Of a DNA stretch of 64,000 nucleotides, positions 1 through 64,000 are shown piece by piece. Every line of letters begins with the position of its first letter. Position 1 is the first letter of the stretch. Location: the NCBI RefSeq assembly GCF_023498005.1, contig NZ_CP097289.1, forward strand, positions 2,976,001-3,040,000, in the 5' to 3' direction. The position numbers and the translations under genes are program-made. The notes under the pieces are model-generated. The model ran no database searches. It saw nothing but the letters and a program-made list of their open reading frames with translations, and was not told the origin of the DNA. The DNA comes from Streptomyces durmitorensis (GTDB taxonomy: Bacteria > Actinomycetota > Actinomycetes > Streptomycetales > Streptomycetaceae).

Positions 1-159
1 GCGCTCGGTCTCGACGCGGACACCGCCCACCTGACGGTCCGGTTCGAACCCACCCAGCCCGACCGGGTGTTCTACCTGGAATCGGGGTCGATGACGAGCG
101 GCGGACCGCCACCTGCCGGCCGCAGCCAAGAGAAAGGTTCCCGATATGCGCACCACTGA
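1..159 (+). CDS. 3' end of an unidentified cluster gene (truncated by window edge)
   Basis: An open frame enters from the left edge and ends at a TGA at 157-159, giving the last 52 residues of a protein. The tail contains LTVRFEPTQPDRVFYLESGS and then a Gly/Pro-rich end. I do not recognise the family from this fragment. The stop lies 14 bases inside the following carrier-protein gene, so the two are very probably co-transcribed and translationally coupled, and it belongs to the same biosynthetic operon. The frame assignment is supported by the overlap and by GC-rich third positions. Confidence 0.55.
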   Translation, partial: ALGLDADTAHLTVRFEPTQPDRVFYLESGSMTSGGPPPAGRSQEKGSRYAHH

Positions 160-421
160 CCACACCGAGACCAGCAACCGTGTCCTGTCGGTCCTCGAGA
201 AGCGCTTCGGCGACGCCGCCCGCTCGCTGGCCCCGGACGCGGACCTGACCGACGCACTGCCGGGATTCGACAGCCTGGCGGCTCTCGAGTACGTCACCGC
301 GGTCGAGGGAGAGTTCGGCATCGAGGTCGACTTCGTCGGCGACGACGTGCGCTATTGGTTCAGCACGCTCGAGCGGACCGCCCAGTACGTACACGAGTGC
401 GTCGAGGACCAGGCGGCATGA
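146..421 (+). CDS. Acyl carrier protein
   Basis: This is a 91-residue free-standing carrier protein. The phosphopantetheine attachment motif GFDSL places the modified serine at residue 43, followed by the usual hydrophobic helix II (LAALEYVTAVEGEFGIEVDF). Length and layout match discrete type II ACPs, which carry acyl or aryl thioesters for partner enzymes in the cytoplasm. The ATG overlaps the preceding gene by 14 bases and the stop overlaps the next ATG as ATGA, so it sits inside a tightly coupled operon with an ANL ligase. The likely job is to hold the acid activated by that ligase; this is inferred from context. It could instead be a peptidyl carrier for an amino acid. Confidence 0.9.
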   Translation: MRTTDHTETSNRVLSVLEKRFGDAARSLAPDADLTDALPGFDSLAALEYVTAVEGEFGIEVDFVGDDVRYWFSTLERTAQYVHECVEDQAA

Positions 422-1497
422 CGGAGACCACGGCTCGTACGGAGCGGCCCCCGGCCCGGGGGCGCGACGAGATCTGCTTTGACACGTCCGGCAGCACGGG
501 AGTCCCGCGGCGCTGGTTCCGGCTCCCCCACCAGATGGAGCGCGAGGTGGAGCTGATCGGCACGCATCTCGTCGGCCCGGTCGATCACGTGGTCAACTAC
601 GCCCCGCCGCAGCACCTGTACGGCGCCCTGTTCGGTCAGTGGCTGCCGCGCCTGGCGGACGTTCGCGTCCACCAGGCGTGGACCGACCCGTTCGCGCCCC
701 TGTCGGTCTCGCCCGGCGAACGCGTCCTGGTCGTCTGCGTCCCGATGGCCTGGGAACTGCTGCGCCGCGGCTGGCCGGCGCTGGAACGCGCGGGCTCGGT
801 CGTCGCCCTGCACAGCTCTGCGGCCCCGCCGCACACGGCCCACGCACTCGTCCGCCGAGCCGCTCCGCTGCTTCGGGCACACGAGATCCTGGGGTCGACC
901 GAGACCGGGGGCATCGCCCACCGGCCGCTGGCCCCAGAGGGTTGCGACGCGGACCCCTGGCAGGCCTTCCCCGACGTCTCGTTCGTCCGTGACGTCGGCG
1001 CACCGGCGGAACGGACGGCGGAGCTGCTGGTGCGCAGCCCGCGCCTGGCCCGCCCGGAGAGCGGGACGCGACCGCCCGACCGGTGGGCCACCGGCGACCT
1101 GGTGCGGTTCACAGGCCCCCGTACTTTCCGGCTCCTCGGGCGCAGCGGCTCCCTGATCAAGGTGAACGGAATCAAGGTGCATCTCGCCAGGGTCGACGAG
1201 CGGCTGAACGCCCGCCTGCCGCAGGCGGAATGCGTCGCGCTGCCCCTGCCCGACGACTCGCTCGCCGGGGAGGGCTACGCGGTCCTCTGGTCCGGCCGGG
1301 ACAACGGAGTGGGCCTCGCGGACATCAGAGCGGCTCTCCGGGATTTCCCAGCCCCGTCGAAGGTCGTGGAACTGGCGGAAATACCAAGAACTTCCACCGG
1401 GAAACCGGACCGAACAGCCCTTCTCTCGGCGCTCCGACCGCCGTCCGCGGCCGTTCGAGAAGTCGGATCGGAAACAACAGTCCTTCCAGGAGTCTAG
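418..1497 (+). CDS. AMP-binding (ANL) acyl/aryl ligase, N-terminally short
   Basis: The 359-residue protein has ANL adenylation motifs: the P-loop TSGSTGVPRR at about residues 23-32, GSTETGG near 159-165, DRWATGDL, the hinge region GRSGSLIKVNGIKV, and the C-terminal A10 motif TSTGKPD with the predicted catalytic lysine at 329. These enzymes adenylate a carboxylate and transfer it to CoA or a carrier thiol. The P-loop normally lies 100-200 residues from the N terminus, so roughly the first third of a typical ANL fold is missing. The ATG at 418 is preferred because it overlaps the ACP stop as ATGA; an earlier start at 355 would run inside the ACP gene. It resembles the small ligases of aryl-polyene-type clusters. 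Likely partner: the upstream ACP. Confidence 0.8.
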   Translation: MTETTARTERPPARGRDEICFDTSGSTGVPRRWFRLPHQMEREVELIGTHLVGPVDHVVNYAPPQHLYGALFGQWLPRLADVRVHQAWTDPFAPLSVSPGERVLVVCVPMAWELLRRGWPALERAGSVVALHSSAAPPHTAHALVRRAAPLLRAHEILGSTETGGIAHRPLAPEGCDADPWQAFPDVSFVRDVGAPAERTAELLVRSPRLARPESGTRPPDRWATGDLVRFTGPRTFRLLGRSGSLIKVNGIKVHLARVDERLNARLPQAECVALPLPDDSLAGEGYAVLWSGRDNGVGLADIRAALRDFPAPSKVVELAEIPRTSTGKPDRTALLSALRPPSAAVREVGSETTVLPGV

Positions 1498-1515
1498 GAG
1501 TCCATTCTGTCCAGG

Positions 1516-2256
1516 TTGATCGTGGTGACCGGTGCGAGCGCCGGCATCGGCAAGGCCACGGCGAAGCGGTTCGCCGAGAACGAAGACAAGGTGCTCCTGA
1601 TCGCACGGCAGGAGAACCGGCTCACGCAGGCGGTCGAGGAGATCCGGTCGTGCGTGCCGGGAGCGGACGTCGAGCCGCTCGCCCTCGACATGTCCGATCC
1701 CGAATCGGCGGAGATCCTTCAGGACCACGTCAGGTCGACCGGGCTGCCGGTCAGCGGCCTCGCGTGCTGTGCGGGTGCGGTCCCGCCGTCCGAAGGTGAG
1801 GACGTGACGTCGGTTCTGGCGGAATGGCAGGAGGCGTACCGGTCGAACGTGATGACCTCGGTCATCGCCGTGGAGGGCTTGATCCCCGTCATGGCCGACG
1901 GTGGCAGCATCGTGCTCTACAGCTCCATCGCCGCCTACCGGGGATCCGGCGGGACAGGTGGGTACGGCGCCGCGAAGGCGGCCCTCCACTCGTACGTCCA
2001 CACCCTCTCGGCGCGCCTGGGGCCGCGCGGCATCAGTGCCAACGCCCTCGCGCCGGGCTATGTCGCGGGCACCGCCCTCTTCGGCGACGGGCTCTCCGCC
2101 GCGCGGGAGACCATGCTCGTCCGGCAGACCGCCCTTGGACGCGCGGGGGATCCGGCGGACGTCGCGGAGCTCGCCCTCTACCTGTGCTCGGGCCCCGGCG
2201 GCTATGTCACCTCGCAGATCATCCAGATCAACGGCGGTTCGTACCACGGCGTTTGA
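1516..2256 (+). CDS. Short-chain dehydrogenase/reductase (FabG-like ketoreductase)
   Basis: A classical SDR of about 246 residues. The NAD(P)-binding motif TGASAGIG lies at the N terminus, the catalytic Ser is near 137, and YGAAK supplies Tyr150 and Lys154. The C-terminal substrate loop (NALAPGYVAGTALF) and end (GGSYHGV) fit 3-oxoacyl-ACP reductases. No ATG is available: TTG at 1516 gives the expected short N terminus, but an AGGAG at 1496-1500 is better spaced for a CTG at 1507, which would add three residues. The preceding ligase stops at 1497, so the genes abut. Probable role: reduction of a beta-keto or aromatic carbonyl intermediate held on the ACP (inference). Confidence 0.85.
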   Translation: MIVVTGASAGIGKATAKRFAENEDKVLLIARQENRLTQAVEEIRSCVPGADVEPLALDMSDPESAEILQDHVRSTGLPVSGLACCAGAVPPSEGEDVTSVLAEWQEAYRSNVMTSVIAVEGLIPVMADGGSIVLYSSIAAYRGSGGTGGYGAAKAALHSYVHTLSARLGPRGISANALAPGYVAGTALFGDGLSAARETMLVRQTALGRAGDPADVAELALYLCSGPGGYVTSQIIQINGGSYHGV

Positions 2257-2344
2257 GGACGCGCGGGGTGCCGCCCCCTCCCCTGTCGGCCGCCCCTCTC
2301 TTCGACCTTTCAGCCCTTCGACCGAGAAAGCACGGTGACATGCC

Positions 2345-3397
2345 ATGAACGCCCGCGAGCAGGCCGACGCGCACGTCCGAGCCATGATGCGCTGGCACTT
2401 CGACCCGGCCACGGGATCCCGGTACTGGCTCGAGCGCCGCGACCGGCTGGGTTTCGATCCGGTCGAGGACGTGCGGTGCGTCGATGACCTGCTGAAGTTC
2501 CCCAACCTGGTGGACGAACTCCGCGACGTTCCGGTCGAGGACCTGATCCCCCGCGGCCTGGACGCCACGGAGAAGGTGTTCGCCGTGTACGAGAGCGGTG
2601 GCACCACAGGGGCCCCCAAGCGCTTCGTGATGTTCGAGAACTGGTTCGACCAGTACATGGCGTGGGAGAACTCCCACTACCCCGATGACGGTGAGGGGCA
2701 CACTCTGGCCGTGGCGCCCAGCGGCCCCCACATGCTCGGCGAGTACTCCAAGAGGATCGCGCAGGCCAGGGGCGGGATCCGGTTCTCCATCGACCTGGAT
2801 CCGCGCTGGGTGAAACGCCTCATCGCGGCCGGTGACTCCGCCGGTGCCGGCGCGTACGTCGATCACCTCGTCGACCAGGCCGAACTGGTCCTGCAGTCAC
2901 AGGACATCGCCTTCCTGATCACGACGCCTCCCCTCCTCGCCCGGCTGGCCCAGCGGGCCTCGGCCCGCGCGCTGATCCAGGAGAAGGTGCGCCTCGTGAT
3001 CTGGACAGGAGCGCACATGGACCTGGACACCCTGGACCATCTGGCCACGGAGCTCTTCCCCAAGACGCGGTTCCGGGGGTCGTACGGCAGCACCTCCGTC
3101 CTCAGCGGCACGGTCCAGCGCCCCGACCCGGAGGGCACGGGCGACACGGTCTTCGACTCGTACGCCCCCTACGTCTTCTACCGCGTGGTCGACCCCTCCT
3201 CCGGTCAGCCGGTCGAGTTCGGGTCACAAGGAGCCGTGGTCATGAACTACCTCACCAAGTACGGCCTCGTGCCCAACAGCCTCGAACGCGACCTGGCCAC
3301 GCGGGTACCCAGCCCCACAGGGGCCGGAGACTCCCTGCGGAACATTCATCCGGTCGCCGAGATGGACGGCCAGAAGATGATCGAAGGCGTCTATTGA
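2345..3397 (+). CDS. ANL-superfamily adenylation protein lacking the C-terminal domain
   Basis: A 350-residue protein with a phenylacetate-CoA-ligase-like ATP-binding loop ESGGTTGAPKR at residues 83-93 and a later GSYGSTSVLSG region equivalent to motif A5. It looks like the compact adenylation enzymes seen in phenazine-type pathways (EhpF-like, from memory). The protein stops soon after the central beta-rich part and shows no A10 lysine segment, so the mobile C-terminal domain is absent or supplied in trans. It follows the SDR by 88 bases, has only a weak purine-rich ribosome site, and its TGA overlaps the next ATG as TGATG. Likely role: activation of an aromatic acid. Whether it is active alone is unclear. 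Confidence 0.7.
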   Translation: MNAREQADAHVRAMMRWHFDPATGSRYWLERRDRLGFDPVEDVRCVDDLLKFPNLVDELRDVPVEDLIPRGLDATEKVFAVYESGGTTGAPKRFVMFENWFDQYMAWENSHYPDDGEGHTLAVAPSGPHMLGEYSKRIAQARGGIRFSIDLDPRWVKRLIAAGDSAGAGAYVDHLVDQAELVLQSQDIAFLITTPPLLARLAQRASARALIQEKVRLVIWTGAHMDLDTLDHLATELFPKTRFRGSYGSTSVLSGTVQRPDPEGTGDTVFDSYAPYVFYRVVDPSSGQPVEFGSQGAVVMNYLTKYGLVPNSLERDLATRVPSPTGAGDSLRNIHPVAEMDGQKMIEGVY

Positions 3398-5034
3398 TGC
3401 CGACCACGCCCACGGCCCGGCACCTGGAACTCGACGGAACCGACCTCTCGCCCCGCTCGGTCGCCGCAGCCGCACGCCGCGACGGCGGTGAGACCCGGGT
3501 GACGCTCGGTGCCGCGGCCACCGAGCGGATGCACGCCTCCGTCGGCCTCAAGGAGACGCTGCTGGCCCAGGAGATCCCCATCTACGCCGTGACGACGGGC
3601 TTCGGGGACAGCTGCGTCCGGCAGATCTCGCCGGACAAGGCGCACGAACTCCAGCGCAACCTGGTGCTCTATCACCTCAACGGCGTGGGACCGAAAGCCG
3701 TACCGGAGGTCGCCCGGGCAGCCATGCTCATCAGGGCCAACGCGCTGGCCAAGGGGGTCTCGGCGATCCGGCCGCAGGCGGTGTCGATCCTCCTTGAGTG
3801 TCTGAGCCGGGACATTCTGCCGTTGATCCCTGAACGCGGGTCGGTCGGCGCGAGCGGTGATCTGGTGCCGCTGTGCTACTTGGCCGCGGCGCTGATCGGC
3901 GAAGGGCAGGTCCTGCACCGCGGCACCGTGCGTCCGGCGCTCGACGCCCTGCGCGACGAGGGCATCGAGCCGCTGCGGCTCGCGCCCAAGGAGGGAATCG
4001 CGCTGATCAACGGAACCTCCTTCGCCGCCGCATACGCGGTCCTCGCCGCCTGGGACGCGAGGGAACTGGCCTTCGTCGCCGAGATCGCGACGGCCATGAC
4101 GCTGGAGGCGCTGCACGGCAACGCGTCGGCACTGCATCCCTTCGTCCACGCGAACAAGCCGCACCCGGGCCAGGTCAAGGCCGCCGGGTCCATTCGGGCC
4201 TTGCTGGCGGGGTCGCGGCTCGCCACTTCCTTCGACGACATTCTGGTGCGCCGCGAAAGGCTGGCCGGGCAGAGTTCCCTGCGGCTGAACGAGAGGATCC
4301 AGGACAAGTACTCGGTGCGCTGTGCCCCGCAGATCATCGGCATCGTCCATGACACGCTCGACTGGACGGAGAGCTGGCTCGGCACCGAGATCAACTCCGC
4401 CACCGACAACCCCCTGTTCGACGTCGCCGGGTCCGGACTCCATCTCGGCGGGAACTTCTACGCCGGCCATGTCGGGCAGGCCATGGACAGCCTGAAGACC
4501 ACGGTGGCCGGCCTGGCCAATCTGCTCGACCGTCAGCTCGCGCTCGTCGTGGACGAGAAGTTCAACGAGGGACTGCCACCCAATCTGGTCGTCGCACGAC
4601 GTCCGGACGAGCCCGAGGCGGGGCTGCACCACGGATTCAAGGGGATGCAGATAGCCGCCTCGGCCGTCACCGCCGAAGCCCTCAAACAGACGGGTCCGGT
4701 TTCGGTGTTCTCCCGCTCCACGGAGGCGCACAACCAGGACATCGTCAGCATGGGCACCATCTCGGCCCGTGACGCGCGCACCGTCAACGGCCTGGTCCGC
4801 GAAGTGGCGGCCATCCATCTGCTCGCCCTTGCCCAGGCCATCGACCTGCGGGGCGTGGAGAAGGCATCACCGGCCGTCCGGGCAGTGCACGGGCTCATCA
4901 GGGAGCACAGCGCCTTCGTCACCCACGACCGCCGTCTGGACCAGGACATCGAGGCGGTGACGGCCCTGATCGAGACCGGAGCCCTGCGGCGCGCGGCGGG
5001 GCTCGGCGACGAGGACTTCGCCGAACGGTACTGA
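3397..5034 (+). CDS. MIO-dependent aromatic ammonia-lyase or 2,3-aminomutase
   Basis: The 545-residue protein belongs to the HAL/PAL/TAL family. The Ala152-Ser153-Gly154 triad in SVGASGDLVPL cyclises to the MIO electrophile. The catalytic Tyr63 lies in IYAVTTGFGD, and the late motif STEAHNQDIVSMG has the Gln and Glu pattern of tyrosine/phenylalanine lyases and aminomutases rather than histidine lyases. The substrate-selectivity pair is Tyr92-His93, unlike the HL, FL or SH pairs I recall for TAL, PAL and HAL. It would convert an aromatic amino acid to an aryl acrylate or to a beta-amino acid. The ATG overlaps the upstream stop, so it is coupled to the preceding ligase gene, a natural consumer of its product. 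Lyase and mutase activity cannot be separated by eye. Confidence 0.9.
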   Translation: MPTTPTARHLELDGTDLSPRSVAAAARRDGGETRVTLGAAATERMHASVGLKETLLAQEIPIYAVTTGFGDSCVRQISPDKAHELQRNLVLYHLNGVGPKAVPEVARAAMLIRANALAKGVSAIRPQAVSILLECLSRDILPLIPERGSVGASGDLVPLCYLAAALIGEGQVLHRGTVRPALDALRDEGIEPLRLAPKEGIALINGTSFAAAYAVLAAWDARELAFVAEIATAMTLEALHGNASALHPFVHANKPHPGQVKAAGSIRALLAGSRLATSFDDILVRRERLAGQSSLRLNERIQDKYSVRCAPQIIGIVHDTLDWTESWLGTEINSATDNPLFDVAGSGLHLGGNFYAGHVGQAMDSLKTTVAGLANLLDRQLALVVDEKFNEGLPPNLVVARRPDEPEAGLHHGFKGMQIAASAVTAEALKQTGPVSVFSRSTEAHNQDIVSMGTISARDARTVNGLVREVAAIHLLALAQAIDLRGVEKASPAVRAVHGLIREHSAFVTHDRRLDQDIEAVTALIETGALRRAAGLGDEDFAERY

Positions 5035-5059
5035 CCCACCCAAGAAGGAGATTCATCGC

Positions 5060-5530
5060 ATGCCGAAGAAGACTTTCGCCCTGTTCACCGTTGCCGCGAG
5101 TGGACTGCTCGCACTGGGAATATCCTCGGTGCTCACCGTTCCCGCGCAGGCCACGTCCGAGAAGGTCATCGACCTGAACGTGGGCAACAACGGAGTCGTA
5201 CACACCGATGTCGGCGCCCCCGGACTGAGCGTCGGGGACGAGTTCGTATACGCGGACAAGCTTTCCCGGGGCGGCAAGCAGATCGGTGAGGACGGCAGTT
5301 CCTGTCAGGTGACCGAGCTGCACGGCTCGGACACCACCACCAGCTGCGTGCTTTCGGTGCGCCTGCCGGAGGGGCAACTGACCGCCCAGTCGCTGTGGGT
5401 GAAGGGCAGCGACACGGTGCGGATGGCCATCACCGGGGGTACGGGCGCCTACCGCGGCGCCACCGGTGAGCTGGCGGCCAAGGACATCCAGACGCCGCAC
5501 GAGACCTACCGCATCACGTTGGACAGGTAG
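5060..5530 (+). CDS. Secreted allene-oxide-cyclase/dirigent-barrel protein
   Basis: A 156-residue exported protein. Residues 1-32 form a Sec signal peptide (KK, a hydrophobic core, then PAQA before TSEK). The mature part is an eight-stranded-barrel type sequence with the hallmark ITGGTGAYRGATGELAAKD near the C terminus, seen in plant allene oxide cyclases and dirigent proteins. A strong ribosome site (AAGGAG) precedes the ATG. It lies 25 bases after the MIO enzyme and 6 bases before the ADH, so it is in the operon. Dirigent proteins steer coupling of phenylpropanoid radicals. Whether this bacterial member is a cyclase, a coupling guide or a binding protein is unknown, but its place beside phenylpropanoid-type enzymes is suggestive. 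Confidence 0.8.
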   Translation: MPKKTFALFTVAASGLLALGISSVLTVPAQATSEKVIDLNVGNNGVVHTDVGAPGLSVGDEFVYADKLSRGGKQIGEDGSSCQVTELHGSDTTTSCVLSVRLPEGQLTAQSLWVKGSDTVRMAITGGTGAYRGATGELAAKDIQTPHETYRITLDR

Positions 5531-5536
5531 GCCGCG

Positions 5537-6583
5537 ATGTCCGACACCCTCGCGCTGTCGCTGCCCGCCAAGGGGGCGCCGTTCACGCTGACCACCATCG
5601 AGCGGCGCCCGCTGCGCGACAACGACGTCCGCATCGACATCAGGTTCTCCGGCATCTGCCACACCGACCTGCACTTCGGCCACGACGACTGGGGTGGGAC
5701 CCTCTTCCCCCTCGTTCCCGGACACGAGATAACCGGGGTGGTCGCGGAAGTCGGCTCCGCCGTCACGGAGTTCACGCCGGGTGACCGGGTGGGCGTGGGC
5801 TGCATGGTCAACTCCTGTGGAAAATGCGCCCCTTGCCGCTCGGGCGAGGAGCAGTACTGCACAGAAGGCTTCGTCAAGACGTACTCGGCCCGTGACCATG
5901 ACGGGACGGTGACGCTGGGCGGTTACAGCCGGTCCATCGTCGTCACGGAGCACTTCGTCGTGCGCGTCCCCGATGGGCTCGAACTCGACCGTGCGGCCCC
6001 GCTGCTGTGCGCGGGCGCCACGGTGTACTCACCTCTCCGCCGGTGGCAGGCGGGTCCGGGCAGGAACATCGGCGTGCTCGGCATGGGCGGTCTCGGGCAT
6101 CTCGGCGTGAAGATCGCCGCGGCCATGGGTGCCGAGGTCACGCTCCTGAGCCGGTCCCCTGACAAGAAGGACGACGCCCTGCGCTTCGGTGCCGCACGGT
6201 TCGTGGACACCCGCGACAGTGAGCAACTCGCCGCGCTCGCCGGTCACTTCGACCTGATCGTCAACACCGTGCCGGCCCTCCTCGACGTGGACACCTATCT
6301 GGGCCTGCTCGGCATCGGCGGCACCCTCGTCCACGTGGGCGCTCCGGCCGACCCGATCGCCTCGTACAACGTGTTCTCCCTGTTGAGTGCCCGTCGCGGC
6401 ATCGCGGGGTCCTCCATCGGCGGAATACGCGAGACCCAGGAAATGCTCGACTTCTGCGCGCGGCACCACATCGCCTCGGAGATCGAGAAGATCCCGGCCG
6501 ACCGAGCAGCCGAAGCCTGGGAGAACCTGTCCGGCGTCCGCTACCGCTATGTCATCGATATCGCCACGCTCGGCACGACCTGA
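5537..6583 (+). CDS. Zinc-dependent alcohol dehydrogenase, cinnamyl-alcohol-dehydrogenase type
   Basis: A 348-residue medium-chain dehydrogenase. Catalytic zinc ligands are Cys41 and His63-Glu64 plus a later Cys in LLCAGAT. Structural zinc ligands are Cys94, Cys97, Cys100 and Cys108 (CGKCAPC and QYC). The dinucleotide site GVLGMGGLGHLG lies near residue 176. The sequence pattern is that of the CAD/YahK branch, which interconverts aldehydes and alcohols, often aromatic ones, with NADP. It begins 6 bases after the barrel-protein stop. In this cluster it could reduce an aryl aldehyde or oxidise a benzylic alcohol (inference). Confidence 0.9.
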   Translation: MSDTLALSLPAKGAPFTLTTIERRPLRDNDVRIDIRFSGICHTDLHFGHDDWGGTLFPLVPGHEITGVVAEVGSAVTEFTPGDRVGVGCMVNSCGKCAPCRSGEEQYCTEGFVKTYSARDHDGTVTLGGYSRSIVVTEHFVVRVPDGLELDRAAPLLCAGATVYSPLRRWQAGPGRNIGVLGMGGLGHLGVKIAAAMGAEVTLLSRSPDKKDDALRFGAARFVDTRDSEQLAALAGHFDLIVNTVPALLDVDTYLGLLGIGGTLVHVGAPADPIASYNVFSLLSARRGIAGSSIGGIRETQEMLDFCARHHIASEIEKIPADRAAEAWENLSGVRYRYVIDIATLGTT

Positions 6584-6653
6584 CCCGGCCGCCGCTTCAA
6601 GGCCCTTCGCGTCCGACCCGACTCTGAAATCAGCAACAACGGAGGCAGATGCC

Positions 6654-8249
6654 ATGTCACCCCAGCGCGTTCCTGTACTCGTCGTCGGTGGCGCCTATAC
6701 CGGGATCACCACTGCTCTGAGTCTTGCGGCACGTGGTGTGCGGCCCCTTCTGGTGGAGCGACGACCGCATTCCTCCACGCTGCCGAAGGCATGGGGACTG
6801 AACACCCGTTCCCAGGAACTGCTCAACACACTGCCCGGCGTGGCGCAGCGGCTCCGCACCGCCCTCGCGGACACCCAGTGGCCCCGCATCAGCCACGGCG
6901 CCTGCCTCGCCGATCCCGAGCGGCTCCACCTCGACCCGCTGGCCGGGCTGCCCGACCCGCAGGAGCTCTCGTCGGTGCCCCCGCTGGCCTGGATATCCCA
7001 GGCCCAGGTCGAGGAGATCCTCCGTACCAGCGCCGAGGAAGCCGGCGCGGACGTCCGCTTCGGCACCGAGATGGTCTCCTTCACCCAGGACGACGAGAAG
7101 ATCACCGCGACACTGCGTGAGGTGGCCGACGGCCGCGAGTACGTGGTCGAGGCGGATTACATGGTGGCGGCCGACGGGAACACGAGCCCGATCCGGGACA
7201 GCCTCGGCATTGCCGTCGAGGGCAGCGGAACCATCGGCCACATGTACATCCTCACGTTCGAGGCCGATCTGACGCGATACGTGGAGAAGGGTGCGGTCGA
7301 GGTCGTCGGAATGCCCGGCAGCGGATCCAGCTTCATCCTGGACGGCTCCGAGCGGCACACGCTGTGGGTCGACTACTTCCCCGAGCGGGGCGAGACGCCG
7401 CAGGACTTCAGCGAGGCGCGCTGCCTGGAGCGGATCCGCCGCGCGATCGGCGACCCCGAGATCGACGTCACCTTCGTCAACGCCCGCTTCTTCGCCATCA
7501 ATCACAAGCTGGCCGAAAGGTTCCGCGAGGGCCGCGTCTTCCTCGCGGGCGACTCCGCGCACGCCTGCCCGCCCAATGGGGGGCAGGGCGGCAACCTCGC
7601 CATTCAGGACGCCTACGACCTGTCCTGGCGGCTCGCGCTGGTTCTCACCGGGCAAGCCGGAGCCGACCTGCTCGACACGTACGAGAGCGAGCGGCGCCCG
7701 ATCGTCACCCTCACTCTCGAGCGCGAGGTCGAACTGGCGAAGATCTCCGAGGGCCGGGTGCCCGCCAGCTACAACCCGTCCGACCCCCATGCCCCCATCC
7801 CCATGCCCAAGGAGTACCTGGGCTTCCGTTACCACTCCGCCGCGGTCCGCACCGAGGCCGACGACGACGGCAGCCTCCAGGAGGATCCCTGGATCGCCAC
7901 CGGGCGCCCCGGGGGACGAGCACCGCACGTCGTCCTCGCCGAGGGCCCGCGGGAGTTCTCCACGCACGACCTGTTCGGTCGCGGTTTCGTGCTGCTCGCG
8001 GGGTACGAAGCACCCCAGTGGGTCTCCGCGGCCGAGAAGGTCGCCCGCCGTCTCGGGGTCACCCTGGCCGCGCACCGGATGGGCGACCGCTTCTTCGACA
8101 GCGGCGACTGGTGCGGCCGTTACGGGGTCGAACCGACCGGCGCCGCGCTGGTCCGCCCCGACGCGGTCGTGGCCTGGCGCGGCAAGAAGGCCGCGGACGA
8201 TCCAGAAGGTGAGCTGACGGCCGCGCTCACCGCGATACTCACCCGCTGA
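6654..8249 (+). CDS. FAD-dependent aromatic monooxygenase (class A, PHBH-like)
   Basis: A 531-residue flavoprotein. The N-terminal ADP-binding loop is GGAYTG (residues 12-17), a slight variant of GxGxxG. The second FAD site is GDSAHACPPNGGQGGNLAI, the usual form in polyketide ring hydroxylases of the TcmG/RdmE kind. The C-terminal 130 residues form a thioredoxin-like tail, where the usual cysteines are not evident. Start chosen at 6654 because a GGAGG lies at good distance; upstream codons overlap the ADH end. It likely hydroxylates or oxidatively opens an aromatic ring of the product using NAD(P)H and O2. It is the last gene of the left-hand plus-strand run. Confidence 0.9.
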   Translation: MSPQRVPVLVVGGAYTGITTALSLAARGVRPLLVERRPHSSTLPKAWGLNTRSQELLNTLPGVAQRLRTALADTQWPRISHGACLADPERLHLDPLAGLPDPQELSSVPPLAWISQAQVEEILRTSAEEAGADVRFGTEMVSFTQDDEKITATLREVADGREYVVEADYMVAADGNTSPIRDSLGIAVEGSGTIGHMYILTFEADLTRYVEKGAVEVVGMPGSGSSFILDGSERHTLWVDYFPERGETPQDFSEARCLERIRRAIGDPEIDVTFVNARFFAINHKLAERFREGRVFLAGDSAHACPPNGGQGGNLAIQDAYDLSWRLALVLTGQAGADLLDTYESERRPIVTLTLEREVELAKISEGRVPASYNPSDPHAPIPMPKEYLGFRYHSAAVRTEADDDGSLQEDPWIATGRPGGRAPHVVLAEGPREFSTHDLFGRGFVLLAGYEAPQWVSAAEKVARRLGVTLAAHRMGDRFFDSGDWCGRYGVEPTGAALVRPDAVVAWRGKKAADDPEGELTAALTAILTR

Positions 8250-8262
8250 TCGGCGGGTCGAC

Positions 8263-9153
8263 TCACCCGTGACGACCGCCCGGCTCCCCATCGGCCGCCT
8301 CGGGCGCTGCTTCCGTGGGGCTGGCCATGTCGAGGAGCAGCATCGCGTCGTGGTCCGGTGTGCCGGGCGGCGCCTGATAGGTGACGAGGCGCTGGCCGTC
8401 CGTGCGGAAGATCGACATCACCTCGAAGTTGAGGCACATCGAGCCGACCTCCGGGTGCTGGAAGTGCTTGTGGCCGCCACCGCGCGCCCGCACGTCGTAC
8501 CGCGCCCACAGGCGAGCGAACTCCGGGCTCTTCACCACGAGTTCACCGACGAGCTGGGCCAGTTCCGGCATGTCCGGGTCGGCGCCCGCCATCGCCCGCA
8601 GATGGGCGGCGCTGTGCCCGGCCATCTCCTCCCAGTCGCGGTACAGACTGCGGCCCATGGGGTGCAGGAACATGTAACGGGTGATGTTGCGGCGCTCCCG
8701 CGGCCAGTCCGTGATGCCGGGGAAGAGGCGCAGGCCGGGGCGGTTGGCGGCCAGCAGGTCGTTGGCGCGGTTGACGACGTACGCCGGGACGGGGCGCAGC
8801 GTCTCCAGCAGCCCGCGGACCGACTCCCGCACCTCACGTGCCGGGCCCGGGGACGGCGCAGGCGCCTGGCCCGCGGCGAGCGCCACCAGCTCGTGCAACC
8901 GCTGCAGCGCGTCGGCGGAGAGCTGGAGCGCCTCGCCGATCGCGGTGACGACGGCGGGCGACGGGCGGGTCTCGCGGCCGCGTTCGAGCCGCGTGTAGTA
9001 GTCGACGCTGACCCCGGCCAGCGTCGCCAGCTCCTCGCGGCGCAGCCCCGGGGTCCGGCGGATGCCCGTACCGACGCGCAGTCCCACGTCCTGCGGACGG
9101 ATCTGCCCGCGACGGGCGCGGAGGAAGCGGCCCAGTTCCGTACCTTCGCTCAT
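8263..9153 (-). CDS. XRE-family regulator with MmyB-like ligand domain
   Basis: The 296-residue protein has an N-terminal helix-turn-helix (roughly residues 10-70, with RREELATLAGVSVDYYTRLE) followed by the MmyB-like domain common in actinobacterial regulators (YVVNRANDLLAANRPG, then the RYMFLHP region). ATG at 9153 gives the standard N terminus (MSEGTELGRFLRARR). It is convergent with the FAD monooxygenase (13-base gap) and divergent from the MFS gene. The shared intergenic space carries five direct repeats, so it most likely controls the exporter and itself in response to a small molecule (inference). Confidence 0.88.
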   Translation of the reverse strand: MSEGTELGRFLRARRGQIRPQDVGLRVGTGIRRTPGLRREELATLAGVSVDYYTRLERGRETRPSPAVVTAIGEALQLSADALQRLHELVALAAGQAPAPSPGPAREVRESVRGLLETLRPVPAYVVNRANDLLAANRPGLRLFPGITDWPRERRNITRYMFLHPMGRSLYRDWEEMAGHSAAHLRAMAGADPDMPELAQLVGELVVKSPEFARLWARYDVRARGGGHKHFQHPEVGSMCLNFEVMSIFRTDGQRLVTYQAPPGTPDHDAMLLLDMASPTEAAPEAADGEPGGRHG

Positions 9154-9285
9154 CCCTTCAGTGTCGCAAAGGCGCACGCCCGCGGGAGGGCTCCAGGGGG
9201 GCCGTATCAGGACCAGGAACGTCGCTCCCCCGCGCGGCTCGGTCTCCCGGGGGGCCGCACAGAGCACGCACGCTGTTTTCCGTAC

Positions 9286-9344
9286 CCGACCCATGTCCGA
9301 CCCAGATCCGACCCATGTCCGACCCGTACCGACCCGTACCGACA
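9286..9344. promoter_or_regulatory. Direct-repeat array in the divergent XRE/MFS promoter region (candidate operator)
   Basis: Five head-to-tail copies of CCGACCC plus 3-4 variable bases lie at 9286-9296, 9297-9307, 9308-9318, 9319-9328 and 9329-9338, with a partial sixth at 9339-9344. The period is 11, 11, 11, 10 and 10 bases, close to one DNA turn, so a bound protein would meet the copies on the same face. The array ends about 28 bases before the MFS start and begins about 130 bases before the XRE start. It could be a regulator binding array or a slipped simple repeat. Confidence 0.5.
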
Positions 9345-9371
9345 GATAGACGCAGTGAGGAGCAGTACACG

Positions 9372-10802
9372 ATGAGGGTGACGCAATCCGGGACAGGCGC
9401 GGGAGTCGAGGCGAGTACGGGTGCCCAGGGTGAGCCGGGGCGTCCAGGCTCCGCCCGCGCGGCTCTGGTCGCCGCCGTCCTCGGCTTCTTCGTGATCACG
9501 CTGGACGTCTCCGGCGTCAACGTGGCCCTGCCCGCCGTGCGGGACGATCTCGGCGGCTCGATGTCAGGGATCCAATGGGTCGCCGACAGCTATACGTTGA
9601 TGTTCGCGGCCCTGATGCTCTCCGCGGGCGCCTTCTCGGACGCGGTGGGCGCGCGGCGCGCGTACGGCTGGGGGCTCGGCGTCTTCACCCTCGCCTCGCT
9701 GGCCTGCGGGGCGGCACCGACGCTCGGGGCGCTGATGGCGGCCCGCGTGGTGCAGGGCAGCGCGGCGGCCGTGATGGTGCCCGCCTCGCTTGCGTTGATC
9801 CGGCAGGCGTTCCCCGATGCGGACGCGCGGGCACGTGGCATCGCCCTGTGGACCGTTGGCGGCGCGGTGGCCGTGGCCGCGGGGCCCGTGCTGGGCGGAC
9901 TGCTCACCACGGAGTGGAGCTGGCGCACCGTGTTCCTCCTCAACGTGCCTGCCGGGCTCGCCGGTTTCCTGGTCCTGCTGCGGGCGGCGCGCTCCCCGCG
10001 GCACGCTGCCGCCTTCGATCTGCCGGGGCAGCTGACGGCCGTACTGGCACTGGCCGCACTGACCTTCGCCGTGATCGAGGGCGGGCACGACGGGCTCACC
10101 GGCACCGTGCAGGTCACAGCCGTGGTCGCGGTGGCGTCAGCAGCCGCGTTCGTGGCCGTCGAGGCCCGGCGACGCGCGCCGATGCTGCCGCTGGGACTCT
10201 TCCGTCAACGCGGCGTCAGCGTGCCCGTCGTCGCGGGCTTCGCCCTCAACGCCGCCTTCTACGGCGGGGTGTTCGTGCTGAGCCTCTTCTTCCAGGAGGA
10301 GCGGGGGCAGTCGGCGCTCTCGGCCGGGCTGATGTTCGTGCCGATGGCGGTGATCACCGCCAACTTCAACTACCTCTCACCGCGGGCGGTCTCCCGCTAC
10401 GGCCCGCGGGCGGTGGTCGTCGCAGGACTGCTGACCGGCGCTGTGGGCTGCGGCGGTCTGGTAGCCGTCGACACCGGCACGCCGTGGTGGGTGACCGCCC
10501 TGCTGATGATCCCGCTGGGCATCGGCGGCTCCCTCGCCATGCCGGCACTGACCTCGCTGATGCTCGACAGCGTCGCCGCCGAGCGGGCCGGCACGGCAGC
10601 GGCACTGCTCAACACCAGCCGCCAGACGGGCGGAGCACTCAGCATCGCGGTCTTCGGCGCGCTGCTCGCCGGGGACTTCGCGCCGGGGATGCGGGAGAGC
10701 CTGCTGCTCGCCGCCTGCCTGCTGCTCGCCAATGCGCTGGGCGCGGCGGCACTGCTGCCGCGGCGGGTGAGGACGGCGACGGTCGCCGCTGCGAACTCCT
10801 AG
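9372..10802 (+). CDS. MFS multidrug/metabolite exporter (DHA2-like, about 14 TM)
   Basis: The 476-residue membrane protein starts with a short cytoplasmic tail and then FFVITLDVSGVNVALPAVRDDL, the typical TM1 region of the 14-helix drug:H+ antiporters. Many hydrophobic segments follow, with the LxxxRxxQG-like motif ARVVQGSAAAVMVPASLALI. ATG at 9372 has an AGGAG at 9358-9362; longer starts would run into the repeat array. It is divergent from the XRE regulator and lies inside the biosynthetic cluster, so export of or self-resistance to the product is the natural guess. Confidence 0.9.
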   Translation: MRVTQSGTGAGVEASTGAQGEPGRPGSARAALVAAVLGFFVITLDVSGVNVALPAVRDDLGGSMSGIQWVADSYTLMFAALMLSAGAFSDAVGARRAYGWGLGVFTLASLACGAAPTLGALMAARVVQGSAAAVMVPASLALIRQAFPDADARARGIALWTVGGAVAVAAGPVLGGLLTTEWSWRTVFLLNVPAGLAGFLVLLRAARSPRHAAAFDLPGQLTAVLALAALTFAVIEGGHDGLTGTVQVTAVVAVASAAAFVAVEARRRAPMLPLGLFRQRGVSVPVVAGFALNAAFYGGVFVLSLFFQEERGQSALSAGLMFVPMAVITANFNYLSPRAVSRYGPRAVVVAGLLTGAVGCGGLVAVDTGTPWWVTALLMIPLGIGGSLAMPALTSLMLDSVAAERAGTAAALLNTSRQTGGALSIAVFGALLAGDFAPGMRESLLLAACLLLANALGAAALLPRRVRTATVAAANS

Positions 10803-10816
10803 AGGCCCTGACGGGC

Positions 10817-10864
10817 CGCCGGGCCGCCCGTCCCGTCAGGACCGACGGGGCGGGCGGCCCGGCG
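10817..10864 (+). terminator. Strong hairpin terminator after the MFS gene (bidirectional)
   Basis: Two 21-base arms (10817-10837 and 10844-10864) pair with a single mismatch around a 6-base loop, all G/C. It lies 15 bases past the MFS stop and 41 bases past the end of the convergent minus-strand regulator, so it can serve both transcripts. No U-tract is obvious, which is usual in Streptomyces. Confidence 0.8.
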
Positions 10865-10905
10865 TCATGCGTGACAGCGGCCCGGACGGACCATCGGGCC
10901 GCGGG

Positions 10906-11964
10906 TCAGCCGGTCCCCTCTGCCAGCGCCGCGGTCCGCCGCGGTCCTTCGAGGCCGGCCACACGCATGTGGTCGCGGACCATCCATCCGGCCTGGAACC
11001 GGCTCTGCGCTCCCAAATCGTCGAAGATCTCGGCAATGTACTTCCGGCACGTCCGCACACCGATGCCCAGGCGTCTGGCCACCACTTCGTCCTTGTAGCC
11101 GGCGGCGAGCAGTTGAACGATCGCGGTCTTCGTCTCCTGGGTCAGGCACTCCGGGATTCTGTTGCTGCCACCCGTCCGCTGAAAGACCTCGCTGGTCGCC
11201 CAGGAGCTCACCACCATGTGAACGATGAACTCCACCAAGGCTCCGTGCTTCACCATGTGCGCCTTGCCCGGATCCTCGCCGTCCAGCAGGAACGCCACGG
11301 AGCGGTCGAAGACGATCAGCGCGGGCAAGGACGCGGCGGCGGTCCGGACCTCGCCCCCCGTCGCCGAGATCCGTTCGACGCAGTCGCGCACCTGAGCGTC
11401 GTAACGAGACAGGTGAGGGAGTAACACCCGCACGCCGACCTCCGGCGACATCAGCCCCGAAGCCCGGCAGACCACGTTCCGGGCGAGGGCGGAAGCTCCC
11501 CGCCCGAGTGGCTGCACGGCGAACACCTCCTCGGTGCACCGTGCCGCGCGCTCCTCGAGCACGTCGCGGATGTCGGAAACGCCCTCGAACGTGACCACAA
11601 GGCCGCCGCCCTGCGCGCTGTCGACGCCGAGGCCGGAGAGCGTGTCGAGCTGCTCGCGGATCCCGTCCAGCTGAGCCTGCCAGGCGTCGATGACGCCCGA
11701 GAGAGGTTTGGCGTACTGGAGCTTGGCCGTTTCCGGGTGCACCGCGGTCCAGTCGCTGTGGCCCTCCGCCTCGGATCGCGCAAGCCGCATCCTTCTGAGC
11801 CGGGACAGCACTCGCTCCGTCTGTCCCGTGCCCCACCCCAGACTTCTCGCCAGTCTCTCAAGGGTGGCTCCGCCGGTGGAGACGAGAAACCGATAGGCCA
11901 CCAACTCCTCGTCACCCATCAGCGGAACGATCTGGGCGATGTCCACAGCTTCCCCCTTGCCCAC
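10906..11964 (-). CDS. TrmB-like/LuxR-type transcriptional regulator (pathway regulator candidate)
   Basis: A 352-residue protein. The N-terminal 75 residues look like a winged-helix (LVSTGGATLERLARSLGW), the middle is an effector-like domain of about 190 residues, and the C-terminal 65 residues form a LuxR-type helix-turn-helix (QETKTAIVQLLAAGYKDEVV, then RRLGIGVRTCRKYIAEIFDD). The same architecture occurs in many Streptomyces cluster-situated regulators. The start is GTG at 11964; a later internal Met is possible. It is divergent from the PKS across a 234-base AT-rich region, so direct control of the PKS promoter is likely. Confidence 0.82.
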   Translation of the reverse strand: MGKGEAVDIAQIVPLMGDEELVAYRFLVSTGGATLERLARSLGWGTGQTERVLSRLRRMRLARSEAEGHSDWTAVHPETAKLQYAKPLSGVIDAWQAQLDGIREQLDTLSGLGVDSAQGGGLVVTFEGVSDIRDVLEERAARCTEEVFAVQPLGRGASALARNVVCRASGLMSPEVGVRVLLPHLSRYDAQVRDCVERISATGGEVRTAAASLPALIVFDRSVAFLLDGEDPGKAHMVKHGALVEFIVHMVVSSWATSEVFQRTGGSNRIPECLTQETKTAIVQLLAAGYKDEVVARRLGIGVRTCRKYIAEIFDDLGAQSRFQAGWMVRDHMRVAGLEGPRRTAALAEGTG

Positions 11965-12198
11965 TACGACAACTGCGACCTAAGAATAAACACTGAGCTA
12001 TATATAGACGCAAGTCCAAGTTTCTGTGATGACACATAGGACCCAAAGGGCGGCAAAATATCCGGCTACGTCAATCCGAGCCCAAGGTTTCGTGAAGAGC
12101 AGTACCGGATCCCAGGCGAATAATGGTCGCGAGTGTATTTTTGGATCCCGTCTTAACGATCTTCTGACTCGCTCATGCCATGAAGCCTGGAGTCGTCC
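11965..12198. promoter_or_regulatory. AT-rich divergent promoter region between regulator and PKS
   Basis: This 234-base gap is clearly less GC-rich than its flanks, with TAAGAATAAACACT and TATATATAGAC near the regulator and GTGTATTTTTGGATCC nearer the PKS. No long ORF is credible here. A GGAG lies seven bases before the PKS ATG. The TATATATAG stretch could be a -10 for the minus-strand regulator. I see no clear repeated operator. Confidence 0.55.
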
Positions 12199-15100
12199 AT
12201 GCGTACAGAACTGTCGAGCACGACACCCATCGCGATCGTCGGCATGGGGTGCCGGTTTCCGGGCATCGAGAGTCCCGATGAACTGTGGGACGTGCTCGTG
12301 GCCAACACCGACACCGTGACCCCGGTCCCCCACGAGCGCTTCGACGTCGGCGACTGCTACGACCCCACCCCCATGACCCCCGGTCGGACCGTGTCCCGGC
12401 ACGGCGGTTTCCTGGCCGACCCCTTCGGCTTCGACGCGGCCTTCTTCGGCATCTCACCCGTGGAAGCACGCGCCATGGATCCACAGCAACGACTCCTGCT
12501 GCACGTCGTGTGGGAAGCCTTGGAGTCGGCCGGGATACGTCCCTCCCGGCTCGCGGGCAGCCGGGGCGGCGTGTTCGTCGGACAGGCCACGTCCGAGCAC
12601 GCGGAGACCGACCCCCGGATCCACGAGCCCGATGTCCGCGGCATGGTCGGCAGCCGACTGCGCGCCGTCACGGCCGGCCGGATCTCCTACGCCTTCGACC
12701 TGCGCGGGCCAAGCGTCGTCCTTGACACCGCGTGCTCCTCGTCGCTGGTCGCCGTGCACGCCGCACGGCAGAGCCTGCTCACCGGTGAGAGCGACCTGTG
12801 CGTCGCCGCGGGCGTCAACGTCATCCTGTCCCCGCACGACTCCATCGCCTACGCCCAGGGAGACATGCTCTCTCCCGGGGGCCGCTGCCGGTTCGGCGAC
12901 GCCCGCGCCGACGGGTTCGTCCGCAGCGAAGGCGTGGGCGCGGTGGTGCTCAAGCGGCTGGACGACGCGCTCCGGGACAGCGACCCCATATGCGCGGTAC
13001 TGCACGGCAGCGCGGTCACCAACGACGGCGCGGCGAGCGGACTGCTGATCCGCCCCTCTGTGGACGGGCAGACCGAGATGATGCGCGAGGCCTGTCTCAG
13101 TGCCGGTATCAAGCCCACGGAACTCGACTACGTCGAAGCGCACGGCACCGGGACTCAGGTCGGGGACGGGGTGGAACTCCGGGCGCTCGCCGAGTCGGCC
13201 GGCCCGGGTCGGCCGGCAGACCGGCCGTTGCTCACCGGATCGGTCAAGACCAACCTCGGTCACACCGAGGCCGCGGCCGGCATCGCCGGACTCATCAAGA
13301 CCGCGCTGATCCTCCGGCACGGTGTCGTTCCCGCGTCGCTGCACCTCGACGAGGAGCATCCCCTGCTGGCGCAGGACGGTTTCCCCGTGCAAGTGGTGAC
13401 CCGCAACCGGCCCTTGAACACGGCGAACACGGCCGGTTCCGGCGCCCTGGCCGGTGTCAGCTCCTTCGGCCTGTCCGGGACGAACGCCCATCTGGTCGTC
13501 GGCGCCCACGTCCCCGGGCCCGCGTCCGCGTCCGCGTCCGATGAGCGTCGCAGAGCCACGGACGCCGGGCCCCACCTGCTGGTGCTCAGCGCGCGGACGT
13601 CCGGCTCGCTCCGTCGCCTGGCCGAGAGTTACGCGGCCTACCTGGGCCCCTCCGGGCCCGGTCGCCCGTACCGGCTCGGCGACATCTGTTCCGCCGCGGC
13701 CACCGGGCGCGACGCTCATCCGCACCGGCTGTGGGTCGTGGGCGACGACCACGACTCCCTGTCGCAGAGGCTGCGCGCCCTCGCCGCGGGCGAGACCCTT
13801 CCCGACGGCGGAATCGCGGAGGCGGGCCTGTCGGGTGACAAGCGCATCGCCTTCGTCTTCTCGGGGCAGGGGTCGCAGTGGGTGGGCATGAGCCGGGCTC
13901 TGTACCGTTCGTCGTCGGCCTTCCGCACGGCATTGGACGCGTGCGACCGGGCCGTGCGCAAGGAGCTCGGCCGGTCGGTCCTGGAGCAACTGGCCTCCGA
14001 CGACCTCGAGTTCCCCACTGACGTGAGCACCGTCCAGCCCGCCCTGTGGGCCGTACAGGTGGCGCTCGCCGCTGCCTGGCGCGATCGCGGCGTGGAGCCG
14101 GACCTGTGCATGGGCCACAGCATGGGAGAGGTCGCGGCCGCCCATGTCTCCGGCGCCCTGTCACTCGACGACGCGGCCGCGGTGATCTGCCGACGCAGCC
14201 GACTGATGCAGCGCACGGCGGGACAGGGCGCCATGCTCGTCGTCGAGCTGTCGGCCGCCCAGGCGCGGCAGTACACCGAGGCGCACGGGGAGTCGGTGTG
14301 CGTGGCGGCCGAGAACGCGCCCACCACCACCGTGCTCGCGGGTGATGCCGCCTCCCTCGCCTCCCTGCGGGCCGAACTGGAGAAGAGCGGCGTCCTGTGC
14401 CGCCGGGTGCAGGTGAACGTGGCCTCGCACTCCCCGCAGATGGACTCCCTGCGCGACGACCTGCTGCGCGAACTCGCCGTTCTCTCCCCCGGGCCCGGGG
14501 CGACGGCCATGGTCTCCACCGTTGACCGCTCCGACGTCGAAGGACCGGAGCTGACGGCCGGCTACTGGATGGACAACCTGCGCCGCCCCGTCCAGTTCGC
14601 CGACACCGTACGGGAAGTGGCCCACGCGACGGAGAGCGTCTTCCTCGAGGTCAGCCCGCATCCGGTTCTCGTCGCCGCCATGGACGACACACTGGGCGCC
14701 GACCACGGCGACGGCGCCGCGGTGGCTTCGCTGCACCGCGGGTGCGACGAGCCCACCGACCTGGCCCGGGCGGCCGGCCGGCTCTTCGCCCAAGGCGGGC
14801 GGGTGGACTGGCAGCGGTGGTACGGCGGCGGCCCACGGCACGTACCGTCACTTCCCACCTACTCCTGGGACACGGTGCAGTTCCGGCGCGAGGTGGCCGA
14901 CCCCGTGGCCGGACACGGATCCGGCGCCTCCCAGGTCCGGCGGATCGACCTCGCGTCATGGGGCGCGACCGCCGCATGGGGTGACGGCGTCGCGGTCCAC
15001 GGAGTCGCGCCCGTCCCGCCCGTCGTGTACGTCGCGGCGATGCTGGAAACGGCGCAGGAGGCCGATCGCAGCGCATCCGTCGAACTGCGGGACGTGCAGC

Positions 15101-16149
15101 TGGGCGACGCACATGTGCCCGTCGAAGCGGCCGGCGACACCACCCTCCAAGTGGCCCTGGACGGGCACCGGGAAGGAGACGGACAAGCCCGCACCATGAC
15201 GGTGCGAGCCTCGCGCCCGGGCACACCCGACTCCGTCTTCTGCGCTTCGGGACGGGTCGTCAGGGCGGACACCGACGACGCGGGACCCGAGACCTCGGGC
15301 GCCCTCGACGATGCTCTGGCACGGTGCCGGGACTACGTGGGGGCACAGGACTTCCACGCACTCGCGCGGCGCCACGGGTACGACATCGGAGAGGCGTTCC
15401 GTTCCGTGGAGCATCTGTGGCGGCGCGACGGCGAGGCCGTGGCTCGCGTGCGGCTGACGAGGCCCATGCCACGAGCCGGCTGGGAGGCGGGGCTCCAGTC
15501 AATCCTGGCGGCCCGGCCGGGAGCCGCGTCCGGCAACGACGACGTCGCCCACGTGCCCGTGTCCTTCGATTCGGTCCGGTTCCACGCGGAACTGGAGCCG
15601 GAGTTCTGGAGCCTGAGCACGGTGCGGCCCGAGAGCGGCGGAGCCTCGCTCCGGGCCGACGTACTCCTGATCGCACCGGACAGTCGCGTCCTGGCCCGGT
15701 TCTCCGGAATCCGTTTGCGGCGGCTCGCACGGACGTCGCGGCCGAGCACGCCCCTGGCAGACGTGCCCGCGCTCGTATCGGCGCTCGCCGAGCAGTGCAC
15801 GGCGCCGCTGACCGGTCTGGTCAGAAGGGTCACGGAGCCCTTCGGCGCCGGCTTCCTCGGCGGCCTCCTGCGCCCCGCCGTATCGCCGCCGGCCGACCCG
15901 GATCCCGAGACCTCGTCCCGCCCCCGTGGCACAGACGCGGCGGAGACCCTTCTCGCGCACTCCGCAGCGCTGTTGGGCATGCGGGTGTCGGACATCGACG
16001 AGCGGCGGTCGTTGCACGAACTCGGTCTCGACTCGCTGATGGCCTCCCGGCTCCGGCAGCGCCTGCATCACCGTCACGGCGTCGAGATCACCGCAGGGCG
16101 ACTCCTGGGAACGGAGAGCGTCGCCAGCCTGCGCAAGAGCCTGGGATGA
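12199..16149 (+). CDS. Iterative type I PKS, orsellinate-synthase type (KS-AT-DH*-ACP)
   Basis: A 1316-residue single-module synthase. KS at about 8-435 has catalytic Cys179 (DTACSSSLVA), His315 (HGTGTQ) and His355 (NLGHTEAA). AT at about 550-860 has Ser641 in GHSMGEV, with VASHS near the substrate pocket. A DH/product-template-like region at about 900-1170 is degenerate: the HxxxGxxxxP box reads VAVHGVAPVP, so the expected His position is Val, and the later Asp is replaced in EAGLQS. There is no ketoreductase. The C-terminal ACP has Ser1279 (LGLDSLMAS); no thioesterase is present. This order and length match bacterial orsellinic acid synthases (AviM, CalO5; recalled), which make an unreduced tetraketide and need a separate acyltransferase for release. 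Start: ATG with GGAG seven bases upstream. Confidence 0.92.
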   Translation: MRTELSSTTPIAIVGMGCRFPGIESPDELWDVLVANTDTVTPVPHERFDVGDCYDPTPMTPGRTVSRHGGFLADPFGFDAAFFGISPVEARAMDPQQRLLLHVVWEALESAGIRPSRLAGSRGGVFVGQATSEHAETDPRIHEPDVRGMVGSRLRAVTAGRISYAFDLRGPSVVLDTACSSSLVAVHAARQSLLTGESDLCVAAGVNVILSPHDSIAYAQGDMLSPGGRCRFGDARADGFVRSEGVGAVVLKRLDDALRDSDPICAVLHGSAVTNDGAASGLLIRPSVDGQTEMMREACLSAGIKPTELDYVEAHGTGTQVGDGVELRALAESAGPGRPADRPLLTGSVKTNLGHTEAAAGIAGLIKTALILRHGVVPASLHLDEEHPLLAQDGFPVQVVTRNRPLNTANTAGSGALAGVSSFGLSGTNAHLVVGAHVPGPASASASDERRRATDAGPHLLVLSARTSGSLRRLAESYAAYLGPSGPGRPYRLGDICSAAATGRDAHPHRLWVVGDDHDSLSQRLRALAAGETLPDGGIAEAGLSGDKRIAFVFSGQGSQWVGMSRALYRSSSAFRTALDACDRAVRKELGRSVLEQLASDDLEFPTDVSTVQPALWAVQVALAAAWRDRGVEPDLCMGHSMGEVAAAHVSGALSLDDAAAVICRRSRLMQRTAGQGAMLVVELSAAQARQYTEAHGESVCVAAENAPTTTVLAGDAASLASLRAELEKSGVLCRRVQVNVASHSPQMDSLRDDLLRELAVLSPGPGATAMVSTVDRSDVEGPELTAGYWMDNLRRPVQFADTVREVAHATESVFLEVSPHPVLVAAMDDTLGADHGDGAAVASLHRGCDEPTDLARAAGRLFAQGGRVDWQRWYGGGPRHVPSLPTYSWDTVQFRREVADPVAGHGSGASQVRRIDLASWGATAAWGDGVAVHGVAPVPPVVYVAAMLETAQEADRSASVELRDVQLGDAHVPVEAAGDTTLQVALDGHREGDGQARTMTVRASRPGTPDSVFCASGRVVRADTDDAGPETSGALDDALARCRDYVGAQDFHALARRHGYDIGEAFRSVEHLWRRDGEAVARVRLTRPMPRAGWEAGLQSILAARPGAASGNDDVAHVPVSFDSVRFHAELEPEFWSLSTVRPESGGASLRADVLLIAPDSRVLARFSGIRLRRLARTSRPSTPLADVPALVSALAEQCTAPLTGLVRRVTEPFGAGFLGGLLRPAVSPPADPDPETSSRPRGTDAAETLLAHSAALLGMRVSDIDERRSLHELGLDSLMASRLRQRLHHRHGVEITAGRLLGTESVASLRKSLG

Positions 16150-16280
16150 CCCCCGCGTTACGGAGAGGGTGCTTTGGCAGGATCAGAAACCAAACTTGCA
16201 CTGTGGTATAAAAAAACCTCCAGCAGCGTCGGGCCGTGTCACTCAGGCTTGATGTGCTCGACACAAACAGGAGGGACGGA
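16150..16280 (+). promoter_or_regulatory. Short AT-rich promoter region before the TetR gene
   Basis: 131 bases between the PKS stop and the TetR start. It contains GTGGTATAAAAAAACC near 16202, the most AT-rich stretch in the area and a plausible -10 region, and an AGGAGGG ribosome site just before the TetR ATG. A loose inverted repeat (GTGTC ... GACAC) spans about 16233-16262 and might be an operator; weak. Confidence 0.4.
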
Positions 16281-16904
16281 ATGGACTCGCGTGCGACGAT
16301 GCCGCCAGTCGGCCGCCGGGAACGCAACAAACAGCGCGTCAGGGAACGTCTCTACTCGGCGGCGGTCGAGCTCTTCGTGGAGAAGGGGTACGACCACACC
16401 TCCATCGACGAGATCGCGGAGCGGGCCGATGTGGCACGTGGAACCTTCTTCAACTACTTCCAGCGCAAGGAAGACATCATCGGCGCCTGGGGAGACAGGA
16501 GGCGTGCCGCGCTCGTGACGGGCCTCGAAGCGGACAGTGCGTTCAACCCCAGTTCGGTCGCGCAACTCCAGCAGTGCATGACGGTCCTCGTCCGCATCAA
16601 CCAGGAGGAACCGCGGCTCACCACCGCCATGCTCACCGCCTGGGTGAAGGCGGGCCGGCCGATCCTCGAGGAGCCGTACGTCGCGGAGGTGTTCGCGAGG
16701 ATCGTCGACAGCGGGGTGCAGCAGGGAGAGCTGAGCCCGGGAATGTCGCCGATCTGCGCAGGCAACGTGCTGCGCGACGTCTACCTCGGAGCCCTCTACC
16801 GATGGGCCCAGAAACCGTCGGACACCACCGGATCCCTGGCCGACGAGCTGCAGCAGATCCTGCGACTTCTCCTCGACGGCATGACCGCGAGGACCGCTCC
16901 CTAA
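16281..16904 (+). CDS. TetR-family transcriptional regulator
   Basis: The 207-residue protein has a classic TetR N terminus: RERLYSAAVELFVEKGYDHT, then IDEIAERADVARGTFFNYFQRKEDI (helix-turn-helix, residues about 18-65), followed by an all-helical ligand domain. ATG at 16281 follows an AGGAGGGACGGA ribosome site, so it is preferred over 16236. It is the last plus-strand gene of the cluster and overlaps the convergent PotD gene by four bases, marking the cluster edge. Its target is not visible; the PKS/regulator region or the exporter are candidates. Confidence 0.9.
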   Translation: MDSRATMPPVGRRERNKQRVRERLYSAAVELFVEKGYDHTSIDEIAERADVARGTFFNYFQRKEDIIGAWGDRRRAALVTGLEADSAFNPSSVAQLQQCMTVLVRINQEEPRLTTAMLTAWVKAGRPILEEPYVAEVFARIVDSGVQQGELSPGMSPICAGNVLRDVYLGALYRWAQKPSDTTGSLADELQQILRLLLDGMTARTAP

Positions 16905-18091
16905 AGCCCCGCGATCGCGTTCCACCGCTTCGCGAACTCCGTCCGCTCCTCCGACGTGATGTCCCGAGCGATCGCGAGCCGCTTGCGCATGGCGTCGTCC
17001 GGGAAGATCAGCGGGTCCTCCGCCAGCGCGGCCAGCTCCTTGTCCTTGGACGAGGCGAGGATGTCGCGCGCGGCCGGTACGGGGCAGACGTAGTTGACCC
17101 AGGCGGCCAGGTCCGCGGCCACCTCCGGCTCGTAGTAGTAGTCGATGAGCGCTTCCGCGTTCTGCTTGTGGCGGGCCAGGTTGGGGATCATCAGGGATTC
17201 CGCCCAGAGTTCGGCGCCCTCCTCGGGGACGACGAACTCGATGTCCGGGTCGTCCGCCTGGAGCTGGATCACGTCGCCGCTGTAGGCCTGGCAGGCCAGG
17301 ACGTCGCCGCTCGACAGGTCCTTGATGTAGTCGTTGCCGGTGAAGCGGCGGATGTGTTTCGAGGCCACCAGCTTCTCCACCCGGTCGCACACCGCGTGGA
17401 AGTCGTCGGCCTTCCACTTCGTGATGTCGACCCCGTCGCCCTGCATGAGCAGCGCGAACGACTCGTCGAGCCCGGAGAGCAGTGTGACCCGGCCCTTGAG
17501 GTCGTCGTCCCACAGGTCCGATACGTGCTTGATCTCCCGGCCCAGCTTGCGCTTGTTGTACGCGATGCCGGTGATCCCGGACTGCCAGGGCACCGTGTTC
17601 TTGCGGCCGGGGTCGAAACTGGGCGAACGCAGCAGCGGGTCAAGGTACTTGGTGACGTTCGGCTGCCTGCTGCGGTCCATCTCCTGGACCCAGCCGAGCC
17701 GCACGAAGCGGGCGCACATCCAGTCGCTGATGACGATGAGGTCGCGGCCGGTCTCCTGGTGGTTCATCAGGGACGGGCTGATCTTGCCGAAGAACTCGTC
17801 GTTGTCGTTGATCTCCTCCGTGTAGCGGACGTCGATGCCCGTCCGCTTCTCGAAGGCGTCGAGCGAGGGCCGCTTCGTCGAGTCGTCGTCATCGGTGTCG
17901 ATGTACAGCGGCCAGTTGGCGAAGGTCAGCGTCCTGTCCCGCCGGGAACGGTCCCCGGCCGCGCGCTCGCCGGGTCCGATGTACGCCGCGGGCACGCCGC
18001 AGCCCGCGAGCGTGCTGACGGCCGCCCCACCGCCGATGGCACGCAGCAGGGACCGACGGGAGACTGAGGAGGCTCTGGGGTTCGCTCGCAC
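16901..18091 (-). CDS. Spermidine/putrescine-type ABC substrate-binding lipoprotein (PotD-like)
   Basis: About 396 residues. The N terminus has a twin-arginine-like SRRSLLRAIGGGAAV followed by a lipobox LAGC, so the mature protein should be a membrane-anchored lipoprotein, possibly Tat-exported. The body matches the PotD/PotF fold (FANWPLYIDTDDD, YTEEINDNDEFFGKI, GITGIAYNKRKLG). It would deliver polyamines to a PotABC permease, but no permease genes are adjacent: the metabolite cluster is on its downstream side. The GTG at 18091 is chosen to give a normal signal peptide; longer starts add a non-signal Arg-rich stretch. Polyamine-catabolism-type genes follow at 21101-24578. Confidence 0.88.
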   Translation of the reverse strand: MRANPRASSVSRRSLLRAIGGGAAVSTLAGCGVPAAYIGPGERAAGDRSRRDRTLTFANWPLYIDTDDDDSTKRPSLDAFEKRTGIDVRYTEEINDNDEFFGKISPSLMNHQETGRDLIVISDWMCARFVRLGWVQEMDRSRQPNVTKYLDPLLRSPSFDPGRKNTVPWQSGITGIAYNKRKLGREIKHVSDLWDDDLKGRVTLLSGLDESFALLMQGDGVDITKWKADDFHAVCDRVEKLVASKHIRRFTGNDYIKDLSSGDVLACQAYSGDVIQLQADDPDIEFVVPEEGAELWAESLMIPNLARHKQNAEALIDYYYEPEVAADLAAWVNYVCPVPAARDILASSKDKELAALAEDPLIFPDDAMRKRLAIARDITSEERTEFAKRWNAIAGL

Positions 18092-18221
18092 CCCGGCAGC
18101 ATGCGCCTGCGTGTCACGTACAGGCAATGGACGCTGCGTCGAGCCGAGCGGTCGGGAAGCGACACCCTGTCGATCACTTGTCGACCACGTGAGTCCGATG
18201 CGCCCATCCGCCTCCCGCCGG

Positions 18222-20828
18222 TCACGCGGGCTCCAGCCACCCCGCGAGGTCCCCCGCCGTGATCCGCACCGCCGCGGCCGCGTCCACCGGCCCCGGGTAG
18301 AGCCGGTACACCGTGCCGGACGCGATGCCCTTTGCCCCCTCCAACTCGCCGTGCAGGAGGGCGAGTAGCGCGCGGCGGCCCGCCAGCTCAGGGCCCGGCT
18401 CCGCGCGCAGCTCGTCCGGCTCCCAGCCGTCGCGGACACGCAGCGCGAAGTCGGCGCGCGGCTCGTCCTCGGCGCGGCGGTAACCCCACAGGACGTGGCC
18501 CTTGCCCCGCACGTACACGGTGCCGTCCGTGCGGGCCGCCGCCGTCCAGCAGGCGAGGTCCCACAGGGTGGCCCGGCCGCCCGGCCGGAAGGTGTCGAGC
18601 AGGTCGTTGCCCATGCGGCCGAGCTGCTTGCTGTACCGCCACACGTCGTGGTTGCCGTCGCCCGTGACGAGAGTGACGTCGGTCCACCAGGCGCGCCGCG
18701 ACCGCAGGTCGACGATCATCGGCACACGCAGCGCAGCGTGGCCCGCGAGGTCGAAGCGCTGCCGCACGGTCCGCGGGTCGTAGACCGCGCGCCCCGTGCC
18801 CTCCACCGCCATGAACCCCGCGAAGGCGTCCGGGAGTTCGTCGAAGGGGACGTTGTTGTACGAGAGGACCGCGGGCACCACGAAGCGCACCCCCACGTTG
18901 GCCAGCCGCGGCAGGTCGAGGTCCAGGTACTCGGTGGCGCCGTGCGGGGCGGGCGCCGATGTCAGGTCGCCGGAGTGCCGGGCGGCGCCGCCCGCGTACG
19001 TCAGCTGCGTGTAGTCGCACAGGCCGATGAAGCGCCACAGGTCGTCGTAGAGCGCGACGGACAGGTCGAGGTCGACCCGCACACCCTTGGGCTGCAGCCA
19101 GTGCAGGAAGAGCCGCACGGTCTCGCTGTCCGCGGGCATGGGCAGCGAGCTGCCACGCGGAACGGCGACCAGCGAGGCCGCCGAGGCGCGCTCGGCGAAC
19201 GGCACCGGAAGGTCGTCGAGCGAGGCGTCAAGGACGGCCACCTCGTACTGCTCGCCCCGCGAGCCCGCGGCGAGCCGCCGCACCGCCTCCGCCTCGATCA
19301 GCTCCCCGGCACGCCCCGCCACCCGGGACGGCAGCGGCGGCCGGTGGTCCTCGACGGCGTAGGCCCGGGTGACGCGCCCGCGCGGGAAGAAGACGCGGCG
19401 GTGCCCCGGCACGGAACGGACCTTCATGCGGCCGTACGCCCCGAGGAGCGGCCCGGGTCCGGAGCGGGGCAGGGCGTCCGCGAGCGCCTCGCCCACCGCG
19501 TCCGGCAGGGTCTCGGAGCCGGACCGGGCCAGCAACAGGTCCAGGCGGCGCAGGAGTTCACCGGGGCGCTCGCGCAGCAGCCCGGCGGCGGCCGTGGTGT
19601 CCCAGCGGCCGATGGCCTCCTCGACGCGGCCCTGCCAGGTGACGATCCGCAGCCGGTCGCCCTCGATGCGGACGTCCTCGTGCCGGGCGGCCTCGGCGAG
19701 CAGCACCTCACCGAGCGCGGAGTCCCCGATGCGGGTCCCGCGCAGGACGGCGAAGGCGAGTGCCACGCGCGCGTGCCGGTGCGCCTGCTCGAAGGGGTGC
19801 AGGATTTCGCCGACCCGCTTCCAGGCGCGCGGGTTGCGGGCCATGTCCTCGGCGAGGCGACGGAGGTCGAACCCGTCGAGCAGGGCGAGGAGTTCACGGC
19901 GTACGGCACGCGGGAGCCCGCGCAGGCGCGGCAGTTCGAGCAGGTCGGGGTCGCCACCGGCACGCACGACTAGCATGCGCAGCACGTCGGTGGCGGTGTC
20001 CGCGTACCGCCCCACGAGCGCGCGCACGTCCGGCACGTCGAGCAGCGGCGCGAGGGCGAGCGCCTTGCTCTCGCGCAGGGGTATGTCCGCCGGGAGCCAG
20101 TGCGCCGCGTCGGCCGGGTCGAGGTGCCCGAGCAGCAGGACCAGGTCGTCGTGGTCCTGCGGGCTCAGAGGCGTGCGGCGGGCGAGCAGGGCGGCGAGCT
20201 CGGCGGCGGCGTCGCCCGGCGCGGCCAGGCACAGCGCGCGCAGGATCTCGCCGCCGTCGCCGCCGAGTCCGGCGCCGGAGTCGATCCAGGGGTCGGTGGG
20301 CCCGTCCGTCTCGTAGCGGTTCTCGCAGATGGGGCAGGCGTACCAGACGCAGCACAGGTCGCAGCAGCCCGTGTCCAGCTCCTTGCGGTGGCAGTCGTCG
20401 CACAGCAGATGCGCGCAGGGCGCGAGCGCGCGGACGCGGGACTGGGTGCCGGCGCAGTTCATGCAGGGCTGGTGCGGCTGGGCGGCGAGGTGCGCGACGA
20501 CGAGGGAGGTGTAGCGGTCGTACGCGTGCTGGTACGGGATGTCGTCGGGGAAGCGCTGGAACAGCGGGGCGTGGTGGCGGTCGGAGCCCATCAGCGCGTC
20601 GACGTCGGCGATCAGCTTGCGGCCGGTCTCGGCGAGGTCGGCGACGGAGAGCGCGGCCAGCGCGCGGCGCAGCGGGGCGGTCAACAGGTGCCCGCGGTCG
20701 GCGAGTTCGGCTTCGAGGACGACCACGGCGGCATCGGTCACGGCGGTCCGTCCGGCGCCGGAGGGAACGTACACACCCTGGCGGCGGCGCAGCAGCAGCC
20801 CGGCGAGATCGTCGGCCGTCGTCGTCAT
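18222..20828 (-). CDS. RING-finger and TerD-like domain protein (MXAN_6230/SCO0854 family)
   Basis: An 868-residue protein of the family I recall as MXAN_6230/SCO0854. A Cys/His-rich RING-like block spans residues 122-168 (Cys122, Cys125, Cys138, His140, Cys143, Cys146, then CC pairs at 155-160 and Cys165, Cys168). The middle is helical. The C-terminal 250 residues carry a TerD-like core, with RVDLDLSVALYDD, the ARHSGDL motif and VLSYNNVPFDELPDAFAGFM. TerD domains bind calcium and occur in tellurite/stress systems. The function is unknown. ATG at 20828 avoids an unlikely hydrophobic extension to 20921. Confidence 0.85.
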   Translation of the reverse strand: MTTTADDLAGLLLRRRQGVYVPSGAGRTAVTDAAVVVLEAELADRGHLLTAPLRRALAALSVADLAETGRKLIADVDALMGSDRHHAPLFQRFPDDIPYQHAYDRYTSLVVAHLAAQPHQPCMNCAGTQSRVRALAPCAHLLCDDCHRKELDTGCCDLCCVWYACPICENRYETDGPTDPWIDSGAGLGGDGGEILRALCLAAPGDAAAELAALLARRTPLSPQDHDDLVLLLGHLDPADAAHWLPADIPLRESKALALAPLLDVPDVRALVGRYADTATDVLRMLVVRAGGDPDLLELPRLRGLPRAVRRELLALLDGFDLRRLAEDMARNPRAWKRVGEILHPFEQAHRHARVALAFAVLRGTRIGDSALGEVLLAEAARHEDVRIEGDRLRIVTWQGRVEEAIGRWDTTAAAGLLRERPGELLRRLDLLLARSGSETLPDAVGEALADALPRSGPGPLLGAYGRMKVRSVPGHRRVFFPRGRVTRAYAVEDHRPPLPSRVAGRAGELIEAEAVRRLAAGSRGEQYEVAVLDASLDDLPVPFAERASAASLVAVPRGSSLPMPADSETVRLFLHWLQPKGVRVDLDLSVALYDDLWRFIGLCDYTQLTYAGGAARHSGDLTSAPAPHGATEYLDLDLPRLANVGVRFVVPAVLSYNNVPFDELPDAFAGFMAVEGTGRAVYDPRTVRQRFDLAGHAALRVPMIVDLRSRRAWWTDVTLVTGDGNHDVWRYSKQLGRMGNDLLDTFRPGGRATLWDLACWTAAARTDGTVYVRGKGHVLWGYRRAEDEPRADFALRVRDGWEPDELRAEPGPELAGRRALLALLHGELEGAKGIASGTVYRLYPGPVDAAAAVRITAGDLAGWLEPA

Positions 20829-21100
20829 CAGGTCCCACCCCCGTAGGTACAGAAAGGCGGGGGCGGAGAGTGGGTGCGCTACGGATCTTTTACAGAGATG
20901 AGGAAGAAGGAAGCACACCACGGAGCCGCCCCCGCGTTCCTGACGGTACGCGGGGGCGGATAAGGCGTCACATGATTAACCGCCGAGAGCCCCGTAGGGG
21001 CGCGGGGAACTGCGCGACAAGCCCCCACGGCCCCGCGGAGGCCAACGGCGAGCGACCAGGCAGACGGACTCGCCCACCCGGTTCACGCCGCCCGAGGCGA
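20829..21100. other. Intergenic region with terminator and dispersed-repeat element
   Basis: 272 bases without a gene. A perfect 12-bp G/C stem (arms 20926-20937 and 20948-20959, 10-base loop) is positioned as terminator for the minus-strand aldehyde dehydrogenase. At about 20988-21035 there is the motif GTAGGGGCGCGGGGAACTGC followed by GCGACAAGCCCCCAC, which I recall as a frequently repeated intergenic element in Streptomyces genomes. Confidence 0.6.
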
Positions 21101-22540
21101 CTAGCCCTCGATCGACGTCATCACGTGCTTGATGCGCGTGTAGTCGTCGAACCCGTAAGCCGAAAGGTCCTTGCCGTAGCCGGACTTCTTGAAGCCGCCG
21201 TGCGGCATCTCCGCGACCAGCGGGATGTGCGTGTTGATCCAGACGCAGCCGAAGTCCAGGACCTTGGCCATGCGCATCGCACGCGCGTGGTTCTGCGTCC
21301 AGACCGAGGAGGCCAGGGCGTAGTCCACGCCGTTGGCGTACGACACGGCCTGCGCCTCGTCCGTGAAGGACTGGACGGTGATGACCGGGCCGAAGACCTC
21401 GTTCTGGATGATCTCGTCGTCCTGCTTGAGGCCGGAGACGACGGTCGGGGCGTAGAAGAAGCCCTTCTCGCCGACCCGCTGACCGCCCGCCTCGACCTTG
21501 GCGTGCGCCGGGAGGCGGTCGATGAAGCCGGAGACCTGCTTCAGCTGGTTGGCGTTGTTGAGCGGGCCGAAGAGCACGTCCTCGTCGTCCGGCTGGCCGG
21601 TCTTCGTGTCGGACGCGGCCTTGGCGAGCGCGGTCACGAAGTCGTCGTGGATGGACTCGTGGACGAGCACGCGCGTGGCGGCCGTACAGTCCTGGCCCGC
21701 GTTGAAGAAGCCCGCCACCGAGATGTCCTCGACGGCCTTGGCGATGTCGGCGTCCTCGAAGACGACGACCGGCGCCTTGCCGCCCAGCTCCAGGTGGACC
21801 CGCTTGAGGTCCTTGGAGGCGGACTCGGCGACCTGCATGCCGGCGCGCACCGAGCCGGTGATGGAGGCCATCGCCGGGGTGTGGTGCTCGACCATCGCGC
21901 GGCCGGTGTCACGGTCGCCGCAGACGACGTTGAAGACGCCCTTGGGGACGATCGAGCCGATGATCTCGGCCATCAGGACGGTCGAGGCGGGGGTCGTGTC
22001 CGAGGGCTTGAGGACGACGGTGTTGCCCGCGGCGAGCGCCGGGGCGAACTTCCATACGCCCATCATCATCGGGTAGTTCCACGGCGCGACCTGCGCGCAG
22101 ACGCCGATCGGCTCGCGGCGGATGATGGAGGTCAGACCCTCCATGTACTCGCCGGCCGCGCGGCCTTCGAGCATCCGGGCCGCGCCCGCGAAGAAGCGGA
22201 TCTGGTCGACCATGGGCGGGATTTCCTCGGACCGCGTGAGTCCGGTGGGCTTGCCCGTGTTCTCGACCTCGGCCGCGATGAGCTCCTCGGCGCGCTCCTC
22301 GAAGGCGTCGGCGATCTTCAGCAGGGCCTTCTGACGCTCGGCCGGCGTCAGGTCGCGCCAGGCGGGGAACGCGGCGGCGGCCGCCTCCATGGCGGCGTCG
22401 ACGTCGGCCTGCCCCGACAGGGGCGCGGTGGCGTAGGACTCGCCGTTGGCGGGGTTGACCACCTCGGTGGTCCGCCCGTCGGCGGCGTCCCGGAATTCTC
22501 CGTCGATGTAGTTACGCAGACGGCGCAGCTCGGTGGTCAC
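21101..22540 (-). CDS. Gamma-aminobutyraldehyde dehydrogenase-type aldehyde dehydrogenase
   Basis: A 479-residue NAD-dependent aldehyde dehydrogenase. The catalytic Cys is in FNAGQDCTAATR and the general-base Glu in LELGGKAPVVVF; the cofactor loop is ITGSVRAG. The profile fits aminobutyraldehyde/betaine aldehyde dehydrogenases, which oxidise 4-aminobutanal from putrescine to GABA. GTG at 22540 follows a GGAGGG ribosome site, so it is preferred over 22582. It is divergent from an AsnC regulator and a class III aminotransferase, a combination that suggests polyamine or diamine catabolism. Confidence 0.88.
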   Translation of the reverse strand: MTTELRRLRNYIDGEFRDAADGRTTEVVNPANGESYATAPLSGQADVDAAMEAAAAAFPAWRDLTPAERQKALLKIADAFEERAEELIAAEVENTGKPTGLTRSEEIPPMVDQIRFFAGAARMLEGRAAGEYMEGLTSIIRREPIGVCAQVAPWNYPMMMGVWKFAPALAAGNTVVLKPSDTTPASTVLMAEIIGSIVPKGVFNVVCGDRDTGRAMVEHHTPAMASITGSVRAGMQVAESASKDLKRVHLELGGKAPVVVFEDADIAKAVEDISVAGFFNAGQDCTAATRVLVHESIHDDFVTALAKAASDTKTGQPDDEDVLFGPLNNANQLKQVSGFIDRLPAHAKVEAGGQRVGEKGFFYAPTVVSGLKQDDEIIQNEVFGPVITVQSFTDEAQAVSYANGVDYALASSVWTQNHARAMRMAKVLDFGCVWINTHIPLVAEMPHGGFKKSGYGKDLSAYGFDDYTRIKHVMTSIEG

Positions 22541-22716
22541 TTCCGGCCCTCCAGTCAGATGTCCAGTGGATGAGACACCCACCCTAGTCGGTGTACCGAC
22601 GCTTTCAACATACCCGGGGGCCCAGAACTGCGAAATCCGTGACGATCGAAGCTCCAGACAACGAATTACATCGATCTGACCTTGCGGAACTGTCGAGTCC
22701 TGTGCACCATGGGGTC
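22541..22716. promoter_or_regulatory. Divergent promoter region between aldehyde dehydrogenase and AsnC gene
   Basis: 176 bases separate the two start codons. AsnC-family proteins usually bind such divergent regions near their own gene, so this is the likely site where the regulator controls the dehydrogenase on one side and itself plus the aminotransferase on the other. I see no clean palindrome. Confidence 0.4.
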
Positions 22717-23214
22717 GTGGCCAGTCGCAGCGCAGATTCCAGCAGTTCCCGACAAGGGAACGGTTCTTCGTCCATCGACGCCGTCTCCCTGGCGATCATC
22801 GAACAGCTTCAGGAGGACGGACGCCGTCCGTACGCCGCCATCGGCAAGGCCGTGGGCCTTTCCGAAGCGGCCGTGCGCCAACGCGTCCAGAAGCTGCTCG
22901 ACCAGGGCGTGATGCAGATCGTCGCCGTCACGGACCCTCTCACCGTGGGTTTCCGGCGCCAGGCGATGGTCGGCATCAACGTCGAGGGCGATCTGGATCC
23001 CGTCGCGGAGGCGCTGACGGCCATGGCCGAGTGTGAGTACGTGGTGATGACCGCGGGCTCCTTCGACCTGATGGTGGAGGTCGTCTGTGAGGACGACGAC
23101 CACCTTCTCGAAGTGATCAACAAGCGCATCCGCGCCCTCCCCGGCGTGCGCTCCACCGAGAGCTTCGTCTATCTGAAGCTCAAGAAGCAGACCTATATGT
23201 GGGGAACCCGATAG
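22717..23214 (+). CDS. Lrp/AsnC-family transcriptional regulator
   Basis: The 165-residue protein has an N-terminal HTH (AIIEQLQEDGRRPYAAIGKA, then SEAAVRQRVQKLLDQGVMQI) and a C-terminal RAM ligand domain (VGFRRQAMVGINV, VVMTAGSFDLMVEVVCEDD). Length is typical for the family. GTG at 22717 is chosen; starts at 22591 or 22642 would give an unusually long, low-complexity N terminus. The stop at 23214 is two bases before the aminotransferase GTG, so they form an operon. Confidence 0.88.
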   Translation: MASRSADSSSSRQGNGSSSIDAVSLAIIEQLQEDGRRPYAAIGKAVGLSEAAVRQRVQKLLDQGVMQIVAVTDPLTVGFRRQAMVGINVEGDLDPVAEALTAMAECEYVVMTAGSFDLMVEVVCEDDDHLLEVINKRIRALPGVRSTESFVYLKLKKQTYMWGTR

Positions 23215-23216
23215 CC

Positions 23217-24578
23217 GTGAGCAAGGACCTCAGCCAAACCGCGTACGACCACCTGTGGATGCATTTCACCCGCATGTCGGACTACGAGAACGCACCCGTG
23301 CCCACCATCGTGCGTGGCGAAGGCACCTACATCTACGACGACAAGGGCAAGAAGTACCTCGACGGCCTCTCCGGCCTGTTCGTGGTCAACGCCGGTCACG
23401 GTCGTCACGAGCTCGCCGAGACGGCGTACAAGCAGGCGCAGGAACTGGCCTTCTTCCCCATCTGGAGCTACGCGCACCCCCAGGCCGTCAAGCTCGCCGA
23501 GCGCCTCGCGAACCACGCTCCGGGCGACCTGAACAAGGTCTTCTTCACCACCGGTGGCGGCGAGGCCGTCGAGACCGCGTGGAAGCTGGCGAAGCAGTAC
23601 CACAAGCTCACCGGCAACCACCAGAAGTACAAGGTCATCTCCCGCGCGGTCGCCTACCACGGCACCCCGCAGGGCGCCCTGTCCATCACCGGTCTGCCCG
23701 CGCTCAAGGCCCCCTTCGAGCCGCTCGTCCCGGGCGCGCACAAGGTGCCGAACACGAACATCTACCGCGCGCCGATCCACGGCGAGGACCCGGTGGCCTT
23801 CGGCCGCTGGGCCGCCGACCAGATCGAGCAGGAGATCCTCTTCGAGGGTCCCGAGACGGTCGCCGCCGTGTTCCTTGAGCCGGTGCAGAACGCCGGTGGC
23901 TGCTTCCCGCCCCCGCCCGGGTACTTCCAGCGGGTGCGCGAGATCTGCGACAAGTACGACGTGCTGCTCGTCTCGGACGAGGTCATCTGCGCCTTCGGCC
24001 GCCTCGGCACGATGTTCGCCTGCGACAAGTTCGACTACGTCCCGGACATGATCACCTGCGCCAAGGGCATGACGTCGGGCTACTCCCCGATCGGCGCCTG
24101 CATCATCTCGGACAAGCTCGCCGAGCCGTTCTACAAGGGTGACAACACCTTCCTGCACGGCTACACCTTCGGCGGCCACCCCGTCTCGGCCGCGGTCGGC
24201 AACGCCAACCTCGACATCTTCGAGAAGGAGGGTCTCAACCAGCACGTGCTCGACAACGAGGACGCGTTCTACCAGACCCTGCGCAAGCTGCACGACCTGC
24301 CGATCGTCGGCGACGTCCGCGGCAACGGCTTCTTCTACGGCATCGAGCTCGTGAAGGACAAGGCCACCAAGGAGACGTTCAACGACGAGGAGACCGAGCG
24401 CGTCCTGTACGGCTTCCTCTCCAAGGCGCTCTTCGAGAACGGCCTGTACTGCCGCGCCGACGACCGTGGCGACCCGGTCGTCCAGCTCGCCCCGCCGCTG
24501 ATCTCCACCCAGGAGACCTTCGACGAGATCGAGGGCGTGCTGCGCCACGTGCTCACGGAGGCGTGGACGAAGCTCTGA
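23217..24578 (+). CDS. Class III PLP-dependent aminotransferase (polyamine/omega-amino type)
   Basis: The 453-residue protein has the fold-type I class III signature: LLVSDEVICAFGRLGTMFAC, then TCAKGMTSGYSPIGA with PLP-binding Lys283, and the late GFLSKALFENGLYCR region. This group transfers omega-amino groups from substrates such as putrescine, GABA or beta-alanine to a keto acid, giving an aldehyde for the divergent aldehyde dehydrogenase. The GTG at 23217 is two bases after the AsnC stop; an ATG at 23199 lies inside that gene. Exact substrate not determinable. Confidence 0.88.
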   Translation: MSKDLSQTAYDHLWMHFTRMSDYENAPVPTIVRGEGTYIYDDKGKKYLDGLSGLFVVNAGHGRHELAETAYKQAQELAFFPIWSYAHPQAVKLAERLANHAPGDLNKVFFTTGGGEAVETAWKLAKQYHKLTGNHQKYKVISRAVAYHGTPQGALSITGLPALKAPFEPLVPGAHKVPNTNIYRAPIHGEDPVAFGRWAADQIEQEILFEGPETVAAVFLEPVQNAGGCFPPPPGYFQRVREICDKYDVLLVSDEVICAFGRLGTMFACDKFDYVPDMITCAKGMTSGYSPIGACIISDKLAEPFYKGDNTFLHGYTFGGHPVSAAVGNANLDIFEKEGLNQHVLDNEDAFYQTLRKLHDLPIVGDVRGNGFFYGIELVKDKATKETFNDEETERVLYGFLSKALFENGLYCRADDRGDPVVQLAPPLISTQETFDEIEGVLRHVLTEAWTKL

Positions 24579-24654
24579 TCCACGGGATCCACAGGATCCG
24601 TGGGACCCCAGGGACCCCCGGGATCCATAGTGTGATCGAGTGATCAACACCGGC

Positions 24655-24694
24655 CCCGGGGGCGCCCGTTCGAGTGAGAACGGGCGCCCCCGGG
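24655..24694 (+). terminator. Perfect 17-bp hairpin terminator after the aminotransferase
   Basis: Arms 24655-24671 and 24678-24694 pair perfectly around the loop GAGTGA. A shorter imperfect GGATCC-containing hairpin precedes it at about 24580-24605. Both lie between the aminotransferase stop and the next gene start. Confidence 0.85.
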
Positions 24695-24809
24695 CCGCGT
24701 CGTTTCCAGGCATCGCGGCCTGGATCCCTAGCGTGCCCAGTGACCGATCGGCCCCGCCTTCGTTCCCCCGTACGGGGGAGGCAAACTGATCTGAACCGAG
24801 GTGTACGTG

Positions 24810-25622
24810 ATGGTGGCTCCGCCGGACAACGACGTGCTGTGGGCACGCGCCCTGCACGTCACACACAACGGCTCGCCCGCACTCACCGGCGTATCGCTGG
24901 GTGTGCGCGAGGGAGAGATCCTCGCCGTCACCGGCCCGCGCGGCAGCGGCAAAACGACTCTCCTGCGCTGTCTCTCCGGCCAGCTCCTGCCCGAGCAGGG
25001 CGAGGTCTGGTTCAACAGCACGCCGGTGCACAACATGGGGCCCGTGGTCCGCGAGCGCCTGCGCCGCGACCGCTTCGGCTGGATCGACCCGGAGCCGCAC
25101 CTCGTGCCCGAGCTCACGGCCTGGGAGAACGTCGCGCTGCCGCTGATGCTGCGCGACGCATCGCACCGCGCCTCCAAGACCACGGCCCAGGAGTGGCTGG
25201 AGCGCCTCGACATCGGCGACTGCGCCCGCAAGCGGCCGCACGCGCTGCTCCAGGCCCAGCGCCAGCGCATCGCCATCGCCCGCGCCCTGGTCACGATGCC
25301 GTCCGTGATCTTCGCCGACGAGCCGACCGCCCCATTGCACCGCGCCGACCGCGCCCACGTCCTTCGTACGCTGACGACCGCGGCCCGCTCGCACGGCATC
25401 ACGGTGGTCCTGGCCACGCACGACGCCGAGGTCGCCGCCCTCGCCGACCGGACGGTCGCCCTGCTCGACGGGAGGCGCGTGAACACGGTGCATCTGCCGG
25501 GGGCGGGCGAGCCGACGGCGCCGGCGGCCGGTGCCGCAGGGGCCGCGGCCTCCTCCGGGAGCGCCTCCGACGGCGACTCCGACGAGGCGGAAGGCCGGGC
25601 CGCGTGCTCGCTCTCCGTCTAG
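24810..25622 (+). CDS. ABC transporter ATP-binding protein with degenerate signature motif
   Basis: A 270-residue ATPase. The Walker A loop is GPRGSGKTTLL and Walker B is VIFADEPT with the switch His in LATHDAEV. The ABC signature is unusual: where LSGGQ is expected the sequence reads ALLQAQRQRIAIARAL. The C-terminal 45 residues are Ala/Gly/Ser-rich and acidic. ATG at 24810 has a GAGG at 24798-24801. The 3' end overlaps the permease start by 19 bases, so the two subunits are made together. Overall like MacB/LolD-type ATPases. Substrate unknown. Confidence 0.85.
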   Translation: MVAPPDNDVLWARALHVTHNGSPALTGVSLGVREGEILAVTGPRGSGKTTLLRCLSGQLLPEQGEVWFNSTPVHNMGPVVRERLRRDRFGWIDPEPHLVPELTAWENVALPLMLRDASHRASKTTAQEWLERLDIGDCARKRPHALLQAQRQRIAIARALVTMPSVIFADEPTAPLHRADRAHVLRTLTTAARSHGITVVLATHDAEVAALADRTVALLDGRRVNTVHLPGAGEPTAPAAGAAGAAASSGSASDGDSDEAEGRAACSLSV

Positions 25623-26779
25623 CCCGCGGGGCCCACCCCCTGGTCCAGCTGCGCAGGCTGCTCGTCGCCGCCGCTTCGGCCGGCACCGGCTTCCTGCTGC
25701 TGTGCACACTGGGGTACGCGATGGGACACCCGGACGCGTCCGGCGCGGCCCTGCTGCGGCTCGCCTGGTGTGTCGCGCCGATCGCCGCCACCGTCTACTT
25801 CGCCGTCACCGTCGCGCGCACCGACCCGGCGACCCGTCCGCGCTCAGGGCTCTCCGCCGTGGGGCTCGGCCCGGCCAAGCTCACGGTGCTCGCCGCGATC
25901 TCCACGGCCGTGGCGTGCACGCTCGGCTCGATGGTGGCGCTCCTGTTCTTCCTGCACCTGCGCGGCGACCTGACGGGACTGCCGTTCGACGGCGCCGCGG
26001 CCGAACTGCTCGCCGCCGACCAGCCGTTGCCCCTCGGCGCGGCCCTCACCCTCCTCGCCCTCGTCCCGCTGACCGCCTCCGCCGCCAGCGCGGCCGTACT
26101 GCGCCCCAGGACCACGAAGCCGGCCGACGAGCAGGACGAACCGCCCCACCAGGACGGACCGGCCGCACCGGCCGCACCGCCGAGCGGGCTGCCCTGGGGG
26201 ATCGCGCTCCTCGCGGCGGGCCTCGCCGTCGAGGCGTACGCGAGCCGCTCCCCCGGCGCCTCCGACCTCACGATGCCCGGCGGTCTGACCGGCAGCCCCG
26301 CAGGCGTGCTCGCCGGGTGGACGCTCACGGCGGTCGGCCTCGCCCTCGCGGGCCCCGGCCTCACGTATCTGTGCGGACGGATCCTCCAGGCGGTCAGGCC
26401 CGGCGCGATGCGGCTCCTGGCCGGGCGCGGGCTCCAGGAGGAGGCACGGCGGATCGGGCGGCCCCTCGGCGTGCTCTGCGCGGTGGGCTCCGGGGCGTAC
26501 GCGGCGCTCACGCTCTACTCCGGCGCGCGGCCCGAGGTCGGCCCGCTGACCACGCTCGGCTCGCTGCTCGTCGCGGGCTGCGCGGTCCTCACCCTGGCCA
26601 CGGCCGCGGTCGACGCCAAGCACGCGCGCTCGGACACGACGTCCGCGCTGCTCCAGCTCGGGGCGCCCGCCTCGATGCTGCGCGGCACCGCGGCGCTGCG
26701 GGCAGGCGCGCTCGTGGCCGTGCTCGGGCCGCTGACCTGGGTGGTCGCGGAGCTGGCCGCGATGCCGCTCGCGGCCTGA
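25604..26779 (+). CDS. ABC transporter permease (partner of preceding ATPase)
   Basis: A 391-residue membrane protein with about seven or eight hydrophobic segments (for example FLLLCTLGYAMG, LLRLAWCVAPIAATVYFAVT and LAAISTAVACTLGSMVALLF). The GTG at 25604 lies within the last codons of the ATPase gene, giving coupled translation. A hydrophilic loop around residue 170-190 is rich in Asp, Pro and His. No family-specific motif tells the substrate; it resembles actinobacterial FtsX-like or lipoprotein-type permeases only in general layout. Confidence 0.75.
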   Translation: MLALRLARGAHPLVQLRRLLVAAASAGTGFLLLCTLGYAMGHPDASGAALLRLAWCVAPIAATVYFAVTVARTDPATRPRSGLSAVGLGPAKLTVLAAISTAVACTLGSMVALLFFLHLRGDLTGLPFDGAAAELLAADQPLPLGAALTLLALVPLTASAASAAVLRPRTTKPADEQDEPPHQDGPAAPAAPPSGLPWGIALLAAGLAVEAYASRSPGASDLTMPGGLTGSPAGVLAGWTLTAVGLALAGPGLTYLCGRILQAVRPGAMRLLAGRGLQEEARRIGRPLGVLCAVGSGAYAALTLYSGARPEVGPLTTLGSLLVAGCAVLTLATAAVDAKHARSDTTSALLQLGAPASMLRGTAALRAGALVAVLGPLTWVVAELAAMPLAA

Positions 26780-26930
26780 GCGGCCCCGCCGACTGCGCGG
26801 GAAGAGACCGGGAAGAAATTTCGAGAAATTCCGCGACGGGCGATGAGTTCTGCGTCGAACGTACGTCTACCCCTCCGTAAGACACGGACCGCACGCGCCA
26901 CGCAGAACTCACCACAACGGGAGACACCTC

Positions 26931-27335
26931 ATGTACCAGCAGATGATCTTCGTGAACCTCGCCGTGAACGACGTCGACAGCTCCAGGAAGTTCTTCACGG
27001 AGCTCGGCTACACGATCAACCCGCAGTTCTCGACGGACGACTGCGCCTGCGTCGTGATCAGCGACACGATCGTCGCGATGCTGCTGAGCAAGCCGCGCTA
27101 CCGCGACTTCACGAAGAAGGAGATCGCGGACTCGACGACGACCAGCGAGACGCTGCTGTGTCTGAGCGCCGAGAGCCGCGAGAAGGTCGACGAGCTGGTC
27201 GACAAGGCCGTGGCGGCCGGTGGCACGGAGGGCAAGACGCAGGACTACGGCATGATGTACGGCCGCGCGTTCGACGACCTGGACGGCCACACCTGGGAAA
27301 TCATGTGGATGGACCCGTCCGAGGTCCAGGGCTGA
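26931..27335 (+). CDS. VOC/glyoxalase-fold protein
   Basis: A 134-residue single-domain vicinal oxygen chelate protein (VNLAVNDVDSSRKFFTELGY at the start, DLDGHTWEIMWMD at the end). Similar small VOC proteins are putative lyases or resistance proteins; function cannot be told from sequence. The ATG is preceded by GGGAGA. It stands alone, 151 bases after the permease and 65 bases before a LOG-family gene. Confidence 0.85.
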   Translation: MYQQMIFVNLAVNDVDSSRKFFTELGYTINPQFSTDDCACVVISDTIVAMLLSKPRYRDFTKKEIADSTTTSETLLCLSAESREKVDELVDKAVAAGGTEGKTQDYGMMYGRAFDDLDGHTWEIMWMDPSEVQG

Positions 27336-27343
27336 CGCCCGAC

Positions 27344-27378
27344 GCCCGGCGCCCGGCGCCCGGCGCCCGGCGCCCGGC
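27344..27378. repeat. Five tandem 7-bp GCCCGGC repeats
   Basis: Five perfect head-to-tail copies of GCCCGGC fill the gap between the VOC stop (27335) and the LOG start (27401). The array is near-palindromic and may act as a weak terminator or just be a slippage tract. Confidence 0.85.
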
Positions 27379-27400
27379 GCGGCCTGCTTAGCATGGGCGG

Positions 27401-28594
27401 ATGCAGCCGACTCCCGAACCCGCATCCGCCCCCGGCCCCTCGCCCCGACTCCCGGGCGGCGACCGCGAGATCGAGTCGCTGGAGGAGTTCGACGAGATCG
27501 CCGCTCGCGGCTCGCTCGCCGGGTGCCGCGTCCAGGCCATAGACCTGACGGAGCGTACGTCCGCGTTGCGGGCCTGCGACGCCACGGGCGCGGTGTTCCT
27601 CGGCTGCCCGATGGAGCAGGACGCCGTGGACGCGATGCGGACCGCCGGGGCGCTGGTGTTCCCGCCCGTCCCCGGCCTGCCGTTCGACCCGTACCGCGGC
27701 CTGCTCTACACGCCGACCGAACTCTTCTCCGGACTCGCCGAGGGCGGGTACGAGTCGACCCCCGACGCCCGCGCGTACGCCTGGTTCCAGGAGACCAAGG
27801 CCGACGGCGACGTCTTCTCCTCGATGCTCCGCGCGATCCACGACGACTCGGTCTCGGACGCCCTCGACGAACTGCTGGTCAGCGCGCGGGTGGTGGGCGT
27901 CATGGGCGGCCACGCGATGGCCCGTGGCACGGAGGCGTACGAGGGTGCCGCGAGGCTCGGCCGCTCGCTGGCCCGCGCCGGGTTCACGGTCGCCACGGGC
28001 GGCGGTCCCGGCGCGATGGAGGCGGCGAACCTGGGCGCGTACGCGTCCGTCTTCCGCGACGAGATGCTGGACGAGGCGCTCGAACTCCTCGCCAAGGCCC
28101 CGTCCTTCACCCCTTCCATCACCGATTGGGCGCGGGCGGCCTTCGACGTCCGCGAGCGCTGGCCGTCGGGCGGCGCGTCGGTGGGCATCCCCACCTGGTT
28201 CTACGGCCACGAGCCGCCGAACGCCTTCGCCACCCACCTGGCCAAGTACTTCGCCAACGCCACCCGCGAGGACGGCCTCCTGGCCCGCTCGAACGCGGGC
28301 GTGATCTTCCTCCCCGGCGCGGCGGGCACGCTCCAGGAAATCTTCGACGCGGCAACCCCGAACTACTACGAGTCCCGCGGCGAACCGGCCCCCATGATCC
28401 TGGTGAACCAGACCCACTGGACGAACCGCCTCCCGGCATGGCCACTGCTGCAGGCGCTGGCGCGGGGCCGGTCGATGGAGTCGAGGATCGCCTTGGTGGA
28501 CAGGGTGGAGGAGGCGCCGGACGTGCTGATGTCTCTCCCGTCCGGCGGCCGATTCAGCCCGCCCGGTGGAGAATCCAGCCCGTCCGGCGTTTGA
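27401..28594 (+). CDS. LOG-family Rossmann nucleotide-binding protein
   Basis: The 397-residue protein has the LOG/lysine-decarboxylase-like core: VVGVMGGHAMARG, ATGGGPGAMEAANLGAY and the FLPGAAGTLQEIFDA motif, close to PGGxGTxxE. LOG proteins are phosphoribohydrolases (cytokinin-type) or nucleotide-binding proteins. An N-terminal 150 residues precede the core. A TAGCAT hexamer ends eight bases before the ATG, so the transcript may be leaderless. The last six codons and the stop read into a dispersed repeat (28576 onward), and the 3' end overlaps the convergent gene by 41 bases. Confidence 0.85.
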   Translation: MQPTPEPASAPGPSPRLPGGDREIESLEEFDEIAARGSLAGCRVQAIDLTERTSALRACDATGAVFLGCPMEQDAVDAMRTAGALVFPPVPGLPFDPYRGLLYTPTELFSGLAEGGYESTPDARAYAWFQETKADGDVFSSMLRAIHDDSVSDALDELLVSARVVGVMGGHAMARGTEAYEGAARLGRSLARAGFTVATGGGPGAMEAANLGAYASVFRDEMLDEALELLAKAPSFTPSITDWARAAFDVRERWPSGGASVGIPTWFYGHEPPNAFATHLAKYFANATREDGLLARSNAGVIFLPGAAGTLQEIFDAATPNYYESRGEPAPMILVNQTHWTNRLPAWPLLQALARGRSMESRIALVDRVEEAPDVLMSLPSGGRFSPPGGESSPSGV

Positions 28595-29561
28595 GGACGA
28601 ACTCGGCGGAGCCGGTGATGACGGAAACCAAGGCCCCCGCGCCAGAAGGGATCTTCAGCCCGTCCGGCGATTGAGGACGAACTCGGCGGAGCCGGTGATG
28701 ACGGAAACCAGGGCCCCCGCGCCAGCGGGTTTTCGGGAAGGGGCGGGTTAGGGGATGAATCACCCGAACGAAGCCCGCTCCAGCCAGAACTCCAGCAACC
28801 CCCGCTCCCCCAACACCCCCGCTGTCGAGCGACCGCCGCCGGTAGAAGGCAAGCAGCACCTCTGTCAACGGCCCCCTCAAAGCAACGCTCGCCCTCTCAT
28901 GCCCCCGCCGCCACACAAACCCCTCCTCCCCGAACTCAATGACCCACTCCGCATCAAGCCCCACCGGCGCATCAGTCGCATGCAGATGGATACTCCGCCC
29001 CACCCCACGCAACTCAGCCGCACTGTCCCCCGGATCAGACCGCTGCACATACCGCACGATCTCCAGCCACTCATCGATCGCATCGGCGGCGACATCCGGC
29101 GCAACCTCGTAGGCGACACCCGCGGCAATCGCCGCATCCGCCCGGTGAATCGCCACCTCGTGCGTCATCCGCCGCGCCCAGAACCCGGCACTCTGCGACT
29201 CGGCCCAGGTCCACACCGCAGTGTCGGCGCGCGCGCCGGACAGCGTCTTCGCAACCAGCTCCGCACCCTCGGCCAGCCAGGCATCGAGAGCAGCGGGGTC
29301 GTCCCCCTCGGGACCGTGGATGCCCGGGACCTCCTCCTCCGGGATGTCCCCCGTAGCCCGGGTAGCGACCAACCGCTCCGCCCAGCGCACGGCACCGCCG
29401 ACATGGCGGGCGAGATGCCCCAGCGTCCACTCCGGACACGTCGGCACAGTGACCGAAAGATCCGCCCCGGCCAACGTGTCCCTCAAGAGACCCAGCTGGA
29501 CCGCGACTTCGGCGCGGTGGCGGTCGTACTCCATCGTCGTTGCCGTCATGGGTGTCGTCAC
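28554..29561 (-). CDS. Mycothiol-dependent maleylpyruvate isomerase-like (DinB-fold) protein with repeat-derived tail
   Basis: A 335-residue frame. The first 240 residues match the TIGR03083-type family (TVPTCPEWTLGHLARHVGGA; FWARRMTHEVAIHRADAAI), metal-binding four-helix proteins that often use mycothiol. The family usually ends near residue 250-270. Here the frame continues through a Gly/Ala stretch and then through both copies of an 80-bp tandem repeat before stopping at 28554 inside the 3' end of the LOG gene. The tail is therefore probably repeat-derived rather than functional. GTG at 29561 or ATG at 29549 could be the start. Confidence 0.75.
   Translation of the reverse strand: MTTPMTATTMEYDRHRAEVAVQLGLLRDTLAGADLSVTVPTCPEWTLGHLARHVGGAVRWAERLVATRATGDIPEEEVPGIHGPEGDDPAALDAWLAEGAELVAKTLSGARADTAVWTWAESQSAGFWARRMTHEVAIHRADAAIAAGVAYEVAPDVAADAIDEWLEIVRYVQRSDPGDSAAELRGVGRSIHLHATDAPVGLDAEWVIEFGEEGFVWRRGHERASVALRGPLTEVLLAFYRRRSLDSGGVGGAGVAGVLAGAGFVRVIHPLTRPFPKTRWRGGPGFRHHRLRRVRPQSPDGLKIPSGAGALVSVITGSAEFVLKRRTGWILHRAG
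28576..28735. repeat. Two tandem copies of an 80-bp intergenic repeat
   Basis: Unit 1 (28576-28655) and unit 2 (28656 to about 28733) begin with CAGCCCGTCCGGCG and are almost identical: TTTGAGG versus ATTGAGG, then CCAAGG versus CCAGGG, diverging only in the last few bases. CAGCCCGTCCGGCGTTTGAG is, from memory, one of the commonest dispersed repeats of Streptomyces genomes, usually found between convergent genes as here. Both flanking reading frames run into it. Confidence 0.9.
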
Positions 29562-29615
29562 GGCCCGAACCCTAGGCAGATCCCCGGTCTACTCACACCG
29601 CATTAAAGCCCCGGG

Positions 29616-29669
29616 CCACCCACACAGACACGAACACCGCGGCCCACCCACACAGACACGAACGCCACG
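29616..29669. repeat. 28-bp tandem duplication
   Basis: CCACCCACACAGACACGAAC occurs at 29616 and again at 29644 with the same downstream context (period 28). It fills the gap between thiQ (ends 29677 on the minus strand) and the isomerase-like gene start. Confidence 0.75.
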
Positions 29670-29676
29670 ACCCACC

Positions 29677-30783
29677 TCAGCCCAGCACCACAACATCCCC
29701 CGCATCAAACGCGACCCCCACCGTCTCCCCCACCCCAGGCGCATCCCGCAACGCACAGGCCGCCTCAAGGCGCGGCCCCACCCGGGGCTCCAGATGGACG
29801 GCGACATGGGTGCCCCGGAAGGTACGCGCCGTCACCGCGCACGGCAGCCCCTCATCGGCGGGCACGAGCCGCACCCCGGCAGGCCGCACAAGGAGCCTGC
29901 ACCGCCCGCTCGCCGCGTCCTCCGGCACCGGAACCTTGCCCCAGACGGTGTCCGCCACCTCACCGGCAACCGTCGCGTCGACGACGTTGTCGAAGCCGAG
30001 AAAGCGCGCCACGAACTCGTCCGCCGGATGCTGCCAGACCTCAAGAGGCGTACCGGACTGGGCGATCCGCCCCTCCCGCATCACCACGACCCGGTCCGCA
30101 AGGGCGAACGCCTCGCCCTGGTCGTGCGTGACCGCCAGCACGGTCGTTCCCAACTCGTCGAACAGCTCGCGGAGTTCGACGACAAGCCGCTCCCGGAGCG
30201 ACCGGTCGAGCTGGCCGAGCGGTTCGTCGAGCATGAGCAGGCGCGGCCTAGGCGCGAGCGCACGCGCCAGGGCGACCCGCTGCTGCTCTCCACCGGAGAG
30301 TGAGGCCACGGCCCGCCGCTGGGCACCCGGCAGCCCCACCAGGTCGAGCAACTCGGCGACCCGGTCGGCCTGTTCGCCGCGCGACGCCCCGTGCATCCGC
30401 AGCCCGAAGGCGACATTGCCCGCCACGTCACGCTGCGGGAACAGCTGGTGGTCCTGGAACATCAGGCCGACCCCGCGCTTGTGCGCGGGCACACCACGCT
30501 GGTCCCTGCCGCCCAACAGGACCTGCCCGGCGTCGAGTTCCTGAAGCCCGGCGACCGCACGCAGCAGCGTGGACTTGCCGCTGCCGCTCGGCCCGAGCAC
30601 GCACACGATCTCGTGCTCGTCGACCGCGAGCCCGACACGATCGAGCACGGCCCGCGCCGCGAACCGCACGGTCGCATCGACCAAGGTCAGCAACCCCGCA
30701 CCCGCACCACCAGCACCACCGGCCCCCACACCCCCGGCACCCACACCCCCGGCACCCACACCCACACCCACACCCACACCCAT
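29677..30783 (-). CDS. thiQ: Thiamine/iron-type ABC transporter ATP-binding protein ThiQ
   Basis: A 368-residue ATPase with Walker A LGPSGSGKSTLL, signature LSGGEQQRVALARALA, Walker B LLMLDEPLGQLD and a C-terminal regulatory region of about 110 residues. It is the third gene of a thiB-thiP-thiQ operon under a TPP riboswitch, so thiamine or a thiamine phosphate/precursor is the likely substrate; without the riboswitch it would be called a ferric or polyamine ATPase. The ATG shares a base with the thiP stop (TGATG). The first 30 codons are an odd Gly/Val-rich stretch from a simple repeat, so the functional N terminus may begin nearer LLTLVDATVRF. Confidence 0.85.
   Translation of the reverse strand: MGVGVGVGVGAGGVGAGGVGAGGAGGAGAGLLTLVDATVRFAARAVLDRVGLAVDEHEIVCVLGPSGSGKSTLLRAVAGLQELDAGQVLLGGRDQRGVPAHKRGVGLMFQDHQLFPQRDVAGNVAFGLRMHGASRGEQADRVAELLDLVGLPGAQRRAVASLSGGEQQRVALARALAPRPRLLMLDEPLGQLDRSLRERLVVELRELFDELGTTVLAVTHDQGEAFALADRVVVMREGRIAQSGTPLEVWQHPADEFVARFLGFDNVVDATVAGEVADTVWGKVPVPEDAASGRCRLLVRPAGVRLVPADEGLPCAVTARTFRGTHVAVHLEPRVGPRLEAACALRDAPGVGETVGVAFDAGDVVVLG
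30709..30780. repeat. GGTGTG/GGTGCC simple-sequence repeat in the thiQ 5' end
   Basis: On the coding (minus) strand the first about 24 codons after the thiQ ATG are repeats of GGTGTG followed by GGTGCCGGGGGT units, encoding (Gly-Val)n and Gly-Ala-Gly-Gly-Val repeats. The hexameric unit keeps frame, so copy-number change would alter length without destroying the frame. Confidence 0.8.
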
Positions 30784-32498
30784 CAGAACTCCCCAGTCGT
30801 GCGATCGGTACGGAGCCGTTCGAGCAGCAGCAGCGACACCGCGCACACCACCATCAAAATCGTCGAAAGTGCCATCGCCTGCCCGTAGTTGAGCTCCCCA
30901 GCCCGCCCAAGGAGCCGCGCCACGGCGACCGGAAGCGTCGGGTTGTCCGGCCGCGCGATGAACACGGTCGCGCCGAACTCCCCCAGGGACACGGCGAAGG
31001 CGAACCCGGCGGCGATCAGCAGCGCCCGCCGCACCATCGGCAGGTCGACCTCCCGCCAGGCCCGCAGCGGCGAGGCCCCGAGCACGGCCGCCGCCTCGCG
31101 CAGGCGTCCGTCCACCGCGCGCAGGACGGGAAGCATGGTGCGTACGACGAAGGGCACGCCCACCAGGGCCTGCGCGAGCGGCACCAGGATCCACGTGGAC
31201 CGCAGGTCGAGCGGAGGCTTGTCCAGCGTGATCAGGAACCCGAAGCCGACCGTCACCGCGGACACCCCGAGCGGCAGCATCAACAGCGCGTCGAAGCCGC
31301 GCACCAGGCGGCCGGCCTTCCGGGTGAGCGCCGCCGCCGCGAGCCCGCCGATCACCAGGGCGATGGCGGTGGCGGCGAGCGCGTACTGCAGCGAATTCCA
31401 GACCGCGTCGATCGGCGGGACGAGGAAGGCGCCCCCGTCCGCCGAGGTCAGCTCCTTGTAGTAGGTGAAGCCATAGCCGCCGGGACCACTCAGCGACCGC
31501 TCGATCAGCACGCCGAGCGGCAGCAGTATCAGCACGGCGATCGTGACCATGACCCCGGCGAGCAGCGTCCACTGCCCGGCGCCGCGCGGACGCCGCGCGA
31601 CCGCGGACGCGTCAACCAGCTTCAGCGCGGTCTCCCGCCTGCGCACGGTCCACGCGTGCACGGCGAGGATCATGCCGACCGCAGCGAACTGCACGATCGT
31701 CAGGACGGCGGCCGTCGACAGGTCGAGGAGCTGGGCGGTCTGCCGGTAGATCTCGACTTCGAGCGTGGAGTACGCGGGTCCGCCGAGGATCTGCACGACG
31801 CCGAAGGAGGTGAAGGTGAAGAGAAAGACCATGAGTGAGGCGGCGGCGACCGCGGGACCGAGCGCGGGCAGCGTCACCGTCCGCCAGGCGGTCCACCGCG
31901 AGGCGCCGAGCATCCGCGCGGCCTCCTCCTGACGCGGGTCGAGCTGCGACCAGAGCCCGCCGACCGTCCGTACGACGACGGCGTAGTTGAAGAAGACGTG
32001 CGCGAGCAGAATCGCCCACACGGTCGTGTCGAGCCGCACGCCCCACATCTCGTCGAGCAGCCCGCCGCGGCCGAGCAGCGCGAGGAACGCCGTCCCGACA
32101 ACGACCGTCGGCAGCACGAACGGCACCGTGACGACCGCCCGCAGAATCTGCTTGCCCCTGAATTCGAAGCGCGCGAAGACGTACGCGCCGGGGAGCGCGA
32201 TGAGCAGCGTGAGCGCGGTCGACGCGAGCGCCTGCCAGGTGGTGAACCACAGCACGTGCCGGACGTCGGACTGCGCGAGCACATCGGCGATCCGCCCGAA
32301 CTGCCACTCCCCGCCCACCTTCAGGCCGCGCGCGACGATCGCGGCGACCGGATAGGCGAAGAAGACCGCGAAGAACGCGACGGGCACGGCCATCAGGCCG
32401 AGCCGAGCCGCGCTCCCACGCGAGAGCCCCTTGCGCCCCTTGCGCCCCTTGCGGGACTTGCCTACTTCAGTACGAGCGAGGTCCACGACTTGACCCAC
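30783..32498 (-). CDS. thiP: Thiamine ABC transporter permease ThiP (fused two-domain)
   Basis: A 571-residue protein with two BPD-type permease halves, about 12 TM helices in total. Each half has an EAA loop (EEAARMLGASRWTAWRTVTL near residue 190 and LREAAAVLGASPLRAWREVDL near 480). This fused layout is that of ThiP/FbpB. It lies between thiB and thiQ. The start is uncertain: GTG at 32498 or 32486 overlaps the thiB 3' end by 25-37 bases; no ATG occurs until residue 36. The N terminus has an Arg/Lys/Gly-rich RKGRKGRKG stretch before TM1. Confidence 0.85.
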   Translation of the reverse strand: MGQVVDLARTEVGKSRKGRKGRKGLSRGSAARLGLMAVPVAFFAVFFAYPVAAIVARGLKVGGEWQFGRIADVLAQSDVRHVLWFTTWQALASTALTLLIALPGAYVFARFEFRGKQILRAVVTVPFVLPTVVVGTAFLALLGRGGLLDEMWGVRLDTTVWAILLAHVFFNYAVVVRTVGGLWSQLDPRQEEAARMLGASRWTAWRTVTLPALGPAVAAASLMVFLFTFTSFGVVQILGGPAYSTLEVEIYRQTAQLLDLSTAAVLTIVQFAAVGMILAVHAWTVRRRETALKLVDASAVARRPRGAGQWTLLAGVMVTIAVLILLPLGVLIERSLSGPGGYGFTYYKELTSADGGAFLVPPIDAVWNSLQYALAATAIALVIGGLAAAALTRKAGRLVRGFDALLMLPLGVSAVTVGFGFLITLDKPPLDLRSTWILVPLAQALVGVPFVVRTMLPVLRAVDGRLREAAAVLGASPLRAWREVDLPMVRRALLIAAGFAFAVSLGEFGATVFIARPDNPTLPVAVARLLGRAGELNYGQAMALSTILMVVCAVSLLLLERLRTDRTTGEF

Positions 32499-33553
32499 TG
32501 CTCGCGGTTGTCGGCGATCTTCTTCGGAGCCATGGTCTCCGGCTTGTCGATCGTCACGCCGTGCTTGACGAACAGCTCGGGCAGCTCGGCGTTCTCGCGC
32601 ACCGGGTTCACGAACATGTTCAGCGGCATGTCGTCCTGGAACTTGGTGCTGATCAGGAAGTCGAGGAGCGCCTTGCCGCCCTTCTCGTTCTTGGCGTTGC
32701 TGAGCAGACCCGCGTACTCGACCTGCCGGAAGCAGGTGCCGGTCGCGACGCCGGTCGGCGCCTCCTTGGGCTGCGGCTTGGCGTAGAGCACCTCGACGGG
32801 CGGCGACGAGGCGTACGAGACGACGAGGGGCCGATCACCCTTGGCCTTCTTCCCCCCGGCAGACCCGGAGAACTCCTCGTTGTAGGCCTGCTCCCAGCCG
32901 TCGACGACCTTGACGCCGTTGGCCTTGAGCTTCTTCCAGTAGCCCTGCCAGCCGCCGTCGCCGTACTGGGCGGCGGTACCGAGCAGGAACCCGAGACCGG
33001 GCGACGAGGTGGCGACGTTCTCGGTGACAAGCAGATCCCTGTAGGCGGGCTTGGTCAGATCCTCGAACGACTTCGGCGGCGCCAGCTTCTTGTCGGCGAA
33101 GTACTTCTTGTCGTAGTTGACGCAGATGTCGCCGCTGTCGACGGGCGTCACGCGGTGCTTGCCCTGATCAACGCGGAACTGCGAGTTGACCTGGTCCAAG
33201 CCCTTGGCCTCGTAGGACTGGAAGAGTCCGTTGTCGAGCGCGCGGGAGAGCAGCGTGTTGTCGACGCCGAAGAAGACGTCGCCCTGCGGGTTGTCCTTGG
33301 AGAGGATCGCCTTGTTCACGGCGGCGCCGGCATCCCCGTCCTTGAGGACGTTGACCTTGTAGCCGGACTGCTTCTCGAACTCCTTCAGTACGTCCTTGGA
33401 GACGTTGAAGGAGTCGTGGCTGACGAGCGTGACGCTCTTGGAGTCGTCCTTGCCGCCGCTGCCCGCCGACTCGCTGCCGCAGGCGGAGAGCGCGACAAGC
33501 CCGAGACCGACCGCGACCGCGGTGACGGTGACCTTCTTGGTGGTGGTGCTCAC
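32462..33553 (-). CDS. thiB: Thiamine-binding ABC lipoprotein ThiB
   Basis: The 363-residue protein starts with a lipoprotein signal peptide (TAVAVGLGLVALSACGS, lipobox LSAC). The body is a ThiB/Fbp-type type II binding protein (VTLVSHDSFNVSKDVLKEFE, VDSGDICVNYDKKYF, LLGTAAQYGDGGWQGYWKKL). GTG at 33553 follows an AGGAGG at good distance; upstream codons overlap the regulatory hairpin. It is the first gene after a TPP riboswitch, so thiamine or its phosphates should be its ligand and it should be repressed when TPP is plentiful. Confidence 0.9.
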   Translation of the reverse strand: MSTTTKKVTVTAVAVGLGLVALSACGSESAGSGGKDDSKSVTLVSHDSFNVSKDVLKEFEKQSGYKVNVLKDGDAGAAVNKAILSKDNPQGDVFFGVDNTLLSRALDNGLFQSYEAKGLDQVNSQFRVDQGKHRVTPVDSGDICVNYDKKYFADKKLAPPKSFEDLTKPAYRDLLVTENVATSSPGLGFLLGTAAQYGDGGWQGYWKKLKANGVKVVDGWEQAYNEEFSGSAGGKKAKGDRPLVVSYASSPPVEVLYAKPQPKEAPTGVATGTCFRQVEYAGLLSNAKNEKGGKALLDFLISTKFQDDMPLNMFVNPVRENAELPELFVKHGVTIDKPETMAPKKIADNREQWVKSWTSLVLK

Positions 33554-33591
33554 TGAATCATTCCTCCTGGAGTGACCAGGAAGAGACGCGG

Positions 33592-33626
33592 CCCTGCCCG
33601 CGGACCGGACCGGTCCGCGGGCAGGG
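33592..33626 (-). terminator. Perfect 15-bp hairpin between TPP aptamer and thiB (expression platform)
   Basis: Arms 33592-33606 and 33612-33626 pair perfectly around a 5-base loop. It lies directly after the aptamer and 38 bases before the thiB start. It can act as a Rho-independent terminator without a clear U-tract, or keep the ribosome site apart from or paired with aptamer strands. It is the likely switching element. Confidence 0.65.
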
Positions 33627-33640
33627 CGCAACAGCTTGAG

Positions 33641-33747
33641 TGATGACCGAACTTCCTACCCGGAATGACCCGGGCAAGGTTCAGAGGGTCTGCGGCCAAC
33701 CTGTCCTTGGCTGCCGCACTCTCAGCGCTGTGGCGCTCCCCTGTCGG
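33641..33747 (-). ncRNA. TPP riboswitch (THI element)
   Basis: On the minus strand the sequence reads ACAGGGGAGCGCC, then GCGCTGAGAGTGCGGC, a variable arm, and GACCCTCTGAACCTTGCCCG followed by GGTCATTCCGGGTAGGAAGTT. The CTGAGA pyrimidine-sensor turn and the ACCT...CCGGGT...GGAAG core are the conserved TPP-aptamer elements. It lies upstream of thiB on the same strand. Binding of thiamine pyrophosphate should reduce expression of the thiBPQ transporter. Confidence 0.95.
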
Positions 33748-33791
33748 AATATGAAGATGTGTTCCGGCTATGAAGTTGTGTTTCGGCCAGC

Positions 33792-34898
33792 CTAGCGCTC
33801 GGATGCGGCGAGCTGACCGCACGCCCCGTCGATCTCCTGGCCGCGGGTGTCACGCACGGTGACAGGCACCCCATGAGCGGCGATGGCATCCACGAAGGCC
33901 TTCTCGTCCTCCGGCCGAGATGCCGTCCACTTCGAACCCGGCGTCGGGTTCAGCGGGATCAGGTTCACGTGCACGGGCTTGTTCTTGAGCAGCCGCCCGA
34001 GCCGGTCACCGCGCCACGCGTGGTCGTTGATGTCGCGGATCAGCGCGTACTCGATGGAGAGGCGACGCCCCGACTTGGCGGCGTACTCCCACCCCGCATC
34101 CAGCACCTCCCGCACGTTCCACCGCGTATTGACGGGTACGAGGGTGTCGCGGAGCTCGTCGTCGGGCGCGTGCAGCGAGATGGCGAGGCGGCACTTGAAG
34201 CCCTCGTCGGCGAACCGGTGGATGGCCGGCACCAGGCCGACGGTCGACACGGTGATCCCACGCTGCGAGAGTCCGACCCCGTCGGGCTCGGGGTCCGTCA
34301 GCCGGCGGATGGCGCCGGTCACGCGGTTGTAGTTGGCGAGCGGCTCGCCCATCCCCATGAAGACGATGTTGGAAAGCCGGGCGGGCCCGCCCGGAATCTC
34401 CCCGTCCCGCAACGCACGCATGCCGTCCACGATCTGGTGCACGATCTCGGCGGTCGACAGATTCCGGTCGAGTCCGGCCTGCCCCGTCGCACAGAACGGA
34501 CAGTTCATCCCGCACCCGGCCTGCGACGAGATGCACATCGTCACGCGGTCCGGATAGCGCATGAGCACGGACTCGACGAGCGTCCCGTCGAAGAGGCGCC
34601 ACAGCGTCTTGCGCGTGGTGTCGTCGTCGCAGCTGATGTGCCGCACCACGGACATCAGCTCAGGAAGCAGCGCCTCCTGGAGCTTGCCCCGCGAACCGGC
34701 GGGAATGTCGGTCCACTGCTCCGGGTCGTGCGCGTACCGCGCGAAGTAGTGCTGCGAGAGCTGCTTGGCGCGAAACGGTTTCTCGCCGACAGCGGCGACG
34801 GCTTCCTTGCGCTCGGCGGGCGTGAGGTCGGCGAGATGCCGCGGCGGCTTCTTGGCTCCGCGGGGCGCGACGAAGGTGAGTTCTCCGGGTACAGGCAT
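33792..34898 (-). CDS. rlmN: 23S rRNA A2503/tRNA A37 C2-methyltransferase RlmN
   Basis: A 368-residue radical-SAM enzyme. The cluster-binding motif is [15 protein letters not shown], preceded by [12 protein letters not shown], and the methyl-carrying Cys is near the C terminus in [22 protein letters not shown] and the ERRAG-type segments fit RlmN. Length is normal. ATG at 34898 with GGAAG upstream. It is the last core gene before the variable island; cdsA resumes the conserved order at 42759. Confidence 0.95.
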
Positions 34899-35239
34899 GG
34901 TTCTTCCAGTGTCGCAGACGGCTGGGGCCCGGCCAGGTCACCGCCCATCGGTGGTGGTCGTTGTTGGTCACTGCTGGTCGCTGTGGGCCCCCCTTGGACG
35001 GCCCACAGACGGCCCGGCGCTCCGTCGGCTGACGTGCGAGAAGAAGCCCATGAGCCCTGTCCGGCCCCCGTACCGCCACGGCCCTCAGACGTGCGTCGAG
35101 AGCACGGCCCGTATCGCTGTGCGCCGCGACTCAAGCGTCTCAACGCAGGTCAGAAGGGCACTGCTAGATGACGCATCACGGCTCAGCGCCACGACGGCCC
35201 ACTTGCAGAGGTATTCGAACACATGACCTAATCTCTGTC
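34899..35239. other. Gap at the left edge of the variable island
   Basis: 341 bases with no credible gene. It contains a T/G-rich stretch (GTGGTCGTTGTTGGTCACTG near 34951) and, at its right end, a compact promoter-like element (35213-35239: TTCGAACACATGACCTAATC, then seven bases to an ATG) that leads into a broken gene. I see no integrase site that can be proved. Confidence 0.5.
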
Positions 35240-35242
35240 ATG
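35213..35242 (+). promoter_or_regulatory. Leaderless-type promoter element, copy A (also at 40530)
   Basis: TTCGAACACATGACCTAATC followed by TCTGTC and an ATG at 35240. TAATCT resembles a -10 placed about 7 bases before the ATG, so translation would start at or next to the 5' end of the mRNA. A close relative with the same arrangement (TTCGAACACGCGACCCAATC then CGACC and ATG) occurs at 40531-40558. Confidence 0.5.
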
Positions 35243-35466
35243 GCGTCGACCCCCTTCCTCAACGACCTGATCCAGCTCCAGACCGCTTGGACCCGCACGT
35301 AGGAGGCGCTCGCCGATCCTCAACCGGCCCACCCCGCGAGGCTGCGCCGTGTTCTACAGCAGCTCTCCACTCGCCTGATGTGGCACCCGTTCTGGTCCAC
35401 AGAAGCAGGCAGGTCGCCAGCAGCCCGCGTTGGAGCTGCGCCACCTCGCCTCCGCGCGTTCAGAGG
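35240..35466 (+). pseudogene. Decayed small gene with in-frame stop and frameshift
   Basis: From ATG 35240 the frame encodes MASTPFLNDLIQLQTAWTRT, hits TAG at 35300-35302, and then continues in the same frame with protein-like sequence (EALADPQPAHPARLRRVLQQ, then LSTRLMWHPFWSTEAGRSPA). Near 35430 the sensible frame shifts by one base (ARV then ELRHLASARS). So a former protein of about 75 residues has been broken at least twice. I do not know its function; it precedes a LexA-like HTH gene. Confidence 0.6.
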
Positions 35467-35698
35467 GGCACACGTCACGAACGAGCACCTCACCGAGCAG
35501 CAAGAGCGCATCCTGCACTGCATCCGGGAGTGGGTCGCCGAGTACGGCGAGAATCCCTCGGTCCGGGAAATCGGCGACCGGATTGGGCTATCCAGCACCT
35601 CGTCCGTCGCCTACCACCTTCGCCGTATGCGGGAGCGCGGCGTACAGGTCGAGACACGCGGCCGGACAAGTGGTCGATGCGCACACTGCGGACAGTGA
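35378..35698 (+). CDS. LexA-like HTH protein (DNA-binding domain only, start eroded)
   Basis: The frame encodes TNEHLTEQQERILHCIREWV, then EYGENPSVREIGDRIGLSST and SSVAYHLRRM, a clear match to the LexA N-terminal winged helix. No LexA peptidase domain follows: the protein ends about 25 residues later in GRTSGRCAHCGQ. The natural start should be just before TNEHL at about 35474, where the codon is GTC and not GTG; the only in-frame ATG (35378) lies inside the preceding pseudogene. It may be untranslated or use a non-standard start. Such HTH-only proteins are common on actinobacterial mobile elements. Confidence 0.55.
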   Translation: MWHPFWSTEAGRSPAARVGAAPPRLRAFRGAHVTNEHLTEQQERILHCIREWVAEYGENPSVREIGDRIGLSSTSSVAYHLRRMRERGVQVETRGRTSGRCAHCGQ

Positions 35699-35734
35699 CT
35701 GAGAACGCCCCAAACACGGGACGACGCACACGAA

Positions 35735-35819
35735 GCACCCTGGCGGGGATCGAACCTGCGAGCAGTTGGAGCTGCAGCCTTACACCGAGCCCCTTCGGCT
35801 TAGCCGACGACTCCACGTG
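35735..35819 (-). other. Degenerate tRNA-like sequence (possible tRNA-Tyr remnant)
   Basis: On the minus strand, GCAGGTTCGATCCCCGCC looks like a T-arm, and upstream segments (CCGAAGGGGCTCGGTGTAAGG) loosely resemble the D-arm/anticodon region of a tRNA-Tyr with GTA. Acceptor and anticodon stems do not pair well, so it is not a functional tRNA by eye. It could be an integration-site relic. Confidence 0.25.
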
Positions 35820-35886
35820 AGCCGGAATGGCGACCTGAATCAGAGCCGACCTAGAGACACCTGTCCAGCAAGAAACGTCCCGTATT

Positions 35887-37454
35887 TCAGGTCGACTCTG
35901 GGCGCCCGTATACCAGCCAGTCAAGAAAGCACGTAAGTTTCACATACTGAGTGGACTTCCAGCCGATCTCTCTTCCGCTCTTCTCGGCCTCCAAGAAGCT
36001 CCGCAGCTCGTCGACAGAGACCGCCTGGGGGGACATATAGACCGTGTAGTTTAGGACGCCCTTGACACCCTCCTTTTCCAGGAGGTCGGCTAGACACTCC
36101 ACCCCCTCGAGATGCCTAGGGGCCGCTTTCCCATACGTGTCACTGGTGGAGATACCTCCCCTACTCTTCTCAGCCATTCGACGCACTCGAGCATGCACAT
36201 TCGCTGATTCGAGAATATTGCCTGCCTCATCAAGCGCTTCAGCCTCTCGAAGGTACTTAAAGACGGGTATGTTCGAAGATCCCCCAATAGGCGAGGGAGA
36301 ACCTGACCCAGCACTGCCGAGGCATCCAGAGAGGAATCCCCTGAGATTACGTCATCAATAATATTCCATCGCCCGAGCCCGACATACCCAGTCTGCCCCA
36401 ACTGTGCACTGACCCCTACCCCAAACACTACCTCGATGTCATCGTCTTTCGAGGCGTCATCGATATCTGCGACCAATAGCCGGTTGTGGGGATCGTCCGA
36501 AAGGACCAGATCATAGACCTGCTCCTTGAGTCGCCGAAGCATCTTCGCAGGGAATGCCCTTTTCAATCCGGAAAGAACCTCGAATACTTCCACAAAATCA
36601 GGAACGGTTACTCGCAAGACTGTCAGCGAGAAGCCACCGTCCATCATGATCGTGTGCGGTTCAACAGACGACTCAGCTTCTGGTTGCCATTGAATAAACA
36701 CTAGACGATCTCTTAGTTCGTCAATGTTCTCCTGCTTCAGGCACCCCGCCACAGATCGCAAAATTGACATAACATTCTCATCCCCGAGTGAATAACCGAG
36801 GAAAACAACGGGGTGCTCCACAAAGATCGTCATAAGCTTGGCCGCAAGATAGGCGTTTCGCCGCTCAAAGGTAGCGTAGTCCTTTGCAGTCAATACCAGA
36901 CTATCGGGCGTGCGACAGCTTCCATGAATCTTGTAGATCTCACCAACCCCTTGAGGGTTGGCGAACAGAAGTTCATCCTGACCCACGAATGTCCGAAAAT
37001 CAGGAAATAGCTCCTCCAACAGGGAGTCATAGTTCGTCGTGATAACGCCGTCGACCACAGCGTTTCTAAGAAGCTCGATTTCAGCCATTTCAGGCTGGCC
37101 CAAGCTAGCCAACGATGGAGTGACGGAGAGATGCTTCGCGATTTCTACTTTCAGGGCGGACTCGATGCCGTCCATGGAGCTCGACCATTCGTGACGGCTC
37201 GATTCAAAATCATCACTAGCCCACCAGATATCATGGAATACTTCGGCAATCTTCGATGCGACTGACGGTAGATATCCTTCCGCGCTAGTGCGGTAGAACT
37301 CGTAGGGCCGAGGGGTCAAGGCGGCGAACCTGCGCAGGAGACCCTCCCAGTCCTCTGTGCCGATGTAACGGCGAGACAGGCCGGATCCAACAAAAAGAAA
37401 GGGGGCCGTCATGCTGCGCAGGTGAGCCCCGAGCTTCGCTCGTACAACCGTCAT
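35887..37454 (-). pseudogene. SIR2-family (sirtuin-like NADase) gene, probable antiphage defence, one-base frameshift
   Basis: The upstream frame (37454 to 36090) has a SIR2-like domain: NAD loop FVGSGLSRRYIG at residues 21-32, VITTNYDSLLEELF with catalytic-type Asn141, YKIHGS with His177, and VFLGYSLGDENV. Such domains deplete NAD in phage defence. After VLPRLLG the sequence becomes nonsense and stops, while the frame two bases over continues sensibly (GSSNIPVFKYLREAEALDEA, then DTYGKAAPRHLEGVECLADL) to a stop at 35887. The switch occurs at a run of five C at 36281-36285; a sixth would restore one protein of about 522 residues. GC content is visibly lower than in the flanks, suggesting transfer. 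It may be inactive, slippage-controlled or a sequencing error. Confidence 0.8.
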
Positions 37455-37720
37455 AGAGCGCACTGTACGCCTGGCTTCCAGCTGAGTCGGGTTCTTTGCC
37501 AGGCCTCACTTTTAGTCGAGAGCCACTCGTTCGATTTGAGCACGCCGAGGGTGCCTCTTTCTGCTCGCAAGCTGCTATCACTGGTGCCAGATCCTGCGAG
37601 GAACAAGGGGACCTGCCCGTCTGACCGCCATGGATACGCCGGTACCTCGGCGTCGCAGGTCAACGCTGAAGCGGCTTAAGCACCCCAGTTTCCCAAGCTG
37701 ATGCTCAAGAATGGCCTCAT
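37455..37720. other. Gap without a recognisable gene
   Basis: 266 bases of moderate GC between the SIR2 start and the YdcF stop. It should hold the promoter of the minus-strand SIR2 gene. Short ORFs here do not look protein-like. Confidence 0.5.
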
Positions 37721-38380
37721 TCACGCGACGTGATCGGGAAGCAACCGGCTGGTGAACCCTTCTGCCCGCAGACGCTCAAACGCCTCGTAGGCAGACCATG
37801 GAATCTCTTGACTGATCATGAACCCCTGCTCGGGATAGACCATGAGCCGCTGTTGCGCCCCAACAAGCATGTCGATGACGAGCCGCGCATCTTGGATCGA
37901 GTCAACGTACTCCGCGAACGCCATGGCCGCAGACGCACTCACCCACGCCACGTCCGGCCAAACCTTGCACGCTGTGGCGTACGACCGACGCTCTTCGTAG
38001 GGCTTGCTGACCAGTAGCGCGGATTCAACGGACACCCCGCGCTCTACCAGCAAGGCCCGCGACAGCGTGATGTTCTCGCCAGTGTTCCGGGCCCGCGGCT
38101 CAACGAGGATCGCGTCTGCTGGCACTCCGAGCTCCAAGGCTCGCTCGCGGTAGTGATCAGCCTCCCCCTTCGGCATGACCTCCCGTGTTGTACGGCTGGT
38201 GGCTCCGGTGAAGACGATCAGCGGAGCCAGGCCACGGTGGTACAGGTCAGCCGTGACGTCAGCTACGCCGAGATCGTGACTGCCGAGCCCGATCGCCACC
38301 GAGCATCGTCGGGGTTCGTGGCCCATCTGCTGGAAGTCCCAGAGTTCCTGAGTATCGGCCCATGCCTGTACGGAGATCAC
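37721..38380 (-). CDS. YdcF-family (DUF218) protein
   Basis: About 219 residues. DUF218 features are visible: GLGSHDLGVADVTADLYHRG, then LIVFTGATSRTTREVMPKGE, EADHYRERALELGVPADAIL and VEPRARNTGENITLSRALL. Members bind or act on nucleotide/envelope substrates; no certain reaction. No N-terminal TM helix is present, so it looks cytoplasmic, unlike membrane-bound relatives. The GTG start at 38380 overlaps the stop of a small upstream ORF as GTGA, indicating coupled translation. Confidence 0.85.
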   Translation of the reverse strand: MISVQAWADTQELWDFQQMGHEPRRCSVAIGLGSHDLGVADVTADLYHRGLAPLIVFTGATSRTTREVMPKGEADHYRERALELGVPADAILVEPRARNTGENITLSRALLVERGVSVESALLVSKPYEERRSYATACKVWPDVAWVSASAAMAFAEYVDSIQDARLVIDMLVGAQQRLMVYPEQGFMISQEIPWSAYEAFERLRAEGFTSRLLPDHVA

Positions 38381-38499
38381 GCCTTGCCGCCTTCTTCCTG
38401 CGCCGAGTCGGGCACCTTGAAGTCGTTGGACCACGCGTAGGGCGTGGCCGCGTGAACGCCGATGGCGAACTCCACCGTGTCATCTGCGGTGCAGGTCAT
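38377..38499 (-). CDS. Small coupled ORF upstream of the YdcF gene
   Basis: An ORF of 40 residues from ATG 38499 (MTCTADDTVEFAIGVHAATP, then YAWSNDFKVPDSAQEEGGKA) ends in TGA overlapping the YdcF GTG. The composition is protein-like, and the same frame stays open and sensible upstream (AVQLPATEWIVELHG), so a longer start nearer 38550 is possible. Family unknown. The overlap and codon use make a real gene likely. Confidence 0.6.
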   Translation of the reverse strand: MTCTADDTVEFAIGVHAATPYAWSNDFKVPDSAQEEGGKA

Positions 38500-38557
38500 G
38501 CCATGCAGCTCGACGATCCATTCCGTGGCCGGGAGTTGAACCGCGTACGGTGGCAGC

Positions 38558-39772
38558 GTGGCAAACGAAGATCTGGGGCGGACTCTTCGCCGCTTGCGCC
38601 GTCTAGCCGGCCTGACGCAAGAGGAATTGGCCGAGCGCTCGGACGTGTCCGTTGATGTAATCCGTCAGCTTGAGCAGCGCCGCAAGCACTCGGCACGCTT
38701 GCCCACGCTTCACGCCTTGGCGAACGGCCTCGGCGTGGAGCTGACGGCGCTTCTGGGGGATCCTCCTGCCGTCTCCTCGACGGGAGAGAACGACGGGCCG
38801 CGCTTCGTGGCGGTGCGCCGCGCCATCATGCCGGCGCTCTGGGGACCGGAGCCGAAGCCACCGGAGCCCGGCTTCTCGCTGACCGCCCTGCGCGAGCGGA
38901 TCGCGGATGGCTGGACGCAGTACCACTCCGCTGAGTTCGACACGGTGATGCAGGCGCTGCCGGACATGATCTCGGACGCGCAGACGGCCACGGTGTCGAG
39001 CAGCGACGATGATCGGGGAGCCGGTTTCGCAGCGCTGGGCAAGGTCCTCCAGCTCGCCGGGCACGTCGCCGTACGCATGGGGAAAACAGACCTGGCGCTC
39101 ATCAGTTTGGAGCGCGCCATAGACGCCGCGGGGCAATCCTCCGACCCCCTGCTACGCCCCATGATCGTCAACTCCGTTGCGTGGACCTACCAGCGGCAAG
39201 GGCGCCTCGGGGACGCCCTGAGCATCGCCCTGCACGCCGCCGACGACACCAAGGACAGCGGGCACACGGGGACCGCTGACGGGCTGAAGGTCTGGGGTGC
39301 GCTCACCATGTCCGCCGCCACGTCGGCCTCGCGCAGCAACGACTACGAGCGGGCAGCTGCGTTGATGGCGCACGCCGAGAAGGAAGCCGCCCGCGTGGCC
39401 AAGCTGCCGCAGGGCAGCGACAGCCGCATGGTCAGCGTGTTCAGCCCGTCGTCGGTGCGTATCGAGCGCGTCCGCCTGGCCGTCCAGTACGGGCACCCCG
39501 AAGAGGCCCTGAAGCTGGCCAAGGGAATGCGGCTGAGCAAGGACACCCCGCCGTCCTGGCGGACGTGGCTGTTGCTGGACGTGGCCCGAGCCCATACGGA
39601 CCTTGGGAGCGCGGGAGAGGCTGTGAAGTCTCTTGAGTCGCTGCGTCGTGTTGCTCCGACCTGGATGCAGCACCACACGTTGGCCGTAGCCATCGTGCGT
39701 GACCTGTGGTCGATGCCCAACCACCCTGCAGGGCTACGGTCATTGGCCGAGTTCCTGGGGATCGCCGAATAG
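38558..39772 (+). CDS. XRE-family regulator with TPR-like C-terminal domain
   Basis: The 404-residue protein has an N-terminal HTH (LGRTLRRLRRLAGLTQEELA, ERSDVSVDVIRQLEQRRKHS) at residues 5-65, then a long helical region with repeated Ala/Leu helices like TPR-type sensor domains of Streptomyces regulators. The GTG start has almost no leader if TACGGT at about 38545 is the -10, so the mRNA could be leaderless. It is divergent from the small ORF/YdcF pair and may control it. Confidence 0.85.
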   Translation: MANEDLGRTLRRLRRLAGLTQEELAERSDVSVDVIRQLEQRRKHSARLPTLHALANGLGVELTALLGDPPAVSSTGENDGPRFVAVRRAIMPALWGPEPKPPEPGFSLTALRERIADGWTQYHSAEFDTVMQALPDMISDAQTATVSSSDDDRGAGFAALGKVLQLAGHVAVRMGKTDLALISLERAIDAAGQSSDPLLRPMIVNSVAWTYQRQGRLGDALSIALHAADDTKDSGHTGTADGLKVWGALTMSAATSASRSNDYERAAALMAHAEKEAARVAKLPQGSDSRMVSVFSPSSVRIERVRLAVQYGHPEEALKLAKGMRLSKDTPPSWRTWLLLDVARAHTDLGSAGEAVKSLESLRRVAPTWMQHHTLAVAIVRDLWSMPNHPAGLRSLAEFLGIAE

Positions 39773-39895
39773 CGTCGCAAAAGTAGGACACCACATCCCT
39801 GTCACGCTGTGTAGCGAGCCGATTCCATGAGTCGTACAGCGCCCCGGCGACCGCGCGAACGGTCCCGAGGCATGGACGACTGAGATGGAGTCGAC
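39773..39895. other. Short gap before the Cys-rich gene pair
   Basis: 123 bases with no gene. Probably holds the promoter for the small-protein pair that starts at 39896; no motif is convincing. Confidence 0.4.
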
Positions 39896-40243
39896 ATGGG
39901 CGAGAGTACGGGCCCAGCATCCGGCGCGGGAAGCAGAACGAGCACACTTCGTACGCAGCCGGTCGAAGTACCAGACCCTGCCACGTTGTCCGTGGCCCAG
40001 ACTTGCGGACGGGCCTGCGTGTGGTGCGCCGTCACGCTCTCCACAGAGACAGCCATCGAGCTCGGCTCTCGGTCGCAAGGTGGCTTCACTTGGTTCCCCC
40101 GTAGTTGCCGCCTCTGCGCCGTCGTCGCCGCACACAAGGCGCACCTTGAGCACTCCCTGAAGTGTCTCCGCTGCTACGACAACCCCGCCCGCTGTTCCGA
40201 CGGTCAAGAGCTTCGGCAGACGCTGAAGGAAGCTCGGCGATGA
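39896..40243 (+). CDS. Cys-rich small protein, possible zinc finger
   Basis: A 115-residue protein with Cys pairs TCGRACVWCAV and RSCRLCAVVAAHKAHLEH followed by SLKCLRCYDNPARC: at least seven Cys and nearby His, suggesting two metal sites. I do not recognise a named family, but similar proteins occur in actinobacterial accessory regions. The stop overlaps the next ATG as ATGA, so the two small genes are coupled. Confidence 0.6.
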   Translation: MGESTGPASGAGSRTSTLRTQPVEVPDPATLSVAQTCGRACVWCAVTLSTETAIELGSRSQGGFTWFPRSCRLCAVVAAHKAHLEHSLKCLRCYDNPARCSDGQELRQTLKEARR

Positions 40244-40404
40244 GCGAGGGAACGCGGTTCTGCGGACGCTGCGATCAGCCGATCACCCAGGGGCAGCCCA
40301 CCGTGACCTTCCTGAAGGTCTCCATCTCGGCTGGCGGCGCCACGATCACCTGGCACGCGACGTGTGCGAAACGGGCGGGGTACGTCCGCCGCACACAGTC
40401 GTAA
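40240..40404 (+). CDS. 54-residue zinc-ribbon-like protein
   Basis: The short protein contains FCGRCDQPIT and then WHATCAKRAGY, a CxxC plus HxxxC arrangement typical of small zinc-binding domains. Its ATG overlaps the stop of the preceding Cys-rich gene. Function unknown; perhaps a partner in DNA or protein binding. Confidence 0.6.
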   Translation: MSEGTRFCGRCDQPITQGQPTVTFLKVSISAGGATITWHATCAKRAGYVRRTQS

Positions 40405-40449
40405 ACCCCCCTTGCCGTGGCTCGTCGGACAGCCCATGGCAAGGGACGG

Positions 40450-40491
40450 GGCGGCCCGCCCGTTTGTGAGCCTCGTGGCGGGCGGGCCGCC
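40450..40491. terminator. Hairpin terminator after the Cys-rich pair
   Basis: Arms 40450-40462 and 40479-40491 pair perfectly (13 bp, G/C-rich) around a 16-base loop. It lies 45 bases downstream of the zinc-ribbon gene. Confidence 0.65.
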
Positions 40492-40529
40492 GGCACTGAG
40501 CAAGCACCTCGGGCACGTGGCGTACGGAA

Positions 40530-40558
40530 ATTCGAACACGCGACCCAATCCGACCATG
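40530..40558 (+). promoter_or_regulatory. Leaderless-type promoter element, copy B
   Basis: TTCGAACACGCGACCCAATC followed by CGACC and ATG at 40556. It matches the element at 35213-35242 at 16 of the first 20 positions, with the ATG at nearly the same distance (25 versus 26 bases). Here the ATG opens only a five-codon frame (MAARK then TAA), so it looks like the remnant of a promoter and start whose gene was lost. Confidence 0.45.
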
Positions 40559-40572
40559 GCAGCGCGCAAGTA

Positions 40573-40597
40573 AGCCCCGGCACGTGGTGCCGGGGCT
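40573..40597. terminator. Perfect 11-bp hairpin terminator
   Basis: Arms 40573-40583 (AGCCCCGGCAC) and 40587-40597 (GTGCCGGGGCT) with a 3-base loop. It lies 45 bases past the end of the minus-strand methyltransferase gene and can terminate in either direction. Confidence 0.75.
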
Positions 40598-40641
40598 CAC
40601 TCGGAGTGGTGTATCAGCGGTCCTGCGTCACCGGTCCCGTG

Positions 40642-41388
40642 TCACCGGTCCATCAGGACGAACACACCCCACCCGAGGTACTCGCGCTGATACCTGGCGT
40701 GCTGGGCAGGTCCCGCGGCGAGTTCCGCGCGCAGTTCGTCGGCCAGCTCGTCGTCGGGGTTGGCGTCCAGCCAGCGGCGGGTGTTGAGCCACTGTGCCGC
40801 TACGTACCGGTCCCAGCTGTCCTGGTCGGCAAGGACCATCTCGACGACATCGCAGCCCAGCGCCCCGAACTGTTCAAGGAGTTCCGGCAGCGGGAGCAGA
40901 TCGTCCTTGCGGGCCAAGTGGCAGCCCTCGACAGTGGCTTGGTCCTCAGGCTCGCGGCGCCAGTACGGCTCGCCGATCAGCATCATGCCGCCGGGAACGA
41001 GACTGCGTCGCAGGAGTTCTACCGTCCCTGCCACGCCGGAGCCGATCCAGGTGGCGCCGACGCACGCCGCGATGTCGACGGGATCGTCGGCGACATGGCC
41101 CGAGGCGTCCGCGTGCACGAAGCCGACCCGGTCGGCAACGGACAACTCGACGGCCCGCGCGCGGGCGGCTTCGAGGAAGACGGTACTGATGTCCACCCCC
41201 GTGCCGGCCACACCGTGGTCACGGGCCCAGGTGCACAGCATCTCGCCCTTGCCGCAGGCGAGGTCGAGCATGCGGGCGCCTGGCGACGGGCTGATGGCCT
41301 GACCCAGGATGGCCAGCTTCTCGCTGGTGAACGGGTTGCAGACGCGATGACTGCTCTCGCGGATGGTGAAGCTACGTGGTAGATCCAC
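40642..41388 (-). CDS. Class I SAM-dependent methyltransferase
   Basis: A 248-residue protein with motif I MLDLACGKGEMLC, an acidic end of strand 2 (GTGVDIS) and the later LVPGGMMLIGEPYWR segment. It resembles bacterial methyltransferases of the UbiE/SAM type 11 kind; the substrate is unknown. GTG at 41388 starts the reading MDLPRSFTIRESS. It is the last gene of the island before the cdsA terminator. Confidence 0.8.
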   Translation of the reverse strand: MDLPRSFTIRESSHRVCNPFTSEKLAILGQAISPSPGARMLDLACGKGEMLCTWARDHGVAGTGVDISTVFLEAARARAVELSVADRVGFVHADASGHVADDPVDIAACVGATWIGSGVAGTVELLRRSLVPGGMMLIGEPYWRREPEDQATVEGCHLARKDDLLPLPELLEQFGALGCDVVEMVLADQDSWDRYVAAQWLNTRRWLDANPDDELADELRAELAAGPAQHARYQREYLGWGVFVLMDR

Positions 41389-41658
41389 TAGGGGGATTCC
41401 TTCGGTCCGTGGAAGTGAGAACGGCTGGGCAGAGCGGCCGACGGGAGTTGGCCGCGAGTACCTGGACCGTCATCAAATGCACCTCTTCGGACGAGGGAAG
41501 GCTGGGACCGGTCGAGAGTAAGGCCGCTGTGATCACCGCGTCCATCGCATTTCACGTCCTGCCGACACTCGCCTCACGCGATCCCGACCGCCGGGGCATA
41601 CGGAAAGAGCCCGCCGTCCGGGTGGACAGCGGGCCCCTCACGTACGGACAGAAGCAGG
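41389..41658. other. Intergenic region with cdsA-operon terminator
   Basis: 270 bases without a gene. At 41609-41634 GCCCGC-C-GTCC and GGAC-A-GCGGGC form an 11-bp stem with one mismatch around a GGGT loop. On the minus strand it is followed by CTCTTTCC, so it fits as the terminator of the frr-cdsA transcript. Confidence 0.65.
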
Positions 41659-42759
41659 TCAGCCGGACCCCACGAAGATGACGAGCAGCAGCCACACCAC
41701 CGGCGCGGTCGGCAGCAGCGAGTCGAGGCGGTCCATGATGCCCCCGTGACCGGGGAGCAGCGTGCCCATGTCCTTGATGCCGAGGTCACGCTTGATCATC
41801 GACTCGCCGAGGTCACCGAGCGTCGCGCTCGCGGCGACGGCGAGGCCGATGAGCAGCCCCTGCCACCACGTGCCGCCGTCGATCAAGAACTCCATGCACA
41901 GCGCGCCGCCCGCCATCGCGAACGTCACCGCTCCGACCAGGCCCTCACGGGTCTTGCCCGGGCTGATGCGCGGCGCCAGCTTGTGCTTGCCGAAGCGCCA
42001 GCCGATCGCGTACGCACCGGTGTCGCTGACCACGGTGAGGAGCAGGAACGTGAGCACCCGCATCGCACCGTCGTCCGAGGTGAGCATCATCGCCACGAAC
42101 GTCGCGAGGAACGGGACGTAGAACGCCGCGAAGACGCCTGCCGTGACGTCCTTCAGATAGCCCTCGGGCGGCTCGGTCATCCGCCAGACGAGCACCGCGA
42201 GCGCGGTGAGCGCCATGGCGACCCAGGCGCCCTCGGGCCCCCGGACGTATCCGGCGACGACCATCGCGGCGCCGCCCACAGCGAGCGGAACCAGCGGAGC
42301 CTTGATGCCCTTGCGCTCCTCGAGCCGCGAGGTGAGCTCCCAGAGACCGACCACGACGGCGACTGCTATGACGCCGACGAAGACGGCCTTCACGATGAAG
42401 AGCGACGCGACGATCACCGCGCCGAGCCCCACGCCGACTCCTATGGCCGCCCCGAGATCACGGCCCGCGCTCTTCTTCTGCGGCGCTTGAGGCGCTTGAG
42501 GTGCCTGGGGCGCTTGAGGTGCCTGGGGCGCCTGAGGCGTACGAGGCGCCTCGGGGGCGGGCTGTGATGCGCTGGGCATGGGCTCCTGGGGTACTTCAGG
42601 CATGTCAGGCACGATGGGCATGGGCTGCGTCTCTGCTGGATACAGGGCGTCATGCGCATCGTACGCGGGACCTGCCGGGGCAGCCCCTTGAGCAGGGCCC
42701 TGGTCGGGCGGCCCCCAGTACCCGGCTCTGGGAGGCGCCCCCCAGGAAGAGTCGTTCAC
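41659..42759 (-). CDS. cdsA: Phosphatidate cytidylyltransferase
   Basis: A 366-residue membrane enzyme making CDP-diacylglycerol from phosphatidate and CTP. The C-terminal family signature (SMIKRDLGIKDMGTLLPGHG then GIMDRLDS) is intact, and about eight TM helices cover residues 115-366. The cytoplasmic N terminus of about 110 residues is Pro/Ala/Gln-rich with tandem APQ units, typical of streptomycete versions. It follows frr by 34 bases, in the conserved pyrH-frr-cdsA order. Confidence 0.95.
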   Translation of the reverse strand: MNDSSWGAPPRAGYWGPPDQGPAQGAAPAGPAYDAHDALYPAETQPMPIVPDMPEVPQEPMPSASQPAPEAPRTPQAPQAPQAPQAPQAPQAPQKKSAGRDLGAAIGVGVGLGAVIVASLFIVKAVFVGVIAVAVVVGLWELTSRLEERKGIKAPLVPLAVGGAAMVVAGYVRGPEGAWVAMALTALAVLVWRMTEPPEGYLKDVTAGVFAAFYVPFLATFVAMMLTSDDGAMRVLTFLLLTVVSDTGAYAIGWRFGKHKLAPRISPGKTREGLVGAVTFAMAGGALCMEFLIDGGTWWQGLLIGLAVAASATLGDLGESMIKRDLGIKDMGTLLPGHGGIMDRLDSLLPTAPVVWLLLVIFVGSG

Positions 42760-42793
42760 GGATCGGATTCCTCAGTCCTCAGACCACGAGCCC

Positions 42794-43351
42794 TCAGACC
42801 TCGAGCAGCTCGGCTTCCTTGTGCTTGAGCAGCTCGTCCACCTGGGCGACGTACTTCGCGGTGGTGTCGTCGAGCTCCTTCTCCGCGCGACGGCCCTCGT
42901 CCTCGCCGATGTCGCCGTCCTTGATCGCCTTGTCGATCGCTTCCTTGGCCTTGCGGCGGATGGAGCGGATCGAGATCTTGGAGTCCTCGGCCTTGGTCTT
43001 GGCGACCTTGATGTACTCCTTGCGGCGGTCCTGCGTCAGCTCGGGGAACGTCACCCGGATGATGTTGCCGTCATTGCTCGGGTTGACGCCGAGGTCGGAG
43101 TCGCGGATCGCCTGCTCGATGTTGCGCAGCGCGCTCTTGTCGAACGGGGTCACCACGGCCATCCGCGGCTCGGGCACCGAGAACGAGGCGAGCTGATTGA
43201 TCGGCGTAAGGGCGCCGTAGTAGTCAGCCACGATCTTGTTGAACATCGCCGGGTGCGCACGGCCTGTGCGAATCGCGGCGAAGTCCTCCTTGGCGACCAC
43301 GACGGCCTTCTCCATCTTCTCCTCGGCCTCGAGGAGGGTCTCTTCGATCAC
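42794..43351 (-). CDS. frr: Ribosome recycling factor
   Basis: The 185-residue protein ([20 protein letters not shown], then [19 protein letters not shown] and the [13 protein letters not shown] helix) is full length for RRF, which splits post-termination ribosomes with EF-G. GTG at 43351 has AGGAG six bases upstream; an adjacent GTG at 43354 is too close to it. Downstream of pyrH and upstream of cdsA. Confidence 0.96.
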
Positions 43352-43501
43352 CACTTGCTCCTGCGTGTTGTGAGTGGGCTGGGGGCGCCCCCACACGGTG
43401 AAGTAGGGGGAGTCCATGGGGCGTCGGCTGCGTCGCGTCTCTTTCCCTGCACCGTGTCCGACCGGCAGGGCTTTGTCCATCCCTCGGGGGCGTCGCCGGG
43501 A

Positions 43502-44263
43502 TCAGGCGCGGGTGCCCTCGTCGCCCACGAGTGTGCCGATCTTCTCACCCTTGACAGCACGGGCGATATTGCCGGTGGACAGCAACTCGAAGACCAGGAT
43601 GGGCAGCTTGTTGTCGCGGCACAGGGTGATCGCGGTCATGTCGGCGACCTTCAGGTCGCGGGTGATGACCTCGCCATAGCCGAGCGCGTCGTACTTCACC
43701 GCGTCCGGGTTGGTCTTGGGGTCGGAGTCGTAGACCCCGTCGACGCCGTTCTTGCCCATGAGCAGGGCCTCGGCGTCGATCTCCAGGGCGCGCTGCGCGG
43801 CGGTCGTGTCCGTGGAGAAGTAGGGCATGCCCATACCGGCGCCGAAGATGACCACGCGGCCCTTCTCCAGGTGCCGCACGGCGCGCAGCGGGATGTACGG
43901 CTCCGCGACCTGGCCCATCGTGATGGCGGTCTGCACGCGGCACTCGATGCCCTCCTTCTCCAGGAAGTCCTGGAGGGCGAGGCAGTTCATGACCGTGCCG
44001 AGCATGCCCATGTAGTCGGAGCGCGCACGGTCCATGCCGCGCTGCTGCAGCTCCGCGCCGCGGAAGAAGTTGCCGCCGCCGATGACGGCCGCGATCTGGG
44101 CGCCGTCGCGGACGACCGCGGCGATCTCCTTGGCGATCGCGTGCACCACATCGGGGTCGACGCCAAGGCCGCCCCCGCCGGCGAATGCCTCACCGGAGAG
44201 CTTCAGCAGGAAACGACCGGCGACTTTGTCGTCACCACTGTTTGTGTCGGCCTTGGTGGTCAT
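43502..44263 (-). CDS. pyrH: UMP kinase
   Basis: The 253-residue amino-acid-kinase-fold enzyme phosphorylates UMP to UDP. Visible motifs are [55 protein letters not shown] and [19 protein letters not shown] at 44263 gives the usual start; the extra upstream frame overlaps the tsf terminator. It is followed by frr after 150 bases. Confidence 0.96.
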
Positions 44264-44302
44264 GGAGTTCTCGCTTCTTTTTGCTCGGCGCACATACGAA
44301 GA

Positions 44303-44352
44303 AGGCCACTGCCGGTGGGGTGTTGTTCGCATCCCATGCTCGGCAATGGCCT
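44303..44352 (-). terminator. Terminator between tsf and pyrH
   Basis: Arms 44303-44314 and 44341-44352 (AGGCCACTGCCG / CGGCAATGGCCT) pair with one G-U/mismatch around a 26-base loop. On the minus strand the stem is followed by TCTTCGT. It lies 98 bases downstream of tsf and upstream of the pyrH start. Confidence 0.7.
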
Positions 44353-44449
44353 CCTCGTCAGATCTGCGGTCGTACGTCGCGTACTGCGTGGGGTACGCGG
44401 GCGACCGCTGTCGACCCTAGCGGGGTCTACCGTCGATCGCGGTACGGAC

Positions 44450-45286
44450 TCAGATGCCGACCTTGATGCGCGAGAAGCGCTTCAGGGTGACACCGGCCTC
44501 GTCCAGGACCTTCTGGACGGACTTCTTGTTGTCGAGCGCGTACGGCTGACCGAGGAGGGTGGCCTCCTTGAAGAAGCCGTTGACGCGACCCTCGACGATC
44601 TTGGGCAGCGCGGCCTCGGGCTTGCCCTCGGCGCGGGTGGTCTCCTCGGCGACGCGACGCTCGGACTCGACGACCTCGGCCGGGACGTCCTCGCGGGAGA
44701 GGTACTTCGGCGCGAAGGCGGCGATGTGCTGCGCGATGCCCTTGGCGAGGTCGGCGTCGGCCTTGTCCAGCTCGACCAGGACACCGATCTGCGGGGGCAG
44801 GTCGGGCATGGTGCGGTGCATGTACGCGGTGACGAAGGCGCCCGAGAACTGCGCGAAGCGGTCCAGGACGATCTTCTCGCCGAGGTTGGCGTTGGCCTCG
44901 TCGACGTACGCCTGGACGGTCTTGCCGGCCTCGATCTCGGACGCGAGGAGCGCCGCGAGGTCGGCCGGGGACGTCTTGGCGATGTGCGCGGCGAGCGAGT
45001 TCGCGACAGCCTGGAACTTCTCGCCCTTGGCGACGAAGTCCGTCTCGCACTTCAGCTCGACGATCACGCCGGAGGTGTTGTCGTCCGCGATGAGGGAGAC
45101 CACGGCGCCGTTCTCGGCGGAGCGGCCCTCACGCTTGGCGACGCCCTTCTGGCCCTTGATGCGCAGGGCTTCGACGGCCTTGTCGACGCTGCCGTCGGCC
45201 TCGTCGAGCGCCTTCTTGCAGTCCATCATGCCGGCGCCCGTGAGCTCACGAAGCTTCTTGACGTCAGCGGCGGTGTAGTTCGCCAT
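44450..45286 (-). CDS. tsf: Elongation factor Ts
   Basis: The 278-residue EF-Ts is the guanine-nucleotide exchange factor of EF-Tu. The N-terminal domain (NYTAADVKKLRELTGAGMMD, CKKALDEADGSVDKAVEALR) and the TDFVAK motif (ELKCETDFVAKGEKF) are conserved. ATG at 45286 is the standard start. Follows rpsB on the same strand after a hairpin. Confidence 0.97.
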   Translation of the reverse strand: MANYTAADVKKLRELTGAGMMDCKKALDEADGSVDKAVEALRIKGQKGVAKREGRSAENGAVVSLIADDNTSGVIVELKCETDFVAKGEKFQAVANSLAAHIAKTSPADLAALLASEIEAGKTVQAYVDEANANLGEKIVLDRFAQFSGAFVTAYMHRTMPDLPPQIGVLVELDKADADLAKGIAQHIAAFAPKYLSREDVPAEVVESERRVAEETTRAEGKPEAALPKIVEGRVNGFFKEATLLGQPYALDNKKSVQKVLDEAGVTLKRFSRIKVGI

Positions 45287-45330
45287 GATCCTGAAATTCT
45301 CTCTCGACAGTCGGAAAGATCTACGGGTGA

Positions 45331-45358
45331 ACGGCGGGGGCCCACAGGCCCCCGCCGT
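45331..45358 (-). terminator. Perfect 12-bp hairpin between rpsB and tsf (attenuator or terminator)
   Basis: Arms 45331-45342 (ACGGCGGGGGCC) and 45347-45358 (GGCCCCCGCCGT) with loop CACA. It lies just past the rpsB stop and 45 bases before the tsf start, so it may set the rpsB:tsf transcript ratio. Confidence 0.75.
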
Positions 45359-45379
45359 CAACTACCGAACCTGTGAAGG

Positions 45380-46336
45380 TCAGGCCTGCTCGGCGTCCGC
45401 GGCCGGGGCCTCGGCGTCAGCCGCGGCGGCGGGGGCGTCGGCCTGCTCGGCGTCGGCGACCTTCTCCGTCTCGGCGGACTTCTGAACCTCGGCCTCGGCC
45501 TCGGCGGCCTTCGGCTCGTCGGCCTTGGCCTCCTCAGCCTTGGGCTCGTCGGCCTTCTTCTCGCCCTCGAGCAGGTCGCGCTCCCACTCGGCGAGCGGCT
45601 CGCCGGCGGCCTTCTCGCCCGGCTTCTGGTCGCCCGTGGCCACGCCGGAACGGGAGATGAGTCCCTCGGCGACGGCGTCGGCGATCACGCGGGTGAGCAG
45701 GGTGACGGAGCGGATCGCGTCGTCGTTGCCCGGGATCTTGTAGTCGACCTCGTCGGGGTCGCAGTTGGTGTCGAGGATGGCGACGACCGGAATGTTGAGC
45801 TTCCGGGCCTCACCGACCGCGATGTGCTCCTTCTTGGTGTCCACGATCCAGACGGCGCTGGGCACCTTGGACATCTCGCGGATACCGCCGAGGGTCTTCT
45901 CCAGCTTGGCCTTCTCGCGGGAGAGGACGAGCAGCTCCTTCTTGGTGAGGCCGGACGCGGCCACATCCTCGAAGTCGATCTGCTCGAGCTCCTTCAGGCG
46001 CTGCAGGCGCTTGTAGACGGTCGAGAAGTTGGTGAGCATGCCGCCCAGCCAGCGCTGGTTCACGTAGGGCATGCCGACGCGGGTCGCCTGCTCGGCGATG
46101 GCCTCCTGCGCCTGCTTCTTCGTGCCGACGAACATGACCGTGCCGCCGTGGGCGACGGTCTCCTTGACGAACTCGTAGGCGCGGTCGATGTACGACAGCG
46201 ACTGGAGCAGGTCGATGATGTAGATGCCGTTGCGCTCCGTGAAGATGAAGCGCTTCATCTTCGGGTTCCAACGACGGGTCTGGTGACCGAAGTGGACGCC
46301 GCTTTCCAGCAGCTCCCGCATCGTGACGACGGCCAT
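45380..46336 (-). CDS. rpsB: 30S ribosomal protein S2
   Basis: A 318-residue S2. The core ([73 protein letters not shown]) is complete by about residue 235. The C-terminal 70 residues are an Ala/Glu/Lys/Asp-rich low-complexity tail usual in streptomycetes. ATG at 46336 follows an AGGAG. First gene of the rpsB-tsf pair. Confidence 0.97.
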
Positions 46337-46617
46337 GGCCGTACTCCTAGGTGTTCTCGGTTGTGCCGCGTCCGCCGGATGGCGGTCGCGCCTGACGCCC
46401 GCGATGCGCCGTGCCACAAAGGACCGAGAGGCGCTGGCACCTGGCTTTTCAGGGCCTGGTGTCGGGGCGTGCGAAGTCGACCCGGTGACCCGGATCGCCA
46501 CAAGAAGTGTACGGGACCCGCGAGGCAGCGGGTGACGCCGCTGTCCACAACCAGCTGGTCATCCACAGATCCACGCCATGATCCCCGCGGACGGGCCCGG
46601 CGCGGGACGGTTCTGGC
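46337..46617. promoter_or_regulatory. Divergent region between rpsB and the M23 peptidase gene
   Basis: 281 bases. On the rpsB side an inverted pair around CCAGGTGCC and GGCACCTGG could form a leader hairpin. Near 46551-46570 there are two DnaA-box-like words (TGTCCACAA and TCATCCACAG). No gene is credible. It should hold both promoters; no -10/-35 is certain. Confidence 0.45.
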
Positions 46618-47508
46618 ATGTCTCACATGCGACGAGAGCTGAGCCTGGCGCTGTTGACCGTGGTGCTGATCACTGCGGTGATCCTGCCCGCGGGCGCTGC
46701 GGGTGGACCGGCGCCGAGGGCGGGTGGAGCGCCGGTGCCGGGGGCGGGTGGCGTGCCCGGCGGAGAGCCGGTGCCGGGGGCGGGTGGCGTGCCCGGCGGA
46801 GAGTCCGTGCCGAGGGTGGGCGGTGCGCCCGGCGGCGAGCCCGTGCCGAAGGTGGGCGGTGCGTGGCCCGTGGGGGTGCGGCCCCCTGTCGTACGGGGCT
46901 GGGAGCCCCCTGCGACGGAGTACGGCCGGGGGCACCGGGGCGTGGATCTCACGGCGCCGCCGGGTGCCGTGGTCCGGGCTGCGGCTCCGGGCAAGGTCTC
47001 TTTCGCGGGCCGGGTGGCCGGCCGGGGAGTGATCGCGGTGGAGCTGGCGGGCACGGGGGATCCACCGCTGCGCACGACGTACGAGCCGGTGCGGGCCACG
47101 GTCAAGAAGGGCGCCGAGGTGGCGGCGGGCGAGGCCCTTGGGGTGCTGGAACTCCCCACGGCCCACTGCCCGGGCAGCTGCCTGCACTGGGGCCTGCTGC
47201 GGGCCGACGCATACCTGGACCCCCTGTCACTGATGCCACCGTGGCTCCTGCGGCGCGGGGCGTCCCGCCTGCTGCCGGTGAAGGGCGTGCCGGTACCGGA
47301 GGCCGAGGTGCCGGAGGCCGAGGTACCGGAGGCCGAGGTGCCGGAGGCCGAGGTGCCGGAGGTCCGCGTTCCGATGCCGGGGGTCGACGTGCCGATGCCC
47401 GAGGTAGATGTGCCGATGCCGGAGGTCCGCGACCCGATGCCGGAGGTCCGCGAGCGAGGCCTCAGCCCCGCACGCCCCGCAGCGCCATGGCGACGGCCGC
47501 TTCGGTGA
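46618..47508 (+). CDS. Secreted M23-like (LytM) peptidase, probably degenerate
   Basis: A 296-residue protein with an N-terminal signal segment (LSLALLTVVLITAVILPAGA). A Gly/Pro/Val repeat region (VPGAGGVPGGEPVP-type) covers residues 30-85. The LytM core spans about 90-210: YGRGHRGVDL supplies the first zinc His/Asp, but the HxH motif reads CLHWG, so the first His is Cys and catalysis is doubtful; it may act as an amidase activator. The C terminus (residues 220-285) is tandem EAEVP and VPMPEVD units. It overlaps the convergent TetR gene by 47 bases. Confidence 0.8.
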   Translation: MSHMRRELSLALLTVVLITAVILPAGAAGGPAPRAGGAPVPGAGGVPGGEPVPGAGGVPGGESVPRVGGAPGGEPVPKVGGAWPVGVRPPVVRGWEPPATEYGRGHRGVDLTAPPGAVVRAAAPGKVSFAGRVAGRGVIAVELAGTGDPPLRTTYEPVRATVKKGAEVAAGEALGVLELPTAHCPGSCLHWGLLRADAYLDPLSLMPPWLLRRGASRLLPVKGVPVPEAEVPEAEVPEAEVPEAEVPEVRVPMPGVDVPMPEVDVPMPEVRDPMPEVRERGLSPARPAAPWRRPLR

Positions 47509-48043
47509 TGGCGGACGGATCCTCGGCGGCGCCCAGCTCGATCCGCCGCACAGCCGCGTCCACGACACCCTGCAGGAGCATCGCCGCGAGCCGGGGCTCT
47601 GCATGCCCCAGGTCGCGCAGCGCCTCGCCGATCATGGCGACGAGCCCACCGTGCGCGGCACGGATCTTCTCCCGCGCCCCCGCGTCCAGCTCGGCGGCGG
47701 AGATCGCGACGACGGCGCGGTGCCGCCGGTCCCCCACCAGATCGAGCTGCCGCCTGACGTACGCCTCGACCTTGCCCTCGGCGGAGTCCGCACCCTCCAT
47801 CGCCGCCGAGACCTCCGCGGCCCAGACGGGGAAGTCAACCTCGCAGAGCTCTTCCACGACCGCGGCACGCGACCGGAAGTACTCGTACACGGATGACCGC
47901 GCGAGCCCCGTGCGCTCGGCGAGAGCGGGGAAGGTCAATGCCTCCGTACCGCCCTCGGACAGCAGGGACCGCGCGGCGTCCAGGAGGGCGCCCCGCTGCA
48001 TCGACCGGTGCTCGGCCACAGAGGCCGCTCGAATCCTTGGCAC
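47462..48043 (-). CDS. TetR-family transcriptional regulator
   Basis: About 193 residues. TetR HTH: GALLDAARSLLSEGGTEALT, then FPALAERTGLARSSVYEYFR; helical ligand domain follows. The GTG at 48043 gives the N terminus PRIRAASVAEHRS that I recall for streptomycete orthologues next to whiG, but the GGAGG is very close to it, so the Met 14 codons later remains possible. Between whiG and rpsB in the conserved order. Target unknown. Confidence 0.85.
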   Translation of the reverse strand: MPRIRAASVAEHRSMQRGALLDAARSLLSEGGTEALTFPALAERTGLARSSVYEYFRSRAAVVEELCEVDFPVWAAEVSAAMEGADSAEGKVEAYVRRQLDLVGDRRHRAVVAISAAELDAGAREKIRAAHGGLVAMIGEALRDLGHAEPRLAAMLLQGVVDAAVRRIELGAAEDPSAITEAAVAMALRGVRG

Positions 48044-48151
48044 GCCCTCCACTCTACGGACGTGACCGCGGGGACGGGAGTCGATCCACCTCGAAGAACC
48101 CCACACCCCCACCGCACGGCACAGGCCGGGGGCAGGGACGATTCAGCGCGC

Positions 48152-48994
48152 TCAGCGGCCGAAACTCGCCAGCTTCGCCCGCAGCTGGAGCACCGATTTC
48201 GTGTGGATCTGGCTCACCCGGCTCTCCGTCACCCCGAGCACATTGCCGATCTCGGCGAGCGTGAGACCTTCGTAGTAGTAGAGCGTGACGACGGTCTTCT
48301 CCCGCTCCGGCAACGTGTTGATCGCGCGCGCGAGCAGCCGCCGCAGCTCGCGGTCCTCGGCGACCTCCACGGGGTTGTCGGCCGCGGTGTCCTCGAGCGT
48401 GTCCATCAGGCTCAGCCGATTGCCGCCCTCGCCGCCGGCGTGCAGGAGCTCCTCCAGAGCCACTACGTTCGCCAGCGACAACTGGCTGAAAACAGCGTGC
48501 AGTTCCTCCAGCGCGATCCCCATCTCGTGGGCGACCTCGCTCTCCGACGGCGTGCGCCGCAACTGCGCCTCGAGCGTGGCGTAGGCCCGCTCGACGTTGC
48601 GCGCCTTCTGCCGCACGGACCGGGGAATCCAGTCGAGCGCACGGAGTTCGTCGATCATCGCGCCACGGATGCGGGTGATCGCGTACGTCTCGAACTTGAT
48701 GGACCGTTCGATGTCGAACTTCTCGATCGCGTCGATCAGACCGAACACCCCGGACGAGACGAAGTCCGCCTGCTCGACATTGGGCGGCAGCCCCACGCTG
48801 ACCCGTCCCGCGACGTACTTCACCAGCGGCGAGTAGTGCAGGATCAACTGCTCGCGCAGCCGCCCGTCCCCCGTCTCCTTGTACGACCGCCACAGCTCGT
48901 CCAGCGACGAGGGCGCGGGGGGCCGCTCCTGCTCGCCGCTACGGGCGGCGGGGGGAGCTGCCGCCCGATCGGACCCTGAGGTGTGCTGGGGCAT
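48152..48994 (-). CDS. whiG: RNA polymerase sigma factor WhiG
   Basis: The 280-residue FliA-type sigma factor has region 2 ([59 protein letters not shown]), region 3 and region 4 ([20 protein letters not shown]). The N terminus [12 protein letters not shown] matches WhiG of S. coelicolor as I recall it. WhiG drives early sporulation genes in aerial hyphae and is held by anti-sigma RsiG with c-di-GMP. This is the strongest organism marker in the window. Start ATG 48994. Confidence 0.96.
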
Positions 48995-49329
48995 TCGTTG
49001 CCTTGAGCCGTTCTGCCGTGAACTGGTGAGGTCGCGCGAGCCGATGGATTCGCCCGCGCCCGCGAGGTGGTGGGATTGCGTGAAGTGAATGAGGTTGTCC
49101 GTCTGCCGTCTGCTTGCCTGTGGTTGCCTGTCCGCGTCGGAATCCTTGTGAGCGTAGCGTGACTGGAGTGTCGCAGTGTGCGAACAGTAGGGGATCCCGC
49201 GTACGCAGATACGTTCCGCTGGGCGCCCCACCGAGTTCCCCTCGTCGCCTTCTGTGACGACTCCGGAGGGCCAACTACGTGTCTTTGCAAGGCCGTCGGG
49301 GGTTCATCCAGACGGCCGAACACACTCGG
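48995..49329. promoter_or_regulatory. Region upstream of whiG
   Basis: 335 bases between the dprA stop and the whiG ATG. No gene is convincing. It should carry the whiG promoter. The stretch GTGTGCGAACAGTAGGGGAT around 49177-49196 is the least repetitive part, but no promoter can be assigned with confidence. Confidence 0.4.
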
Positions 49330-50526
49330 TCACGAACCCCCTCCCTTCGGGAAGACCGACACAATCGCCTGGCGTGTCAACTGCCAGCCGTCGCCGTGTC
49401 GTTCGACGAACCCCAGTGAGCGCAACTCGTACAGCCGACCGATCGCTTCGTCCGCCACCGTGCCCGCGCCGAGTGCGACCTCCCGAACCGACGCGCTCCC
49501 CCGGGCGGGCAGCGCCGCCAGGACACGCGCCGCGTCCGGGGCGAGCAGATCGCGCGGCACGACGGGACCGCGCCGCTCCGGGGCCAGCTCGCCCATGTCG
49601 CCGACCAGCTCGACGACTTCCGCCGCGTCGGTGACCAGAACGCCGTCACCCCGCAGCAGCTCATGCACCCCCGCCGAGAGGCCGCTGGTGGCGGGGCCCG
49701 GCACCCCCATCGTGAACCGGCCGAGCTCCTGCGCACTGCGCGCCGTGGCGAGCGCCCCGCTGCGGTAGGCCGCCTCGACGACGACGCTGCCCCGGGTGAG
49801 GGCGGCGATCACGCGGTTCCGGAGGATGAATCTGCTGGGCGTGGGGTGGTCGCCGGGCGGCAACTCCCCCACCACCAGGCCTTGTTCCGCGATTCTCTTG
49901 ATCAACTCGGCGTGTCCTCGCGGATAGGCCCGGTCGACCCCGCACGCGAGCACCGCGACCGTGGCCCCACCGGCCCCCAGAGCTCCCCGGTGGGCGGCCC
50001 CGTCCACCCCATAGGCACCACCCGACACGACCACCCAGCCCCGCTCGGCGAGCCCCGCGCCGAGGTCGGCCGCCATGTGCGCCCCGTACTCCGTGCAGGC
50101 CCGTGCGCCGACCACGGCCACCGACCGCAGCGCCCATATCCGCAGGCTGGGCCGCCCCCGCACCCACAGCCCCACCGGCCGCGCGTCCCCCAGGTCGTCC
50201 AGCTGGACGGGCCACTCCGCCTCCCCCGGGCACACGAACCGCACCCCCGCGTCCCGTGCCACCGCCAGGTCCCGCTCGGGCCGCGCCTTGCCTGCCCGCG
50301 CCCGCAGCCCTTCCCAACGCGCCGGCGTCACCCCGTCAAGGCGCTCCTCCCCCTCGGTCAGCCGCCGCACCACTTCGACGGCCCCGGTCTCCCGCAACCA
50401 TCGCCCTCCCACCTCGTCCCCCGGTTCGAGAATCCGGGTCAGGGCGACCCTCGCCAGCCGCTCCTCCTTCGGGCCGGGGCCCGAGGCCGAGGCCGCTCCC
50501 GAAGCCGATCCCGATGCCGAGGTCAT
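49330..50526 (-). CDS. dprA: DNA-processing protein DprA
   Basis: The 398-residue protein has the Rossmann-like DprA core: RSVAVVGARACTEYGAHMAA, VVVSGGAYGVDGAAHRGAL, VLACGVDRAYPRGHAELIKR and RFILRNRVIAALTRGSVVVE. A C-terminal winged-helix (VREVALGAGTVADEAIGRLY) is present. DprA loads RecA on incoming single-stranded DNA. ATG at 50526 overlaps the comM stop as ATGA, so it is coupled to the upstream Mg-chelatase-like gene. Confidence 0.93.
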   Translation of the reverse strand: MTSASGSASGAASASGPGPKEERLARVALTRILEPGDEVGGRWLRETGAVEVVRRLTEGEERLDGVTPARWEGLRARAGKARPERDLAVARDAGVRFVCPGEAEWPVQLDDLGDARPVGLWVRGRPSLRIWALRSVAVVGARACTEYGAHMAADLGAGLAERGWVVVSGGAYGVDGAAHRGALGAGGATVAVLACGVDRAYPRGHAELIKRIAEQGLVVGELPPGDHPTPSRFILRNRVIAALTRGSVVVEAAYRSGALATARSAQELGRFTMGVPGPATSGLSAGVHELLRGDGVLVTDAAEVVELVGDMGELAPERRGPVVPRDLLAPDAARVLAALPARGSASVREVALGAGTVADEAIGRLYELRSLGFVERHGDGWQLTRQAIVSVFPKGGGS

Positions 50527-52142
50527 GTCAGCGCCCCGATCGCCATCGGCACGCCCCGCGACACCCCCGTACGCAACTGCAGCGCCAGGGCCACGTCCTG
50601 CGCGGCAGGCCGGTCGCGTCCCGCGAGGTCCGCGACGGTCCAGGCGACCCGCAGGACTCGGTCGAGCCCCCGGGCGGTCAGGAAGCCACGCTCCAGGTCC
50701 AGTTCGGCCGCGTCCAGGGCGCCCGGCTCGGCGGGCCACCGGGTGCGCAGGGCGTGCCCCGGCACTTCACTGTTCGTCCGCCATCCGGTGCCGGTCAGCC
50801 TGGCCGCCGCTCGCTCCCTGGCGGCGCGCACCCGGTCGGCGACGGTCTGCGTGGAGTCGCCCCGCGTGCCGTACCCGGCCAGCTCGGACCGTGTGACGGG
50901 CTCCACCTCGACCTTGAGGTCGACCCTGTCGAGCAGCGGGCCCGAGAGCCGGGCCTGATAGCGGCGGACGGTGGACGCCGGGCATTCGCAGCCGTCGCCA
51001 AGGAGGGTGTGCCGACCGCAGGGACAGGGGTTGGCCGCGAGCACCATCAGGAACTTCGCGGGCAGCCGCACCACTCCCGCACTGCGGGCGATCACCACAT
51101 GTCCCGATTCCAGGGGCTGGCGCAAGGAGTCCAGGGTCTGGCTGCTGAATTCCGGCGCCTCGTCGAGAAAAAGCACCCCACGGTGCGCCAGCGAGACCGC
51201 CCCCGGCCGCGCGATTCCCTTGCCGCCACCCACAAGCGACTGCATGGTCGCGGAGTGGTGCGGCGCGCAGTACGGCGCGGTGTCCACCAGGGGCTTGCCC
51301 GGCGGCAGCATGCCCGCCACGGAGTGGACGGCGGTCACCTCCAGGGACTCCTCCCGACTCAGCCGGGGCAGGATCGCCGGCAGCCGCTCCGCGAGCATCG
51401 TCTTCCCGGCGCCCGGCGGGCCCTGCAGAAAGAGGTGGTGTCCGCCCGTCGCCGCCACCTCCACGGCGGTGCGGGCCGACGCCTGTCCGACGACATCGGC
51501 GAGGTCCAGCGCGAGGGCGTCGTCCAGACCGCCGCTGAGCCCCGTGCCCACACCGGTTCCGGGCACACAGAGCCCGGCGAGCATCGGATCGGGCCGGCCG
51601 GGCTCGTCCGGCTCCTCCTCCGGCACCGGCTCATCGGTCAGCACGGCGATCAGCTGGCGCAGGCTGCGCACCCCGAGCACCGAGACCCCCGGCACCAGCG
51701 CGGCCTCGGCCGCCGTGCACTCCGGGACGACGACCTGCTCATAGCCCGCGTCCGCCGCCGCGAGGACCGCGGGCAGCACTCCCCTGACCGGCCGCACCCG
51801 CCCGTCGAGACCCAGCTCACCGATCATCACGATGTCGGTGAGGGTCCGCGGATCGATCCGCTCCGCCGCACCGAGCACAGCGCAGGCCACCGCGAGATCG
51901 AAGCCGCTGCCGCCCTTGGGCACCGAAGCCGGGCTGAGGCCGACCGTGAGTTTCTTCTGGGGCCATTCCCCGCCCGAGTTGACCACCGCGGCCCTGACCC
52001 GGTCCTTGCTCTCCGTCAGGCTCTTGTCCGGGAGCCCGACCAGCGTGAACGCCGCGACGCCGGGCTCCAGATCGGCCTGCACCTCGACGACCACGCCTTC
52101 GACGCCCACCAGCGCCACGGAACACGTACGCGCGAATCCCAT
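50523..52142 (-). CDS. comM: YifB/ComM-family Mg-chelatase-like AAA+ ATPase
   Basis: The 539-residue protein has the N-terminal Lon-protease-like domain (ARTCSVALVGVEGVVVEVQA, LPDKSLTESKDRVRAA), Walker A GPPGAGKTMLAERLPAILP and Walker B GVLFLDEAPEF, and a C-terminal Mg-chelatase domain. ComM helicases help integrate heterologous DNA during recombination. ATG at 52142 is one base from the yraN stop. Order yraN-comM-dprA is conserved in actinobacteria. Confidence 0.93.
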   Translation of the reverse strand: MGFARTCSVALVGVEGVVVEVQADLEPGVAAFTLVGLPDKSLTESKDRVRAAVVNSGGEWPQKKLTVGLSPASVPKGGSGFDLAVACAVLGAAERIDPRTLTDIVMIGELGLDGRVRPVRGVLPAVLAAADAGYEQVVVPECTAAEAALVPGVSVLGVRSLRQLIAVLTDEPVPEEEPDEPGRPDPMLAGLCVPGTGVGTGLSGGLDDALALDLADVVGQASARTAVEVAATGGHHLFLQGPPGAGKTMLAERLPAILPRLSREESLEVTAVHSVAGMLPPGKPLVDTAPYCAPHHSATMQSLVGGGKGIARPGAVSLAHRGVLFLDEAPEFSSQTLDSLRQPLESGHVVIARSAGVVRLPAKFLMVLAANPCPCGRHTLLGDGCECPASTVRRYQARLSGPLLDRVDLKVEVEPVTRSELAGYGTRGDSTQTVADRVRAARERAAARLTGTGWRTNSEVPGHALRTRWPAEPGALDAAELDLERGFLTARGLDRVLRVAWTVADLAGRDRPAAQDVALALQLRTGVSRGVPMAIGALT

Positions 52143-52143
52143 C

Positions 52144-52521
52144 TCAGGCCACCCCCCGCGCGTGCTCCACGACAGGGGCGCCGCGGCGTGGGATCAGCAC
52201 GCCGACGAGGTCGATCCGCACCCCGCCCGGCGGTGGGCCGCCGCGTTCCTCGATCCAGCGCTCGGCGAGGCGCCTCAGCCGCTCCGCCTTGGTCCGGCCC
52301 ACGGCCGCCATCGGATGCTGATACATCCCCGAGCCGACCAGACCTGCTCTGCGCGTCTTGACCTCGCAGACGACCAGCGCTTCGCCGTCCATGGCCACGA
52401 TGTCGATCTCACCGGTTCTGCCACCGCGCCAGTTGCGCTCCAGAACCGTCATTCCGGCTTCTCCGAGCCGCCGCGCGGCCAGATCTTCGCCGTACCGCCC
52501 GAGTGCCCCCCGTGCGTTCAT
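52144..52521 (-). CDS. YraN/UPF0102-family endonuclease-like protein
   Basis: A 125-residue protein with the restriction-endonuclease-like core: [51 protein letters not shown] (the E-x-K style active site). Function of the family is unsettled. ATG at 52521 has GGAGGTGG upstream. First gene of the yraN-comM-dprA operon. Confidence 0.92.
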
Positions 52522-52690
52522 GTCGGCACCACCTCCGACATCCACACTGGGACTCAGCCCCGAGCGTTGTGGATCTTGGTGGACGACTCACGCGTTGTGG
52601 ATAACTCGCCCACCCGACCCGGTGAAGCCGATGCACCACACAAAGCCGGTGCACCAAACAAACCCGGTGCACCAGGCGAACCCGGTGGAC
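52522..52690. other. Intergenic region with DnaA-box-like words and short repeats
   Basis: 169 bases. TTGTGGATAAC at about 52603 contains the complement of TTATCCACA, and GTTGTGGATC lies at about 52565. Three copies of a CCGGTGCACCA-type unit (CCGGTGCACCAAACAAACC, CCGGTGCACCAGGCGAACC, with a more distant GCCGATGCACC copy) occur at about 52627-52685. Not an origin. Confidence 0.5.
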
Positions 52691-52999
52691 TCAGCCTCCC
52701 GGCAGCTCGAGATCGCTCTTGTTGAGCTCCTCGATATTCACGTCCTTGAACGTCAGGACGCGTACCTGCTTCACGAACCGTGCGGGCCTGTACATGTCCC
52801 ACACCCAGGCGTCCGCCATGGACACCTCGAAGAAAACCTCACCCTGGACCGAGTGCACCTGCATCTCGTAGTCATTCGTGAGGTAAAAGCGCCGTTCGGT
52901 CTCGATCACATATTTGAACAGACCGACGACATCGCGGTACTCCCGGTAGAGCTTCAGCTCCATCTCGGTCTCGTACTTCTCGAGGTCCTCGGCGCTCAT
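52691..52999 (-). CDS. DUF2469 family protein
   Basis: A 102-residue, highly conserved actinobacterial protein of unknown function (MSAEDLEKYETEMELKLYRE at the start; YRDVVGLFKYVIETERRFYL; VFFEVSMADAWVWDMYRPAR). Always near yraN and the signal peptidase genes in streptomycetes as I recall. ATG at 52999. Charged and aromatic-rich, no signal peptide. Confidence 0.92.
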   Translation of the reverse strand: MSAEDLEKYETEMELKLYREYRDVVGLFKYVIETERRFYLTNDYEMQVHSVQGEVFFEVSMADAWVWDMYRPARFVKQVRVLTFKDVNIEELNKSDLELPGG

Positions 53000-53054
53000 G
53001 GCATGTTCCCCTTCAGCCGTGCGTCCCCCTATTGTGCGTCAGCCCCTGGAGCCT

Positions 53055-53552
53055 CTACACGATTTCCGTGTCGAGGGTCTCGGGCCGGCTCGGAGGACCC
53101 TCGTCGAGCAGCCTGCGAAGCAGCTCGGCGAGCCTGGTCGGATACACCGTCTCATGTGCCTCGGTCAGTTCCTGGCACGTCCACCAACGCGCTCCGGCGA
53201 CACTCCGCTGTTCCAGCTCCGTCAGCCCTGTGGCCTGCGTGGACGTCTGTGACGTACGCGCCAGGAAGTACCGCTCGTCCTGGTCCCAGCGCCGTCCGGC
53301 GAAGGGGAAGGAGCAGATCCGCTGCCACAGGGCGGGGCCGAGCTCGACCTCGGTGATGCCCGTCTCTTCCATCAGTTCACGCAGTGCGGCCTGTTCATGC
53401 GTCTCGTCGCCCTCCAGACCGCCGCCCGGTGTGAACCACCAGTCGTCCGCCGTGTCCTCCGGCTCATGGCCGTGGAGCAGCAGAATCCGGTCCTGCGGGT
53501 CGAGCAGCACGACCCGCGCGACCCTGCGCAGCGGCTGTGCCTCAGCCGACAC
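53055..53552 (-). CDS. NUDIX hydrolase
   Basis: About 165 residues. The NUDIX box GGGLEGDETHEQAALRELME followed by ETGI is complete (G5xE7REUxEExGU). Likely hydrolyses a nucleotide-linked pyrophosphate. The GTG at 53552 overlaps the sipZ-type gene stop by 11 bases, so the gene is coupled to the signal-peptidase operon. Substrate unknown. Confidence 0.9.
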   Translation of the reverse strand: MSAEAQPLRRVARVVLLDPQDRILLLHGHEPEDTADDWWFTPGGGLEGDETHEQAALRELMEETGITEVELGPALWQRICSFPFAGRRWDQDERYFLARTSQTSTQATGLTELEQRSVAGARWWTCQELTEAHETVYPTRLAELLRRLLDEGPPSRPETLDTEIV

Positions 53553-54309
53553 GGGCGGTCGCCCCCGACCGGTCACGGCTCTGCGGGCGCTCACGCCTGC
53601 GGCCGAGCCGCTTGGCCACCGGACCGTAGGCGGCGCCGCCCAGGACGAGGACCGCACCGGCCACCACCGCCCACACCACGAGCCGTACGGGCCCCGGATC
53701 GGAGATGCCGCCCGGCATGTCCGCGAAGCCCTCGGGGCGCTCCAGCGTCCCGAACTTGTCCAGCGGCCAGGCCACCGCGTCGACCCGCCCCTCCACCGCA
53801 CTGCGCGGCACGGAGCCGTGGTTGGAGTCGCCCAGGTGAACGCTGGAGTCCAGGGAGCCGCTGCGCTCGTCACCGAGCAGGAAGAGGTTGCCCTTGGGGA
53901 CCGTGGTGGCCGGGATTCCGGTGGCCGCGGCGCCCTTGCCCTCGGGAAGATACGGTTCTGCGACCTGCTTGCCGTTGACCATCAGCTTGCCGTCCGTGCA
54001 GCAGGAGATCCGGTCCCCGCCGACGCCGACCACGCGCTTGACCATCGGCAGATCGCCCCAGCTCGCCTGCCGGAAGACGACGACGTCGCCCCGGCGCACC
54101 TCGCTGCCGTCCATCCGCTCGGCCAGGACCCGGTCGCCCGCGCCGATCGTCGGCGTCATCGAGCCGGTGGGCACGGTGTACGGCTGGTACAGGATGGCGC
54201 CCCAGACGAAGCCTCCCAGGAAGAGCACACAGCCGAGGGCCACGGCAAGTCCCGACAGCACGCTGCCGAGCCGTCCGTGGCCCTCGTCCGTACGTTGTGT
54301 CCTGCTCAT
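53542..54309 (-). CDS. sipZ: Signal peptidase I (fourth of a tandem set)
   Basis: A 255-residue membrane serine protease. N-terminal TM GLAVALGCVLFLGGFVWGAI, box B PTGSMTPTIGAGDRVL with the nucleophile Ser, box D RRGDVVVF, the Lys region MVKRVVGVGGD, and box E GDERSGSLDSSVH. A second TM near the C terminus (VVWAVVAGAVLVLGGAAYG) is characteristic of streptomycete enzymes. Named by position against the sipW-X-Y-Z order recalled from S. lividans. Confidence 0.9.
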   Translation of the reverse strand: MSRTQRTDEGHGRLGSVLSGLAVALGCVLFLGGFVWGAILYQPYTVPTGSMTPTIGAGDRVLAERMDGSEVRRGDVVVFRQASWGDLPMVKRVVGVGGDRISCCTDGKLMVNGKQVAEPYLPEGKGAAATGIPATTVPKGNLFLLGDERSGSLDSSVHLGDSNHGSVPRSAVEGRVDAVAWPLDKFGTLERPEGFADMPGGISDPGPVRLVVWAVVAGAVLVLGGAAYGPVAKRLGRRRERPQSRDRSGATARVG

Positions 54310-54389
54310 CCCAGTGCTCCCCCATATCGGAGACGACCCCGCGCCCCTACGAACAGGAGCGCGGAAGATCGGTGATCTGGGACGGCACC

Positions 54390-55367
54390 CTACCCGGCGG
54401 TACCTCCGCCAGAAACCCTCGTGTCCTGCGCAGCGGCGACCGTGAGCCGACGCCTGCGCCAGAGCACGAGCGGAACCGCACCCGCGAGCCCGAGGGCCGC
54501 CGGTGCCGCGCTCATCGCGGCGTTGATGCCCTGCTGGTCGAAGGTGTCCGGCTTGGGCAGCGTCGCCCAGCGGGTGGGCGGCCAGGCGATCACGATGGCG
54601 CGGCCCACGACGTTGTCCACGGGGACGGCGCCGCCGCCGGGCTGGTTCTGGTGGTAGCGGGAGTCCAGCGAGTTCTGCCGGTGGTCACCCATGACCCAGA
54701 TCTTGCCCGCGGGGACGGTGACCTTGAACTGGCCGCCCTGGTCGTCGACGCTGCACGGGGTGTTGCCCTCGAAGACGTACGGCTCGTTCAGCGCCTTGCC
54801 GTTGACCTTCACCGGACCGGTGCCCTTGCACTCCACCGTGTCGCCACCGACCGCGATGACGCGCTTGATGAGGTCCTTCTCGTCGGCGGACGGCATCAGG
54901 CCGACCCAGCCGAGGACCCGCTGAATCGCGTTCGGGTCGGGCGTCGGCTCACCGTCCAGCCAGTGGCCGGGGTCCCTGAAGACGACGACCTCGCCGCGCT
55001 CCGGCTCCGAGCCGAACCACGGGGTCAGCTTGTCGACCAGGACGCGGTCGCCCTTCTGGAGCGTGTTCTGCATCGAGTCCGAGGGAATCGAGAACGCCTG
55101 CACCAGGAAGGTCTTGATCACCAGTGCCAGGATCAGCGCGATGCCGACGAGGAGCGGCAGCTCCTTCCAGAAGGAGCGGGGCTTCTTCGGCCCCTTGGCC
55201 TGCTTCCCGTCCCGGTCACCGGTTGCGGGACCGGCGCCCGCGGTGTCACTCCCGGGGTTCACGCCGTCCGCCGCGGCCCCGTCCTCCGGCTCGTCCGATC
55301 GCCCTGGCTGCTCTTCGGGCCCACCGTGTCCGGACCGTGCGCCGACCGCCACATCCCCCACATCCAC
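54390..55367 (-). CDS. sipY: Signal peptidase I (third of a tandem set)
   Basis: The 325-residue protein has an acidic/Gly-rich cytoplasmic N terminus of about 65 residues, a TM helix (LPLLVGIALILALVIKTFLV), box B IPSDSMQNTLQKGDRVLVDK with the catalytic Ser, box D GEVVVFRDPG, the Lys box DLIKRVIAVGGD and box E GDHRQNSLDSRYH. The GTG at 55367 has TGAGGA just before it and lies 122 bases inside the upstream sip gene. Confidence 0.9.
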   Translation of the reverse strand: MDVGDVAVGARSGHGGPEEQPGRSDEPEDGAAADGVNPGSDTAGAGPATGDRDGKQAKGPKKPRSFWKELPLLVGIALILALVIKTFLVQAFSIPSDSMQNTLQKGDRVLVDKLTPWFGSEPERGEVVVFRDPGHWLDGEPTPDPNAIQRVLGWVGLMPSADEKDLIKRVIAVGGDTVECKGTGPVKVNGKALNEPYVFEGNTPCSVDDQGGQFKVTVPAGKIWVMGDHRQNSLDSRYHQNQPGGGAVPVDNVVGRAIVIAWPPTRWATLPKPDTFDQQGINAAMSAAPAALGLAGAVPLVLWRRRRLTVAAAQDTRVSGGGTAG

Positions 55368-56331
55368 TCCTCAGTCCGTGCCGCTGCCCGCTCCTGATGC
55401 GATGCAGGCCCACCACTCCCATAACGAGCGGGAGTTCCGCAGGGGTCGGGAGTCCGGTCAATCCGTATCGATCGCCGGGTGCCACCCTATGCGACGGCCC
55501 GAGGGCAGTGGCCGACCCCGCACCCGCGTCGGGCACGGACGCGTACGTTTCGGGCTCCTCCAGCTTGCGCCAGTGGTCGAAGGGCCAGGCGATGACGAGC
55601 GCGCGCCCCACGACGCTGTCCTCGCTGACGGTGCCGCTGAACTTCTCGGTGCGGTGGAAGCGGGAGTCGGCCGAGTCGGAGCGGTGGTCTCCCATGACGA
55701 AGAGGCGCCCTTCGGGGACCTTCACCTCGAACTCGAAGGACGAGGGCTCATCACCCGGATTGATGTACGGCTCGGTGAGCGGGACTCCGTTGACCATGAG
55801 CTTCTTGTTCTTGTCACAGCACTTCACGGTGTCGCCGCCGACGCCGACCACGCGCTTGATCAGGTCGCGTTCGTTGTCGGAGGGCAGCAGCCCGATGAAG
55901 GACAGGCCTTCCTTGACCTGCTTGACGCCTACGGGGTCGTCCTTCTTCTTGGTCTGTTCGTCCTCGAGCCAGTTGCCGGGGTCCTCGAAGACGACGACGT
56001 CGCCGCGCTCGGGCTTGGCACCGAACCACGGGGTGAGCTTGTCGACGAGGACACGGTCGCCGATCTTGATCGTCTGCTCCATCGAGCCCGAGGGGATCAC
56101 GAAGGCCTGCACCAGGAAGGTCTTCAGGACCAGGGCTATCAGGAGCGCGACGCCTATGAGCAGCGGTATCTCCTTGATCGCCGAGCGCCGCCTGCGCCGC
56201 TTGACCTTCCGCGCGAGCTTGCGCCGCTCGGCCCTTCCGGGCAGTACGGGACCAGTGGTGGGCCGGGATCCGGTGGGCAGCCTGGTGTCGGACCGGTGGC
56301 TGGCGGCTCGCGTCCGCCCGCGGTTACCCAT
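55246..56331 (-). CDS. sipX: Signal peptidase I (second of a tandem set), long 3' overlap
   Basis: The 361-residue protein has a basic N terminus (RRKLARKVKRRRRRSAIKEI), TM helix, box B IPSGSMEQTIKIGDRVLVDK, Lys box DLIKRVVGVGGDTVKCC and box E GDHRSDSADSRFH. The catalytic part ends near residue 280. The last 40 residues (Arg/Gly-rich) are encoded in DNA that is also the start of the next sip gene in another frame; this tail may be non-functional. ATG at 56331 overlaps the upstream gene by 8 bases. Confidence 0.9.
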   Translation of the reverse strand: MGNRGRTRAASHRSDTRLPTGSRPTTGPVLPGRAERRKLARKVKRRRRRSAIKEIPLLIGVALLIALVLKTFLVQAFVIPSGSMEQTIKIGDRVLVDKLTPWFGAKPERGDVVVFEDPGNWLEDEQTKKKDDPVGVKQVKEGLSFIGLLPSDNERDLIKRVVGVGGDTVKCCDKNKKLMVNGVPLTEPYINPGDEPSSFEFEVKVPEGRLFVMGDHRSDSADSRFHRTEKFSGTVSEDSVVGRALVIAWPFDHWRKLEEPETYASVPDAGAGSATALGPSHRVAPGDRYGLTGLPTPAELPLVMGVVGLHRIRSGQRHGLRSGCGGCGGRRTVRTRWARRAARAIGRAGGRGRGGRREPRE

Positions 56332-57043
56332 GCGCGCCGCCTGGTGCCGGCACGCGCGCGTAGCTGTCGGGGCGGTCCAGGGACGTCCAGTGCCCGACGG
56401 GCCAGGCGATCCAGTCGGCCCTGCCGATCACGGAGTCGACGGGGATCATGCCGCCGCCGGGCTGGCCCAAGTGGTCGCGGGAGTCACGGGAGTCGCTGCG
56501 GTGGTCGCCGAGGAGGAACAGGCTGCCTTCCGGTACGACGACGTCGAAGGGCACCTTGGAGGGGGCATCCCCCGGGTACAGGTACGGCTCGTCGACCGGC
56601 TCGCCGTTCACCTTGATCCTCCCCCGCTCGTCGCAGCAGACCACGCGGTCTCCCCCCACCCCTGCGACCCGCTTGATGTAGTCGGCATCCCCGAAGTAGC
56701 CGCTGCCGTCGAAGACGACCGCGTCACCTCGCTGCGGCTCGGAACCGAAACGGTACGCCAACTTGTTGACGAGTACCCGGTCTCCGACCCGGAACGCGGG
56801 CTCCATGGAGCCGCTGGGGATCTGGAACGGCTGCATCACGAAGGTGCTCACGAGCAGCAAGGACACCATGCAGATCAGCAGTGTCAGGGTGATCCGGCCG
56901 CCGGGCACCCAGGAGACGAACGACATAAAAGAGGAGCGCGACCGGTCCTCCGCCCCCGCGGACTCCCCGTCGCTCTCGGCGCTCGGGGAATCGGTGGGTG
57001 GGGAGGAGCGGTCGCGCTCCGTGTGCTGTGCTTCGGTGTCCAT
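56324..57043 (-). CDS. sipW: Signal peptidase I (first of a tandem set)
   Basis: The 239-residue protein has an acidic N terminus, TM helix (ITLTLLICMVSLLLVSTFVM), box B IPSGSMEPAFRVGDRVLVNK, RGDAVVFDGSGYF, Lys box DYIKRVAGVGGDRVVCC and box E GDHRSDSRDSRDH. First of four tandem signal peptidases, 46 bases downstream of rplS on the same strand. It has no C-terminal TM helix, unlike the others. Confidence 0.9.
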   Translation of the reverse strand: MDTEAQHTERDRSSPPTDSPSAESDGESAGAEDRSRSSFMSFVSWVPGGRITLTLLICMVSLLLVSTFVMQPFQIPSGSMEPAFRVGDRVLVNKLAYRFGSEPQRGDAVVFDGSGYFGDADYIKRVAGVGGDRVVCCDERGRIKVNGEPVDEPYLYPGDAPSKVPFDVVVPEGSLFLLGDHRSDSRDSRDHLGQPGGGMIPVDSVIGRADWIAWPVGHWTSLDRPDSYARVPAPGGAHG

Positions 57044-57088
57044 CGGGGCCAGATGCTATCCGGCTCCGTTGTGGACCCGTGCGCGAGC

Positions 57089-57439
57089 TCAGTTGTCGCG
57101 CTTCTCCTTGATCTTCGCGGCCTTGCCGCGCAGCTCACGGAGGTAGTACAGCTTCGCGCGACGCACGGCGCCGCGGCTGACGAGCTCGATCTTCTCGACG
57201 ATCGGGGTGTGCACCGGGAAGGTGCGCTCCACGCCGACGGAGAAGGAGACCTTGCGGACCGTGAAGGTCTCGCGCACGCCGGCACCCTGGCGACGGATGA
57301 CTACGCCCTTGAACTGCTGCACACGGGAGCGGTTGCCCTCGATGACGCGCACGTGGACGTTGACGGTGTCACCCGGGCGGAAGGCCGGGATGTCGGTGCG
57401 CAGCGAAGCGCTGTCGACGGAGTCGAGCAGGTTAGCCAT
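57089..57439 (-). CDS. rplS: 50S ribosomal protein L19
   Basis: A full-length 116-residue L19 ([79 protein letters not shown]). It sits at the subunit interface next to L14. Follows trmD by 132 bases, in conserved order. Confidence 0.97.
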
Positions 57440-57571
57440 GATCGTCTGCTTTCTTCACTGATGCCACAGGTCATCAGCGGTAAGTTCGTGATGAGGATTC
57501 GATAGCTGTTCACATCGGGCGGGCGTCTGTCCCCCTGTGGCAGGGGCGCACGCTGGACGTACAGCAGCGAC
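57440..57571 (-). promoter_or_regulatory. trmD-rplS intergenic leader with small hairpin
   Basis: 132 bases. CCCCTGCCACAGGGG on the minus strand (about 57532-57546) forms a short stem before rplS. It may be a weak attenuator or an L19-leader-type element; assignment is tentative. Confidence 0.35.
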
Positions 57572-58393
57572 CTATTGTTCCACGGCCTCGGGGTCTCGCC
57601 CAAATCGGCCGTCGGGGCCCGGCCGCCACCCCAGGATCGAGAGCATCTCGCGGTCCTTCTTGTCGAAGGCGGCGGGGTCGCAACGCTCGATCAGATCAGG
57701 CCTGTTGCGGACCGTGCGCCGCAGCGCCTCGTCCCTGCGCCAGCGCGCGATCTTGCCGTGGTGGCCGCTGACCAGCACGTCCGGGATGCCGTGGCCACGC
57801 CACTCGGGAGGCTTCGTGTAGACGGGGCCTTCGAGGAGATTGGCCATGGCGCCGGGGGCGAAGGAGTCGTCGCGGTGGGACTCGGCGTTGCCGAGGACCC
57901 CGGGCAGGAGCCGGGCCACGGCCTCGGTGACGACCAGGACGGCCGCCTCGCCGCCCGCGAGGACGTAGTCGCCGATCGACACTTCGTAGACGGGCATCCG
58001 GGTCGCGTACTCGTCCATGACGCGGCGGTCGATGCCTTCGTAGCGCGCGGGCGTGAAGACCAGCCAGGGCCGCTCGGAGAGCTCGACGGCGAGCTCCTGG
58101 GTGAAGGGGCGTCCGCTGGGCGTGGGGACGACCAGGACGGGCCCGTGGGCCCCGGCCTCGTACCCCTCGGCGAGCACGTCGTCGAGCGCCGCGCCCCAGG
58201 GGTCGGTCTTCATGACCATGCCGGGGCCGCCGCCGTACGGGGTGTCGTCGACCGTGTTGTGCCGGTCGTACGTCCATTCCCTGAGGTCGTGCACGTTCAC
58301 GTCGAGCTGTCCACGCGCGCGTGCCTTGCCGACGAGGGAGACGTTCAGGGGTTCCAGGTACTCGGGGAAGATCGTGACGACGTCGAGACGCAT
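57572..58393 (-). CDS. trmD: tRNA (guanine37-N1)-methyltransferase TrmD
   Basis: The 273-residue SPOUT enzyme has RLDVVTIFPEYLEPLNVSLV at the start, PYGGGPGMVMKTDPW, the knot region VVPTPSGRPFTQELAVELSE, LVFTPARYEGIDRRVMD and SIGDYVLAGGEAAVLVVTEA. It methylates G37 of tRNAs to prevent frameshifts. ATG shares one base with the rimM stop. Confidence 0.97.
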   Translation of the reverse strand: MRLDVVTIFPEYLEPLNVSLVGKARARGQLDVNVHDLREWTYDRHNTVDDTPYGGGPGMVMKTDPWGAALDDVLAEGYEAGAHGPVLVVPTPSGRPFTQELAVELSERPWLVFTPARYEGIDRRVMDEYATRMPVYEVSIGDYVLAGGEAAVLVVTEAVARLLPGVLGNAESHRDDSFAPGAMANLLEGPVYTKPPEWRGHGIPDVLVSGHHGKIARWRRDEALRRTVRNRPDLIERCDPAAFDKKDREMLSILGWRPGPDGRFGRDPEAVEQ

Positions 58394-58956
58394 CAGGCTT
58401 CGTCTCCAGAAAGCGCCTCGTCATCCCTTGCGGAAACGATCTCCGCGCGGTCGTCGATCAGGCCGGGCGGCGGGTCGATGATCGCCCGCTGCTCCTCCAG
58501 GTCGATCTCGGTGACGATCGCCTCCACGAAGGGGATCATCACCTCGCTGCCGTCGGGCCGCTCCACGATGAACAGGTCCTGCGAGGGCAGGTGCGAGATC
58601 TCGGTGATCCGGCCGACCTCGATGCCGTCCTTGGTGACGATGTCGAGGTCCATCAGCTGGTGGTCGTAGTACTCGTCCTCGTCCTCCGGGAGCTCCTCCG
58701 GATCGACCTCCGCGATCAGCAGCGTGTTGCGCAGCGCTTCGGCGCCCGTGCGGTCGCGCACGCCCTCGAAGCGCAGCAGCAGGCGGCCGCTGTGCACCCG
58801 GCCGGTCTCGATGGTCAGCGGCCCCGTGGAGGCGGGGTCGGTGGCGAGGACGGCGCCGGGCCCGAGCCGCAGCTCCGGCTCGTCGGTGCGCACCTCGACG
58901 GTGACCTCACCCTTGATGCCATGGGCGCGGCCGATCCGCGCGACTACCAGCTGCAC
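58393..58956 (-). CDS. rimM: 16S rRNA processing protein RimM
   Basis: A 187-residue protein with the RimM N-terminal domain ([20 protein letters not shown]) and PRC-barrel C-terminal domain ([40 protein letters not shown]). Assists 30S maturation by binding S19. Coupled to trmD by stop/start overlap. Confidence 0.96.
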
Positions 58957-59024
58957 TGCTTTCTCTCCTGTCGTGTGCCTACGGAAGGGTCACCGTTGAC
59001 GACGGCAGACGCCTGGAAACGACT

Positions 59025-59062
59025 ACGGGCCGGGGAAGGCCCAGAAGCCCTCCCCGGCCCGT
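59025..59062 (-). terminator. Perfect 12-bp hairpin between the KH gene and rimM
   Basis: Arms 59025-59036 (ACGGGCCGGGGA) and 59051-59062 (TCCCCGGCCCGT). It lies 19 bases past the KH-protein stop, so it can end or attenuate the rpsP-khpA transcript before rimM-trmD. Confidence 0.75.
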
Positions 59063-59080
59063 GCCGGTGCTACCTGTGGT

Positions 59081-59320
59081 TCAGTGAACCTGGTCCACGT
59101 CGACGAGGTCGACGCGGACACCACGGCCGCCGATGGCGCCCACGACGGTCCGCAGAGCGCGCGCGGTACGGCCGTTGCGGCCGATCACCTTGCCGAGGTC
59201 ATCCGGGTGGACCCGGACCTCGAGCACACGCCCCCGGCGCAGGTTGCGCGAGGCGACCTGCACGTCGTCGGGGTTGTCGACAATGCCCTTCACGAGGTGC
59301 TCGAGAGCCTCCTCGAGCAT
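59081..59320 (-). CDS. khpA: KH-domain RNA-binding protein KhpA
   Basis: A 79-residue single KH domain with the GxxG loop in KVIGRNGRTARALRTVVGAI. Works with Jag/KhpB in RNA binding and cell-size control in other Gram-positives. Follows rpsP by two bases, the conserved order. Confidence 0.94.
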   Translation of the reverse strand: MLEEALEHLVKGIVDNPDDVQVASRNLRRGRVLEVRVHPDDLGKVIGRNGRTARALRTVVGAIGGRGVRVDLVDVDQVH

Positions 59321-59322
59321 GC

Positions 59323-59760
59323 TCAGGCCTCGGTCGACTCGGTGGACTCGGCCTTGGCCTCGTCCGCCTTCTTGTCAGCCTTCTTGGCCTTCTGGGTGAT
59401 GGCCTCACCCTTGACGTCGTCGCCCTCGAGGCCCTTGGTGAAGGCCTCGAACGCGGCGCGCTTGTCCTTGGGCTCCGCGACGAGCAGCGGCGCCGGGGCC
59501 GGAAGGCCCTTGTGCGCCTGCCAGTCACCGGTGAGCTTCAGGATCGCCATGACCGGCTCGGTCGGCTGAGCGCCGACGGAGAGCCAGTACTGCGCGCGCT
59601 CCGAGTTGACCTCGATGCGCGAGGGGTTCTGCACCGGGTGGTACAGACCGATCTCCTCGATGGCCCGACCATCACGGCGGGTACGGGAGTCGGCGACGAC
59701 GATGCGGTAGTGAGGCGCGCGGATCTTTCCCAGACGCTTCAGCTTGATCTTGACTGCCAC
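59323..59760 (-). CDS. rpsP: 30S ribosomal protein S16
   Basis: The 145-residue S16 has the core [39 protein letters not shown] and [19 protein letters not shown] in the first 90 residues, then a Lys/Ala/Glu-rich C-terminal extension (about 50 residues) seen in actinobacteria. GTG at 59760 is the standard start. Confidence 0.96.
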
Positions 59761-59971
59761 TGGAGTGGTGTCTCCTGGTCTTGACGTGGTTGGGCACAAC
59801 GAGATGCCACGTGGGGTTGCGGTACTCGGGGTGCCCGATGGACGCGTCAGCCGGAGGCGAGAGGGTTCCTATGCGGCTGTCGAGTACAGCTAGCCATTGT
59901 GCCATACGTCGGCGGGGCGCCCGAAACGGGTCCGGGTGCCCCGACCGGCACAGCTCTCCAGCTCAGCCCCG
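59761..59971. other. Intergenic region between rpsP and the SprT-like gene
   Basis: 211 bases between the SprT-like stop and the rpsP start. It should contain the rpsP-operon promoter and the terminator of the proS operon. No clean hairpin is recognised. Confidence 0.4.
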
Positions 59972-60568
59972 TCAGCCCGCGACGGCGCCGACGACTTCCG
60001 GAATACGGAAGGGCTTGCCGCAGCCGCCGCAGACGATGGGCGCCTGGGCGAGCACCGACGGGACCACGCGGACGTTGCGCCCGCAGTCGCAGACCGCCTT
60101 GACGCGGACGCCGCCCCCGGAGGAGCCGTGCCGGGCGGCCGGGCCCCGGAAGCTGCGTGCCGTGTCGGCGGCGGTCGCCGCGGTGTGTGCCTTGAGTGCG
60201 CGCTGGAGCCGCTCGATCGTCGGGCGGTAGCGCTTCCTCGCCTCGGGGTTGAGCGTGACCAGCGAGAAGCCGCTGCTGGGATGCGGCTCCTCGGGATGGT
60301 CAAGGCCCAGCTCCTCGGCGATCGCGAGGAATCTGCGGTTGTGATAGCGGCCCGCGCGTGAGGTGTCGCGTACGCCGCGTGACGCGGCGATGCCATGGAC
60401 TGCCTCATGGAGCAGTCGCTCGAAGGAGAGCTCGGCGCCGCAGGCGGACGACGACTCTCCGATCAGGGATTCGGGCGCGGCAAGATCGGGCAGCTCGGGG
60501 TGGTGCCGCTGAATATCGGCCCACGCCTGCGCCAGCTCTGCGGCGAGAACAGGTGGTGTCGTGCTCAC
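59972..60568 (-). CDS. SprT-like zinc metalloprotease-type protein
   Basis: The 198-residue protein has HExxH in SFERLLHEAVHGIAASRG and a C-terminal zinc ribbon (AVCDCGRNVRVV ... VCGGCGKPF). This domain pair is typical of SprT-like proteins. GTG at 60568 overlaps the stop of the small upstream ORF as GTGA. Cellular role unknown. Confidence 0.85.
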   Translation of the reverse strand: MSTTPPVLAAELAQAWADIQRHHPELPDLAAPESLIGESSSACGAELSFERLLHEAVHGIAASRGVRDTSRAGRYHNRRFLAIAEELGLDHPEEPHPSSGFSLVTLNPEARKRYRPTIERLQRALKAHTAATAADTARSFRGPAARHGSSGGGVRVKAVCDCGRNVRVVPSVLAQAPIVCGGCGKPFRIPEVVGAVAG

Positions 60569-60825
60569 GTCGTAACAACGAGCCGGAATGCCCAGGGGTT
60601 CCATTCCGGGGCATCCCAAATAATTTGCACGTACCCGTCAGTTGCCATTGATGCGTCAAGACGAGGGCGGGTGCGCTGATCTGCCCAGAAGCCTCGCAGG
60701 TCATGGCAAGCCGGTACGTAGTAGCGCGTACGCCCCGGCGCGTAGAAGAAGTCCGCACGCCGGGGCTTGTGTTGCCTGGGCAGGCGTACGAGCCGGGAAC
60801 GGGCGCGCTGGTACCGGAGGCACAC
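60565..60825 (-). CDS. Small conserved-looking ORF between proS and the SprT-like gene
   Basis: An 86-residue frame (MCLRYQRARSRLVRLPRQHK, then FFYAPGRTRYYVPACHDLRG and DGYVQIIWDAPEWNPWAFRL). It begins three bases after the proS stop and its TGA overlaps the SprT-like GTG. The middle and end look protein-like with many aromatic residues; the first 25 residues are Arg-rich and may be untranslated. No family recognised. Confidence 0.5.
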   Translation of the reverse strand: MCLRYQRARSRLVRLPRQHKPRRADFFYAPGRTRYYVPACHDLRGFWADQRTRPRLDASMATDGYVQIIWDAPEWNPWAFRLVVTT

Positions 60826-60828
60826 CCG

Positions 60829-62244
60829 TCAGTAGGCGCGGGCCACCACAGCGACGTTACCGGGGGTCTCATCGGCGTCGGGCACCGCCCCGTCCTCCGC
60901 GACCAGACACCGTACGGACACGGAGTGCTCGGCCAGCTTCGCCTCGCCCTCCGGGCCGAGCGTGGCCCAGGGGATGCGCGCCCAGCCGCCCGCGGCTGTG
61001 GCCTCCACCGCCTGGTCGACGGTGCTGACGTCCGAGGTGCGCGACTCCCTGCGCTCGCGGGCCTGGTCCAGGAGCAGCTTCTGGTCCTCTTCGAGGACGG
61101 TGGGCAGCAGCGCCGCGAGAGAGTCGATCGCGACCGGCTCCTTGCCTCCCCTGATGCGGCGGGCCAGCATCGCGGTGCCGTTCTCCAGGTCGCGCGGGCC
61201 GACCTCGACGCGGACCGGCACTCCCTTGAGCTCCCAGTCGACGGCGCGGCGCCCGAAGGGGGTGTCCGTGCGGTCGTCGACCTGGACGCGCACGCCCGCG
61301 GCCTTCAGGCGCTCGCCGATCTCGCGGACCTTGGCGAGCACCGCGTCGTCGCCCTTGATGGCCAGGACGACGGCCTGGACCGGAGCGAGGCGCGGCGGGA
61401 CCCGCAGGCCGCTGTCGTCCCCGTGCATCATCACCAGGGCGCCGATCATCCGCGTCGTACTGCCCCAGGAGGTCTGCCAGACGAGCTCCTGCTTGCCCTC
61501 CTTGGAGAGGTACTGCGTGTGGAAGGCCCTGGCGAAGTTCTGGCCGAGCTCGTGGCTCGTGCCGAGCTGGAGGGCCTTGCCGTCGCCCATCATGCCTTCG
61601 AGGGTGAGGGTGTTGATGGCGCCCGCGAAGCGCTCCTGGGCGGTCTTGCGGCCCAGGACGAAGTCCATCGCGAGGACGTCCCGCATGAAGGCTCCGTAGA
61701 CGTCCCGGTGGATGCGGGCGGCGAAATCGCGTGCTTCCTCGTACGTCGCGTGGGCCGTGTGGCCCTCCTGCCAGAGGAACTCCGACGTCCGCAGGAAGAG
61801 CCGGGGCCGCAGCTCCCAACGGACCACGTTCGCCCACTGGTTGATCAGGAGCGGCAGGTCGCGGTAGCTCTGCACCCACTTGGAGAAGTACTCGTTGACG
61901 ATCGTCTCGGAGGTGGGGCGGATGACGACCGGCTCTTCGAGCTCCTTGCCGCCGCCGTGCGTGACGACCGCCAGTTCGGGGGCGAAGCCTTCGACGTGCT
62001 CGGCCTCCCGGGTCAGATACGACTGGGGGATGAGGAGAGGGAAGTACGCGTTCTGGGTACCCGTCTCCTTGATGCGGGCGTCCATGTCCTGCTGCATCCG
62101 TTCCCACAGGCCGTAGCCGTACGGTCGGATGACCATGGTGCCGCGCACCGGGCCGTTGTCGGCCAGCTCCGCCTTGTTGATCAGGTCTTGGTACCAGCGC
62201 GGGAAGTCTTCCGCCCGGGGCGTGAGAACGGGTGCCTTAGCCAT
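60829..62244 (-). CDS. proS: Prolyl-tRNA synthetase, archaeal/eukaryotic-type (no bacterial insertion domain)
   Basis: The 471-residue class II synthetase (motif 1 near YGYGLWERMQQDMDARIKET; motif 2 FLRTSEFLWQEGHTAHATYE; motif 3 near HGDDSGLRVPPRLAPVQAV) is complete. It lacks the roughly 180-residue INS editing domain of bacterial-type ProRS and fits the short archaeal/eukaryotic-like type. Start: ATG 62244 gives the usual MAKAPVLTPRAED; an ATG at 62253 is better spaced from the GGAGG. Many actinobacteria also carry a bacterial-type copy elsewhere, so this may be a second enzyme. Confidence 0.93.
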   Translation of the reverse strand: MAKAPVLTPRAEDFPRWYQDLINKAELADNGPVRGTMVIRPYGYGLWERMQQDMDARIKETGTQNAYFPLLIPQSYLTREAEHVEGFAPELAVVTHGGGKELEEPVVIRPTSETIVNEYFSKWVQSYRDLPLLINQWANVVRWELRPRLFLRTSEFLWQEGHTAHATYEEARDFAARIHRDVYGAFMRDVLAMDFVLGRKTAQERFAGAINTLTLEGMMGDGKALQLGTSHELGQNFARAFHTQYLSKEGKQELVWQTSWGSTTRMIGALVMMHGDDSGLRVPPRLAPVQAVVLAIKGDDAVLAKVREIGERLKAAGVRVQVDDRTDTPFGRRAVDWELKGVPVRVEVGPRDLENGTAMLARRIRGGKEPVAIDSLAALLPTVLEEDQKLLLDQARERRESRTSDVSTVDQAVEATAAGGWARIPWATLGPEGEAKLAEHSVSVRCLVAEDGAVPDADETPGNVAVVARAY

Positions 62245-62460
62245 GGCGCGCATGGTACGGCGGACCTCCGGAGAGCGTGAATTGAATTCCTCCAGGGGGC
62301 GCACGACGGTGGCACGCAAGCATTGCCCCACAACCTCTGGACGCCGCGACGGATGCGGAGTTCTCTGGCATACGGGGGGAGTGCGAGCGCACTGCACGGG
62401 GGCGGACGAAACGTTTGAATACGACACTCCAGCAACTCTCGGCGGATTGGGGCGCTTTCG
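62245..62460. promoter_or_regulatory. Divergent region between proS and a methyltransferase gene
   Basis: 216 bases between two starts. No T-box or other riboswitch is recognisable. Likely promoters for both genes. Confidence 0.4.
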
Positions 62461-63324
62461 ATGACACCTACACTCGCGCAGCCGCACCTCCCCCACGCGG
62501 GCACGACTCCCCGCGGTGTGGACCGGTGCGCACGCGCGCGTGACTGGGCGGAGATCCAGGAACGGATGCTGGTTCCGCTCTATGAAGCGGTGTACGAACG
62601 ACTCGACGTAGGCAGCGGAACACGGCTTCTCGGTCTGGGCTGCGGTTCCGGACTCGCCCTCCTGATGGCGGCGTCACGGGGCGCGTCGGTCACCGGCGTC
62701 GACCCCTCGGCACCCGAACGGCTCGCCCTGGCGCGCGAACGCCTCTCACCCGAGGCGAGCCCGGAGGGACGGCCCCACGGCGACACCCGGCTCGTGGAGG
62801 GCGGCCCCGAGGACGTGTCGGGGCCGGACGTGCCCGCCTTCACCATGGTGACCGCGTTCCAGCCGATCGGCTGCACGGCGGGTGACTCCGAAGGCCTCTC
62901 CGGCCTCCTGGAGGCCACCGTCCCGCTGACCGGGAGCGGCACCCCCGTGGTCCTTGCCGGATGGGGTCCTCCGGAGCGCTGCACGACCTCTTCTGTACTG
63001 AGGGTGGCGACCAAGCTCGCCGATCCGCTGCGCAGTACGGGAAGTTGGCGCCCCGCGCTCCGCGACGACCTGGAGGAGGTCGCCCAGCGGGCGGGCCTCA
63101 AGCCGGACGGCTCGGGACGCGTCGCATGCCCCTTCGGGTACGCGGACACGGACAGCGCGGTCCGCGGTCTGCTCTCGACGGGGCTGTTCGACGCTGCGGT
63201 GGGCGCGACGGATCAGGTGCAGGTCGACAAGGAGCTGACGGAGGCCCTGCATCCGCACAAGCGGCGGGACGGGACCGTGTGGATGCCCAACGTCTTCCGG
63301 TACTTGATCGCGCGCACGCGGTAG
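62461..63324 (+). CDS. SAM-dependent methyltransferase-like protein
   Basis: A 287-residue protein. Motif I is changed: GTRLLGLGCGSGLALLMAAS keeps GxGxG, and SVTGVDPSAPERLALARERL gives the acidic residue of motif II. The rest (VPAFTMVTAFQPIGCTAGDS, GTPVVLAGWGPPERC) fits UbiE/type 11 enzymes. The closing region VDKELTEALHPHKRRDGTVW is typical of streptomycete proteins next to rpsP/ffh. Substrate unknown. Confidence 0.8.
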   Translation: MTPTLAQPHLPHAGTTPRGVDRCARARDWAEIQERMLVPLYEAVYERLDVGSGTRLLGLGCGSGLALLMAASRGASVTGVDPSAPERLALARERLSPEASPEGRPHGDTRLVEGGPEDVSGPDVPAFTMVTAFQPIGCTAGDSEGLSGLLEATVPLTGSGTPVVLAGWGPPERCTTSSVLRVATKLADPLRSTGSWRPALRDDLEEVAQRAGLKPDGSGRVACPFGYADTDSAVRGLLSTGLFDAAVGATDQVQVDKELTEALHPHKRRDGTVWMPNVFRYLIARTR

Positions 63325-63334
63325 CGGGCCGGCC

Positions 63335-64000
63335 TCAGCCCAGAGCTGTCTGAAGCCGGTCGAGCAGCACCCTGGCCGCCGGGCTCGTGGGCCCGTCCGT
63401 GCGCCAGGTCAGGGCGATCCTGCCCCGCGGCCTCGGATCCGTGATCTCCAGCGTCCGCAGCCCGTACGCGGCCGCCGTGCGGGGTTCGAGCGCCGGCAGG
63501 ACGGCCACGCCCAGGCCGCGGACGACGAGTTGCACCAGGACCTGCGGGGCGGCCGCCTCGAAGGCGATGCGGGGCCGGATGCCGGCCTGCGCGCAGGCGC
63601 GGTCGAGCACGCCGCGCACGCCGGTGCCGCGCGGCAGACTGATCAGCGGGCGGTCGCGCAGCGCGGCCAGCGGAACGGTCGTACGCCCCTCGGGCGCGAG
63701 GAGTGCGTCGCCCGGGAGCACGACGGCCACCAGGGGTTCGTCGATCACCATCCGCAGGGAGATGCCCGGCGGGGGCTCCTCGTCGGTGAGGCCGAGGAGG
63801 CGATGTCGAGTTCGCCGGCGCGCACCGCGGCCAGCATCCGGTCCGAGCTGTCCTCGGTGAGGGCGATCTCGACGTCGGGGTGGTCGTCGTGGAAGTCGGC
63901 CAGGACGGAGACCACGTCGAACTCATGGGTGGCCGCGCCGGAGACCAGACCGAGCGCGATCTGGCCGCGGAGCAGTCCGGTGAACTCCTCCGCGGTGTGC
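63335..64000 (-). pseudogene. LysR-family regulator, effector domain, frameshifted and cut by the window edge
   Basis: The minus-strand frame from 64000 encodes a LysR effector domain start (HTAEEFTGLLRGQIALGLVS, HDDHPDVEIALTEDSSDRML, then AAVRAGELDIA) and then fails. From about 63797 the sensible continuation is in another frame (LGLTDEEPPPGISLRMVIDE, VQLVVRGLGVAVLPALEP) to the stop at 63335. One C missing at about 63797-63802 (GCCTCCTC instead of GCCCTCCTC on the coding strand) explains it. The HTH part lies beyond the window. It may be a true pseudogene or a base-call error. Confidence 0.8.

Follow-up and report, generated by a model that had tools for sequence, protein, structure and literature searches.

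Gene content and conservation of the cluster

The window, a 64,000-nucleotide stretch of Streptomyces durmitorensis DNA (NZ_CP097289.1), carries a gene cluster that extends beyond its left edge (Table 1). The genes for an MIO lyase, a barrel protein and an alcohol dehydrogenase (ADH) follow one another on the plus strand, separated by 25 and 6 bases, and a ribosome-site-like AAGGAG precedes the barrel ATG. All three open reading frames lie in 3397..6583 and belong to clear families, as the initial annotation had it. It also correctly placed two ANL genes ahead of the lyase (ANL2 and ANL3, with an SDR gene between them); a third, ANL1, lies left of the window edge.

Table 1. Features of the cluster in and around the window (window coordinates; negative positions lie left of the window)
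Feature	Position	Strand	Evidence or remark
Met-Pro1 tautomerase-superfamily protein, 3' part	1..159	+	whole protein 148 aa, start at -287, left of window
Free-standing acyl carrier protein (ACP)	146..421	+	PF00550, 27.3 bits (cut-off 20.8)
ANL2, short 4-coumarate-CoA-ligase-like adenylating enzyme	418..1497	+	TIGR02372, 79.7 bits, below cut-off 334.7
SDR, FabG-like reductase	1516..2256	+	PF13561, 145 bits
ANL3, GriC-like acid-activating half of putative two-component carboxylic acid reductase	2345..3397	+	41% identity to L216 gene
GriD-like partner of ANL3, aldehyde-dehydrogenase-like	-4756..-3350		outside window, upstream
MIO enzyme, probable tyrosine ammonia-lyase	3397..5034	+	PF00221 Lyase_aromatic, 538.7 bits; motifs
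AOC_like/PodA-like 8-stranded barrel, signal-peptide-like N-terminus	5060..5530	+	PF18678
YahK/cinnamyl-alcohol-dehydrogenase-type zinc ADH, optional cluster member	5537..6583	+	ADH_N, ADH_zinc_N; PDB matches
FAD aromatic hydroxylase, RdmE/rifampin-monooxygenase-like	6654..8249	+	PF01494, 286 bits; start codon picked by hand
XRE/MmyB-like regulator	8263..9294	-	PF17765, 189.9 bits
DHA2-type MFS exporter	9315..10802	+	PF07690, 177.8 bits
LuxR/HTH-type regulator	10906..11964	-	HTH_23 and GerE slightly below cut-off; kept across cluster
Iterative type I PKS, KS-AT-DH-ACP, orsellinate-type layout	12199..16149	+	without KR or TE
TetR regulator, right border of conserved cluster	16236..16904	+	PF00440, 57.8 bits

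The tautomerase-like protein has both Pro1 after the start codon and a beta-alpha-beta fold; in Pfam the family matches weakly, with 10 of 33 members hitting Tautomerase_3 at a best E of 0.019. The YGAAK motif of the SDR is invariant across 14 aligned rows, and the FAD hydroxylase scores 478 bits against NF046069, below the cut-off of 700. It is possible that ANL2 loads the ACP. A toroid protein and an extra DAHP synthase also belong to the cluster.

Barrel orthologues are present at all 12 whole-cluster loci, the window included, which supports membership of the barrel in the cluster. ANL2 is equally constant (12/12), and the lyase accompanies the barrel at 11 of the 12 loci. At the remaining one (L125, genome G378), barrel and reductase pair are kept and the draft genome contains no lyase above 38% identity. 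One further locus, L129, was excluded as a repeat of L069 (both 33600 bases, identical gene set). The association with an orsellinate-type PKS, claimed at the outset, was borne out: a PKS orthologue is linked in all six genomes followed that far (the others being G247, G635, G314, G592 and G378), and in these five a similar TetR gene, judged by eye, adjoins it. Names given to genes at other loci (HmaS, Hmo, HpgT, halogenase, amidase, ATP-grasp) come from reading the sequence, not from family searches. Clusters move as blocks, and co-occurrence is therefore evidence of membership and not of mechanism. We found no published account of this cluster among the open-access papers listed.

The ADH is less constant. 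It is a CAD-type zinc ADH, nearest to YahK (PDB 1uuf, best match, E 7.9e-101) and to cinnamyl/sinapyl alcohol dehydrogenases (sinapyl ADH 1yqd, E 2e-99). An orthologue of at least 77% identity was confirmed for 5 of the 12 loci and is absent for two, as genome-wide searches found none above 59% in G314 and G592; the other five (L035, L036, L037, L043 and L044) were read over at most 10 kb on either side of the lyase. Whole-genome searches placed the gene some 10 kb from the barrel in G247 and some 12 kb from it in G635. The expected co-occurrence of barrel, lyase and ADH thus holds for the lyase and fails in part for the ADH.

Probable tyrosine ammonia-lyase and putative carboxylic acid reductase pair

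The lyase is a probable tyrosine ammonia-lyase. It carries the MIO triad Ala152-Ser-Gly, Tyr63 and a Tyr-His-Leu-Asn (YHLN) motif of the tyrosine type; we take the triad, the catalytic Tyr and the His-Leu selectivity pair to be the marks of this enzyme. Its best NCBIfam model is the BagA/FevW “exception” model NF041222, for which its 655.6 bits fall short of the cut-off of 1000, as do the scores of nine scanned relatives (618.7 to 806.9). Against the aminomutase model TIGR03832 it scores 386.7 (cut-off 501).

Homologues of both halves of GriC/GriD are present in the cluster, which appears to encode a putative carboxylic acid reductase pair. Across residues 8-350, ANL3 shares 41% identity with the GriC-like gene of L216, a locus named grixazone-type from PF01959 and a reading of its other genes, and the GriD-like protein is 32% identical to its L216 counterpart. 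ANL1 was rejected as the GriC-like half when the L216 comparison gave ANL3 as the better match. For this comparison, 20 of 46 DHQS-family matches were fetched. At three of the 20 loci (L204, L207 and L214) there was an ANL1-like gene (about 30%); only L216 held a GriC/GriD-like pair, so the link to grixazone is a single locus. The initial annotation saw the pair incompletely because one half lies left of the window. Its phenylpropanoid-like order of reactions is upheld by homology for the tyrosine-type lyase, acid activation and an aldehyde route, but the ADH for the alcohol step is variable.

Sequence, fold and relatives of the barrel protein

The barrel passes the AOC_like family PF18678 (83.8 bits, cut-off 25.9) and falls below the cut-off of the dirigent family PF03018 (21.4 bits, cut-off 29.1). 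Its predicted model is an 8-stranded AOC/DIR barrel, a fold that also resembles the barrel cyclases AbyU and PyrI4. Among the matches listed, the nearest solved structure in both sequence and fold is PodA (PDB 5k21); the fold comparison covered the chains ranked by Foldseek for VIA-align. Profile searches gave E 6.5e-36 for PodA, 0.003 for PyrI4 and about 1e-3 for dirigents, for which the single sequence reached only E 0.77. The suggestion of a dirigent-fold protein therefore survives as regards the AOC/DIR fold, but identification as a dirigent protein is not supported: PF03018 is below cut-off, the sequence is remote and PodA is nearer.

These results bear on the idea that a dirigent-like protein steers extracellular radical coupling of monolignol-type alcohols. 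The fold is compatible with it, but no laccase, peroxidase or copper oxidase occurs among the 18 cluster genes scanned, and an ADH orthologue is missing in two of six genomes. Given also the remote dirigent matches, we consider guided coupling, as first proposed, very unlikely.

The barrel N-terminus combines a conserved Lys, a hydrophobic stretch and a PAxA-like motif, a pattern matched in 31 of 37 close orthologues. This signal-peptide-like pattern predicts that the protein is secreted. An AbyU/PyrI4-kind pericyclase or cyclase acting on a polyketide-derived substrate, for which a location outside the membrane would be incidental, sits poorly with this conserved N-terminus. Furthermore, PodA is closer in sequence than PyrI4, and the KS-AT-DH-ACP layout of the linked PKS suggests a small aromatic and not a diene. 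Despite the similar fold, we regard such a cyclase as improbable.

The pocket only partly matches that of PodA, whose active-site set we take to be D72, H121, E154 and Y156. The aligned barrel retains D66, E148 and Y150, and Lys115 replaces His121; at L044 a Thr stands at the histidine position and an Asn at position 66. Since His121 is not kept, we do not claim membership among PodA demethylases. Two cysteines are conserved at 12/12 loci. Because the dirigent-like gene of S. formicae is given as having no S-S bridge in the available part of its description (PMC9344732), the barrel was not equated with it.

The closest barrels, including those of the window and Actinokineospora, form one branch (96/94, 25 rows). 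More distant database barrels (e.g., Allokutzneria and Saccharopolyspora) fall outside it, and the PodA branch is long and of unsure placement. Eleven of the 13 non-orthologous places were retrieved; one of these, L157, is absent from the tree, its barrel having escaped the gene caller. Barrels of this kind occur in 56 of 199 genomes of the genus (E <= 0.001); outside the genus, a class-wide search of 246 genomes gave weaker barrels only (41-44%).

The kinship with PodA, a pyocyanin remover, could also indicate self-protection, in which the barrel works outside the cell to detoxify or sequester a redox-active phenol made by the cluster itself and is dispensable for product synthesis. At the rearranged locus L044 of Actinokineospora, the barrel adjoins the XRE gene, the MFS gene comes after that, and the lyase is about 8 kb away; the barrel also abuts XRE or MFS at L036, L037, L040, L043, L124, L125, L146 and L147. 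However, it touches neither gene at L035, at L123 or in the window; at L123 (G247) it has remained next to the lyase, and XRE and MFS are found upstream of the DAHP synthase. The loss of the PodA histidine also argues against it, and we judge self-protection unlikely.

Proposed pathway and comparison with known systems

The cluster probably makes plant-like hydroxycinnamic building blocks out of tyrosine. The MIO lyase would convert tyrosine, made more plentiful by the extra DAHP synthase, to 4-coumarate. An aryl acid, with 4-coumarate the likeliest, may then be adenylated and reduced to its aldehyde by ANL3 and the GriD-like protein, and where the CAD-type ADH is present, reduction to the alcohol would be possible. 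This unit could be attached to what the PKS and FAD hydroxylase make, or be modified in parallel with it, and the MFS pump would export the result. The PKS has the orsellinate-type layout, with orsellinic acid as a candidate product.

Outside the membrane, the Sec-exported barrel might serve as a PodA-like acid/base enzyme with a pocket of Asp66, Glu148, Tyr150 and, at the PodA histidine position, Lys115. Its substrate would be a quinoid or quinone-methide form of a phenol, undergoing rearrangement, hydration, cyclisation or coupling. We tentatively favor this actinobacterial hydroxycinnamate pathway with an exported PodA-like barrel, a reading whose chances we see as nearly balanced. The basis in hand is anatomy, predicted fold, pocket-residue conservation and co-occurrence; quinone-methide chemistry is one of several options for this fold. 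A narrower version, which we find rather doubtful, makes the barrel an extracytoplasmic dirigent-like enzyme of PodA-like ancestry. It would capture the quinone methide of a coumaryl-type unit, perhaps already linked to the orsellinate-type polyketide, and steer a stereodefined addition or cyclisation, like plant dirigents and pterocarpan synthases.

The cluster differs from each known system it resembles. PodA is a trimeric pyocyanin demethylase, according to the available part of its report (PMC10521758). The window barrel has Lys115 for its His121, and no phenazine gene was recognised in the window cluster. Dirigent proteins (PF03018; AtDIR6, PsPTS2 and GePTS1) are remote in sequence and no oxidase was recognised in the cluster; the barrel cyclases AbyU, PyrI4, Cyc15 and PloI4 are likewise remote. 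Compared with the GriC/GriD reductase of grixazone biosynthesis, the window cluster has six genes between the two halves, and its presumed acid is coumarate instead of 3-amino-4-hydroxybenzoate.

The bagremycin/ferroverdin (bag/fev) clusters, as covered in the accessible part of PMC6692506, share a tyrosine ammonia-lyase (BagA/FevV), a DAHP-synthase-type gene (fevY) and an adjoining PaaK-type synthetase. There, UbiX/UbiD decarboxylate coumarate to p-vinylphenol, whereas the window cluster has the reductase pair, barrel, tautomerase, toroid protein and PKS in their place. A 2022 survey, in the portion available, counts 49 bacterial dirigent-like proteins, two of them inside predicted clusters and neither with an assigned reaction (PMC9344732). 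Here, a barrel of this kind is tied to a cluster with predictable early chemistry at all whole-cluster loci seen. Its substrate class is thereby limited to phenols of the hydroxycinnamyl or orsellinate type.

Gene content of the cluster

The gene readings and positions that the initial annotation had given for the lyase, the barrel (an AOC_like, PodA-like protein with a signal-peptide-like N-terminus) and the alcohol dehydrogenase (ADH) were correct. The host genome is 9.86 Mb in two contigs, of which the window covers 2976001-3040000. Reading 20 kb leftward places the left end of the gene set outside the window. After the small protein at the window edge, the order is ACP, ANL2, SDR, ANL3, lyase, barrel, ADH and FAD hydroxylase, followed rightward by an XRE regulator, an MFS pump, a LuxR-like regulator, a KS-AT-DH-ACP PKS and a TetR regulator. 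A search of 2200-9400 turned up neither a sigma-70-like promoter nor a terminator, a result of little weight given that shuffles yield 0.2 and 1.8.

Coordinates of cluster genes in and left of the window (negative positions lie to the left)
Feature	Coordinates	Location
DAHP synthase	-5835..-4810	left of window
Aldehyde-dehydrogenase-like protein (GriD-like)	-4756..-3350	left of window
ANL1, PaaK/BagE-like	-3353..-2028	left of window
Alpha-alpha toroid protein, PF00432, 576 aa	-2031..-301 (L004:17969-19699)	left of window
Small protein	-287..159	spans left window edge
Lyase	3397-5034	
Barrel	5060-5530	
ADH	5537-6583	

The best model for the lyase is BagA/FevW (655.6 bits), and the YHLN motif is present in the window lyase and in all six named lyases of whole clusters. 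According to an excerpt of PMC6692506, coumarate is made by BagA/FevV in bagremycin and ferroverdin biosynthesis.

Related loci differ in their neighbouring genes, as assigned by eye. HmaS, Hmo and HpgT (hydroxyphenylglycine) genes lie inside the cluster in genomes G247 (L173) and G635 (L174), the former also holding a flavin halogenase and an A-PCP protein. Shikimate-pathway genes separate the MFS gene from the FAD hydroxylase gene in two other loci (L037:13982-17803 and L124:2902-5435); both have chorismate synthase and shikimate dehydrogenase-like genes, and L037 an EPSP synthase-like gene too.

Co-occurrence of the barrel with the cluster

The barrel is a conserved member of the cluster. 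Scanning genome contigs for the lyase returned a best 80 of 90 loci, among which six carry the whole block, each with a barrel. Using the toroid protein as query against 392 genomes of the genus and 391 of the order brought in five further whole-block loci (L123, L124, L125, L146 and L147), again all with the barrel, which is therefore present in 12/12 whole-cluster loci, the window counted. The most alike pair of these 12 shares 94.1% toroid identity, and the next 90.4%. Within the genus, 14/392 genomes have a barrel at E <= 1e-18, only four of them at 68% identity or more, and these four are exactly the genomes with a toroid protein of at least 78% identity. The chance of this coincidence is about 1e-9 assuming independent placement; clusters, however, move as blocks.

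The initial annotation had proposed a phenylpropanoid-like set of lyase, barrel and ADH. Across genomes, co-occurrence holds for the barrel and for the lyase (11/12 loci), but only in part for the ADH. The locus lacking the lyase (L125, genome G378) has the whole cluster with barrel and ADH, and the best lyase-like match anywhere in that draft genome of about 300 contigs is 38%. The ADH, which from its sequence looks like a genuine CAD/YahK-type enzyme, occurs at 5/12 whole-cluster loci and is absent from 2/6 genomes, with five loci giving no reading either way. This patchy distribution shows that the ADH is dispensable to the cluster; the conserved SDR could stand in for it.

Weaker barrels (34-42% identity) were found at 13 places. 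We read 16-20 kb around 11 of these (L153-L163), and none has cluster genes nearby. Ten were placed in a tree, where they fall together, away from the closest orthologues; as printed, Asp66 and Tyr150 are missing from all ten. These AOC_like paralogues form a separate group. By eye, some lie near LysR, sigma-factor or SnoaL-like genes.

Core-only clusters and the proposed role of the barrel

A core of five genes (ANL1, toroid, small protein, ACP and ANL2) is common to 10 other loci (L126, L127, L128, L148-L152, L069 and L070), with toroid identities of 49-54%. About 20 kb was read at each, and the barrel, ANL3 and the GriD-like gene are missing from all ten stretches. Across loci, the barrel and the reductase pair (ANL3 with the aldehyde-dehydrogenase-like protein) are present or absent together. 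This ties the barrel to the aldehyde-derived unit, not to the core.

The core itself often occurs with an MIO enzyme and, by eye, class-II DAHP synthase, amidase or ATP-grasp genes. Its most distinctive gene encodes the toroid protein, which has a weak likeness to Rab GGTase beta and squalene cyclases. The small protein matches no Pfam family over the cut-off; prediction places it in the tautomerase superfamily, as a Met-Pro1 member with a cis-CaaD-like fold. Each of the 22 loci compared (12 whole-cluster and 10 core-only) carries an orthologue of this tautomerase-like protein. We found no matching description of a cluster family with this five-gene core.

For the barrel, the "dirigent" label and the guided radical coupling first proposed go beyond the evidence: among solved structures its closest relative is PodA, and we recognised no oxidase in the cluster that would form radicals. 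Dirigent-type radical coupling is highly improbable. A cyclase role is doubtful, and self-protection, somewhat less so, is still unlikely. We tentatively favour the hypothesis that the barrel would tailor a quinoid phenol by extracytoplasmic acid/base chemistry.

The putative reductase pair and the grixazone comparison

A DHQS-family search gave 46 neighbourhoods, and the 20 that were read include one grixazone-type locus (L216). There, two genes side by side are similar to ANL3 (41%) and to the aldehyde-dehydrogenase-like protein (32%). As PMC10179220 states, 3-amino-4-hydroxybenzoate is adenylated by GriC and reduced by GriD. From these matches and this known reaction, we infer that the pair acts as an aryl-acid reductase. 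By a further step, its substrate would be coumarate, because the lyase gene is a neighbour.
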